IMG/VR virus record: IMGVR_UViG_3300025141_000327
Coordinates: 1-36,380 of that record
From: a virus
DNA: 36,380 bases
Direction: 5' to 3' (one strand)
Shown: positions 1 through 36,380 of the stretch, one piece after another
Layout: each line of letters begins with the position of its first letter
How positions within the stretch are numbered: position 1 is the first letter of the stretch
Program-made: the position numbers and the translations under genes
The notes under the pieces: generated by a model
Seen by the model: only the letters and a program-made list of their open reading frames with translations
Told to the model about the DNA's origin: nothing
Database searches by the model: none

Positions 1-1
1 A

Positions 2-928
2 GAGGATGGACTAATTTCTCCTGATACAACTTTTAATGAATGGTTAGTTGATACCGCACCAGATCCTGATCATGATTCAATATATGGCAAACACGCTAAA
101 GGTGGTAGAGCGGGATACCAAGGTGGAGAACTCGTAGAAGATGCATCCATGATCGAAGCAACACCTGCAGGATTGATGGAAGAAAATGTTGAAGAGGTTC
201 AAGGCGAACCCACACGAGAACAACTTGAAGTTTTAGCAATGGAAATTTTCCAATTACGATTAGAAGAATTAGATGAAGAACAATTAATGGTTGTCTATCA
301 AGCGGCAATGGAACAGCAACCAGAAGCAATGGCGATGCAAGAAGACATTCAATTTGCTGCTCAAGGCGGAAGGATTGGGTATGCTGGTGGTTTAGATTAC
401 TATGCTAATTTGTATTCAAACTATGCTCAAGACATGATACAGGCTGGTAATACACCGATGTCCATTGAAGACTTTGTAGAAATGATTAAAGAACAAGAAG
501 GCAGAGCTCAAGGCGGAAGAATCGGAGCACAAGAAGGCGGAGTCATAGGTTCTCATGTTCGAGGCTATACAACCCCTCCCGGTTATAACCAATTTGACTA
601 TCCAAGTGGAGGCGTGCGAGTAGGAAGAGCGGAAGGCGGACTCATGAGTCTTGGTGGTATGGAAAAAGATTATAGAAACGAAGGAGGTTTTGTAGCACTC
701 GGTGGAGAAGAAAAAGCAGATGATGTACCCGCAAGACTTTCTAAAAACGAATTTGTATTCACAGCCGACGCTGTAAGAAATGCAGGCGGCGGGGACATTG
801 ACGCGGGCGCGGCAGTCATGGAAAATGTAATGAATCATTTAGAATCGGGCGGACAGATTTCAGAAGAATCTCAAGGCGCTCAGGGAATGTATAATAATAT
901 GCAACAATTACAAACGAGGATAGAATAA
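2..928 (+). CDS. Gly-rich repeat virion-associated protein (5' partial)
   Basis: The reading frame is already open at base 2, so the true start lies outside the window. The protein holds repeated Gly/Arg motifs such as QGGRIGYAGG and QGGRIGAQEGG, a stretch of EGG/LGG repeats, and a C-terminal segment around PARLSKNEFVFTADAVRNAG. Such a C-terminal segment is common in proteins of the virion module of uncultured marine phages. No enzyme motif is visible. The stop overlaps the next start by one base (TAATG), and three more virion-type genes follow, so a structural or DNA-ejection role is likely but inferred. Exact function unknown. Confidence 0.75.
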   Translation, partial: EDGLISPDTTFNEWLVDTAPDPDHDSIYGKHAKGGRAGYQGGELVEDASMIEATPAGLMEENVEEVQGEPTREQLEVLAMEIFQLRLEELDEEQLMVVYQAAMEQQPEAMAMQEDIQFAAQGGRIGYAGGLDYYANLYSNYAQDMIQAGNTPMSIEDFVEMIKEQEGRAQGGRIGAQEGGVIGSHVRGYTTPPGYNQFDYPSGGVRVGRAEGGLMSLGGMEKDYRNEGGFVALGGEEKADDVPARLSKNEFVFTADAVRNAGGGDIDAGAAVMENVMNHLESGGQISEESQGAQGMYNNMQQLQTRIE

Positions 929-1815
929 TGGCCAACGGATTACCTGATTATTTAGCAGACACAGCAAAAGATTATGCCAAACAGGCAACGGCAACTTATT
1001 CAGTACCGATTGATACCAGTAAATTTACCGGTCAACAATTTGTTGCCGGAGAAGATCCCTTACAAACGTCGGCTATTAATTTAGCTCAACAAGGGGTTGG
1101 ATCTTATACTCCTTATTTAACAGCGGCTCAGGCTAATGTCGGAGCAGCAGACACAGCGCAAGCAGGTCTCGGAGCTTTGACAGGTCCAACAGCTTATCAA
1201 CCTTTCATGTCTCCGTATCAACAAGATGTGATTGATACCTCCCTAGCAGAATTTGACAGACAAGCGCAAATGCGACAGCAACAATTAAGAACTCAGGCAC
1301 TAGGAACAGCGGGTGCCTTTGGCGGAGGACGTGAAGGCGTTCAACAAGCAGAATATCAAACAGGCAGTGATCGAAATCGAGCGCTGCTTCAAGCAGGATT
1401 ATTACAACAAGGTTTTGGTCAAGCACAAATGGGAGCTCAACAAGCTTTCGCGAATCAGCAAGCCATTGCTCAAGGTCAATTAGGATTAGGTCAAGCTCAA
1501 ATGGGTCTTTCTAACTTTCAAAGAGGAGCCCTCGGAGCAGATGTTGGAGCTCTCGGTCAGCTTGGAAGTTTAAGACAAGGACAAGAACAAGCAAGATTAA
1601 CCGCTCAACAACAAGCGGCACAAACGGCAGCTTATGAACCTTACGGAAGATTATCTCAGTATGGTCAAGGCATTACAGGATTAACCGGTGGAGTGGCAGC
1701 AGCCCAATACGCTGAGCCTCAACAACAAAGTCCAAGTGCGCAAGCTTTAAGTACCGCTTTAGGAGTGGGAGGTTTGTACCAAAAAATGTTCCACCCACAA
1801 CCAATGTTCGGGTAA
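928..1815 (+). CDS. Ala/Gln-rich virion protein, function unknown
   Basis: A 295-residue protein dominated by Ala, Gln, Gly and Leu, with low-complexity helical repeats of the QAQMGAQQAFANQQ kind between about residues 110 and 240. There is no signal peptide or catalytic motif. Its composition resembles internal virion or DNA-ejection proteins of podovirus-like phages, which are often long Ala/Gln-rich helices; that parallel is inference. The start overlaps the preceding stop by one base and the next gene begins 5 bases after its stop, so the three are translationally linked. Confidence 0.7.
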   Translation: MANGLPDYLADTAKDYAKQATATYSVPIDTSKFTGQQFVAGEDPLQTSAINLAQQGVGSYTPYLTAAQANVGAADTAQAGLGALTGPTAYQPFMSPYQQDVIDTSLAEFDRQAQMRQQQLRTQALGTAGAFGGGREGVQQAEYQTGSDRNRALLQAGLLQQGFGQAQMGAQQAFANQQAIAQGQLGLGQAQMGLSNFQRGALGADVGALGQLGSLRQGQEQARLTAQQQAAQTAAYEPYGRLSQYGQGITGLTGGVAAAQYAEPQQQSPSAQALSTALGVGGLYQKMFHPQPMFG

Positions 1816-1820
1816 TAATT

Positions 1821-3191
1821 ATGAGAACTTTAAATAGACCGATGTTCAATATGGGTGGTCCCATTAAACAGGGAGTCATGCATGGTATTAGAGAACCTTA
1901 TAAAGGTGGCGGTGCTGCCCTTGTAGGAAACCCAGCTTTTCCTAAAACAGGAGGCAGGGAACATCACTTTACATGGATACCATCAGCAGCCCAAGGAATT
2001 GCAAGAGTAGCTCCATGGGCGATGAAATTGGGTAGAGGTCTTAAAACAGGAAGAGCTTTTCCTGCTGGAAAAATGGGTGCATGGGGAAGATTAAAAAATA
2101 TAATGTCTCCTAGCGGAAGATTTAGAGATTATAAAGGAAAAATTCCTTTAGGAGGAACTGGAACAACGAGAGGACAGTTAGTTCCTTATGGAGCAGGCGT
2201 GGATACAAGCGGTAAAATGGGTCTATGGCAATCTTTAAAAGACCCTACAAGATTAGGTATGGCCATAAGAGAAAATCCTCTTACCTCTCTAGGTCTAGGA
2301 TATACCGCTTTAGGTGTACCTAGAAACGTACCCGATATATTGGGTGCAGGATGGGATGCAACAAAATGGACTGGAAGAAAAGTTAGAGATCAAATTTTTG
2401 GAGATACTTTTAAAGAACCACCTCCTCCTACAGGCGTAACGCTTCCAGGTGGCGGAGAAACTTCCAAAGGTAGCGGAGCCGCATATTATTCCAAAGCAGG
2501 AAAAGGAGAATTAAAACCATTAACAAAAGCTCAGCAAGAAAAATGGGCTGACGCTCAAAGAGGCAAACGTTTAAATAATCTTTTAGACATCATGGGTTAT
2601 GACCGATCCAAGAAGACAGCGATCGCGGATGCCTTAATCGATGCAAGTAAAATTGTAAGCGATAGAGGAACGTTAGATAAAAAAAATATTACAAGAGATT
2701 TAATTAACCCAATCATTCAAGCAACAAGTAAACGACTTGATAAACCAGATCAAATTAGAGAAGCCGTAGGTCTGATGATGGCTAAAGGTGAAATCGAAAA
2801 AGATTTATATAAATGGAAACCAGGAACTCATTTAAAGAACGCACAAGACATGGCGGATACATTAGGTATCCCTCTTGAAGAAGCATTCAATAGAATTACA
2901 AGTCAAGCTAGTACTCTAGGACAAGAGCTGCAAGCATTACAAGTCCTTAAGAAAAGTACGGCTCTAACAGCTACTGATATTGAAAAACAAACTCGTATTT
3001 GGGCCAACAAAACAGGCAAAGAATTTAAAGAAGTAATCACTACAGAAATGCTCAAAGGTAAAGAGGATAAGGATCCTGTCGAAATAGTACAGGCTCTTCT
3101 TACAGGGGATGCTACGAAAGATGATGGCTTCTATCAAGTAGGTACAGATGTAATAGAAGTTAGAAATGGCGTTCCTAAGCAGGAATGGTAG
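1821..3191 (+). CDS. Hypothetical virion-module protein
   Basis: A 456-residue protein I cannot assign. The N-terminal 170 residues are Gly/Arg/Lys rich, with short motifs such as MFNMGGPIKQGVMHGIREPYK like those in the first gene. A Pro/Gly linker lies near residues 190-215, and the C-terminal half is charged and predicted helical (about residues 235-440). It lies between an Ala/Gln-rich protein and the 1360-residue protein in a tight operon, which fits an ejected or virion-internal component. There are no transmembrane segments and no recognised enzymatic motif. Confidence 0.65.
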   Translation: MRTLNRPMFNMGGPIKQGVMHGIREPYKGGGAALVGNPAFPKTGGREHHFTWIPSAAQGIARVAPWAMKLGRGLKTGRAFPAGKMGAWGRLKNIMSPSGRFRDYKGKIPLGGTGTTRGQLVPYGAGVDTSGKMGLWQSLKDPTRLGMAIRENPLTSLGLGYTALGVPRNVPDILGAGWDATKWTGRKVRDQIFGDTFKEPPPPTGVTLPGGGETSKGSGAAYYSKAGKGELKPLTKAQQEKWADAQRGKRLNNLLDIMGYDRSKKTAIADALIDASKIVSDRGTLDKKNITRDLINPIIQATSKRLDKPDQIREAVGLMMAKGEIEKDLYKWKPGTHLKNAQDMADTLGIPLEEAFNRITSQASTLGQELQALQVLKKSTALTATDIEKQTRIWANKTGKEFKEVITTEMLKGKEDKDPVEIVQALLTGDATKDDGFYQVGTDVIEVRNGVPKQEW

Positions 3192-3199
3192 GAGGATAA

Positions 3200-6100
3200 A
3201 TGGCCAAGTCCTTTGCAGAAGTCTATGGAGGTCAAGATTCAGGACCCAATAATAAGGTAGGTACTTTTGAATCCATGCTCGCAGGTGTGGGTTCCGGTCT
3301 TATCGCAATTCCAAAAGGTTTATTTTCACTCGGTGCAACGCTTCTGGATCTTGGAGTCGATTCAGGTAAAGCCGCTGAAGTTGAAAAATGGTTTGACGAT
3401 CTAACCGAATGGGATGAGAAAGCAGAAGCCACAGCCGCAGGAAAAATTACAGAACTTTTAGTTAACATTGGTATCCCCGGAGGAGTTGGGTTTAAAGTCG
3501 CTAGTGGAATAGCTAAGCAAGCGATGCTCGCTTCTAAAACGGGTAAGTATCTCAAACTAAATACCCCTACACTTAAAGAAGGAGTTAAGAAAGCTGCCGA
3601 GCTTAATGCGAAAGGTAAGACCAATCGATTTTTTGCAGGGGCAGTAGGCGGAGGTTTAGCTGAAGGAGTTTTTATTGGCGACGTTGAAAAAGCAGGAAGT
3701 TTTGGAGATTTAATGGGAGGTCCCACTGAGATTAATAGAGGCGATGACCCTGATGCCGTAAGAGATTTATTAAATAGAGTTAAGTTCGGAACAGAAGGAG
3801 CTTTGTTCACCGGTATTTTAGGTGGTCTAGGAGTAGGAATTAAAAAAGTAGCTTTCCGGAACTCTAAATTAGATGTTGTGAATAGTAAGCTCGATCGATT
3901 GATCGATAAGGTTGCTTCAGGGTTCAGGGCACGAAGCGGAAAGGATCCTATCTTCTTTGATATGGAAAGAACCACTAAGGGGCTCAGTGCTGGAGACGCA
4001 GCTCTCGCTAAAAATGCTTCTAGAGAAGTAGACACAACCATCGACGCAATCTTTGCTCCATGGAGAACTATAGCGAATAAACAAACAGCTGCAGAGAGAA
4101 AAACCATGTTAGCAGAAATTCAAAAGCTACTTTTATCTGGGGACCCTAAAATCGTACCTCTCCCAGACAGAAGAGTCTTAAACGCTGCGGGTAGAGAATT
4201 ACATAAAATGCGCGGAGGTGTGGATGAAACAGCGGAACAATTTATAGAAAAAATAAATAAAAATTCTTTAGATAAATATACTGACATCAAAAGGGGAGGA
4301 TTCAAAGCAGAGTTTGGAGATTTAAATCCTAAATTAAGAGATGAAGTAGGAGAAAAACTAATGAAGGCCGGAGCAAGTGATGAACAAGTCAAAAGTATTC
4401 TGGGAAATTTAAGTGCTATTAGAACCAGATGGTCAGACTTATTTACTAAGCTCGGACGGACTCTAGAGCCAGAAGAACTGGCAGAATTTAAAAAATACTT
4501 TGGAAATAAATTTTCAGGTTACTTGGGAGCCACGTATGATATTTTTCAAAATAAATCTATCATTCCATGGTTAAGATACAAACCCACTGCTGAAGCGATT
4601 GAAGAAACGAAACAAGTGTTCATGAAGAGCGCGCGAGACGCAGGAGAAACACTCACTGACTTGCAAGCCGAACAACACGTTGCAAATATATTAGTGGAGG
4701 GAGGACACATGCTTCCTAAGGGAATGAGAATGGATAAACCTACCGATGCGATCTTTAAAGTTCCAAAGTTCTTTGTAAACCGTACGGTTTTAAAAGAAGC
4801 TGCCACTAAAAGAGGAAGTCCTTTAATTTCAATAGGCGATGTTAAAGATCCTGAAATAAGAAAAGTTTTTGAAACACTTTTAGGTAAGCAATACGATCCA
4901 ATGCAAACCATGATTGGAGGGATGGCTAAGCTTTCAATCATTGCACGAAGAAATATTTTCTTTGATGACCTGATGAAAAAGAATGACGACCTCATAGCCA
5001 CAGGCAAGAAGCCTTTATTCGTTCAATCAAACGAAGAAGCACTAGGTGTTTGGGGTGCGGGAGGAAGCAGACAAATTCGAGTGGACCAAGCTAGAACACT
5101 AGCCGTTGAATCGAAAGCAGGAGCGTCTAATCCTTTCCAAAGAGATGGTCGACCTTTGTATGCCTCTAATGGGGTAGCTGATGCTTTGGAACAGGCTTCA
5201 TTATCTCTGGATGGCAGTGGACCATTGATGAGAATGTATGAAAGTTTAGTTCTTTGGCCTAAAGCAACATCACAGATTGCTAAAACCATTCTATCACCGG
5301 TTACTCATGCCCGTAATTTTATTAGTGCCGCATCCTTTGCCGCAGCCAATGGAATTCTTCCGGTTCATGTTGGAAAGGTACCTATCACTATAGGGGGAAA
5401 AGAAACTCTCGAAAACCCTATAAAATTAGCGTACTCGGCCCTACAGACCGGGCTCAAGGGAACACGACAACAAAATGAATTATATGAAAGGCTTTTAGAA
5501 CTGGGGGTTGTAAATTCTAATGTAAGACTCGGAGATCTATCAAGACTTTTAAGAGATGTTAACTTCGGAGAGACGATGACTTCGGACAAAGGCTTAAGAC
5601 TTTTACTCAAACCTTTATCAAAATTAAAATCCGTAGGTCAGGATCTATACACCGCTGAAGATGACTTCTGGAAAATTTACTCCTGGGCCATAGAAAAATC
5701 TAGAATTGCTAAAGCTTTTGAGAAGCAAGGTTTAGTTCGAGGTAAATACTTCACAGATTCTACGGGTAAATCAGTACGACTCACCGAAGACTGGTTGGAA
5801 AGAGAAGCTGCGGACATTGTAAAGAACAATATTCCTAACTATGATTTTGTCCCCGATTTTATTAAGAGCTTACGTAGACTTCCTATCGGAAATTTCGTAG
5901 CGTTCCCTGCAGAAATTGCAAGAACAGGAACGAACATTGTAAGAAGAGCTTTACACGAAATCAATTCCACGATTACCCTAGCAAATGGTAAAGTTGTTAA
6001 ACCTTTTGAAACGATTGGTTACACAAGACTCTTTGGCTTTGGAGCTACAGTCGCAGCGATTCCTTATGCAACGACTAAAGTATTCCAAGGAATCTATGAT

Positions 6101-7282
6101 GTGACGAACGACGAACGAGATGCCATTAGAAGATACGCTGCGAAATGGTCCAAGAATTCTACCCTTCTTCCTATGAAAGATGAAGAAGGAAACTTTAAGT
6201 ACATTGATTATAGTCATGCCAATGCATACGATACTTTAACCAGACCGATTCAATCGGTCATTAATTCTGTAGCCGATGGACGTACCGACAACGATGGAAT
6301 GATGGATGATTTTATGAGAGGTATGTTCGTAGCCATGAAAGAATTTGGTGAGCCTTTCGTCAGTGAAGCTATTTGGACAGAAGCGGCGATGGATGTTTTA
6401 CCTATCATGGGAAGAGGTGGAAGAACTATAGATGGCGTTGAAATTTATAGTGATAAAGATACCGATGGAACCAAAGCTAGTAAGGTCATGGCTCATCTTG
6501 TTAAAGCTCAAATGCCTTTCTCGATGACTCAACTTAAACGACTGGATCAATCGATTGAAGCCGTCGATGTTTTAACTAAAGGGAAATATGATGAGCGGGG
6601 CATGACCTATGAATTCGGTGACGAGTTTGGAGGACTCTTTGGCTTCAGAGCAATTAAAGTAGATCCCGGTCGATCGATCAAATATAAAGTTGCTGATTAT
6701 AAAAGAGGGGTGAGAGAGTCAGGGGGTTTATTTACCCGAGTAAGTTTAAAAGGTGGACCGATAGAACCAAGAGAAATTGTAGATGCTTATATCAATGCGA
6801 ACCGAGCTTTGTTCGGAGTCAAGCAAGAGTTTAAACAAGATATCGATGCAGCCAGACTCTTAGGAATTTCTGAAGAAGATTTTAATACCGGTGTAGATAT
6901 TTCCAACGTAGAACTTGGAGCTATTGATAATGATGTCTTTAGACCTATGAATGTTTCTGCAAATGTTCGAGAGGCATTTCAACGTAATGCAGATGCGATA
7001 GGAGTATCCAATCCTTTAGACGCAGCAGGACCCGTCATTGCAGAGATTCAAGCACAATTGGCTGAGATCCCTTTGAACATAGGAAAGTTTCCTAACATAG
7101 AAAACCCAATGATGCCTAGCGTCTCGGAGCCGGGAATGCTCCCTAATATCAATATGGATGCTTTAAATTTACCGAGTCTAAATCCCCAGGCGGTCACAAA
7201 TCAAACTGGAAATATTCCATATAATCAGATGACAGATACACAAAAACGTGCATACTATGACCAAATATTCGGTCGAGGTTAA
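3200..7282 (+). CDS. Very large internal virion (DNA-ejection type) protein
   Basis: At 1360 residues this is the longest gene in the window. A perfect AGGAGG ribosome-binding site precedes the ATG. The length matches the giant ejected proteins of podoviruses (T7 gp16 is about 1300 residues), and it sits just before the lysis genes, but I see no lysozyme or transglycosylase motif. Visible parts are a Gly/Ala-rich hydrophobic N-terminal region (about residues 25-60), further Gly/Ala-rich stretches near 140-160 and 195-215, long charged helices, and an Asn/Pro-rich C-terminus after residue 1270. Ejection-channel or core protein is the best guess, by size, position and composition only. Confidence 0.65.
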   Translation: MAKSFAEVYGGQDSGPNNKVGTFESMLAGVGSGLIAIPKGLFSLGATLLDLGVDSGKAAEVEKWFDDLTEWDEKAEATAAGKITELLVNIGIPGGVGFKVASGIAKQAMLASKTGKYLKLNTPTLKEGVKKAAELNAKGKTNRFFAGAVGGGLAEGVFIGDVEKAGSFGDLMGGPTEINRGDDPDAVRDLLNRVKFGTEGALFTGILGGLGVGIKKVAFRNSKLDVVNSKLDRLIDKVASGFRARSGKDPIFFDMERTTKGLSAGDAALAKNASREVDTTIDAIFAPWRTIANKQTAAERKTMLAEIQKLLLSGDPKIVPLPDRRVLNAAGRELHKMRGGVDETAEQFIEKINKNSLDKYTDIKRGGFKAEFGDLNPKLRDEVGEKLMKAGASDEQVKSILGNLSAIRTRWSDLFTKLGRTLEPEELAEFKKYFGNKFSGYLGATYDIFQNKSIIPWLRYKPTAEAIEETKQVFMKSARDAGETLTDLQAEQHVANILVEGGHMLPKGMRMDKPTDAIFKVPKFFVNRTVLKEAATKRGSPLISIGDVKDPEIRKVFETLLGKQYDPMQTMIGGMAKLSIIARRNIFFDDLMKKNDDLIATGKKPLFVQSNEEALGVWGAGGSRQIRVDQARTLAVESKAGASNPFQRDGRPLYASNGVADALEQASLSLDGSGPLMRMYESLVLWPKATSQIAKTILSPVTHARNFISAASFAAANGILPVHVGKVPITIGGKETLENPIKLAYSALQTGLKGTRQQNELYERLLELGVVNSNVRLGDLSRLLRDVNFGETMTSDKGLRLLLKPLSKLKSVGQDLYTAEDDFWKIYSWAIEKSRIAKAFEKQGLVRGKYFTDSTGKSVRLTEDWLEREAADIVKNNIPNYDFVPDFIKSLRRLPIGNFVAFPAEIARTGTNIVRRALHEINSTITLANGKVVKPFETIGYTRLFGFGATVAAIPYATTKVFQGIYDVTNDERDAIRRYAAKWSKNSTLLPMKDEEGNFKYIDYSHANAYDTLTRPIQSVINSVADGRTDNDGMMDDFMRGMFVAMKEFGEPFVSEAIWTEAAMDVLPIMGRGGRTIDGVEIYSDKDTDGTKASKVMAHLVKAQMPFSMTQLKRLDQSIEAVDVLTKGKYDERGMTYEFGDEFGGLFGFRAIKVDPGRSIKYKVADYKRGVRESGGLFTRVSLKGGPIEPREIVDAYINANRALFGVKQEFKQDIDAARLLGISEEDFNTGVDISNVELGAIDNDVFRPMNVSANVREAFQRNADAIGVSNPLDAAGPVIAEIQAQLAEIPLNIGKFPNIENPMMPSVSEPGMLPNINMDALNLPSLNPQAVTNQTGNIPYNQMTDTQKRAYYDQIFGRG

Positions 7283-7288
7283 AAAATT

Positions 7289-7507
7289 ATGACGCCCAAA
7301 ACGACTAGAGAACATATTATAAGTTTGCATGGCCATGTAACCGGCTTGAAGAAGGATATTGCAAGCATCAAAACCAATCATTTAAAGCACATGAATAATG
7401 ATATTAGAGGCTTGGGCTCTAAGATAGACAAAATCTATTGGATTCTTTTAGCGACAGTAGGAGCTGTTGCTTTTCAATTAATTAATCTGTTAATTAAAAC
7501 TATTTAA
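7289..7507 (+). CDS. Holin-like small membrane protein (XhlA-type layout)
   Basis: A 72-residue protein with a polar, helical N-terminal half (spaced Lys/His/Asn, heptad-like from residue 10 to 45) and one C-terminal transmembrane helix, about residues 49-69 (IYWILLATVGAVAFQLINLL). This coiled-coil-then-TM layout is that of XhlA-like phage proteins that work with lysis enzymes. It overlaps by one base the start of the endolysin gene, which strongly supports a lysis role. Whether it is the holin itself or an accessory membrane factor cannot be decided from sequence. Confidence 0.6.
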   Translation: MTPKTTREHIISLHGHVTGLKKDIASIKTNHLKHMNNDIRGLGSKIDKIYWILLATVGAVAFQLINLLIKTI

Positions 7508-8004
7508 TGAAACTATCTAAAAATTTTAGTTTGGCTGAAATGACCAAGTCTCAAACAGCGCTCAGAATGGGTATGGATAATAACCCTAGTGAGGATGAGG
7601 TAGAGAACCTCAGATTGCTCTGTGAGAGGGTCCTACAGCCCGTTAGAGACCATTTTAACCACACTGTGAGTATCTCCTCAGGATATCGTAACGAAATTTT
7701 ATCACGTAGGATAGGGAGCAGCTCATCCAGCCAGCATTGTAAGGGGGAAGCAGCGGACTTCGAGATCTTTGGAGTCCCTAATAATGAAGTCAGTGATTGG
7801 ATCAAAGAGAACCTAATGTTCGACCAACTCATCCTCGAATACTGGGAACCTGGGCAGCCTAACTCGGGCTGGGTGCACGTAAGCTATAAGAAAGAAATAA
7901 ATAGTAATAGAAAGTCATACTTGATGGCTATTAAAAACCCAGACACAGGCAAAACTTCTTACAAACCTATCCTGGGCTTGTCGACGGATCGCTACGTAAA
8001 GTAA
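7507..8004 (+). CDS. Peptidase M15A-family endolysin
   Basis: A 165-residue zinc peptidase of the M15A (D-Ala-D-Ala carboxypeptidase-like) family, used by phages to cut peptidoglycan cross-links. The family signature is clear: SSGYR near residue 57, SQHCKGEAADF at 75-85 giving zinc ligands H77 and D84, and WVHVSY at 122-127 giving the third ligand H124. There is no signal peptide, so export would depend on the holin-like protein encoded just upstream (one-base overlap). Length is normal for a single-domain enzyme with no separate cell-wall-binding domain. It closes the late plus-strand operon; the next genes are convergent. Confidence 0.9.
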   Translation: MKLSKNFSLAEMTKSQTALRMGMDNNPSEDEVENLRLLCERVLQPVRDHFNHTVSISSGYRNEILSRRIGSSSSSQHCKGEAADFEIFGVPNNEVSDWIKENLMFDQLILEYWEPGQPNSGWVHVSYKKEINSNRKSYLMAIKNPDTGKTSYKPILGLSTDRYVK

Positions 8005-8059
8005 AAAAACCGAAAAAATTTCTAAGCAACTTTTTACTACACTCCCAGAAAATGTAGGA

Positions 8060-8635
8060 TTAAATATATCCTAACCAACCGGTTAAAATATATTTTTCAT
8101 GGTCCTGGGTGATTTGACCTTTGTGCGTATGGGTGAAATCTGGAGGCCAAATTAAGGTAAGTCCTTTTTCTGCGGGTATCGTAAGATCTTGATATTTAAA
8201 ATGGGTACCGGCTTCAGGGACCGTATTTAAAAAAGTCATAAAGACTAAACAGCGGTTCTCTTTGCCTTCTCTTTCACAATGCCAAATTTTAAATCCTTGC
8301 CCTGGTTTATAGTATTGGATTTGAGGAGATTCAATCATTCCAAATTTAGAAAAATTTTGAACTTCTGGATATTTATCTTCATACTTATGAACCGCTTCCT
8401 CTAAATACTTTCTGTATATTATAAATAAAGGATCATTATACTTTGGATCAATAGCGATTTCGGTAGAGTCTTTTTGTTCAGGATCGACTTTTAAAGGAGG
8501 AGGTCCAACGACACCGGCAGATTGATTCTTAGGATGAGCTTTAAAAATTTCGATAAGGCCATCACAAATATTAGCAGGAATATACCATCCCCCGATACAC
8601 GTATTTGTAGGTAAAACATATTCTTTTAAATCCAT
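8060..8635 (-). CDS. 2OG-Fe(II) oxygenase (prolyl 4-hydroxylase-like)
   Basis: A 191-residue member of the 2-oxoglutarate/Fe(II) dioxygenase superfamily. The double-stranded beta-helix core is at about residues 100-191: metal ligands H119 and E121 in WHCE, distal H171 in HTHKG, and a basic residue 10 positions later (K181 in KYILTGW) placed to bind 2-oxoglutarate. The first acidic ligand is Glu (HxE) rather than the usual HxD. Phage members of this family are common in marine viruses, with targets (protein, DNA base or sugar) generally unknown. The start overlaps the end of the SNF2 helicase gene by 10 bases, so the two are co-transcribed leftward. Confidence 0.82.
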   Translation of the reverse strand: MDLKEYVLPTNTCIGGWYIPANICDGLIEIFKAHPKNQSAGVVGPPPLKVDPEQKDSTEIAIDPKYNDPLFIIYRKYLEEAVHKYEDKYPEVQNFSKFGMIESPQIQYYKPGQGFKIWHCEREGKENRCLVFMTFLNTVPEAGTHFKYQDLTIPAEKGLTLIWPPDFTHTHKGQITQDHEKYILTGWLGYI

Positions 8636-10056
8636 GCTTTTAATTCTTCCCCCATAATTTTAGTGGCGATATTAACTTTTTTTCTAAGTGCTTTAACGAT
8701 TCTTTCATCAACGGTATCTTCTACCATAAGATCAATATACGTCATTGGAAAATGTTGACCAATTCTATCGATACGTGCTTCTGATTGTTGGCGTTTTTCT
8801 AAGTCATAACCATTAGAATAATAAATCATTGTACTGGCAGCCGTCAGCGTGATACCATACCCGCCAGTTTGTGTAGTTCCTACAAAAAACCTACATTCAT
8901 CATCATTTTGAAATTTCTCTATGTTTTGCTGTCTTTCCGAAGCAGGTGTTAGACCATAATAAGTTACCACAGAGTTATCCCCATACTCTTTTTTAAGATG
9001 TTTCACAATTGTTTCTACATCGTACTGGTAATGTGCCCAAATTACAACTTTTCGATTTATTTCTTCTAAGGTGTCGAGTAATTCCGTGATTCGATTATTT
9101 TTTATATCTTTGATACTTCCGTCATCCGCTGTGAAATGTCCACAATTAATTTGTTGTAGTCTCATAAGCTGGGTCAAAACAGTGGCTGTTGTCATATGCT
9201 TTCCTTCCATTTCTGCCATCGCTAGATGTTTCATTTGTTTGTAAATCTTTTCTTGTTCTGGAGATAATTTAACAATTCTTTTCATATAAGTTTTAGGGGG
9301 TAGATCCAAACAATCATCTTTCAAAACCCTAAAAGAAAAAGGCTTTAATTTTTCGGATAATTCACTCAAATTGCGGTAACCCACTACAATTTGAACGGAA
9401 CGTCCTCCAAAATTAGCAGTTCTCATGACTGCGTAACGTGTTCTAAAAGTATAATAAGAAGTATGACCCAAAAGCTCAGGCTCTAAAAAATCACATTGTT
9501 TATATAGATCTAATGGAGACTTAGTCACCGGCGATCCTGTTAGGATTCTTCTATATTTAGCACGAGGAGCTAATTTACATATATTTTTAGTTCTTTTAGC
9601 GTCAGGATTTTTTATCGTCGTACTTTCGTCAATCGCCATTAAGGTATTATGGCAATTCAAGAATTTCTCTGCAAAATCAACCCCTTTTGGAGTTGAAAAA
9701 GCTTCTACATTCATAATTAAAATATGAAGGTCCTCTCCTGTTTTGAACAAGGTTCCTAGTTTCTTGGATTGACCCTTAGTAATATTGGCTTGCCACAATA
9801 CAGGCTTATTTTCAATATGGTCTGGTAAATGAGTAGGAATTTCTTGGTTGTACCAGGTTCCGACTACTCCTTTGGGAGCTATAATTAAAGCTCCATCTAT
9901 TTTTCCTTGATCGTAGAGCATAGCTATATTATCCAGAAGCACTTTAGATTTACCTGTCCCCATTTCCATAAAATAGGCAAAATAAGATTTTTCCCAGGAA
10001 AGCTTCAAAGCTTTCACCTGATGATTATATGGCTTCGTCTTAAATTTATAATTCAT
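8626..10056 (-). CDS. SNF2-type DEAD/DEAH superfamily 2 helicase
   Basis: A 476-residue ATPase with the two RecA-like lobes of SNF2-family SF2 enzymes: Walker A MGTGKS at residues 32-37, a Walker B variant DES at 143-145 followed by TTIKN, ILTGSP as motif III, and in the second lobe the SEARIDRIGQ motif VI followed by a VDERI segment. It has no extra nuclease or targeting domain and is short for the family, like other phage versions. Such proteins are thought to remodel DNA or displace bound proteins during phage replication; the exact role is unproven. Its promoter overlaps the divergent plus-strand promoter, in a 45-bp intergenic space. Confidence 0.88.
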   Translation of the reverse strand: MNYKFKTKPYNHQVKALKLSWEKSYFAYFMEMGTGKSKVLLDNIAMLYDQGKIDGALIIAPKGVVGTWYNQEIPTHLPDHIENKPVLWQANITKGQSKKLGTLFKTGEDLHILIMNVEAFSTPKGVDFAEKFLNCHNTLMAIDESTTIKNPDAKRTKNICKLAPRAKYRRILTGSPVTKSPLDLYKQCDFLEPELLGHTSYYTFRTRYAVMRTANFGGRSVQIVVGYRNLSELSEKLKPFSFRVLKDDCLDLPPKTYMKRIVKLSPEQEKIYKQMKHLAMAEMEGKHMTTATVLTQLMRLQQINCGHFTADDGSIKDIKNNRITELLDTLEEINRKVVIWAHYQYDVETIVKHLKKEYGDNSVVTYYGLTPASERQQNIEKFQNDDECRFFVGTTQTGGYGITLTAASTMIYYSNGYDLEKRQQSEARIDRIGQHFPMTYIDLMVEDTVDERIVKALRKKVNIATKIMGEELKAWI

Positions 10057-10065
10057 TTTTCTTTC

Positions 10066-10093
10066 TTGACTTATTTATATAATATCCTATAGT
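10066..10093 (+). promoter_or_regulatory. Sigma70-like promoter for the replication operon
   Basis: TTGACT, a 16-nt spacer and TATAGT, ending 8 nt before the ATG at 10102. A transcript starting at the usual distance would begin at or next to that ATG, so it may be leaderless. It overlaps a divergent minus-strand promoter. Confidence 0.6.
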
Positions 10094-10102
10094 GTTTGTC
10101 AA
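10074..10102 (-). promoter_or_regulatory. Sigma70-like promoter for SNF2 helicase/oxygenase genes
   Basis: On the minus strand: TTGACA (10097-10102), a 17-nt spacer and TATAAA (10074-10079). A 17-nt leader with AAGAAAG precedes the helicase ATG at 10056. The -35 box covers the A and T of the divergent gene's ATG, so the two promoters must compete for polymerase. Confidence 0.65.
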
Positions 10103-10491
10103 TGTTAGAAAGTATAGATTATCAAGTAATGAAAGAAGGGAGACCTATAGTGTATGTTATTCAAGAAATTACAGGCACGCGTGAAGGTAGACCTAAGATA
10201 AATATTATGGGAGCAGCGGAATTTGGAACATTTAAATTTCTTTTACCGGAGCTTTCTCAAATTATTTTTTCTCCCGGTCCTTTGATTTTTAAACTAAGGA
10301 AAGGTTTACAAAGTTACAGACCTAGGGATTTTTTATTATTGACGGGAGATCCTGCTATTATTGGGGTAGCCTGTTCTATAGTTTCAGACATAACTAACGG
10401 AAAATATCAGTTATTAAAATGGGATAAGCAAGAAAGAAAATATTATTCCATTAATATTAATCTACATGAGAAAGGAGAAATAAATGAGTGA
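10102..10491 (+). CDS. Conserved-looking hypothetical protein, first gene of replication operon
   Basis: A 129-residue protein of unknown function, mixed alpha/beta, with a central segment rich in Phe/Leu/Pro (FKFLLPELSQIIFSPGPLIF) and no catalytic motif I can name. I chose the ATG at 10102 over an in-frame TTG at 10096, because the promoter -10 box ends at 10093 and the TTG would lie only two bases beyond it. Neither start has a Shine-Dalgarno site, which fits a leaderless message. It overlaps the next gene by 8 bases and leads the replication genes, so a role in DNA metabolism or its control is plausible. Confidence 0.65.
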   Translation: MLESIDYQVMKEGRPIVYVIQEITGTREGRPKINIMGAAEFGTFKFLLPELSQIIFSPGPLIFKLRKGLQSYRPRDFLLLTGDPAIIGVACSIVSDITNGKYQLLKWDKQERKYYSININLHEKGEINE

Positions 10492-11038
10492 TATTAATTA
10501 TGAAGAGGATCAGAGAAAATCATTGGATTCAGTAAATGAATCTGATAAATTATCTGATCAAGTTGTTAAGCTAACACAACTAGAAGACGAGTTAGCTAAT
10601 AAAGAAAAGGAACTAAAAGAACTTAAAAGAAAAGTGGAATTAGTTTCAGGAGAAATCATTCCTACAATGATGCAGGAAATGAACATCTCCACATTAAAAC
10701 TCGCAGACGGAACTTCAGTTGAAGTTAAACCTGTCTACGGTGCTTCGATTCTTGTTGCAAAACGAGAAGGAGCATTTAAATGGCTTCGAGATAACGGCCT
10801 AGGTGATCTTATTAAAAATGAGATTACTGTTGCTTTTGGTCGTAACGAAGACAACAAGGCATCGCAATATGCGATCCTTGCAAAAGGTCAAGGGTATGAA
10901 CCTGTCCAGAAATTAAAGGTTGAACCTATGACACTTAAAGCATTGGTCAGAGAGCGACTCGAAGCTGGACAAGAAATGCCTTCTGATCTTTTTAACCTGT
11001 TCACGGGCAACAGAACAAAAATAACAAGGAACAAATAA
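10484..11038 (+). CDS. Coiled-coil protein upstream of SSB-like gene
   Basis: A 184-residue protein with an acidic N-terminus, a heptad-rich coiled coil at about residues 27-60 (LEDELANKEKELKELKRKVE), then a compact mixed domain with the segment STLKLADGTSVEVKPVYGAS. A GAGAAAGGAG site precedes the ATG. I do not recognise the family with certainty; similar coiled-coil genes sit next to SSB-like genes in marine phages, suggesting a DNA-replication accessory or annealing factor. It ends 2 bases before the next ATG. Confidence 0.65.
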   Translation: MSDINYEEDQRKSLDSVNESDKLSDQVVKLTQLEDELANKEKELKELKRKVELVSGEIIPTMMQEMNISTLKLADGTSVEVKPVYGASILVAKREGAFKWLRDNGLGDLIKNEITVAFGRNEDNKASQYAILAKGQGYEPVQKLKVEPMTLKALVRERLEAGQEMPSDLFNLFTGNRTKITRNK

Positions 11039-11040
11039 TC

Positions 11041-11814
11041 ATGAACAAAGAACAAGGAACCATAACAAAGAAAGAAAGTGCTCCTCTTCCGGCAAATGTA
11101 TTTGAAGGAGACGCGAGCAAAGGATTGGGTAATATAGGTCAACAAGATCTAGCGTTGCCTTTCCTTAAAATCCTTGCACAATTATCACCTGAAGTAAATA
11201 AAAGGGATGGTAAATATGTGGAAGGTGCAGAAGCAGGGATGATTTACAACTCTGTTACTGGAGAGTTATATAATGGGGTGGAAGGCATAAACGTCATTCC
11301 ATGTTTTTATAAACTCGAGTATCTTGAGTGGAAAGATAGAGGAGAAGGTCTAGGTGCCCCAGTGGCAATCTACCCATCTTCATCTGATATCTTGTCTAAA
11401 ACAAAACCAGATGCAAATTATAAAGATAGATTACCTAATGGTAATTACATCGAAAGAACTGCATCACATTTTGTGATTATCCTCGGAGATAGTCCCTCAA
11501 CAGCTTTGATTTCTATGAAGTCTACTCAATTAAAAATTAGTAGAAAATGGAACTCAATGATGAGTGGTTTGAAACTAAAAGGTAAAAACGGATTATTTAC
11601 TCCGGCATCTTTTAGCCATATTTACAGACTAAAAACAACTCAAATGTCTAATGATAAAGGCACTTGGTTTGGTTGGGAAGTAAGTAAGGTAGGACCAGTT
11701 ACTGATAGTCACGCTTATCAACAAGCCAAAACGTTTTCTGAAAACATTTCTAAAGGAAGTGTCAAAGTAAAACATGGCGATGATAAACCGAAAGGGTCTG
11801 ATTCGCATTTCTAA
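11041..11814 (+). CDS. Probable ssDNA-binding protein
   Basis: A 257-residue protein. The N-terminal part has the motif DLALPFLKILAQLSPEV (residues 36-52), common in a phage family that marine phages carry among their replication genes. A basic/aromatic core follows (LKISRKWNSMMSGLKLKGKNG, about residues 168-188), and the tail ends in mixed charges and a final Phe (GSDSHF). A flexible tail with a terminal aromatic residue recalls T7 gp2.5 and bacterial SSB tails, though this one is not strongly acidic. Its place directly before primase and helicase supports ssDNA binding. This is inference; no experimentally defined signature is visible. Confidence 0.5.
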   Translation: MNKEQGTITKKESAPLPANVFEGDASKGLGNIGQQDLALPFLKILAQLSPEVNKRDGKYVEGAEAGMIYNSVTGELYNGVEGINVIPCFYKLEYLEWKDRGEGLGAPVAIYPSSSDILSKTKPDANYKDRLPNGNYIERTASHFVIILGDSPSTALISMKSTQLKISRKWNSMMSGLKLKGKNGLFTPASFSHIYRLKTTQMSNDKGTWFGWEVSKVGPVTDSHAYQQAKTFSENISKGSVKVKHGDDKPKGSDSHF

Positions 11815-11844
11815 TTTCTTCGGAAGAAGAAATCATGCATGACG

Positions 11845-11872
11845 TGGGCCCGGCGGGAGACTCAAGGGCCCA
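11845..11872 (+). other. GC-rich hairpin between SSB-like and primase genes
   Basis: TGGGCCC and GGGCCCA form a perfect 7-bp inverted repeat around a 14-nt loop, 31 bases after the SSB-like stop. No T-tract follows, so it is not a standard intrinsic terminator; mRNA processing or attenuation is possible. Its core resembles the GGGCCC repeats of 28.7-34.6 kb. Confidence 0.5.
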
Positions 11873-11884
11873 TGGAAAGGTATT

Positions 11885-13525
11885 ATGAGTGAGAAATATA
11901 TACAGATCTTTAATGGTTATCGCGGAGCTTATGGTGTCGCTAATATTAAGAATGCCTATGTTGATCCGGATAGTGGCAAGCTCCGATTAAAACCAGGAGA
12001 CTATCGCTGGAATTACGAAAAACTCACTGATCAAGTTTATATTGATCATTTAAATGGTAAAAAATCCATAGGAATGCAACCCTGCAACCAAGAAGGGGAA
12101 ACTAAATTTGGTCTTATCGACATTGATCCAAAAAATTATATCAACTTCGACAGAAAATCTGTCATAGATAAAATTCAAGAATACGAGCTGCCTCTCATCC
12201 CTATTCTGTCTAAAAGTGGGTCGATTCATTTATATATCTTTATGAAAAAGTTTGTAGACGCAGCTACATTAAAATCTTTTTTAAGTAATCTTCTTCCCCT
12301 TTTTAAATTAAAATCAGATACAGAAATTTTTCCTAAACAAACCCAGCTCACTCGGGATCTTGAAGGAGGGGGGCTGAGACCAGGGCAATTTATTAATCTC
12401 CCTTATTTTAATAAAATAGAAAGAAGAGCTCTTAATACCGACGGAACAGAATTTACTTTTGAACAATTCATACCCTTAGTTGAGTCTAACCTGGTGCACC
12501 CCGATGAATTAAATAAAATTACTGAAGGTATTGATAAAGCAATTTATAAAGGGGCTGATGAAGACTTTAGAGAAGGACCCCCTTGTTTAGCTCACCTGTC
12601 TACTATTATGAAAGATCCTCAATTCGATGGCAAAGATCGGTTTATGTACAACTACCATGTCTTTGTGAAGCTGAAGTATGAAGATACCTGGAAACAAAAA
12701 GTTAAAAATGCTCCTGTTAAATATTTTGCTGAACAACATGCTAATGCATGGGACGATAAATTATTAAATTCTAAAGTAAGATCCTGGGCACGTTCTTTGA
12801 AAGGATATACATGTACTCAAAGTCCTATTAGTGATCATTGTAAAAAAGGAATCTGTGTTAAGAAAAAATTTGGGGTCTTAGCAGGATCTAAAGGAACTTA
12901 TCCTATTCTAACCAATCTTAAAAAAATAGATCTGGATCCTGAACCCGAATACGAATTCGATGTCATTAAACCAGATGGAGTAAGCACAGCCACGGTTCAT
13001 TGTAGATCAGTGGAACATGTTAATGATCAACGTAAAAGAAGAAATTCAATATCCAAAGCTGCCGGATTCGCTCCTCCCATTATTAAAGGAGATGATGATC
13101 AAACCGTTCTAGACGCTTTGTGGAAAACTGAAAAAATAGTCAACCCTCCAATCGGAACAAGCTCTAAGGAAAAATTACATGATGTACTTCATGCAAAGAT
13201 TAATGGTCCCAAAGCTATGAACGACGCAGGATTTAAAACTGGAACAGTTCTTATAGAGGAAGGGTTTGCCTTTTTTAAATTTGATAAATTTTATGATAAA
13301 CTAAAATCTAAGAACTGGAAGTACAGCGAAGATAAGACAGGTACGATGATGGAAGTGACTTATAAAGATTGTGCCATAGAATTTCTAGATCAAAAAAGAT
13401 TCCCTACCAAAGATAGAGGAAGATATAATACACCCACTAAGAATGTTGTAAAAATTTCTACGAAAGAATTTGAAAACGTTCCCATTCATCATACTCAGTT
13501 AAAACATAAAACGGATATCTTATGA
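11885..13525 (+). CDS. Archaeo-eukaryotic primase (AEP/PrimPol-like)
   Basis: A 546-residue DNA primase. The AEP catalytic signature is present: acidic pair DID at residues 79-81 (GLIDIDP), then SKSGSIHLY at 109-117 with the conserved His115, and a GLRPGQFINLPYF segment that closes the catalytic domain. The C-terminal region (about 230-340) has a Cys/His cluster (CTQSPISDHCKKGICVKK) that may bind zinc, followed by a domain of unknown function. It would make primers for the family A polymerase encoded downstream. Its stop overlaps the helicase start by 4 bases (ATGATG), so primase and helicase are translationally coupled, replacing the fused primase-helicase of T7. Confidence 0.8.
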   Translation: MSEKYIQIFNGYRGAYGVANIKNAYVDPDSGKLRLKPGDYRWNYEKLTDQVYIDHLNGKKSIGMQPCNQEGETKFGLIDIDPKNYINFDRKSVIDKIQEYELPLIPILSKSGSIHLYIFMKKFVDAATLKSFLSNLLPLFKLKSDTEIFPKQTQLTRDLEGGGLRPGQFINLPYFNKIERRALNTDGTEFTFEQFIPLVESNLVHPDELNKITEGIDKAIYKGADEDFREGPPCLAHLSTIMKDPQFDGKDRFMYNYHVFVKLKYEDTWKQKVKNAPVKYFAEQHANAWDDKLLNSKVRSWARSLKGYTCTQSPISDHCKKGICVKKKFGVLAGSKGTYPILTNLKKIDLDPEPEYEFDVIKPDGVSTATVHCRSVEHVNDQRKRRNSISKAAGFAPPIIKGDDDQTVLDALWKTEKIVNPPIGTSSKEKLHDVLHAKINGPKAMNDAGFKTGTVLIEEGFAFFKFDKFYDKLKSKNWKYSEDKTGTMMEVTYKDCAIEFLDQKRFPTKDRGRYNTPTKNVVKISTKEFENVPIHHTQLKHKTDIL

Positions 13526-15009
13526 TGAGAAAAATACTCGGGCCTCCGGGAACAGGGAAAACAACACGTCTCTTACACTACGCTCGAACTTTTCTTAAAC
13601 TCGGGACTCCTCTAGATAGGATAGGATATTTTGCTTTTACTAAAAAAGCTGCTGGTGAAGCTCGGGAAAGAATGCTCGACCAAAATCCAAATATTAGCGA
13701 AAAACAATTAAAACATTTTAGAACTTTACATTCCCTGGCGTTTTGGAAACTAGGAATGAAGAAAAGTGAAGTTATGCAGGATGAACACTATGAAGACATA
13801 GGCAGAAGTCTAGGAATAGAAGTAACTGTTTATTCTAATGGAGAAGAGAAGACTGGCTTTGTGGACTCTGATAGTGAATATTTTAATATAATTAATGCTG
13901 CTCGCATCAAAGAAATACCTATCGAAGAAGAATACAATACCGATATGTATTCCCAAGATTTAGATAAAAATTTATTATATATTTTAAGAGATGAGCTAGA
14001 CAATTATAAAAAATCTTTTCACCTTAAAGATTTCACCGACATGATCGAAAAATTCATTGTGTCAGAATTGTGTCCAAAATATGACGTTGTTTTCATTGAT
14101 GAAGCACAGGATTTATCCCCTATTCAATGGAAGATGTTTGAAACTCTTAAGAAAAATTCCAAATATGTTATCTTAGCGGGCGATGACGATCAAGCGATTT
14201 ATGGCTGGGCGGGTGCAGATGTAAAGAGATTTCAACAAGAACCGGCAAAAGAAATAGTGTTACCACAATCTTATAGAGTTCCTAGATTGATTCAACATAT
14301 TGCTGATAATATTCTGAGTAGAATACCGGATAAACGGAGATTAAAAAAAGAATGGAAAGCAAGAAATGAAGAAGGATCCATACATCCTGTTACGTCTATT
14401 GAAGATGTTCCCTTACATGAAGGAAAGTGGTTAGTGTTGGCTAGATATAATGACAAATTAATAAAACTTAAACCCATTCTCAGAGATATGGGAATTTACT
14501 TTGAATATAAGAATAGAAAGAGTTATAAAACTCTTCTGTATGATGCGATTCAAAATTATACACGCTGGACTCAAGGATCCCAACTATCCATTTCTGAGTG
14601 TAAAGATTTGTTCGAATATTTTGGTAAAGAATTTCCAGGAAAGGAAGAAAGACTTTATGATTTAAGAGAATTTGGCTATAGCCACACTCAACGTTGGTTT
14701 GAAGTTTTTGAAACTGAACCTGAAGATAGTCTCTATATTCGTGACATGTTACAAAGTGGAGAAGAATTATCTAAAGAAGCTAGAGTAAAACTATCAACGA
14801 TTCACGCCGCTAAGGGAGGTGAAGCTGAAAATGTTTTACTTATTTTAGATAATACCAAAACTATCAGGCAGGCTATTGAAAAAAGTCCTGATAAAGAGGA
14901 TGAGGAAAACCGAACCTGGTATGTGGGCGTCACACGTACTAAACAAAATTTATATATCATGGCGGCAAAAAAGGAGGACAAAGGATATGACATCGAAAGT
15001 ATACAATAA
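13522..15009 (+). CDS. UvrD/Rep-like superfamily 1 helicase
   Basis: A 495-residue SF1 helicase, probably the replicative or recombination helicase. Walker A GPPGTGKT is at residues 7-14, motif Ia at AFTKKAAGEAR, Walker B DEAQD at 193-197, motif III GDDDQAIYGWAGAD, motif IV PQSYRVP, motif V STIHAAKGGEAENVLL and motif VI WYVGVTRTKQNLY. It is shorter than bacterial UvrD (about 720 residues), lacking parts of the 1B/2B domains, as usual for phage versions. Two tandem ATG codons (13522, 13525) overlap the primase stop. The end overlaps the DUF3310 gene. Confidence 0.92.
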   Translation: MMRKILGPPGTGKTTRLLHYARTFLKLGTPLDRIGYFAFTKKAAGEARERMLDQNPNISEKQLKHFRTLHSLAFWKLGMKKSEVMQDEHYEDIGRSLGIEVTVYSNGEEKTGFVDSDSEYFNIINAARIKEIPIEEEYNTDMYSQDLDKNLLYILRDELDNYKKSFHLKDFTDMIEKFIVSELCPKYDVVFIDEAQDLSPIQWKMFETLKKNSKYVILAGDDDQAIYGWAGADVKRFQQEPAKEIVLPQSYRVPRLIQHIADNILSRIPDKRRLKKEWKARNEEGSIHPVTSIEDVPLHEGKWLVLARYNDKLIKLKPILRDMGIYFEYKNRKSYKTLLYDAIQNYTRWTQGSQLSISECKDLFEYFGKEFPGKEERLYDLREFGYSHTQRWFEVFETEPEDSLYIRDMLQSGEELSKEARVKLSTIHAAKGGEAENVLLILDNTKTIRQAIEKSPDKEDEENRTWYVGVTRTKQNLYIMAAKKEDKGYDIESIQ

Positions 15010-15298
15010 ACAAATTGGAGGATCCCACTATAAAGATATGGTGATCCAGCCCAGTGAGTTTATAAACAAGAACAAATTGCTTTTTGCAGAAGGAAATGCT
15101 ATTAAATATATCTGCAGGCACGGACATAAAGGAGAGGTACAAGATCTAGAAAAGGCTAAACATTATATTGATATGATAATTGAAAGAGATTACGGCCCTC
15201 GAGAAAGTTGGATAGATGGGTACAATAAATGGAAAAAGCTTAAGGATAAAGGAGTCGTTAGCGACAAAGTAAAACTTGGAGATTTAAAGAAATTATGA
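14987..15298 (+). CDS. DUF3310-family protein
   Basis: A 103-residue protein with the DUF3310 signature: GGSHYKDMVIQP near the N-terminus, then NAIKYICRHGHKG and DLEKAKHYIDMII. Family members are common in phages and are sometimes annotated as nucleotide kinases, but the reaction is not established by any motif here. The start is the ATG at 14987 because an AAGGAGG site lies 9 bases upstream; the open frame further upstream (from 14876) is antiphase read-through of the helicase gene. It overlaps the helicase end by 23 bases and ends one base before the next ATG. Confidence 0.82.
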   Translation: MTSKVYNKQIGGSHYKDMVIQPSEFINKNKLLFAEGNAIKYICRHGHKGEVQDLEKAKHYIDMIIERDYGPRESWIDGYNKWKKLKDKGVVSDKVKLGDLKKL

Positions 15299-15442
15299 AT
15301 GACTAAAGAAACATTATTTTTCTCAATAGGACACTGCCAAAGGTGTGGTTGTGAAATGTATATTCCTAAAATGCTTTTAGAAAAAGAAGAATATTGTTAT
15401 CCTTGCTCTTTAGATATGAAATATCAAATGCAAGATGAATAA
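15299..15442 (+). CDS. Small zinc-ribbon protein
   Basis: A 47-residue protein starting right after the DUF3310 stop. It has two Cys pairs, CQRC (C13, C16) and CYPC (C33, C36), about 17 residues apart, the spacing of a rubredoxin-like or zinc-ribbon knuckle, plus one extra Cys18. It likely binds zinc and may be a small transcription or replication accessory factor; the partner is unknown. The gene is recognised by its tight fit between DUF3310 and DNA polymerase and by the ordered Cys pairs. Confidence 0.65.
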   Translation: MTKETLFFSIGHCQRCGCEMYIPKMLLEKEEYCYPCSLDMKYQMQDE

Positions 15443-15472
15443 AATATATGATTATTGAAAGAAATTATTGAA

Positions 15473-17329
15473 ATGAGAATTCCTAGATTTGAAGCCCAGA
15501 CCGAATGGGTTAAACCTACAGAATTTCCTGACCTACGCCAAGTAGATGAAATCGCAATAGATTTAGAAACAAAAGATCCTGATCTTATTAAAAAAGGATC
15601 CGGTTCTATTATCGGTAATGGAGAAGTGATAGGCATAGCCGTCGCCACTTCTTATTACAAAGGATATTTTCCAATTGCCCATGAAGGGGGTGGTAACATG
15701 GAAAAAGCTAAAGTTTTAGATTGGCTTAAAGATATTCTAGAATCTCCTTCCACAAAAATATTTCACAATGCTATTTACGACGTCTGTTGGTTAAGAGCTA
15801 TGGGTTTTAAAATTAATGGCGATATCGTTTGTACCATGCTCGCGGCAGCAGTCACTGATGAAAATAGATATAGGTACGATCTCAATAGTTTATCCTGGCA
15901 TTATTTAGGTTATGGTAAAAATGAAAGAGCATTGGCCGAAGCTGCATCCGAATGGGGCATCGATCCTAAAGCAGAAATGTATAAGCTACCCGCTATGCAT
16001 GCTGGATCTTACGCAGAGCGAGACGCTGAGATTACTTTAGGCCTTTGGCAAGAGCTCAAAAAAGAAATTATTCAACAAGATCTAGAGGACATTTTTGATT
16101 TGGAAACAGATCTCTTTCCATGTCTAGTCGATATGCGATTCAAAGGCGTACGAGTTGATATTGAAAGAGCTCATGCTATGAAAAAATCTCTCGTAGCGGA
16201 AGAGAGAGAACTTCTCAATAAAATAAAATTAGAAACCAATGTTGACACTCAGATATGGGCAGCACGATCCGTGGCGAATGTATTTGATATGTTAAAAATA
16301 GAATACCCCCGAACCGACAAAACGTCTGCTCCTTCTTTTACTAAAAATTTTTTACAAGAACATAAACATCCTGTGGTCAATATGATTGCTAAAGCTAGAG
16401 AAATTAATAAAGCTCGTACCACTTTCATCGATTCTATTTTAAGATACGAACATAAAGGAAGAATCCATGCAGAGATAAACCAACTTAGAAATGCAGGAGG
16501 GGGAACGGTGACCGGAAGATTTAGTTATCAAAACCCTAACCTTCAGCAAATTCCCGCTAGAAACAAGGACTTAGGACCTAAGATTCGAAGTCTCTTCATA
16601 CCTGAGGAAGGATGTAAGTGGGGATGCTTCGATTACAATCAGCAAGAACCAAGACTGGTAGTTCATTACGCCGCTCTTTACAAACTTCCATCCGTCTATG
16701 ATGTACTCGATTCTTACAAAGAAAATGTTAAAGCAGATTTCCACCAGACCGTAGCAGACATGGCAGAGATTCCTAGGTCTCAAGCTAAGACAATTAATCT
16801 TGGACTATTTTATGGAATGGGTAAGGCTAAACTTCAAGCAGAACTCGGAGTCACGAAAGAGAAAGCAGCCGACTTATTTAATACTTATCACAGTCGTGTA
16901 CCCTTCGTTAAACAACTCATGGATAAAGCTTCAAATAGAGCTCAGGAACGAGGACAAATTAGAACGTTGCTAGGTCGTTTGTGTCGCTTCCATTTATGGG
17001 AGCCCAATTCATTCGGGATGCATAAAGCATTGCCTCATGAAGAAGCACTCAGGGAACATGGACCAGGGATCAAACGTGCCTACACTTACAAATCTTTAAA
17101 TAAATTAATTCAAGGCTCTGCAGCAGATATGACAAAAAAATCTATGTTAGAACTTTATAAAGAAGGTATAGTAGCACATATTCAAATTCATGATGAACTT
17201 GATTTATCTATCGAAGATGATAAACAAGCTAAACGAATAGTGGATATAATGGAATCTGCAGTTGAATTAGAAGTCCCTAATAAAGTAGACTACGAGTTTG
17301 GTAAAAATTGGGGGGATATCTACGATTAA
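15473..17329 (+). CDS. Family A DNA polymerase with 3'-5' exonuclease domain
   Basis: A 618-residue DNA polymerase I-type replicase. The N-terminal proofreading exonuclease carries ExoI D30-L-E32, ExoII (FHNAIYD) and ExoIII (YAERDAEIT). The polymerase domain carries motif A with D387 (FDYNQQE), motif B KTINLGLFYG at 439-448, and motif C HDE at 573-575. There is no 5'-3' exonuclease domain. The residue equivalent to E. coli Pol I Phe762 is Leu443, a variant found widely in virioplankton. I place the start at ATG 15473; an in-frame TTG at 15455 would add six residues. It is the core of the replication module with the primase and SF1 helicase. Confidence 0.95.
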   Translation: MRIPRFEAQTEWVKPTEFPDLRQVDEIAIDLETKDPDLIKKGSGSIIGNGEVIGIAVATSYYKGYFPIAHEGGGNMEKAKVLDWLKDILESPSTKIFHNAIYDVCWLRAMGFKINGDIVCTMLAAAVTDENRYRYDLNSLSWHYLGYGKNERALAEAASEWGIDPKAEMYKLPAMHAGSYAERDAEITLGLWQELKKEIIQQDLEDIFDLETDLFPCLVDMRFKGVRVDIERAHAMKKSLVAEERELLNKIKLETNVDTQIWAARSVANVFDMLKIEYPRTDKTSAPSFTKNFLQEHKHPVVNMIAKAREINKARTTFIDSILRYEHKGRIHAEINQLRNAGGGTVTGRFSYQNPNLQQIPARNKDLGPKIRSLFIPEEGCKWGCFDYNQQEPRLVVHYAALYKLPSVYDVLDSYKENVKADFHQTVADMAEIPRSQAKTINLGLFYGMGKAKLQAELGVTKEKAADLFNTYHSRVPFVKQLMDKASNRAQERGQIRTLLGRLCRFHLWEPNSFGMHKALPHEEALREHGPGIKRAYTYKSLNKLIQGSAADMTKKSMLELYKEGIVAHIQIHDELDLSIEDDKQAKRIVDIMESAVELEVPNKVDYEFGKNWGDIYD

Positions 17330-17342
17330 CACAGGAGGAAAT

Positions 17343-17441
17343 ATGGAACACGCAAAAAAATTATGGGCATTAGCATTAGCTCATAAAAAAATTTCTATTG
17401 CTGTAGCAGTAGTGATTGTTTTAATAATTATAGCAAGCTAG
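17343..17441 (+). CDS. 32-residue single-TM peptide
   Basis: A microgene with an excellent AGGAGG site 5 bases before the ATG. The product has a short basic N-terminus (MEHAKKLWALALAHKK) and one hydrophobic helix rich in Val/Ile (residues 17-31), so it should insert in the inner membrane with its N-terminus inside. Function unknown; small phage membrane peptides may act in lysis timing, superinfection exclusion or membrane remodelling. It fills the gap between the polymerase and the next gene. Confidence 0.55.
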   Translation: MEHAKKLWALALAHKKISIAVAVVIVLIIIAS

Positions 17442-17454
17442 GATTATATGTTGA

Positions 17455-18108
17455 ATGGCTTACTTAAACGCGAACATACCGGTGATCTATTCTCAGATCA
17501 GGAGAGAATATCTATATGACTTTTCCGGACATGTGGGAGAAGCTGAAGACTGTGTCATCTTTGGGATGGCATCGATTTCAGGGAGCGCTATACTCTTTCA
17601 TGCAATTATGGAAAATGGTGCTATCTTCTATCGTCTTCCGATTAGTGCCTTCGTACAAAGAGGCTTTGATGTCAAAAAAGTTCCTAGGATGCGACTTGAC
17701 GAGTTGGAGCTTTGGAATTGTTTTAGCTATTATCCTGCTATTACTACTTACGATATCCTAGCCGGACAATCCGGTAAATACATAGGAAAAGATAAGAAAT
17801 GGTATCATGGTGCCTATCTTTTTACGGTTGACTGGGCTCACCCCGAGAGTAATATAGTCGATACGGATCATTCAGAAATTCCGGCAGAACATAAATGCGC
17901 CCACATAATGGCTCTGAAAAATGGAAATTATGCAGCTCAACCAAATAATAGATTAATATGGAGCATTCCTTCTTTCACTGTGAAGGATGAAGTTCCATTT
18001 GATTGGAAGGTACAAACAACTACATGGAATGTAGAAGATAGTAGTAAATGGAAAACGGAAGATACTGATAAGTACTTCTATAATATTGAGGAGGCTAAGG
18101 ATGATTAA
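17455..18108 (+). CDS. Conserved hypothetical protein after DNA polymerase
   Basis: A 217-residue protein, aromatic-rich and probably globular, with several Trp and Tyr (RLIWSIPSF, PFDWKVQTTTWNVED) and motifs such as NANIPVIYSQIRREYLYD and KWYHGAYLFTVDWA. I do not recognise a fold. Proteins of this look often follow the polymerase in marine phages. There is no signal peptide or TM segment. The end overlaps the next microgene by 8 bases (ATGATTAA). Confidence 0.65.
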   Translation: MAYLNANIPVIYSQIRREYLYDFSGHVGEAEDCVIFGMASISGSAILFHAIMENGAIFYRLPISAFVQRGFDVKKVPRMRLDELELWNCFSYYPAITTYDILAGQSGKYIGKDKKWYHGAYLFTVDWAHPESNIVDTDHSEIPAEHKCAHIMALKNGNYAAQPNNRLIWSIPSFTVKDEVPFDWKVQTTTWNVEDSSKWKTEDTDKYFYNIEEAKDD

Positions 18109-18190
18109 AAAAATAATAGAGACCATTTGTTGGCCATGGACTAAATTTGTTAAATGGCTAGCTGATGGATTACCTAAAAGAAAAAAATGA
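18101..18190 (+). CDS. 29-residue basic amphipathic peptide
   Basis: A tiny gene with a GAGG site before its ATG, overlapping the upstream gene by 8 bases and the downstream gene by 4 (ATGA). The product, MIKKIIETICWPWTKFVKWL followed by a PKRKK tail, is an amphipathic helix with Trp/Lys faces and a basic end, suited to lie on a membrane. Function unknown; the double coupling to its neighbours argues that it is translated. Confidence 0.55.
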   Translation: MIKKIIETICWPWTKFVKWLADGLPKRKK

Positions 18191-18312
18191 CGAAGTGTAA
18201 AAATTGTGGCTGTGATTGTCATTGTAATGTTAAAGAACACAGCGATCTCTACGGGATCTGTGATTGTAATGTCTGTGAACATGAGCTAGAAGAGTGTGAA
18301 GTATGCCAGTAG
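18187..18312 (+). CDS. 41-residue Cys-rich (metallothionein-like) peptide
   Basis: The start overlaps the preceding stop as ATGA, implying coupled translation. The 41-residue product has ten Cys, clustered as CKNCGCDCHC at residues 4-13, then CDCNVC at 25-30 and CEVC at 37-40, plus two His and many acidic residues. The density of CxC and CxxC pairs is what metal-cluster proteins (metallothioneins) or double zinc knuckles show. Function is inferred as metal binding only. It overlaps the next gene by 10 bases. Confidence 0.6.
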   Translation: MTKCKNCGCDCHCNVKEHSDLYGICDCNVCEHELEECEVCQ

Positions 18313-18416
18313 AAGAAAAACAAACTTGCAACATGCATACCAAAGAAAAAGAAAAATCAGGTACATGTTGCCAGGTAAAAAACGAAGAAGAAAAACAAGA
18401 GGAAACAAATGAATAA
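18303..18416 (+). CDS. 37-residue charged peptide
   Basis: A microgene nested in the overlap ladder: its ATG lies 10 bases inside the Cys-rich gene and its stop lies 8 bases inside the lipoprotein gene. The product is Lys/Glu rich with three Cys (CNMH and TCCQ) and no hydrophobic segment. No family recognised. It may be a real peptide or mainly a translational bridge to the lipoprotein gene; the AAGAGG near its end serves as that gene's ribosome-binding site. Confidence 0.4.
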   Translation: MPVEEKQTCNMHTKEKEKSGTCCQVKNEEEKQEETNE

Positions 18417-18570
18417 ATTATTTTTAATGCTTGCCTTGCTATTTGCATTAAGCGCCTGCTCAATAGGCCAAAAATGCACCTACACACAGGATGGAACTAA
18501 ACTTTCATCATGGGTATGGTTCTATGGTAGCGAAAAACCGATTGATTTAGATAAAAACAATTGTAACTAA
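18409..18570 (+). CDS. Small outer-membrane-type lipoprotein
   Basis: A 53-residue precursor with a type II signal peptide: MNKLFLMLALLFALSAC, with lipobox LSAC and the lipidated Cys17. The mature part is about 37 residues (SIGQKCTYTQDGTKLSSWVW...), with further Cys23 and Cys52 that may form a disulfide in the periplasm. Small phage lipoproteins can be Rz1-like outer-membrane spanins or superinfection-exclusion factors. No inner-membrane spanin partner is obvious next to it and the lysis genes are 10 kb away, so exclusion or envelope modification is at least as likely. Confidence 0.65.
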   Translation: MNKLFLMLALLFALSACSIGQKCTYTQDGTKLSSWVWFYGSEKPIDLDKNNCN

Positions 18571-18587
18571 AGGGTTCATGAAAATTG

Positions 18588-19226
18588 ATGAAGTATTTAT
18601 CTACACTTTTGATACTCACGCTATTGGTGTGTTCAACGAACGCCTATGCAGGCTCAACCCAGACTAATGTCTCGGGTAGCAACACAGCCATAGAAGGTGG
18701 CTATACTTCAGAATCAACAACTACGTATCAGTCAGGTTCTGAATCTACATCCACAACCAACAACACCACGAATTCAGACATAAAAAGTTCACCTCCAAGT
18801 GCAGGAGCACCTTCATATAACTCTATGACTCAAGATGTATGCGCCGTAGGAGCCTCCGCAGGGCTACAAACATTTGGAGTTGGAGTATCAGCAGGTAAAC
18901 ATTTCATTGACAAAAATTGTGAACGACTTAAACTAGCTAGAATTTTAAATGACTTTGGTATGAAGGTAGCAGCAGTTGCTATACTCTGCCAAGATGAAAG
19001 AGTTTTTGAGGCTATGATTAATGCGGGTACCCCATGCCCAATTGATGGCCGTATCGGTAAAGCAGCTATGAAGTTATGGGAAAAATACGACTTTGAAAGA
19101 CCTGATTATAAAGCATATGTTAAGCGTATGGAAAAAAGAGAAAAAGTAAAACCTGTCATAGATACTAAACCTCTTCCAACAGACGTTTCTATTGGCAAAA
19201 AGGTCAAATGGAAACAACCCAAATAA
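18588..19226 (+). CDS. Sec-secreted Cys-containing protein
   Basis: A 212-residue precursor with a clear signal peptide (MKYLSTLLILTLLVCSTNAYA, cleavage after AYA near residue 21). The mature N-terminus is Ser/Thr/Asn rich and low-complexity (about residues 22-75). A compact domain with Cys at conserved-looking places follows (DVCAVGASAG, KHFIDKNCERLK, AILCQDERVF, GTPCPIDGRIG) and a basic tail. I take ATG 18588; a TTG three bases earlier is in frame. It overlaps the Glu-rich secreted gene by 19 bases, so the two likely act together in the periplasm or virion. Function unknown. Confidence 0.6.
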   Translation: MKYLSTLLILTLLVCSTNAYAGSTQTNVSGSNTAIEGGYTSESTTTYQSGSESTSTTNNTTNSDIKSSPPSAGAPSYNSMTQDVCAVGASAGLQTFGVGVSAGKHFIDKNCERLKLARILNDFGMKVAAVAILCQDERVFEAMINAGTPCPIDGRIGKAAMKLWEKYDFERPDYKAYVKRMEKREKVKPVIDTKPLPTDVSIGKKVKWKQPK

Positions 19227-20866
19227 AAACTAAGATAAAAAATTTACTTATTACTTTTTTCGTCTGCTACTTTATGGGCTCATGTATCGTACATAATGTC
19301 AAAGCAGAAGACATAACTACAGGCAACCTTTTACCTAATGCCGGAGACGGCGTGGACTGGAACTCCAGTTCTACAGATCAAATCAATCCCGGAAGTTCTG
19401 GATATGTATCTAACGATGCTAACTTAAATGGATTTACGGTTACCTGTGCTACCTCTCAAGCTAATTGTGGTTATAAATGGAGTGTAGGAGGAGACTTCGA
19501 AGTCACAGGCACCGCAACATTATCTGCAGACGACATTGCTCTAACCAATAATGATCGTACTCAAGACATGTTGGATAATGGAATCACACTCAACAATTAT
19601 ATAGACATTGCAAACTGTGATCACGAAGCAGGAAACTGCGAAGGTGATAGTGGAGCTACAGACTCTCATACAATTACCATTAAAGTAAAAGATTCAAGTG
19701 GAATAGTTTTATCCACCACGACACAAACAAGAACAGATATAGATGGATTTAAAGGAAATTGTAATGGATACCCTACTAGTTCATTAGCAGGTGTCTCAGC
19801 TGATTGTGGTCAGTATAACAACACTATTGTGTTTAATGATACTGGAGCTAACAAATTAGACTGGTCCTGGAGCGGAACGGATAACAACACAGGGTCTGCA
19901 AGCAGAGGGGGCCCGAATCTTTTAGGTGCTAAACTAGTCATGACCTATGATAACACCGTTATCAGTACAGAAGCATCAACAGCACTAGACGATATAGAAG
20001 AAACACTAGACGATTTACAAGAAGAAGTGTTTGAAGACATGGAAGAATTTATATTCGAAGAGGAAGATTTTTCATTTAACGAGGAAGCATCTTTCGAAGA
20101 ACCGGTATTTGAAATGGAAACAGCTATGGGAGATTTCACATTCTCAGAAGAATTCTTTGAAGAAGAAGGGGTGTCATTTGAAGAAGAATTTGTAGAAGAA
20201 GAAATAGTGATGGAAGAACCGATGGAGGAAATTTATGAGGAAACAAACGAGATCGTCGAAACTTTCTTACCAATGGTTTCTGAAGAAGAGGAGATGGTTG
20301 TGGAGGAAGAAGAAATTATTGAAGAAGAAGTAGTAGAGGAAGAATCTACCGAGATAGCGGAGGAAGAAATAGTTGAGGAAGAGTCCACAGAAATGGTAGA
20401 ATCAGAAAATGAAGAAACATTCGAAGAAGAAGCACAAGAGGAGGAACCTCCTAGCGAGACTGCTGCAACATCCGCTGTTTCGTCAGAGAAGGTTGCCGAA
20501 CAAAAAAAGATACAATCGCAAAAAACTCTCATCAAAAATATCGATCGAGTAATGGATAAAGTGGATAAAGATATTAAAGACATTGCTAAGAACTTACAGA
20601 TTAAAAATATAATAAAAATCCAGGCTATGACCAGCGAACAGGCATCCTTGGATGGGTATAAAAATGCGGTATTTTACAGGCCGAAAGATATCTATTTAGA
20701 ACAATTAAATATCTTTGATCCTAGACAAATTTACGATAATGTCAGTCTTGCAAGCTACATCAAAAATGATAAAGTGGCGATCAAGGCAAATGCCTTGCAC
20801 AACATCAATCTCAAAAAACAAAGATTGTTAAAAGAACTGGAGATATTAAAAAATGGGAAAATTTAA
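19208..20866 (+). CDS. Large exported protein with long Glu-rich acidic region
   Basis: A 552-residue protein with an N-terminal signal segment (residues 9-33, cleavage probably after VKA). Residues 35-250 form a Cys-containing, Gly/Asn/Thr-rich domain that looks like a beta-sandwich. Residues 258-410 are extremely acidic, built of degenerate EEE, VVEEE and EESTE repeats. The last 140 residues are basic and helical (KTLIKNIDRVMDKVDKDIKD). Acidic low-complexity secreted proteins can chelate calcium or act as adhesins or spacers; this is speculation. It overlaps its neighbours by 19 and 14 bases, marking an envelope- or virion-directed cluster. Confidence 0.6.
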   Translation: METTQIKTKIKNLLITFFVCYFMGSCIVHNVKAEDITTGNLLPNAGDGVDWNSSSTDQINPGSSGYVSNDANLNGFTVTCATSQANCGYKWSVGGDFEVTGTATLSADDIALTNNDRTQDMLDNGITLNNYIDIANCDHEAGNCEGDSGATDSHTITIKVKDSSGIVLSTTTQTRTDIDGFKGNCNGYPTSSLAGVSADCGQYNNTIVFNDTGANKLDWSWSGTDNNTGSASRGGPNLLGAKLVMTYDNTVISTEASTALDDIEETLDDLQEEVFEDMEEFIFEEEDFSFNEEASFEEPVFEMETAMGDFTFSEEFFEEEGVSFEEEFVEEEIVMEEPMEEIYEETNEIVETFLPMVSEEEEMVVEEEEIIEEEVVEEESTEIAEEEIVEEESTEMVESENEETFEEEAQEEEPPSETAATSAVSSEKVAEQKKIQSQKTLIKNIDRVMDKVDKDIKDIAKNLQIKNIIKIQAMTSEQASLDGYKNAVFYRPKDIYLEQLNIFDPRQIYDNVSLASYIKNDKVAIKANALHNINLKKQRLLKELEILKNGKI

Positions 20867-21164
20867 CTTAAAGGATCAACTAGCAGGTGTGGCTGCCCTA
20901 ATCGCAGCGATTGTGGCTATCGGTGGTGGCTTTGTTAAGTATGGTGAAATTACAACTAAACTTAACAACCTAACTGAACAAACTGGACCTGATCTTACCC
21001 CTCTTGCAAAAAGCATAGGAGATAATCAGAAAATGATTTCCGATAATATTGGATTGATATCTGACAATGATAAGGATATCGCTGTGCTACAAAAGCAGAT
21101 TGAATTACTGGAATTACAAATAGAGGAAATAAAAGTAAGTACCTCTAATCCACTATCAAACTAA
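20853..21164 (+). CDS. TM plus coiled-coil membrane protein
   Basis: A 103-residue protein with one transmembrane helix near the N-terminus (about residues 10-28, Ala/Ile/Gly rich) followed by a helical coiled coil (IGDNQKMISDNIGLISDNDK to about residue 95). The layout, a short cytoplasmic end then TM then coiled coil, is that of inner-membrane spanins and tethering proteins. It overlaps the Glu-rich protein gene by 14 bases and precedes another TM/coiled-coil gene by one base. The pair could form a membrane complex with the secreted proteins, or be lysis accessories. Confidence 0.6.
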   Translation: MGKFNLKDQLAGVAALIAAIVAIGGGFVKYGEITTKLNNLTEQTGPDLTPLAKSIGDNQKMISDNIGLISDNDKDIAVLQKQIELLELQIEEIKVSTSNPLSN

Positions 21165-21165
21165 T

Positions 21166-21576
21166 ATGACACTCAAAATTTCAGAACAAGCAGCTGTGCA
21201 GATGCCTATGAAAACGGTTGCCTCTTTGATCACCCTCGTGGCGATCGGGACCTGGGCTTATTTCGGTATCATTGAGACTCAAAATCGTCTCTCTACAAAA
21301 TTAGAAATAATGGAAAAAGATTTAGATATGAATACTGAGTTCAGAATAAAATGGCCTCGGGGCCAAGCCGGGCAACTTCCGGCCGATCAAGAACAATTTA
21401 TGATGATCGAGGATCTTTATAAAACTGTTGATCGTCTCCAAAAAGCTATCGAGGATGGTATGCACAATAAAGTAAATATAGAATTTTTAACTAAACAAAT
21501 GAACAAGGTTTTAACTGATATTGAGAAGCTCAAGGATGCCAACAGAGAAATTCATTATCAAAATGGAGTACGTTAA
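21166..21576 (+). CDS. Second TM plus coiled-coil membrane protein
   Basis: A 136-residue protein with one transmembrane helix at about residues 16-36 (TVASLITLVAIGTWAYFGII) and a long C-terminal coiled coil (residues 38-130) broken by a short Pro/Gly-rich loop (KWPRGQAGQLPADQ). It probably projects the coiled coil into the periplasm. Similar in plan to the gene just upstream but not obviously a duplicate. An inner-membrane spanin-like role is possible; no lipoprotein partner overlaps it. Its TAATG junction couples it to the next gene. Confidence 0.6.
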   Translation: MTLKISEQAAVQMPMKTVASLITLVAIGTWAYFGIIETQNRLSTKLEIMEKDLDMNTEFRIKWPRGQAGQLPADQEQFMMIEDLYKTVDRLQKAIEDGMHNKVNIEFLTKQMNKVLTDIEKLKDANREIHYQNGVR

Positions 21577-21785
21577 TGGAAACTGTGGTCGCCCTTTTAA
21601 TGTTTGTAAATTTTGAGATTAAGGAGCATCGTATTCAGCCGTCGATGGGAATTTGTTTGCGCGGAAAGCGCGAAGCGGAGAGAACGTACAGTGAGACCGT
21701 CACTTATAAGTGTATAAAAACTCAAGCTGAACTAGAGATTAATAACGATGGCTCAAAATCAATCAAAAAAATCGTACTCAACTAG
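21576..21785 (+). CDS. Small protein with hydrophobic N-terminus
   Basis: A 69-residue product starting in a TAATG overlap with the upstream gene. A short hydrophobic start (METVVALLMFVNFEI) may be a weak signal or membrane anchor; the rest is charged with two Cys (GICLRG, YKCIKT). No family recognised. It overlaps the next gene by 38 bases in another frame, so the region is densely coded. Confidence 0.5.
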   Translation: METVVALLMFVNFEIKEHRIQPSMGICLRGKREAERTYSETVTYKCIKTQAELEINNDGSKSIKKIVLN

Positions 21786-21903
21786 AAATCCTATAGCTCG
21801 ACTTTTAAAACACTTTACACCGAAAAGGTTTAAAGATAAGACTAAAGACGATAGGAAACGTTATGAAGAAATTTGGAAAAGATATCTTTGGAAAGGGTTT
21901 TAA
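21748..21903 (+). CDS. 51-residue basic protein
   Basis: A small, strongly basic, aromatic-tailed protein (IARLLKHFTPKRFKDKTKDD, then RKRYEEIWKRYLWKGF). Basic mini-proteins of this size with KDKTK-type motifs are common in marine phages and probably bind nucleic acid; this is inference. It overlaps both neighbours (38 and 41 bases) in different frames and has no strong ribosome-binding site, so expression likely relies on coupling. Confidence 0.5.
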   Translation: MAQNQSKKSYSTRNPIARLLKHFTPKRFKDKTKDDRKRYEEIWKRYLWKGF

Positions 21904-22108
21904 TTTACAGACTGAAGTAACAAACGGAAAATGCCCCCTTTGTGAAGCCAAAACAGTCTTTGTCTCTATCTATCAAAATTTTTACAGATGTTTGAGTTGT
22001 GGTGGCGATACCGAACAAAAAGTTAATGGAGTCATTAGCTACATGCCTATCTATTCTAATAATGGGAAAGTTCCAGTGCTAGATATCGTGAAAGATAATG
22101 GCACGTAG
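21863..22108 (+). CDS. Zinc-ribbon protein
   Basis: An 81-residue protein with a treble-clef-like zinc ribbon: CPLC at residues 24-27 and CLSC at 43-46, with aromatic residues between them (FVSIYQNFYRC) as in ribbon folds of transcription and primase proteins. The C-terminal 35 residues are unrelated to the ribbon and of unknown role. It probably acts in nucleic-acid binding. An ATAGGAAACG site precedes the ATG. It overlaps the next gene by 11 bases. Confidence 0.6.
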   Translation: MKKFGKDIFGKGFNLQTEVTNGKCPLCEAKTVFVSIYQNFYRCLSCGGDTEQKVNGVISYMPIYSNNGKVPVLDIVKDNGT

Positions 22109-22229
22109 AAGACCTCTCTTTGGGGCTAGTAATTACCAGAAGAAGACGAAAAAAAAGAGGCCCGGGAGACACACGAAATCGCCTTCTAAGAGAATTCCTC
22201 GTAAAAAGCCTTCACGAGGCCAGGGTTGA
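22098..22229 (+). CDS. 43-residue very basic Arg/Lys protein
   Basis: MARRRPLFGASNYQKKTKKK followed by an RPGRHTKSPSKR-type tail: nearly half the residues are Lys or Arg. This pattern recurs in short phage proteins and suggests a DNA- or RNA-binding or condensing peptide. It starts 11 bases inside the zinc-ribbon gene and ends the operon; a promoter-led operon begins shortly after. Confidence 0.55.
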   Translation: MARRRPLFGASNYQKKTKKKRPGRHTKSPSKRIPRKKPSRGQG

Positions 22230-22264
22230 CACCCTTTACAACCAGTAAATTATTTTTTTAATTG

Positions 22265-22293
22265 TTGACACTCCTCCTATAAGTTCTTATACT
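22265..22293 (+). promoter_or_regulatory. Strong sigma70-like promoter
   Basis: TTGACA, a 17-nt spacer and TATACT: one base from consensus. A leader of about 20 nt holds AAAGGATAAGG before the ATG at 22322. It drives the overlapping operon 22322-23446. A weak 5-bp hairpin (AGGGT/ACCCT, 22222-22235) and a T-rich run separate it from the preceding operon. Confidence 0.75.
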
Positions 22294-22321
22294 TTGCTCA
22301 TAATAAATAGAAAGGATAAGG

Positions 22322-22726
22322 ATGAAAATCAAACAACAATTTGTAACTGAACAAGAAGACACGACCAGCCCGGAGCACTATCTCTGGACATCTGTTTTAA
22401 GTAAGGCAGCCCATGATGCTATCTATTGTTCAGATTGGAAAGAGGCTAAATTAGCTATGGCCTGGTTTAACGATATGGGTGCGGGCTTTAAAGAAGTTTG
22501 TGGTTATGCAGGTAAAGATCCTTTTTATGTTCATAAAAAAATGATCGCTCCTATAGCTCACAGAAAAGCTCACATGAAAATGATTCGGAATGGGGCACGC
22601 TATTATGTTGAAGAAACTACTCCACCGGAGACCCAACATCATAGTTATTATCGAGGAACCAATACCACCACGCGAGCCGGCAGAAAACGAGGAAGACCGA
22701 AAGGAACCAAGATTTATGGCGTATAA
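22322..22726 (+). CDS. AT-hook-tailed hypothetical protein
   Basis: A 134-residue protein. The first 100 residues form a helical domain (HYLWTSVLSKAAHDAIYC, AMAWFNDMGAGFKEVCGYAG) with His/Trp/Tyr, and the C-terminus has a canonical AT-hook RKRGRPKGT (about residues 121-129), which binds the minor groove of AT-rich DNA. That suits an AT-rich genome, and the protein may be a DNA-binding regulator or nucleoid factor. It is the first gene after a strong promoter, so likely early and abundant. Overlaps the next gene by 11 bases. Confidence 0.65.
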   Translation: MKIKQQFVTEQEDTTSPEHYLWTSVLSKAAHDAIYCSDWKEAKLAMAWFNDMGAGFKEVCGYAGKDPFYVHKKMIAPIAHRKAHMKMIRNGARYYVEETTPPETQHHSYYRGTNTTTRAGRKRGRPKGTKIYGV

Positions 22727-22865
22727 AGAAATTTGTTCCTTATGCAAGGGGAATGGCTATATAACTATTAAGGTAGAAGAAAAAAACGAAATTAAACAAT
22801 GTTGGCTATGTGAATCTACAGGAGAAAAAGAATATAGCCCAGAGGAAGTAAAAAATGAGATATAA
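22716..22865 (+). CDS. DnaJ-like zinc-finger miniprotein (copy 1)
   Basis: A 49-residue protein with a half DnaJ-type zinc finger, CSLCKGNGY (CxxCxGxG) and CWLCESTGE. In DnaJ each such pair of motifs binds one zinc. I take ATG 22716, which gives the 11-base overlap typical of this operon; an open frame upstream to 22590 lacks a ribosome site and overlaps the AT-hook gene. A second copy lies at 23679. Confidence 0.62.
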   Translation: MAYKEICSLCKGNGYITIKVEEKNEIKQCWLCESTGEKEYSPEEVKNEI

Positions 22866-23043
22866 ATATACAATCACCAAAGCAAGCGGCGAAACTGAAG
22901 AGATGGAAGAAATGAGTTGGAAGAAACTCTTCAAAAAGTTATTATTGAAGTATCCTAACTTCAGCGGCTGGTGTAGTTATTTTAATAAAAAAGGACACCA
23001 CCAAATGAGGAATTTTAAGAATGGAAAAGAAAATAAAAAATAG
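22855..23043 (+). CDS. Small basic hypothetical protein
   Basis: A 62-residue, Lys/aromatic-rich protein. It starts like a small beta domain (YKYTITKASGETEEMEEMSW), then has a basic helix (KKLFKKLLLKYPNF) and ends in KKGHHQ and KNGKENKK. No family recognised. A GAGGAAG site lies upstream and it overlaps both neighbours by 11 and 23 bases. Confidence 0.55.
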   Translation: MRYKYTITKASGETEEMEEMSWKKLFKKLLLKYPNFSGWCSYFNKKGHHQMRNFKNGKENKK

Positions 23044-23131
23044 ACCCATTGAGTGTGTAATATGCGGATGTATACCCAAACCCGAGGAATGGTCCTCACA
23101 CATTGAGAATTGTTGTTATGATTGTGCATGA
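23021..23131 (+). CDS. 36-residue zinc-knuckle peptide
   Basis: MEKKIKNRPIECVICGCIPK, then HIENCCYDCA: Cys groups CVICGC (C12, C15, C17) and CCYDC (C31, C32, C35) about 14 residues apart, so one bound zinc is likely. Overlaps the preceding gene by 23 bases and the next by 14. Third member of this operon's set of zinc mini-proteins. Function unknown. Confidence 0.5.
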   Translation: MEKKIKNRPIECVICGCIPKPEEWSSHIENCCYDCA

Positions 23132-23237
23132 TTTCATTGATGTTTTGAACTTCATTTTCATAGCTAATGGTTCCTGGATGTTTTGGTTGGCCCTTATCGT
23201 AGCGATCAGTCTTATTTTAAATATGAAATGTAAATGA
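23118..23237 (+). CDS. 39-residue single-TM peptide
   Basis: A hydrophobic peptide with one membrane helix (about residues 18-36, GSWMFWLALIVAISLILNM) and a basic cytoplasmic end KCK. It overlaps the zinc-knuckle gene by 14 bases and the next gene by 4 (ATGA), supporting translation. Small membrane peptides recur four to five times in this genome; function unknown. Confidence 0.48.
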   Translation: MIVHDFIDVLNFIFIANGSWMFWLALIVAISLILNMKCK

Positions 23238-23446
23238 AATATATAGTAGTTATTTTATTATTAAGCACTAACGGAGTCGACATAGAAAAAGTAAGACTTA
23301 AGCACGACGGACACAACTGCGACGCAATCGCTAACGCATGGACCAATGTGAACATGAAGTACTACACCGAAAGAGATGGGAATCCTAAACTTCAAGGATG
23401 GTATGATGCTGGGGGTAAATTACTACTAGGGTGGCAATGTAATTAA
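23234..23446 (+). CDS. Small probably exported protein
   Basis: A 70-residue product starting as ATGA inside the upstream stop. The first 12 residues are hydrophobic (MKYIVVILLLSTNG), a short signal-like segment. The rest has two Cys (residues 29 and 69) and Trp-rich motifs (NAWTNVNMKYY, LQGWYDAGG, LLGWQCN) that could form a small disulfide-bonded fold. Last gene of the operon before a new promoter. No family recognised. Confidence 0.5.
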   Translation: MKYIVVILLLSTNGVDIEKVRLKHDGHNCDAIANAWTNVNMKYYTERDGNPKLQGWYDAGGKLLLGWQCN

Positions 23447-23457
23447 AAAATATGTCC

Positions 23458-23486
23458 TTGACAACTATTATATTATGGGATATATC
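23458..23486 (+). promoter_or_regulatory. Sigma70-like promoter of the RHH operon, with operator-like dyad
   Basis: TTGACA, a 17-nt spacer ending in GGGA, and TATATC. Just over and after the -10 box lies an imperfect dyad (ATATATCTC against AGCTATAT, 23480-23499), placed where a repressor would block polymerase. The first structural gene downstream encodes a ribbon-helix-helix protein, so autoregulation is plausible. Confidence 0.65.
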
Positions 23487-23527
23487 TCAGAGCTATATAC
23501 AAACAATCTATGAAAGAGGTACAACAC

Positions 23528-23701
23528 ATGACGGACATTAGTAAATATAAAAACGTCAGTCTATCCCATAAAACCTATGAGATGATTGATGTACTTAGAA
23601 AACTACTTGTTGCCAACACGATTCTAAGTCGAAGTCAAACCATTAGTATTTTAGTAAACGAAAAAACAAAAAAACTAAATGGTAAGAGCAAACAAAAATA
23701 A
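23528..23701 (+). CDS. Ribbon-helix-helix (CopG-like) DNA-binding protein
   Basis: A 57-residue protein with the RHH pattern: a short beta strand (KNVSLSH, residues 8-14) followed by helices with conserved hydrophobic positions (TYEMIDVLRKLLVAN, then SRSQTISILVNEK). RHH dimers insert the paired strands into the DNA major groove and are common autorepressors. I place the start at 23528 because AAAGAGG lies 8 bases before it; an in-frame ATG at 23510 would add six residues. It leads the operon to 26749. Confidence 0.68.
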   Translation: MTDISKYKNVSLSHKTYEMIDVLRKLLVANTILSRSQTISILVNEKTKKLNGKSKQK

Positions 23702-23879
23702 CATTAAAATTTGCCCGCGCTGTAAGGGAAATGGGTACATAAGAATACCCAATAAATCAGTTGAAGAACTTGAAAAAGAAGTTACAGTGCCATGCACGAT
23801 GTGCGAATCAGAAGGAGAATTAGATGATAAGAATAATACTTTTATTATTGATGTTAACGGCGTTCACCGCTTGCAGTGA
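23679..23879 (+). CDS. DnaJ-like zinc-finger miniprotein (copy 2)
   Basis: A 66-residue protein with CPRCKGNGY and CTMCESEGE, a paralogue of the protein at 22716 (KGNGYI is shared, and the CxxCES spacing matches). The spacer between the two Cys pairs is longer here (VEELEKEVTV). Zinc binding is likely, client or target unknown. It overlaps the RHH gene by 23 bases. Confidence 0.6.
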   Translation: MVRANKNNIKICPRCKGNGYIRIPNKSVEELEKEVTVPCTMCESEGELDDKNNTFIIDVNGVHRLQ

Positions 23880-24039
23880 GTTCGCGATCCTTATGAGTGG
23901 AAGCTCTTTGGCCGTGAGTCAAAACGCCTACTCGAAAGCGTACAGCACAATCGATTTTTTAACGGTAGTTAGTACGGAGAAAGATATTAAAACACATTTT
24001 TATGAAAGCGTAATAAGATATGACGACAGAAGAAAATAA
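23824..24039 (+). CDS. Small lipoprotein
   Basis: A 71-residue precursor with a type II signal peptide: MIRIILLLLMLTAFTAC, Cys17 followed by Ser (lipobox TAFTAC-like). The mature 55 residues are Ser/Ala rich then charged (TEKDIKTHFYESVIRYDDRRK). With Ser at +2 it should go to the outer membrane. Second small lipoprotein of the window. Possible roles are spanin-like or superinfection exclusion; none is proven. It overlaps the preceding gene by 56 bases in another frame. Confidence 0.6.
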   Translation: MIRIILLLLMLTAFTACSEFAILMSGSSLAVSQNAYSKAYSTIDFLTVVSTEKDIKTHFYESVIRYDDRRK

Positions 24040-24190
24040 TTGGAAAGAGAAATACGAGAAAGCACAGGCTAAGTGTGATCAGTTGCAACGACAAGTTGAT
24101 CGATATTTCAAAGAAAATAATAATCTCTATAATAGAATTGCTAAACTCACCGAAGATAAACTTCAGGAAGCTAGGAAAAGTGGTCTGTGA
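24020..24190 (+). CDS. 56-residue coiled-coil peptide
   Basis: A charged, almost entirely helical peptide (YEKAQAKCDQLQRQVDRY, IAKLTEDKLQEARK) with heptad spacing, likely a homodimeric coiled coil; no TM segment. Overlaps the lipoprotein gene by 20 bases and the endonuclease gene by 4 (GTGA). Function unknown. Confidence 0.5.
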   Translation: MTTEENNWKEKYEKAQAKCDQLQRQVDRYFKENNNLYNRIAKLTEDKLQEARKSGL

Positions 24191-24588
24191 GAATTATGAG
24201 CGCTACCGAGCGCGCGTATGTGGCTGGGATTATTGATGGAGAAGGATGTATAGAATTTAAATGGACCAATCGTATACGCAGAGATCGAAAAGGAATTCCA
24301 ACTTACCGGACGTTGATCGTTCGCTTAGAAGTTCCCCAGGTCGATGGTCGACTGATCGATTACCTGATGGAGACCGTCAAGGAGGGATGCCGAGACATCA
24401 AACGTTATCCCAAGAACCCGACCTATCAGGACCAACATCGTTGGCGAGTGGGTTATCATGGCGTCTACCGAGTGCTCAAGCAGGTCTACCCCTATTTAAT
24501 TGTAAAAAAGGAAAAAGCAAAACTTGTAGTTGATCATTATGACAAAAAATTTAGTAAAAAAACTTTTGGAAAGGGGAAATTTGGCTAA
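24187..24588 (+). CDS. LAGLIDADG-family endonuclease (single motif)
   Basis: A 133-residue protein with one LAGLIDADG motif, AYVAGIIDGEGCIEF (residues 11-25), including the acidic metal-binding residue, followed by the alternating beta strands of the saddle-shaped homing endonuclease fold (LIVRLEVPQVD, HRWRVGYHGVYRVL, YLIVKKEKAKLV). One motif implies a homodimer. There is no intron or intein around it, so it is free-standing: a homing endonuclease, or one recruited for recombination or host DNA cutting. Start GTG 24187 overlaps the previous stop; ATG 24196 is the alternative. From here base composition turns more GC-rich. Confidence 0.8.
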   Translation: MRIMSATERAYVAGIIDGEGCIEFKWTNRIRRDRKGIPTYRTLIVRLEVPQVDGRLIDYLMETVKEGCRDIKRYPKNPTYQDQHRWRVGYHGVYRVLKQVYPYLIVKKEKAKLVVDHYDKKFSKKTFGKGKFG

Positions 24589-24806
24589 TGAACAAAGCAG
24601 ATAAAGTCTACCAAGAACTCCTAGAACAGGTTCTTCAGATGCTCAGAAACAAACACTCTTTCGAAATGGTGGCAGCCGCCTTGATGGCGATTGCTCAACG
24701 ATTGTATAAGACCCATTTAACTCAAGCCGAGTACGAACGCATCATGGAAGTGGCCTGTGAAAGTGACGTGAAACCCTATGATCTTAAAAACGGAACCCTA
24801 CACTAA
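24588..24806 (+). CDS. Small helical hypothetical protein
   Basis: A 72-residue, predicted all-helical acidic protein (YQELLEQVLQMLRNKHSFEM, ALMAIAQRLYKTHLTQAEYE). The first start base overlaps the endonuclease stop and its own stop overlaps the next ATG. No family recognised; it could be a small binding partner of the enzymes on either side. Confidence 0.55.
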   Translation: MNKADKVYQELLEQVLQMLRNKHSFEMVAAALMAIAQRLYKTHLTQAEYERIMEVACESDVKPYDLKNGTLH

Positions 24807-25102
24807 TGTATAAACCTTTACCCGAATCACTCACCATTAAAACGAGTAAAGTCAATGGCTTAGGACTTTTTGCGAAAGAAGAAATTAAACAAGGCGCCAA
24901 CCTAGGCACCTCGCATATTAAAATAGACAAAGATATTTTCCGGACGCCTCTTGGAGGATTCATTAATCATGCGAACGAAGCGAACTGCATTAAGATCGAA
25001 TTACACGACGAACGCTTTACTAAAAAATGGAATTTAATTACTTTAAAAAATATTGAAGAAGGAGAAGAGTTAACGTTGCGTTATACCTTCTACGACGTAT
25101 GA
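24806..25102 (+). CDS. SET-domain protein (putative protein-lysine methyltransferase)
   Basis: A 98-residue minimal SET domain. Visible motifs are NGLGLFAKEEIKQG (residues 17-30, the AdoMet-binding N-terminal strand pair), FINHANEANC with N54, H55 and N60 (the NHxxxPN pseudoknot motif), and EEGEELTLRYTFYD (84-97) with the catalytic-type Tyr93. These are the three diagnostic blocks of SET methyltransferases. It lacks pre-SET zinc modules and is short, so the substrate channel may need a partner. The target could be a viral or host protein. It overlaps neighbours by 1 and 4 bases. Confidence 0.82.
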   Translation: MYKPLPESLTIKTSKVNGLGLFAKEEIKQGANLGTSHIKIDKDIFRTPLGGFINHANEANCIKIELHDERFTKKWNLITLKNIEEGEELTLRYTFYDV

Positions 25103-25797
25103 ACCCAGAACCCAAACCCAGCGTCTTTATGGCGATGCCCTGTTATGACTCGGTCAAAGTCAACAGCATGCTGTCGGTCATCAAGCTAGTCCAGCAACTC
25201 GGGAAGAGTGGCATTGAATCTGGAATTAATACCTACAAATCTCCCTTGATTCATCAAGCCCGAAACTATTTAACCTCTGTCTTTTTAACGACGGAGTATA
25301 CGCATCTCTTGTTCATCGATTCGGATGTGGAGTTTGAACCAGAAGCCGTCCTCAGAATGTTAGTGGCTAAGAAGGATATCATCTGCACCCCGTATCGGAT
25401 TAAAGCCGAAGCTATTACGGAGCAGCTCTATACGGTTTCATTTAAAGATCCAAAAGGCATCCTGATTCTCCCGGGAGGACTGGTTGAAATTGAAGCCGGC
25501 CCCGCGGGCCTGATGTTGATCGATCGCAAGGTCTTCGAAAAAATTATAAAAAATCGTCCGGATTTAAAACTCAAGAACAAGGCAATCTATGCTCCAGGGA
25601 AAAGCCATGAGTTCTATTATAACTTCTTCAGCTTTGACTTTAAAGATGGGTACTCGGTCGGAGAGGATATTGCCTTCTGCCGACTGGCTGCCGCCAATGG
25701 CTTTAAGCTCTTCGCCAATATTCAATCCCCGACGGTGCACCATGGCTCCTATGCCTGGAAAGGCACGTTCGGAGAAAGTCTGAAGAGTATTAAATGA
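25099..25797 (+). CDS. GT-A-type glycosyltransferase (family 2-like)
   Basis: A 232-residue GT-A fold enzyme: an N-terminal nucleotide-binding strand (VFMAMPCYDSV), HQARNYLTSVFL, and the metal-binding DxD in FIDSDVEFEP (about residues 75-84), then GPAGLMLIDRKVF, GEDIAFCRLA as the acceptor-side acidic motif, and VHHGSYAWKG. It would transfer a sugar from an NDP-sugar to an unknown acceptor, perhaps a virion protein, modified DNA or host surface glycan. No signal or TM. It overlaps its neighbours by 4 bases on each side. Composition is richer in GC than in most of the window. Confidence 0.82.
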   Translation: MNPEPKPSVFMAMPCYDSVKVNSMLSVIKLVQQLGKSGIESGINTYKSPLIHQARNYLTSVFLTTEYTHLLFIDSDVEFEPEAVLRMLVAKKDIICTPYRIKAEAITEQLYTVSFKDPKGILILPGGLVEIEAGPAGLMLIDRKVFEKIIKNRPDLKLKNKAIYAPGKSHEFYYNFFSFDFKDGYSVGEDIAFCRLAAANGFKLFANIQSPTVHHGSYAWKGTFGESLKSIK

Positions 25798-26012
25798 TAA
25801 AAAGAATTCACGTTAACATGCACAAGATCCGCTTCAACAAGAAGCACGGAACCAATGATCCTGTCCTGACGGTAAAGACGGGCCGCTCGAACCGCTATGC
25901 TCACAACGTAGAGATACTAGGACCCAGCAAAGTGATCTACCGGCCAGAGAAACCTCTGTCCTGCGGAGCAAGAGTCTGGATTGAAACGGATAGCGCAGTT
26001 AAAATTTTATGA
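25794..26012 (+). CDS. Conserved small beta-rich protein
   Basis: A 72-residue basic, beta-rich protein (IHVNMHKIRFNKKHGTNDPV, KTGRSNRYAHNVEILGPSKV, CGARVWIETDSAV). I recall proteins of this kind as common small neighbours of PD-(D/E)XK exonuclease genes in marine phages; the function is unknown. It overlaps both neighbours by 4 bases (ATGA). Confidence 0.6.
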   Translation: MIKRIHVNMHKIRFNKKHGTNDPVLTVKTGRSNRYAHNVEILGPSKVIYRPEKPLSCGARVWIETDSAVKIL

Positions 26013-26749
26013 AATGGAATAAACGATTCATCTACCCGAAGTCCCAACGATCCCTGATTCAGGGCAAACGGCACTATGACATCTCAAGTACCCAGACTAA
26101 GCTACCGAGTGTGACGACTATTATTTCCGCAACTCAGTCGGACGAGAAGCGACAGAGTCTAGCGGCGTGGAGAGCACGACTCGGGGCTCAGGCTGCAGAC
26201 CGGGTCCGAGACATTGCAGCGCTTCGAGGCACGGCGATGCACACGTTTCTGGAGGCGTATGTTCAGGGCACCGGGCACAAGGACCTGACGTCGGTCGGGA
26301 AAGAAGCGGAACCTATGGCGCAAAAGATTATCGAAGCAGGGCTCGGGGACCTGGAAGAAATATGGGGGAGTGAGGTCACGTTGTATTATCCGGACCTCTA
26401 TGCAGGGGCCACGGATGTTGTAGGAATCTACAACGGGCGTGAAAGTATAATAGACTTCAAACAAACCAACAAGCCCAAAAGAAGGGAATGGATAGAAGAC
26501 TATTTTATCCAATTAGGAGCCTACGCAATGGCCCATAACTACGTCTATAATACCAAGATTCAGTCTGGAATTATTCTAATGTGTTCTAAAGATAAATTTT
26601 TTCAGAAGTTTGAAGTATCGGACAAGGAATTTGTTGGTTATCAGCACGCATTCCTGAAGAAAGTAGAACAATATTATAGGAATTGTAACCAGAACAAAGA
26701 GGATACAAACTACAAAAATGAAGAGATAACCGAGGAAATTAGCCATTAA
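26009..26749 (+). CDS. PD-(D/E)XK exonuclease (Cas4/RecB/MGME1-like)
   Basis: A 246-residue nuclease of the PD-(D/E)XK superfamily, RecB-like branch. Motifs in order: LRGTAMHTFLE with His78 (residues 72-82), E122 in the WGSEVTLYY strand, GATDVV with Asp136, and IIDFKQ with Asp149 and Lys151, then a QLGAYAMA helix (residues 168-175) typical of the RecB-like QhxxY motif. It probably digests DNA ends for recombination or host DNA breakdown. Mid-gene codons are GC-rich (26150-26420) compared with the 3' end. It closes the long operon; a repeat-rich gap follows. Confidence 0.82.
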   Translation: MKWNKRFIYPKSQRSLIQGKRHYDISSTQTKLPSVTTIISATQSDEKRQSLAAWRARLGAQAADRVRDIAALRGTAMHTFLEAYVQGTGHKDLTSVGKEAEPMAQKIIEAGLGDLEEIWGSEVTLYYPDLYAGATDVVGIYNGRESIIDFKQTNKPKRREWIEDYFIQLGAYAMAHNYVYNTKIQSGIILMCSKDKFFQKFEVSDKEFVGYQHAFLKKVEQYYRNCNQNKEDTNYKNEEITEEISH

Positions 26750-26818
26750 TTTGACCTTACCCTCTGTATACCCTTTTTTCAATGAAATAAAAAAATTTTT
26801 TTTATTTTTTTTCAAAAG

Positions 26819-26838
26819 TGGTTACAATGGGTACAAAA
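26819..26838. repeat. Degenerate decamer pair
   Basis: TGGTTACAAT followed by GGGTACAAAA, related to the perfect decamers at 26891-26920. Confidence 0.5.
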
Positions 26839-26853
26839 GCTAGAAGTATTATA

Positions 26854-26867
26854 TACCAACACTTATT
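26854..26867. repeat. 14-bp direct repeat, copy 1
   Basis: TACCAACACTTATT, identical to 26979-26992; a shorter related copy (TACCAACAACTTA) is at 27020-27032. Confidence 0.75.
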
Positions 26868-26890
26868 CGCTCGTTTTTGTATCTTTTGGT

Positions 26891-26920
26891 TGGATACAAT
26901 GGGATACAATTGGATACAAT
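26891..26920. repeat. Three tandem decamers (KGGATACAAT)
   Basis: Three consecutive 10-bp units, TGGATACAAT, GGGATACAAT and TGGATACAAT, differing only at the first base. The period equals one helical turn, so a protein could bind all three on one DNA face. Confidence 0.8.
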
Positions 26921-26978
26921 TTGAAAATAAGCATTGATTACCAAGGCTTATTTAAGCAAAAATACTATTATCGTTATG

Positions 26979-26992
26979 TACCAACACTTATT
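26979..26992. repeat. 14-bp direct repeat, copy 2
   Basis: TACCAACACTTATT, identical to the copy at 26854-26867, 125 bp away; same orientation. Confidence 0.75.
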
Positions 26993-27098
26993 TCACTATA
27001 CCTTTCAAAAAGCTAGCAATACCAACAACTTAAGGGACGCGCGCACATGATTCACTCTTTTTATTTTCCATTTTATAAGGGGGAGGGTATACACTAGT

Positions 27099-27383
27099 AT
27101 GTTCCGGAAGAAATCTAAATACAAACATGTCTCCATCAACAAGAAGAAGTATTACTTCTATAAAATCTCATGGCTGGATATCACCGCAGATGGTGGGCAC
27201 GCGACAGCGGAGGAGTTTGACAAGTTTGAATGTTCTAAGATGGTGACCTTTGCTTATGTGTATAAGAAAACTAAAAAGTTTTTATGGACGTTCGCTAGTT
27301 ACGATCAAAAAGATGAAGCGTATTCTGATAGAAATATATTTCCAATTAAATGTATTACCAAGATGGAGAAGTTAGATGTTTGA
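27099..27383 (+). CDS. Conserved small hypothetical protein
   Basis: A 94-residue alpha/beta protein with aromatic and acidic residues (YYFYKISWLDITADGGHATA, EFDKFECSKMVTFAYVYKK, KFLWTFASYDQKDEAY, NIFPIKCITKMEKLDV). I recall proteins of this kind in marine phages but know no function. The ATG follows a purine-rich GGGGGAGGG tract at a rather long distance. It overlaps the next gene by 8 bases. Confidence 0.65.
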   Translation: MFRKKSKYKHVSINKKKYYFYKISWLDITADGGHATAEEFDKFECSKMVTFAYVYKKTKKFLWTFASYDQKDEAYSDRNIFPIKCITKMEKLDV

Positions 27384-27534
27384 TGAAGCCGAGTTTCCGG
27401 TAGAACTTGACTGGTTAAGTGAAGAAAAGTATAACCTGATGAAGGAGAAACATAATAATATGGCAAAGAAAAAAAAGAAAAAAGCTAAAGCTAAAAAGAA
27501 GAAAATCAAATCTAAAAAGAAAAATAAAAGATAG
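27376..27534 (+). CDS. 52-residue protein with poly-Lys tail
   Basis: An acidic first half (FDEAEFPVELDWLSEEKYNL) and a second half made almost only of Lys with a few Ala, Ile and Ser. The tail resembles histone H1-like C-termini and would bind DNA strongly; a DNA-condensing role is inferred. It overlaps the upstream gene by 8 bases. Its stop directly abuts the stop of the convergent small terminase gene (27534/27535), leaving no room for a terminator. Confidence 0.55.
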   Translation: MFDEAEFPVELDWLSEEKYNLMKEKHNNMAKKKKKKAKAKKKKIKSKKKNKR

Positions 27535-28095
27535 TTAAGATGTGGAATCCGGATCGATTATTTGTGGCGATGATGGTAATTTTTTTACTATTGGCTCTTT
27601 ATTGTCTGACTCTGATTCCTCATTAGAGCTTAAAAGCTTTTTAGCTTCTACTACTTTCTCGTTCTTCTCTTTGATTGTTCGCATCCTTTCATAGAGTTGA
27701 TCGAGATTGAGGTCGTCAATCTTCCCGTGTCTCACAATCTTTTGATCAATATAATATCCAGCTACTTTGCCTCGAGCTATTTCAGTTGTAGCGGCAGCCG
27801 CTAGATTCCTGTTGTCTTTTTTACCTCGGTCCCTAATCTTTCCGAGCTCTTCTAGATGGCCTTCAAAGCTGATGCCGTATTTCTCTCTTACTTCCTCTCT
27901 GAGATTACTGATGTAGGCACAGACTAGTGGAAATCTATTTGGATTAGTCAGTCGTGACCCTTCCTTTGTCCAGTCGCTGTAGCCTGCTATTTTGGCTGCC
28001 TCACCTTTAGAGATAGGGCTTCCTTCGACTCCGTAGACGATGAGTTGGGCAAATTTCATTTGCCTCGGGGTTAGTTCTTTTTGTGGTCCTGGCAT
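27535..28095 (-). CDS. terS: Terminase small subunit
   Basis: A 186-residue DNA-packaging recognition subunit. The N-terminal helix-turn-helix region shows the terminase small-subunit pattern: LTPRQMKFAQLIVYG, then KGEAAKIAGYS (residues 9-40), with a helical oligomerisation part following (EVREKYGISFEGHLEELGKI, AAAATTEIARGKVAGYY) and a Ser/Pro/Asp-rich tail for binding the large subunit. It lies on the minus strand, more than 6 kb from the plus-strand large subunit, whereas in most phages the two are adjacent. It shares a 39-bp spacer with the divergent gene at 28135. Confidence 0.82.
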   Translation of the reverse strand: MPGPQKELTPRQMKFAQLIVYGVEGSPISKGEAAKIAGYSDWTKEGSRLTNPNRFPLVCAYISNLREEVREKYGISFEGHLEELGKIRDRGKKDNRNLAAAATTEIARGKVAGYYIDQKIVRHGKIDDLNLDQLYERMRTIKEKNEKVVEAKKLLSSNEESESDNKEPIVKKLPSSPQIIDPDSTS

Positions 28096-28096
28096 A

Positions 28097-28125
28097 TTGC
28101 CATTCTATACAAAATCCTTTATAAG
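28097..28125 (+). promoter_or_regulatory. Sigma70-like promoter, possibly leaderless
   Basis: TTGCCA, a 17-nt spacer and TATAAG, ending 9 nt before the ATG at 28135 with no Shine-Dalgarno site between. It fills almost all of the spacer to the divergent terS gene. Confidence 0.5.
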
Positions 28126-28134
28126 TGCAATACG

Positions 28135-28368
28135 ATGATTAACGGAAAGGATTTTAGACAGATCATAGATAAGTTTTTAGTTTCTCCCTCTGTGCAGTAC
28201 GCTAGAGTTCAGGTTGAGCTACCGAAGGGGTATCCACAAAAATTTTTGGATATTACAGAAATTAGCTTGCTTGAAAACAGAATTTTAGGTAGTAACGAGA
28301 CACATCGATTGGTTTTTAAATGTACTGAGCCAAGACATGTAATGGGTAAAATAGTTAAGAAATTATAA
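28135..28368 (+). CDS. Small hypothetical protein
   Basis: A 77-residue mixed alpha/beta protein (MINGKDFRQIIDKFLVSPSV, then ITEISLLENRILG, HRLVFKCTEPRHVMGKIV). No family recognised. I take the ATG at 28135, close after the promoter -10 box; the open frame extends upstream to 28081, but that part overlaps terS. It is followed after 12 bases by the nuclease gene. Confidence 0.6.
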   Translation: MINGKDFRQIIDKFLVSPSVQYARVQVELPKGYPQKFLDITEISLLENRILGSNETHRLVFKCTEPRHVMGKIVKKL

Positions 28369-28380
28369 AGTCCTCTCGGC

Positions 28381-28773
28381 ATGGTTAAACCCGTCATTAC
28401 TGAACGACAACTTTGGAAGAAATTAAAAAATGAAACTACCTCAATATCATGGACCAGACTGGAAAACTGGGCTTTATTTGGCACTCCTGATTTATTGGGC
28501 TACGCTTCTAGCGGGACCTTTTTTACTTTAGAATTAAAATCGACTGGCAAGAAAAATGCCTATTTTGTGAGGTTCTCTCCTCACCAAATATCCTTTCACA
28601 TTAAGCACAAAAAAAATACTTATGTGCTTGTAGCCTGTACCCAGGAGCTTGGGCTCTTCAGACTCTATCCGGGTTCCCGGATCCTGGAGCTTGTTGACTT
28701 GGGGATGAAACGGGCGGGCCCACCCTTAGCTTGTGGCCTGGCGCCCTGCGCCCGGGTGCTTGAGAGCTTGTAA
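28381..28773 (+). CDS. VRR-NUC/resolvase-like PD-(D/E)XK nuclease with repeat-derived tail
   Basis: A 130-residue nuclease. Motifs: E28 in TRLENWALFG, TPDLLGY with Asp37, FFTLELKST with Glu51 and Lys53, and RFSPHQISFH with Gln69, the order seen in VRR-NUC and Holliday-junction-resolvase-like enzymes of phages. The fold should be complete by about residue 100. The last 30 residues (from PGSRI) are encoded by GC-rich GCTTG/GGGCGGGCCCACCC repeat DNA and look like an accidental extension. No clear ribosome site precedes the ATG. It probably acts in recombination or branch cutting before packaging. Confidence 0.7.
   Translation: MVKPVITERQLWKKLKNETTSISWTRLENWALFGTPDLLGYASSGTFFTLELKSTGKKNAYFVRFSPHQISFHIKHKKNTYVLVACTQELGLFRLYPGSRILELVDLGMKRAGPPLACGLAPCARVLESL
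28712..28725. repeat. GGGNGGGCCCACCC repeat, copy 1
   Basis: GGGCGGGCCCACCC inside the 3' end of the nuclease gene, followed by five GCTTG words up to 28775 and a GC-rich hairpin-prone stretch. Confidence 0.75.
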
Positions 28774-28850
28774 GCTTGTCGCCTTCCCCCCACCCATCCG
28801 GCGGGGCATTTTCTTTGTTTATTTTTTTGATTAGCTTTTTTAGAATCATT

Positions 28851-29459
28851 CTAGTGGATAGGATATTGAACCTCTTTAACATCTTTTGACCAGCATGCGC
28901 GGCAGCTGCCGCACTTATTGCCTTGAAAAGACGCCGGGCACATGTGCCCGGGCCTGGCTCCATGAGTTACCACGGTGGACCAGTGCGTCCAGGCGTTGCC
29001 GGGCTTCGTATCATTTTTCGCGTTGCTTAATCTTATTATTAAATTTTTTGGAATGCTTGAACCCTGAAGTGGTAAGTATTGTCTCTCTTGTGTTGGCAGC
29101 CAGTGCATGGTCCCTGGTGTGAGCTTGCACACTTCCATGATGTTCTTAAGGTGCCAGGCGCCCTGAAGGTCGCCGCTGTCGTGCCATCTAAAAAAATTTT
29201 TTCCTTTAATTAATACAGCCATGGCCGGGATCCATTGCGGATGTGTTAACGATTCCAGGCGCCGGGTCAAGGCGTCCTTCACATTGGGGAAATTGTATCG
29301 ACCTTTAAAAGCATAGCAGCCATAGCACGGGGTGCCCGGGATCTCGCGCAGCTTCGCGCCCGTCTGGCATGCGCTGGCCGGCAGGTTATAAGAGCCCTCA
29401 GGCATTTTGCCTGGCGCGCTCAGTCCTCCAGTGATCTCTATGGCTTCCTTCTTAAGCAT
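28851..29459 (-). CDS. Gene-88-like Cys-rich phage protein
   Basis: A 202-residue protein matching the phage Gene 88 (GP88) pattern: LPASACQTGAKL near the N-terminus, TPCYGCYAFKGRY, FFRWHDSGDLQG, and a C-terminal Cys cluster CPASFQ-GNKCGSCRACW. The Cys arrangement suggests iron-sulfur or zinc binding; the biochemical role of the family is unknown to me. I take ATG 29459 (GAGG nine bases upstream); ATG 29474 is also in frame. The gene contains GC-rich palindromic stretches unlike most coding DNA here, e.g. the perfect 18-bp palindrome at 28934-28951. It overlaps the upstream gene by 8 bases. Confidence 0.65.
   Translation of the reverse strand: MLKKEAIEITGGLSAPGKMPEGSYNLPASACQTGAKLREIPGTPCYGCYAFKGRYNFPNVKDALTRRLESLTHPQWIPAMAVLIKGKNFFRWHDSGDLQGAWHLKNIMEVCKLTPGTMHWLPTQERQYLPLQGSSIPKNLIIRLSNAKNDTKPGNAWTHWSTVVTHGARPGHMCPASFQGNKCGSCRACWSKDVKEVQYPIH
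28934..28951. repeat. Perfect 18-bp GC-rich palindrome within the Gene-88-like gene
   Basis: CCGGGCACATGTGCCCGG reads the same on both strands and encodes PGHMCP in the Cys-rich C-terminus. Confidence 0.7.
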
Positions 29460-29658
29460 CCCAATCGACCTCATCTTTGGTGCCTGGTTTAATAGGCCAG
29501 ATCCCCCAACTAGTCATTGAGTCCATTTCGATTTTAAAATCTTTATGCAACTTGAGCAGCGCTTCGTGCTCGTCTTCTGCTTCAACAGAGCGCCCGTCCA
29601 GATATTCACCATCTTCACGGAGGCCGTCGAAGTCTACTACTATTCTATATTTTGGCAT
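29452..29658 (-). CDS. Small acidic hypothetical protein
   Basis: A 68-residue protein with a beta-strand start (MPKYRIVVDFDG), an acidic helix (SVEAEDEHEALLKLHKDFKI) and a Trp-containing C-terminus (SWGIWPIKPG). An AGAAAGGAAT site precedes the ATG, and a TTGACA with nearby TATAAAAT lies upstream at nonstandard spacing. No family recognised, though the strand-helix layout resembles other small phage proteins. Coding composition is AT-rich in contrast to the flanking repeats. Confidence 0.6.
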   Translation of the reverse strand: MPKYRIVVDFDGLREDGEYLDGRSVEAEDEHEALLKLHKDFKIEMDSMTSWGIWPIKPGTKDEVDWDA

Positions 29659-29676
29659 TTTTATTCCTTTCTGTTT

Positions 29677-29931
29677 TTATTTTATACTATCGATTTGTGT
29701 CAAGATTGTGTCCCGGGGTATAAAGCTTGCAGCTTGGGCCCTTGGCCCGTTCCGGGGTCCACGCTTGCGCGTTGCCGGAATTCTCAAGCTTGGGGGCTGG
29801 AGCTTTTGCCCATTGATCCTGATCCGGGGGCCAAACTTGGTCCAGGCGTTGCTCATAATCTTGAGCTCTGCCGCAATGGTCAACAGCTGGGCGCTTGAAG
29901 CGCCTTTAATCTCTATTGTAAATTTTTTCAT
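29677..29931 (-). CDS. Small phage protein with repeat-derived C-terminal extension
   Basis: An 84-residue protein. Residues 1-46 (MKKFTIEIKGASSAQLLTIA, ELKIMSNAWTKFGPRIRING) look like a real small domain. After residue 47 the frame runs into GC-rich GCTTG-type repeats and the tail (Pro/Arg-rich, PATRKRGPRNGPRAQ) appears to be their translation. I place the start at 29931; immediately upstream lies a GGGAGGGCCCACCC repeat, which on the transcript forms the 5' leader. Confidence 0.6.
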   Translation of the reverse strand: MKKFTIEIKGASSAQLLTIAAELKIMSNAWTKFGPRIRINGQKLQPPSLRIPATRKRGPRNGPRAQAASFIPRDTILTQIDSIK

Positions 29932-30067
29932 TATGGGAGGGCCCACCCGCTTGAGGGCTTGAAGCCTTATTCTTTTGTTTTATTTCTTTGAAAAATTTTT
30001 CGCAGCTGCGCACGTACGCCGGGCTCAGGTCCCGGCGGTCGTGTATAAAGTAATTTAATAAATTGTT
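29906..30067 (-). pseudogene. Possible decayed or non-ATG small gene
   Basis: After the stop at 30078 a frame reads NNLLNYFIHDRRDLSPAYVR then SCEKFFKEIKQKNK, with protein-like composition, and runs into the GGGAGGGCCCACCC repeat. It has no ATG or GTG start between 30078 and the plausible domain start. A GC-rich 7-bp hairpin (CGCCGGG/CCCGGCG, 30013-30033) lies inside. It may be a small gene that lost its start, or one using a rare start codon. Low certainty. Confidence 0.3.
29935..29948. repeat. GGGNGGGCCCACCC repeat, copy 2
   Basis: GGGAGGGCCCACCC directly upstream of the ATG at 29931 (minus), followed by CGCTTGAGGGCTTGAAGCC. Confidence 0.75.
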
Positions 30068-30077
30068 ATGTTTAGAT

Positions 30078-30356
30078 CTAATCAAGCAGCACCATATATT
30101 GTTTTGGAAAATGGCGTTTGAACCAGTCCAGGCCCAGGCGCATTGTAGTGTATTCTTCAAAGCGTTCCGCTCCAATAATGGTATCATAAACACTGGCCGC
30201 ATATCCCGGCAACGTGCACTCTTCACCGCCAAATCTATTTTTAATTTTTACTTCCTTCTCTGTATAGATGGCGCAATTAAATGGCACGCTTACTTTTTGG
30301 CCGTTCCAGTCAATTGTTTTGGGCTCTAATTTTTCGCCCCACTTATTTTTTTTCAT
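30078..30356 (-). CDS. Conserved small phage protein
   Basis: A 92-residue protein: MKKNKWGEKLEPKTIDWNGQ, then SVPFNCAIYTEKEVKIKNRF, GGEECTLPGYAASVYDTI, GLDWFKRHFPKQYMVLLD. The pattern recurs in marine phages as I recall it; function unknown. It starts inside the end of the upstream gene (14-base overlap), so it is translated from the same message as 30343-30492. Confidence 0.65.
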   Translation of the reverse strand: MKKNKWGEKLEPKTIDWNGQKVSVPFNCAIYTEKEVKIKNRFGGEECTLPGYAASVYDTIIGAERFEEYTTMRLGLDWFKRHFPKQYMVLLD

Positions 30357-30492
30357 TTTTATCTCTTTCCTTTAGTTCCTCTTCTATTTTATTGATTGTG
30401 CTTTGGAGGTTGTTACTCTCCCTAAGCAGCGCAATTAATTGACCACGTAAATAAGCGTCATCCAATGCGTCTTTCATAAATGTATCTTTCAT
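30343..30492 (-). CDS. 49-residue helical peptide
   Basis: A short, wholly helical product (MKDTFMKDALDDAYLRGQLI, LLRESNNLQSTINKIEEELK) with coiled-coil character. Its ATG lies 7 nt after the TAGGAT -10 box of its own promoter, so the message is predicted to be leaderless; no ribosome-binding site is present. The ATTTAAATT upstream repeats nearly exactly at 30910-30918 before another gene. Overlaps the next gene by 14 bases. Confidence 0.6.
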   Translation of the reverse strand: MKDTFMKDALDDAYLRGQLIALLRESNNLQSTINKIEEELKERDKNEKK

Positions 30493-30499
30493 AATTTAA

Positions 30500-30528
30500 A
30501 TCCTATCAAATCCCATAACCATTGTCAA
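30500..30528 (-). promoter_or_regulatory. Leaderless-type promoter
   Basis: Minus strand: TTGACA (30523-30528), 17-nt spacer, TAGGAT (30500-30505), then 7 nt and ATG at 30492. The -35 box overlaps the end of a 24-bp inverted-repeat arm, so structure or protein binding there could control it. Confidence 0.7.
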
Positions 30529-30611
30529 GTTTAAACCCTGATCTCTGGACGTTGATCAACTTATTACTTAGGTTATTAACATACCGACCAGAGATCAGGG
30601 TTTAAACTTGA
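30525..30611. repeat. Perfect 24-bp inverted repeat with 39-nt loop
   Basis: Arms 30525-30548 and 30588-30611 are exact reverse complements (outer end TCAAGTTTAAACC). The loop holds a 10-bp palindrome GTTGATCAAC (30551-30560). One arm overlaps a promoter -35 box and the other overlaps the stop codon of 30602-30760. No T-run follows, so it is not a normal terminator; it could be a protein-binding site, a recombination site or the remnant of a short mobile element. Confidence 0.85.
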
Positions 30612-30760
30612 ACCCGGGTTACTATAAAATATTTACCCTTTGGCTTTAATTCTTTTAAAGCTTGCAGTTTTCTTTCCGCCGCTTGTAAGGTCGGAAATTC
30701 TTCGTTGGCCATGGTTTCTGTGTAAAAATGGTCGTGTGTGTTTTCTAGTATAAAGTACAT
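30602..30760 (-). CDS. 52-residue hypothetical protein
   Basis: A small alpha/beta protein: MYFILENTHDHFYTETMANE, then a helix (LQAAERKLQALKELKPKGK) and a strand (YFIVTRVQV). An AAAGGAAA site precedes the ATG, which lies 16 bases inside the upstream gene. Its last two codons and stop lie in the inverted-repeat arm. No family recognised. Confidence 0.58.
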   Translation of the reverse strand: MYFILENTHDHFYTETMANEEFPTLQAAERKLQALKELKPKGKYFIVTRVQV

Positions 30761-30909
30761 TTTTTCCTTTCTATTTTTAATTGTGTCTTCTTCGTTCGAT
30801 TTTTTCTTAAATGTAATATATCAGAATCAAAGGCCCTGGTCGGGTCTTGATTAATGGTAATATAACCATCATACAATTTAAGTTTTTTCTTTTTTATTTT
30901 TTCTTTCAT
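30745..30909 (-). CDS. 54-residue basic protein
   Basis: A Lys-rich N-terminus (MKEKIKKKKLKLYDGYITIN) followed by DPTRAFDSDILHLRKNRTKK. It is first after a promoter whose -10 box ends 7 nt before its ATG, without a ribosome-binding site, so a leaderless start is predicted. Overlaps the next gene by 16 bases. No family recognised; nucleic-acid binding is plausible from charge. Confidence 0.55.
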   Translation of the reverse strand: MKEKIKKKKLKLYDGYITINQDPTRAFDSDILHLRKNRTKKTQLKIERKKCTLY

Positions 30910-30916
30910 AATTCAA

Positions 30917-30945
30917 ATCCTATCAAATCCCAGAACCCCGGTCAA
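30917..30945 (-). promoter_or_regulatory. Leaderless-type promoter
   Basis: Minus strand: TTGACC (30940-30945), 17-nt spacer, TAGGAT (30917-30922), 7 nt, then ATG at 30909. The spacer 3' end, -10 box and post-box bases are nearly identical to the promoter at 30500-30528. Confidence 0.7.
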
Positions 30946-30955
30946 GGAATTATTT

Positions 30956-31033
30956 TAGTAATATTCTGTAACATTATGTTACTTTACTTCTCCCAGAAAA
31001 TCTTATATACTAGGCCGGTGGTTGGGGATGGCG
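30956..31033. repeat. 78-bp direct repeat, copy 1
   Basis: Matches 31513-31590 at 75 of 78 positions by eye. Contains the dyad GTAACATTATGTTAC and CTCCCAGAAAATCTTATATA. Confidence 0.9.
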
Positions 31034-31046
31034 GTTAATATATACT

Positions 31047-31060
31047 GGGCGGGCCCACCC
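31047..31060. repeat. GGGNGGGCCCACCC repeat, copy 3
   Basis: GGGCGGGCCCACCC preceded by AATATATACT. Confidence 0.8.
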
Positions 31061-31080
31061 GGATAAAGTCAAGTAACAAA

Positions 31081-31110
31081 TTATTACAGGATATTACAGG
31101 ATATTATAGG
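31081..31110. repeat. Three tandem decamers (ATATTACAGG type)
   Basis: TTATTACAGG, ATATTACAGG, ATATTATAGG in direct succession, right before repeat copy 4. Confidence 0.75.
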
Positions 31111-31150
31111 GAGGGCCCACCCCTAAAAAATATACTGGGCGGGCCCACCC
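31109..31150. repeat. Paired GGGNGGGCCCACCC repeats, copies 4 and 5
   Basis: GGGAGGGCCCACCC (31109-31122) and GGGCGGGCCCACCC (31137-31150) joined by CTAAAAAATATACT. The same pair with a 15-nt linker recurs at 31616-31658. Confidence 0.85.
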
Positions 31151-31239
31151 GCTTGAAACCTAATTGAATCTGCGTGCGCGCGCGCTTGAGGCTTGAGAGC
31201 TTGGAGACTTATTGATATGTTTTATTTTTTTATTGGCCC

Positions 31240-31257
31240 GGGCGCCTTGCGGCGCCC
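31240..31257. other. 7-bp GC hairpin downstream of 31270-31452
   Basis: GGGCGCC-TTGC-GGCGCCC. It lies 13 bases beyond the minus-strand stop; the bases that follow in that direction are A-rich rather than T-rich, so intrinsic termination leftward is doubtful. Confidence 0.55.
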
Positions 31258-31269
31258 TGAGCTGAAGAT

Positions 31270-31452
31270 CTACTTCTTCTTAGAAGCTAAATCTTTATTG
31301 ATCTTGTTCACGGCGTAATTGCAGCCGAAAGCAAAACCGAGCCAAAGGAGCCTTCGCTCTTCTGGCAGGCTGTGGCCCTGTACGTACTCTTGGAATTCCT
31401 TCTCTGTCTCGAAGGTTCTGAAGAGTCCGGAGGGTTGATAACGTGAAGACAT
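31270..31452 (-). CDS. 60-residue hypothetical protein
   Basis: MSSRYQPSGLFRTFETEKEF, then EYVQGHSLPEERRLLWLGFA, FGCNYAVNKINKDLASKKK: an amphipathic C-terminal helix that could associate with a membrane, and a basic end. I place the start at ATG 31452, 6 nt after a TATAGT -10 box (leaderless); the frame stays open to 31494 but that would cross the promoter. No family recognised. Confidence 0.58.
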   Translation of the reverse strand: MSSRYQPSGLFRTFETEKEFQEYVQGHSLPEERRLLWLGFAFGCNYAVNKINKDLASKKK

Positions 31453-31458
31453 AATCCC

Positions 31459-31487
31459 ACTATATCCCAGGTCCAGGAATAATGCAA
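31459..31487 (-). promoter_or_regulatory. Leaderless-type promoter
   Basis: Minus strand: TTGCAT (31482-31487), 17-nt spacer ending CTGGGA, TATAGT (31459-31464), 6 nt, then ATG at 31452. Confidence 0.62.
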
Positions 31488-31512
31488 GTAACAAAATATT
31501 ACGAAATGTTAC

Positions 31513-31590
31513 TAGTAATATTCTGTAACATTATGTTACTTTACTTCTCCCAGAAAATCTTATATACTAGGTCGGTGGCTGGGGTTGGCG
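31513..31590. repeat. 78-bp direct repeat, copy 2
   Basis: Pairs with 30956-31033 (three mismatches, all near the 3' end). The same strand and the same position relative to the minus-strand promoter upstream of a leaderless gene. Confidence 0.9.
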
Positions 31591-31615
31591 CAGGGCTTAT
31601 AGCTAAAAATTTTTC

Positions 31616-31658
31616 GGGCGGGCCCACCCTAAAAAAAATATACTGGGAGGGCCCACCC
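31616..31658. repeat. Paired GGGNGGGCCCACCC repeats, copies 6 and 7
   Basis: GGGCGGGCCCACCC (31616-31629) and GGGAGGGCCCACCC (31645-31658) joined by TAAAAAAAATATACT. Confidence 0.85.
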
Positions 31659-31670
31659 CCTCCCTTTTGG

Positions 31671-31690
31671 CGCCCGCCCGAGGGCGGGCG
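31671..31690. other. 9-bp GC hairpin
   Basis: CGCCCGCCC-GA-GGGCGGGCG, a perfect 9-bp stem with two unpaired bases; the left half recurs at 33678 and 34626. Confidence 0.7.
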
Positions 31691-31704
31691 CTTGTAGCCT
31701 GATT

Positions 31705-31725
31705 AAAAAAGCCCCCTTCGGGGGC
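31705..31725 (-). terminator. Intrinsic terminator (minus strand)
   Basis: GCCCCCTTCGGGGGC forms a stable stem (31711-31725). Read leftward it is followed by six T (A-run 31705-31710). It would end transcripts of the minus-strand genes upstream of it, such as 31941-32291. Confidence 0.75.
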
Positions 31726-31838
31726 TTGGGACCTTATTGATATTTTTTATTTTTTGCCTTTACATGAGTTGAGGACCATAAAGGCTAATGAAATCCTGGC
31801 CAAGCAATCTTTAGCATGCTCAACATATTGTATAATTA

Positions 31839-31907
31839 CTTGACCCCAGATCCCTGCACAAAGTATACAGGATTTTAACCCAGCTGGCGCAAGGATCAGG
31901 GGTCAAG
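31839..31907. repeat. 15-bp inverted repeat
   Basis: Arms CTTGACCCCAGATCC (31839-31853) and GGATCAGGGGTCAAG (31893-31907) match at 14 of 15 positions. The GATCAGGG core is shared with the 24-bp inverted repeat at 30525-30611. Confidence 0.7.
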
Positions 31908-31931
31908 CTCAGGCGACTTGCATCGCCTGAG
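31908..31931. other. 9-bp hairpin after 31941-32291
   Basis: CTCAGGCGA and TCGCCTGAG with a 6-nt loop, 9 bases past the minus-strand stop. No T-run follows; it may protect or stall the 3' end ahead of the terminator at 31705. Confidence 0.6.
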
Positions 31932-31940
31932 ATCTTAAAT

Positions 31941-32291
31941 TTACTTGTACTTTTTAGGCATATCCCCTGTTCTTTCTAGAACATGGAATACATCAGTCAC
32001 AATCGGATGACCAGACATATCGAGTTTAGAAGTGTGATACTTATTAAAGATTCTCCAAATATATTGGACCATCTTTTTTCTCACAGCTACCGCCCGACCT
32101 TCTCCCCAGTCATTCTCTACGTGTTCCAGATAAATATTATTGTACCCACTTTGATGCTTTTTAACCGCATCGTAAAGAGCATTCATAATAATTTCTCTAG
32201 CAATCTCACTATTTGACCAAGGTGTATTATCACCATTGTCAAAATGCTTTTGATCAGCACGTGTGCCATTGTTAGTATAATATGATAACAT
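31941..32291 (-). CDS. Hypothetical protein of the minus-strand accessory block
   Basis: A 116-residue protein: MLSYYTNNGTRADQKHFDNG, NSEIAREIIMNALYDAVKKH, GRAVAVRKKMVQYIWRIFNK, SGHPIVTDVFHVLERTGDM. It looks globular and mostly helical, with no recognised motif. An AGGAG site lies 7 bases before the ATG, so unlike its neighbours it has a normal leader. Function unknown. Confidence 0.65.
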   Translation of the reverse strand: MLSYYTNNGTRADQKHFDNGDNTPWSNSEIAREIIMNALYDAVKKHQSGYNNIYLEHVENDWGEGRAVAVRKKMVQYIWRIFNKYHTSKLDMSGHPIVTDVFHVLERTGDMPKKYK

Positions 32292-32440
32292 ATTATTCTC
32301 CTGTGTATGTCTGTATCTTTACCTACAGATTTGGTAATCTTTCAAAAGAAAGAATACATATTTTAACAGAAAATCCTATACTAATCAAATCACAAAATGT
32401 TACCAAATGTTACAACTCAACCTCAGGTTGTGGCTCAAGT

Positions 32441-32530
32441 TTAATCGAACCAAACTTCTTTAATAATCATATACAACAAAAAGCAAAAACCTAATGTTGG
32501 TATGAGAAAAATGCTATCAACTATATCCAT
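32441..32530 (-). CDS. 29-residue TM peptide
   Basis: MDIVDSIFLIPTLGFCFLLY followed by MIIKEVWFD: one membrane helix. Its ATG overlaps the end of the neighbouring TM peptide gene by 10 bases, the kind of coupling seen across this genome. Function unknown. Confidence 0.4.
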   Translation of the reverse strand: MDIVDSIFLIPTLGFCFLLYMIIKEVWFD

Positions 32531-32634
32531 AATATTACCACCAAAGCCAAAGCGATTGCAAAAATGTTTAAAGCCCAAAGCCACTTCGGCCAAACATTAA
32601 TCATCTCTTTCAATGGTTTTCCATATATCAACAT
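32521..32634 (-). CDS. 37-residue TM peptide
   Basis: MLIYGKPLKEMINVWPKWLW then a hydrophobic helix (ALNIFAIALALVVILWI). The polar N-terminal half and C-terminal membrane helix suggest a tail-anchored peptide. A GGAATATATAAA stretch precedes the ATG. It likely works with, or beside, the overlapping 29-residue TM peptide. Confidence 0.42.
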   Translation of the reverse strand: MLIYGKPLKEMINVWPKWLWALNIFAIALALVVILWI

Positions 32635-32663
32635 TTTATATATTCCTTATCTTTCATCATAAT

Positions 32664-32867
32664 TTATTTAGTTATAAAATCGTTAATCGGAGTAACGGCA
32701 GATGTTTCAATAATAGATTTTACTCCATCATTAATAATTCTATTTGCTAATAATTTTTGAGCTTTTTCTATTGCTTCTTTTCGCTCATCTTTATTAGAAG
32801 AATCTTTAACATCAATTATTTCCGACCAACCTTGCGGTTTTAATTGAAAATTAATTAATAGTTTCAT
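32664..32867 (-). CDS. Small hypothetical protein, first minus-strand gene
   Basis: A 67-residue protein: a beta start (MKLLINFQLKPQGWSEIIDV) and a basic helix (NKDERKEAIEKAQKLLANRI). An AGAAAGG site lies before the ATG, in a 19-nt leader after the promoter at 32887-32915. No family recognised. It is transcribed divergently from the cassette gene at 32977. Confidence 0.6.
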   Translation of the reverse strand: MKLLINFQLKPQGWSEIIDVKDSSNKDERKEAIEKAQKLLANRIINDGVKSIIETSAVTPINDFITK

Positions 32868-32886
32868 AATTTACCTTTCTGTACTT

Positions 32887-32915
32887 ATCCTACTATATCC
32901 CAGTCTCATTGTCAA
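32887..32915 (-). promoter_or_regulatory. Sigma70-like promoter with normal leader
   Basis: Minus strand: TTGACA (32910-32915), 17-nt spacer, TAGGAT (32887-32892). The -10 box and the CTGGGATA part of the spacer match the leaderless promoters, but here the ATG is 19 nt away and has AGAAAGG. Confidence 0.7.
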
Positions 32916-32940
32916 CAAGAATAATTATTAATTTACACTA

Positions 32941-33003
32941 TTGACATATATAGGGTTTTAATATATAATCCCAGATATGTATAACAATAAAGGAGAAAGT
33001 AAA
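32941..33003 (+). promoter_or_regulatory. Cassette promoter-leader, copy 1
   Basis: TTGACA, 17-nt spacer, TATAAT (consensus boxes), then CCCAGAT and ATGTATAACAATAAA, followed by GGAGAAAG and a second in-frame ATG at 33004. The same element occurs at 33781 and 34228. Confidence 0.85.
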
Positions 33004-33270
33004 ATGGATAAAACAATCCTAATCGTAAAGGTAACTAAATATGAAACAATACCTGATAGTTACTCAATCGAAACAACTGCTGATAATTTAGAAGAAGCAA
33101 GTAAGTATCAAGTTGCTTTAAAAGCTCTAAATAAAAGTAGCAATGTAACTTATGAGTTGTTCAATGGATTTGGGCAATTCGAAGTTGAGGAAATAAAGAA
33201 GGTAACAGAAAAAAGGCGTCTGGTTGATTACCATACAAGCAATAGGAAGGTAGTTAATGACAATAAATAA
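32977..33270 (+). CDS. Cassette gene A, hypothetical protein
   Basis: An 88-residue core (MDKTILIVKVTKYETIPDSY, ETTADNLEEASKYQVALKAL, FGQFEVEEIKKVTEKRRLVD) starting at ATG 33004 with GGAGAAAG 5 bases upstream. Starting instead at ATG 32977, 7 nt after the consensus -10 box, adds nine residues MYNNKGESK. The beta-helix-beta look of a small domain is visible; no family recognised. It overlaps the next gene by 14 bases. Confidence 0.62.
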   Translation: MYNNKGESKMDKTILIVKVTKYETIPDSYSIETTADNLEEASKYQVALKALNKSSNVTYELFNGFGQFEVEEIKKVTEKRRLVDYHTSNRKVVNDNK

Positions 33271-33490
33271 CGCCATCTTTTATATCAGATACTATGCCGG
33301 CAAGCATGGGGAAATAATCGAGAGAAAGGGACAACTTGATGGCATTGCAAAAGGGGAATACACTTGCAACAAAGGCTATCAATGTTTTAATTATCTTGAT
33401 ATTTGGCAAACTGAAAAATTCGGTAAGCCACAATATAGAACAGCGTCCGTAAGTTGGGAGATGTCCAGCTTACCTAGTCGCATAAATTAA
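33257..33490 (+). CDS. Hypothetical protein coupled to cassette gene A
   Basis: A 77-residue protein (MTINNAIFYIRYYAGKHGEI, QLDGIAKGEYTCNKGYQCFN, DIWQTEKFGKPQYRTASVSW) with a beta-rich, aromatic composition, as in small DNA-mimic-sized or binding proteins. Starts 14 bases inside the upstream gene with AGGAAGG near the ATG. Two hairpins follow its stop. No family recognised. Confidence 0.55.
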   Translation: MTINNAIFYIRYYAGKHGEIIERKGQLDGIAKGEYTCNKGYQCFNYLDIWQTEKFGKPQYRTASVSWEMSSLPSRIN

Positions 33491-33519
33491 CGAATAACTT
33501 ATCCCAATAAGTTATACAG

Positions 33520-33545
33520 GTCAGGGCGGAGTAATCTGCCCTGAC
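33520..33545 (+). other. 8-bp hairpin after cassette gene A
   Basis: GTCAGGGC and GCCCTGAC with a 10-nt loop. The following TAAATAT is only weakly T-rich, so termination is uncertain. Confidence 0.6.
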
Positions 33546-33652
33546 TAAATATCCTGTCAACCCCTAATCCCACAATATCCTATGTTATTATTGCATAGCT
33601 CATCACATAATGTTACCAAATATTTCATCACATAATGTTACCAAATATTACT

Positions 33653-33666
33653 GGGAGGGCCCACCC
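33653..33666. repeat. GGGNGGGCCCACCC repeat, copy 8
   Basis: GGGAGGGCCCACCC preceded by CCAAATATTACT. Confidence 0.8.
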
Positions 33667-33672
33667 CCTCCC

Positions 33673-33708
33673 TTTGGCGCCCGCCCATGGGCGGGGCTTC
33701 GCCCCGCC
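33673..33708. repeat. 36-bp GC-rich exact repeat, copy 1
   Basis: Identical to 34621-34656 (TTTGGCGCCCGCCCATGGGC then the GGGGCTTCGCCCCGCC hairpin). The first 14 bases are shared with 31666-31679. Confidence 0.9.
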
Positions 33709-33717
33709 TTTATCTTT
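33690..33717 (+). terminator. Intrinsic terminator (plus strand)
   Basis: GGCGGGG-CTTCG-CCCCGCC followed by TTTATCTTTGTT. It would end the transcript of cassette A before the cassette B promoter. Confidence 0.72.
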
Positions 33718-33780
33718 GTTCCTCCGCTCAGCAACCCGCTTTGCGGGTCGCTTCGCTCCGGGATTTATTTTTCCTAACTA

Positions 33781-33843
33781 TTGACTCCTAAATTTTTCTC
33801 CTGTAAAATCCCAGATATGTATAACAATAAAGAAAGGGATAAA
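33781..33843 (+). promoter_or_regulatory. Cassette promoter-leader, copy 2
   Basis: TTGACT, 17-nt spacer, TAAAAT, CCCAGAT, ATG at 33817, then GAAAGGGA and ATG 33844. From the -10 box through ATG 33844 it differs at one base from the copy before 34264. Confidence 0.85.
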
Positions 33844-34155
33844 ATGGAACCAGTAAAAAAAGAAGAACGTAAAGAACAACCTTTACTTAATTTAAAAGTA
33901 GAGGTTGATAGTTGGAGACACGGATATCATGAAAGATTAAATTGGGAGCTTATGAGCTTCATTGATCTTGAGGACGTTTTCCGAACTATTTTACCTGAAG
34001 AAAAAGGTAAATATAAAAATGATCAAGTGCCATACAATATCGCTGGAGCAAGAGCGAAAAGATTTATGGAACGACTCAAGGCATACATCATAGAGAAGAC
34101 CGAAGATGATGATGAGGATTTTGATTGGTCAGAATGGAATACATATCGTGGTTAA
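33817..34155 (+). CDS. Cassette gene B, hypothetical protein
   Basis: A 103-residue core from ATG 33844 (MEPVKKEERKEQPLLNLKVE, HGYHERLNWELMSFIDLEDV, NIAGARAKRFMERLKAYIIE) with an acidic C-terminus (TEDDDEDFDWSEW); 112 residues if it starts at the leaderless ATG 33817 (MYNNKERDK added). Helical and acidic at the end; no family recognised. It has its own promoter upstream and a strong hairpin downstream, as in a moron. Confidence 0.65.
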   Translation: MYNNKERDKMEPVKKEERKEQPLLNLKVEVDSWRHGYHERLNWELMSFIDLEDVFRTILPEEKGKYKNDQVPYNIAGARAKRFMERLKAYIIEKTEDDDEDFDWSEWNTYRG

Positions 34156-34166
34156 ATAATCCCTAA

Positions 34167-34194
34167 CCCTGGCCCCCTGTAACAGGGGCCAGGG
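34167..34194 (+). other. Strong hairpin after cassette gene B
   Basis: CCCTGGCCCCCTG and CAGGGGCCAGGG, with one bulged C, around TAA. The preceding TAATCCCTAACCCTGGC is shared with the hairpin after cassette gene C. No T-run follows. Confidence 0.75.
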
Positions 34195-34227
34195 GAAAAC
34201 CTCGATGAACTTTATTTTCCCTAACTA

Positions 34228-34290
34228 TTGACTTCTACCTAAATCTCCTGTAAAATCCCAGGTATGTATAACAATAAAGAAAGGGATAAA
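34228..34290 (+). promoter_or_regulatory. Cassette promoter-leader, copy 3
   Basis: TTGACT, 17-nt spacer, TAAAAT, CCCAGGT, ATG at 34264, then GAAAGGGA and ATG 34291. Same layout as copies 1 and 2. Confidence 0.85.
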
Positions 34291-34533
34291 ATGAAAAAAA
34301 CAATAGCACTACTACAAAAACAACACGATGTGTTGGTCCAGGCCATCCAAACAATTGATGACCATTTTTATGCAATCAAACAGCCTAAAGAAATCCTGGA
34401 GCTGCGAGAAGCACTGGATAAAATACTAAATCATAGTGAGAATTTCTATGAGATAAAAGCAATTCAAGAAGATGCGGATCTTCTTAATTCAGAACTTAAA
34501 AAAGAACTAAAAGAACTAAAAGAATTAGGATAA
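34264..34533 (+). CDS. Cassette gene C, coiled-coil protein
   Basis: An 80-residue core from ATG 34291 (MKKTIALLQKQHDVLVQAIQ, IKQPKEILELREALDKILNH, LLNSELKKELKELKELG), or 89 residues from the leaderless ATG 34264 with MYNNKERDK in front. It is helical and ends in a Leu/Lys/Glu heptad repeat. Unrelated to the proteins of cassettes A and B apart from the shared N-terminal leader. Function unknown. Confidence 0.65.
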   Translation: MYNNKERDKMKKTIALLQKQHDVLVQAIQTIDDHFYAIKQPKEILELREALDKILNHSENFYEIKAIQEDADLLNSELKKELKELKELG

Positions 34534-34545
34534 GTAATCCCTAAC

Positions 34546-34570
34546 CCTGGCTCCCGCATCGGGGGCCAGG
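34546..34570 (+). other. Hairpin after cassette gene C
   Basis: CCTGGCTCCC and GGGGGCCAGG with loop GCATC (one wobble pair in RNA). Same TAATCCCTAACCCTGGC entry as the cassette B hairpin, with a different stem base at the loop side. Confidence 0.72.
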
Positions 34571-34602
34571 TGAGTCAAGTAACAATTTGTTACAGGTTAT
34601 TC

Positions 34603-34620
34603 GGGCGGGCCCCCCACCCC
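34603..34620. repeat. Variant GGGCGGGCCC repeat, copy 9
   Basis: GGGCGGGCCCCCCACCCC, preceded by AAGTAACAATTTGTTACAGG, the same GTAACA motif that precedes the copies at 31047-31122. Confidence 0.7.
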
Positions 34621-34656
34621 TTTGGCGCCCGCCCATGGGCGGGGCTTCGCCCCGCC
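34621..34656. repeat. 36-bp GC-rich exact repeat, copy 2
   Basis: Identical to 33673-33708. Here no T-run follows the hairpin (CCAGGGGTCCC instead), so a terminator function seems lost or absent upstream of the large terminase. Confidence 0.9.
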
Positions 34657-34786
34657 CAGGGGTCCCAAAGCCCAGAGCGAATGGAATGGTTTGGGGAGGG
34701 GGCACCCCCTTAAACAAGAAAAAAGGGGTCCCAACTTTACCCTTTATTGCTTAATTCAGACTCTCATGGTAATACTTTTAAAAACG

Positions 34787-36268
34787 ATGATTCCGATAAC
34801 CGATGACATAGAATTTATTAAAAAATTGCCATTAGATGAGCAAAAGGAATATTTAAAGGCTTATTTGAAGGCGGATCAACTAAAACTCAAAGAGAAAGTC
34901 ACAGGAGATTTTTTAGAATTTATTCGATACATTTGGCCTGAGTTTATAGGGGGCTATCATCACAAAATTATTTCTGAAAAATTTAACAAGATCGCTTCCG
35001 GTAAAAGTAAGCGATTAATCGTGAATATGCCACCTAGGCATACAAAGTCAGAATTTGCATCTAACTACCTACCCGCTTGGATGATTGGAAAGAATCCAAA
35101 ATTAAAAATTATTCAAGCAACCCACACAGCGGAATTGGCAGTACGGTTTGGAAGAAAAGCCAAACACGTTATCGATTCCCATGAATATCAAGAAATTTTT
35201 GAGACTTCGCTGCAAGAAGACTCGAAGGCAGCGGGTCGCTGGGAGACAGCGCAAGGAGGTGAGTACTTTGCGGTAGGGGTAGGAGGTGCCATGACAGGAA
35301 GAGGAGCCGACTTATTGATCATTGATGATCCACACAAAGAAAAGGATCTATTAAGTAGGGACTCTTTTGAAAAAGCCTACGAGTGGTATACCTCCGGACC
35401 CCGTCAACGTTTACAGCCCGGTGGCCGGATCGTTTTAGTTATGACCCGATGGTCAACGAACGATCTTACGGGTCAACTGATCAAGGCTCAGGGAGATATC
35501 AAAGGAGATCAATGGGATTTAGTCGAATTCCCTGCGATCCTGCCTAACGATAAACCGGTTTGGCCTGAGTATTGGAATCGAGATGAATTAGAATCAGTTA
35601 AAGCTTCTATTAGTATTGGAAAATGGAATGCTCAGTACATGCAGACACCCACCGCTGAAGAAGGAGCCATTATCAAAAGAGAATGGTGGAAAGATTGGAA
35701 GCATGATAGGCCACCGAAGTGCGATTTCATTGTTCAATCTTATGATACAGCTTTTATGAAAAAAGAAACGGCTGATTATTCAGCCATTACGACTTGGGGT
35801 GTTTTCACCGTAGAGGGAAAAGGTCAAAATGCAATTTTACTCGATGCTTTTAGAGGTCGGTACGAGTTCCCCGAACTTCGACGCCTGGCTCACCAAGAAT
35901 ACTTAGACTGGAATCCGGATATCGTCTTGATCGAGGCCAAGGCCTCAGGGATCCCTTTGATCCATGAACTTCGACAAATTGATATTCCCGTTCAGGACTA
36001 TACACCTTCCAAAGGAAATGATAAGCATGTAAGAATGAATTCGATTGCCCATCTTTTTGAAATGGGAAGGATATGGGCACCGAAACATAAAACGTTTGCG
36101 CAAGAGGTGATAGAAGAGTGTGCGGCTTTTCCGCATGGGGATCATGATGACTATGTAGACTCAATGACGCAAGCGATTATACGTTTAAGAAAAGGGTATT
36201 TCATTACGCACCCTGAAGATTATAAGGATGAAAAAATAGAGAGAAACAATTTAAATTATTATGGCTAA
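34787..36268 (+). CDS. terL: Terminase large subunit (ATPase-nuclease)
   Basis: A 493-residue packaging motor. ATPase domain: a degenerate Walker A MPPRHTKSE at residues 81-89, Walker B LLIIDD (176-181) followed by PHKEKD, and the coupling motif MTRWSTNDLTG. RNase H-like nuclease: the first acidic residue in VQSYDTAFMKKETADYSAIT, EAKASGIPLIHELR with the second, and HDDYVDSMTQAI with the last metal ligand. The frame stays open back to 34622, but that part is GC repeat. I place the start at ATG 34787; ATG 34766 is possible. A weak TTGCTT/TAATAC pair lies at 34747-34775. It pairs with the small subunit at 27535 (minus). Confidence 0.93.
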   Translation: MIPITDDIEFIKKLPLDEQKEYLKAYLKADQLKLKEKVTGDFLEFIRYIWPEFIGGYHHKIISEKFNKIASGKSKRLIVNMPPRHTKSEFASNYLPAWMIGKNPKLKIIQATHTAELAVRFGRKAKHVIDSHEYQEIFETSLQEDSKAAGRWETAQGGEYFAVGVGGAMTGRGADLLIIDDPHKEKDLLSRDSFEKAYEWYTSGPRQRLQPGGRIVLVMTRWSTNDLTGQLIKAQGDIKGDQWDLVEFPAILPNDKPVWPEYWNRDELESVKASISIGKWNAQYMQTPTAEEGAIIKREWWKDWKHDRPPKCDFIVQSYDTAFMKKETADYSAITTWGVFTVEGKGQNAILLDAFRGRYEFPELRRLAHQEYLDWNPDIVLIEAKASGIPLIHELRQIDIPVQDYTPSKGNDKHVRMNSIAHLFEMGRIWAPKHKTFAQEVIEECAAFPHGDHDDYVDSMTQAIIRLRKGYFITHPEDYKDEKIERNNLNYYG

Positions 36269-36380
36269 TTTATTTACACTTAGAGCTTTAATGGCTCTGG
36301 CAACTAAAATTGGAGCGAATCCCAACAAATTTATGGGAACGAAAACCAATATTAGTTTTTTAGGAACAGGTCCTCAAAAG
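36261..36380 (+). CDS. Start of next head-module gene (3' partial)
   Basis: An open frame from ATG 36261 to the window end (40 codons: MANLFTLRALMALATKIGAN, then KFMGTKTNISFLGTG). It overlaps the terminase stop by 8 bases, as genes in this operon do. Too little is present to name it; the place after the large terminase is where a portal or small head protein usually lies. Confidence 0.6.
   Translation, partial: MANLFTLRALMALATKIGANPNKFMGTKTNISFLGTGPQK

Follow-up and report, generated by a model that had tools for sequence, protein, structure and literature searches.

The intergenic element and its gene neighborhood

The DNA analyzed here (the window) is a 36,380-base phage fragment, and the phage is related to the SAR11 pelagiphages HTVC023P and HTVC027P. 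SAR11 bacteria, the hosts of HTVC023P-type phages, are among the most abundant marine bacteria. The nearest named-phage matches of the window exonuclease are in seawater phage 023Pt_psg01 (psg01) and in Pelagibacter phages HTVC027P and HTVC023P, while the nearest one of the primase is in HTVC027P. The window, psg01, and HTVC027P share a regional gene order, in which replication genes on the + strand are followed by the exonuclease gene, a gap, a small basic ORF, and terS on the - strand. Two small + strand ORFs (27099-27534) separate the gap from terS in the window. A tRNA search found none. The features are:

11885-13525, + strand: archaeo-eukaryotic primase (AEP), the proposed iteron-binding initiator (PF22548, phrog_21866; models and fold matches)
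13522-15009, + strand: SF1 (UvrD-like) helicase, which also tracks the iteron type
26009-26749, + strand: PD-(D/E)XK exonuclease, the upstream neighbor of the element (phrog_298, PF12705)
26750-27098: whole intergenic element, a candidate origin (gene-free gap; layout conserved across 52 distinct aligned elements)
About 26785-26812: A/T tract (read from the sequence; poly-T or poly-A in relatives)
26819-26828 and 26829-26838, + strand: iterons 1 (TGGTTACAAT) and 2 (GGGTACAAAA), a degenerate pair in 10-bp phase
26839-26843, + strand: GCTAG, located after iteron 2 and ahead of the first ATACCAAC motif
26853-26872, + strand: fixed motif 1, ATACCAACACTTATTCGCTC (reverse-oriented counterpart in TGGCACA-type genomes)
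26877-26883, - strand: inverted iteron, TTGTATC on the + strand (TTGTACC in B-type relatives, along with the direct copies)
26891-26900, 26901-26910, and 26911-26920, + strand: iterons 3 (TGGATACAAT), 4 (GGGATACAAT), and 5 (TGGATACAAT), with an exact 10-bp period
26925-26992: extra block with the dyad AAATAAGCATTG/CAAGGCTTATTT and the second TACCAACACTTATT (only some relatives have the block)
27007-27032, + strand: fixed motif 2, AAAAAGCTAGCAATACCAACAACTTA (core reversed in the TGGCACA-type genomes L349 and L369)
27034-27046: GC-rich core GGGACGCGCGCAC (missing from L037, L040, and L042)
27087-27092, + strand: GTATAC, candidate -10 of a leaderless promoter just before the next ORF (conserved in relatives; putative function)
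27099-27383, + strand: 94-aa basic protein, downstream of the element (phrog_25889)
27535-28095, - strand: terminase small subunit, TerS (phrog_51)

A preliminary description of this DNA had proposed a replication origin from the direct repeats and the A/T tract. All the repeats that it named are present at their coordinates, as confirmed by direct sequence reading of 26400-27500 and a repeat listing. The inverted iteron, the GCTAG words, the GC-rich core, and the terminal GTATAC pair had not been described. A second GCTAG is located at 27012, before fixed motif 2; GCTAG lies beside two of the ATACCAAC motifs. Two full copies of TACCAACACTTATT (26854-26867 and 26979-26992) are accompanied by partial ones at 26939 (TACCAAGGCTTATT) and 27019 (ATACCAACAACTTA). 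Each end of the gap has a GTATAC (26766 and 27087).

The repeats are far more frequent than expected by chance. The gap contained 15 repeated 9-mers and 8 repeated 10-mers, compared with 0.8 and 0.25 expected, and none of 2000 dinucleotide shuffles matched these counts. In the three-copy array with 10-bp phasing, 9 of 10 columns agreed, while the best of 2000 dinucleotide shuffles gave 7. Together there are three exact and two degenerate 10-bp steps of direct repeats at helical phase. The element is the densest iteron cluster of the window, with six sites from 26820, and the runner-up is a cluster of three sites in coding sequence at 15136. The element was likewise the densest cluster in all 21 AB-type records, and also in psg01, HTVC023P, and L421. 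The other clusters of at least three iteron sites in the 21 AB-type records were in coding sequence or just upstream of the element.

Three other points of the preliminary description were not borne out. The gap is not the largest one in the window, where larger ones are found at 18109-18584, 31495-31940, and 30910-31269. The A/T tract, which had been thought easily melted, does not rank among the window's least stable stretches. The GC-skew check proposed there showed no minimum of the cumulative skew at the element; in psg01, HTVC027P, and the window the skew climbed nearly steadily and tracked gene orientation.

Conservation of the element and diversity of the iteron words

We retrieved 80 exonuclease relatives, read their layout by eye, and aligned 52 distinct elements; iteron words were also assigned by eye. 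The element was present in dozens of relatives. In the group of the window, the order is an A/T tract, two direct iterons, ATACCAACACTTATTCGCTC, an inverted iteron, two to three direct iterons at approximately 10-bp phase, AAAAAGCTAGCAATACCAACAACTTAAGGG, and GACGCGCGC. The elements of the HTVC027P type, L629, and the L421 type follow a looser plan, having iterons with an A/T-rich stretch and, in most cases, a GC-rich end, and the two fixed motifs were not recognized together in them. In HTVC023P, a similar iteron cluster is located upstream of terS, yet the exonuclease gene is at 58.7 kb. In close relatives the repeats are found again next to the same genes, and distant ones have comparable clusters of other words. 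An absence of the repeats from close relatives, which the preliminary description had named as evidence against an origin, was not observed.

The iteron words differed among lineages, and each of them switched as a set: GG(A)TACAAT, TGTTACAA, GTGTTACAAT, TGGCACA, CTAGGAAAA, GGTRTCG, and TAAAATGTC. The window has GGATACAAT, while many relatives have GGTACAAT, with the inverted copy changed from TTGTATC to TTGTACC. The word is TGTTACAAT in L078-L083, GTGTTACAAT with TTTCAC variants in HTVC027P and four contigs, TGGCACA in psg01 and six contigs, CTAGGAAAA in HTVC023P, GGTGTCG or GGTATCG in L382, L421, and L422, and TAAAATGTC in L629. Two of the TGGCACA genomes, L349 and L369, retained both fixed motifs in reverse orientation (AGTGTTGGTAT; GTTGTTGGTATTGCTAGCTTTTTT) beside their TGGCACA iterons, indicating that the evolution of the fixed motifs is separate from that of the iterons.

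Several local variants were also seen. Downstream of the exonuclease gene in L026 and L029, the ATACCAACACTTATTCGCTCGTTTTTGTATC half of the element is tandemly duplicated. In TGGCACA-type genomes (L003, 12728-13249; L349-L353; L358), the exonuclease gene and the element are separated by a gene for peptide deformylase or by other ORFs. HTVC023P (L346) has three 33-nt tandem repeats of CAAATCTTGAGAATACATACCGAAAATTTTTTG at 12469-12567, between terS and the next ORF.

Association of the iteron word with replication genes

To ask which gene tracks the iteron word, homologs of 17 genes from up to 37 records were compared, and an AUC was computed for the identity of same-word over different-word pairs. 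The AUC was 1.00 for the primase, the helicase, and gene 11041, 0.996 for the exonuclease, 0.955 for the RHH protein, and 0.92 for PolA. The lowest primase identity within a word was 0.55 and the highest between words was 0.47. The separation was narrow for the helicase (0.51 versus 0.50) and gene 11041 (0.73 versus 0.71). The primase was also the best of the 17 genes in separating the A and B subtypes, with an AUC of 0.93 compared with 0.83 for the helicase and 0.64 for gene 11041. On quick trees, where at least seven changes of the word label are needed, the primase and the helicase required seven changes each, TerS 10, the LAGLIDADG protein 12, and the 94-aa protein 14. A first parsimony set did not contain L100 and the F and H words; these counts are from the fuller set. 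When A and B were merged, TerS required six changes with a minimum of six and was not rejected by parsimony, while the identity test rejects it.

L359 and L360 are natural swaps, in which an HTVC027P-like 94-aa gene and a foreign TerS are combined with a window-like primase and window-like iterons. The D- and E-type contigs were chosen by primase similarity with their iterons not known beforehand, and the matching word was found in all six contigs with a psg01-like primase and a readable element and in all four with an HTVC027P-like primase. Because of this choice, the high same-word primase identity of the D and E types is partly a consequence of how the contigs were picked.

Since the helicase, gene 11041, and (nearly) the exonuclease fit almost as well, the test does not single out the primase as the binder, and shared genome history of neighboring genes could explain much of the tracking. 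A possible exception to the link with the primase is L100, which has GGTACAA iterons and a window-like exonuclease but no primase gene on the contig. This contig starts inside a helicase gene that is 96% identical in DNA to that of L549. The primases of L549 and L556 share 88% identity, and the L556 element (L629) carries TAAAATGTC iterons. If L100 really has an L549-like primase, similar primases would occur with different iterons and the primase would not read the iterons. The L100 contig may represent a real mosaic, or its assembly may be chimeric. At approximately base 850 it has a sharp junction from an L549-like helicase end to an L371-like PolA (84%), which is either a recombination point or an assembly chimera. 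Our scans found no contig spanning the L100 replication block, only relatives of each part.

Other candidates were rejected as readers of the iterons. TerS and the 94-aa protein failed to track the word (AUC 0.60 and 0.72), and so did the LAGLIDADG protein at 24187-24588 (AUC 0.50). The RHH protein had been suggested for a binding test in the preliminary description, but its DNA-contacting strand KNVSLS is unchanged across different iterons. Moreover, L038 and L043 have different iteron subtypes and identical RHH proteins, and the TGGCACA genomes gave no RHH homolog. Only 11 of the retrieved records yielded the K-rich ("AT-hook") ORF. The LAGLIDADG-like protein (AYVAGIIDGEGCIEF), which nearly all relatives encode close to the exonuclease gene, is highly divergent and may be domesticated.

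Domain structure of the primase

Residues 43-175 of the primase matched PF22548 (AEP-TOTE) with an E value of 4e-13, and D79, D81, and the residues of SKSGGLH were invariant or nearly so. The AlphaFold model had a pLDDT of 76.8 and a pTM of 0.49. Residues 1-219 of the model matched the CRISPR-associated Prim-Pol (CAPP) with a Z score of 19.7 (192 residues aligned, 3.4 Å). Pfam gave the AEP domain only, and no SF3 helicase was seen in the chain.

The C-terminal piece modelled alone had a pLDDT of 73.6, with values of about 72-92 over the core, and it is predicted to form a winged-helix-like domain. For residues 424-535 (approximate limits), winged-helix DNA binders made up most of the 12 best VIA matches, which were individually modest (Z of 7.7 or below). 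Among them were the SaPIBov1 replication initiator (Z 6.5, 91 residues aligned, 3.1 Å) and oriT-bound TcpK (Z 7.6, 90 residues aligned, 3.0 Å). A Foldseek search with this domain gave nothing below 0.001. The columns specific to the A or B subtype leaned weakly to residues 395-530 (12 of 27, P = 0.02), a region that was picked after viewing the model.

Proposed function of the element

The set-wise change of the iteron word suggests that the iterons are bound by a factor of the phage, and the lineage tracking together with the domain structure points to the AEP primase as this factor. Because the spelling of the iterons shifts in step with the phage's own primase, the element is probably an origin. 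With moderate confidence, we propose that this gap serves as the replication origin in an HTVC023P-type pelagiphage. The AEP primase, whose gene is located 13 kb upstream, would bind the 10-bp-phased iterons, most likely via its C-terminal winged-helix-like domain. Arrays of the protein would flank the fixed ATACCAACACTTATT motif on either side, the duplex would open near the arrays, and the primase with the SF1 helicase would prime synthesis by the phage family A polymerase (PolA). The opening and priming at the element and the extension by PolA are proposed by analogy with P4 alpha and pRN1 ORF904 (PMC4234260) and with AEP fusions (PMC5862659). An origin stands as the best reading, as the preliminary description had it, but on other evidence; the skew, the stability of the A/T tract, and the RHH protein as a reader gave no support. 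In the literature covered, which was mostly outside subscription journals, we found no earlier description of a replication origin for this phage group. Inspection by eye gave no good match to host DnaA boxes near TTATTCGCTC.

A packaging site, a control region, and a T7-like promoter are all less likely than an origin. The element could be a transcription control region, with the iterons as operators for a phage regulator ahead of the ORFs at 27099-27534. Repeats can be operators, a conserved TATACA is located a few nucleotides before the next ATG, and HTVC027P depends on the host RNA polymerase (PMC12753301). However, the L005 group keeps the element with another gene downstream, at most two tiny genes would be commanded before the opposed terS, the word follows the replication genes and not the 94-aa gene, and we found no dedicated regulator that tracks the word; thus we regard this function as unlikely. 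A packaging start (pac or cos), at which the iterons would be TerS-binding boxes and the GC-rich core the cut site, is quite unlikely. The element does adjoin terS in nearly all relatives, even in HTVC023P with its moved exonuclease gene, the core resembles a cohesive-end site, and the TerS N-terminus looked helix-turn-helix-like when the alignment was inspected. But TerS proteins of same-word pairs were down to 20% identical and those of cross-word pairs up to 71%, the foreign TerS of L359 and L360 comes with window-like iterons, and the core is dispensed with in the three genomes listed above. Contig ends were found within 350 bp of the element in 7 of 37 contigs compared with 4.2 expected, all at different positions with no shared end, although a cos phage with contigs joined across the site could escape detection in this comparison. 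These scattered ends look like assembly breaks in repeats.

The element might also be an origin read by the helicase, the gene 11041 product, or another protein. This is very unlikely in our estimate: the first two have an AUC of 1.00 and L100 may break the link with the primase, but it is the primase that best follows the A/B subtypes and that combines a priming domain with a winged-helix-like C-terminus. As a transcript, the arms TTGTATC...GGATACAA could pair as a hairpin, and RNAalifold predicted a stem of nine pairs, in which column pair 94-107 changes from U-A to C-G in 8 of 18 sequences. This switch is the A/B iteron change itself, which also alters the direct copies outside the stem, most other pairs are invariant, there was no Rfam match, and the hairpin occurs only where iterons are inverted; a structured RNA or attenuator is therefore highly improbable. 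The sequence AATACCAACAACTTAAGGGA resembles a T7 promoter. The window had 11 matches with up to three mismatches, compared with 12.8 by chance. HTVC027P, a cultured relative, encodes no phage single-subunit RNA polymerase (PMC12753301). Since the motif was not enriched elsewhere and HTVC027P lacks such a polymerase, a T7-like promoter was rejected.

If the element is the origin bound by the primase, the start site and the initiator of HTVC023P-type phages would be named, natural primase-iteron pairs would be available for studying DNA recognition by an AEP primase, and origins and packaging genes would recombine separately in these phages. As a tentative extension, the AEP primase and its remote iterons may have co-diversified into about seven words, an initiator-origin code, while the terminase and neighboring genes were exchanged freely and a second factor, conserved and perhaps from the host, read the fixed ATACCAAC motifs.

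Comparison with known initiators

In phage lambda and at other iteron origins, a cluster of direct repeats and an A/T-rich stretch are read by a phage initiator, the O protein in lambda. The lambda repeats differ in being within the gene for O, a protein that is not a primase. ColE2-P9 is a plasmid with a short origin, and the likeness of its Rep to the window primase lies in the AEP fold. As cited in PMC5862659, ColE2-P9 Rep is a primase of the AEP superfamily and serves itself as the initiator at the origin that it binds.

Similar to the function proposed here, phage P4 alpha is a multifunctional primase that binds the ori repeats with a winged helix, followed by unwinding and priming (PMC4234260). 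Alpha combines a Toprim primase and an SF3 helicase in one chain, whereas in this phage the primase is an AEP, the SF1 helicase is a separate protein, and PolA is phage-encoded. The replicons of pRN1 (ORF904) and phage BIP-1 resemble the proposed system in their AEP primase, which has a C-terminal winged helix of the kind predicted here, and in a non-coding origin (PMC4234260). Their proposed origin, however, consists of a long stem-loop directly 3' of rep and has no iterons, and their protein contains an SF3 domain, while in the window phased iterons are located 13 kb from the primase gene, which has no long stem-loop beside it.

Other repeats in the window

Repeats were also seen elsewhere in the window. 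Three diverged copies of a 72-nt unit (32937-33008, 33777-33848, and 34224-34295) each precede a small ORF. They contain TTGAC and, at promoter spacing from it, a -10-like word rich in A/T, and are candidate early host-type promoters. Repeats of GGGAGGGCCCACCC and GGCGCCCGCCCATGGGCGGGGCTTCGCCC are located at 29931-34656, in a gene-poor stretch ahead of the large terminase gene. A 27-nt inverted repeat (30525-30551/30585-30611) is 96% complementary with a loop of 33 nt.
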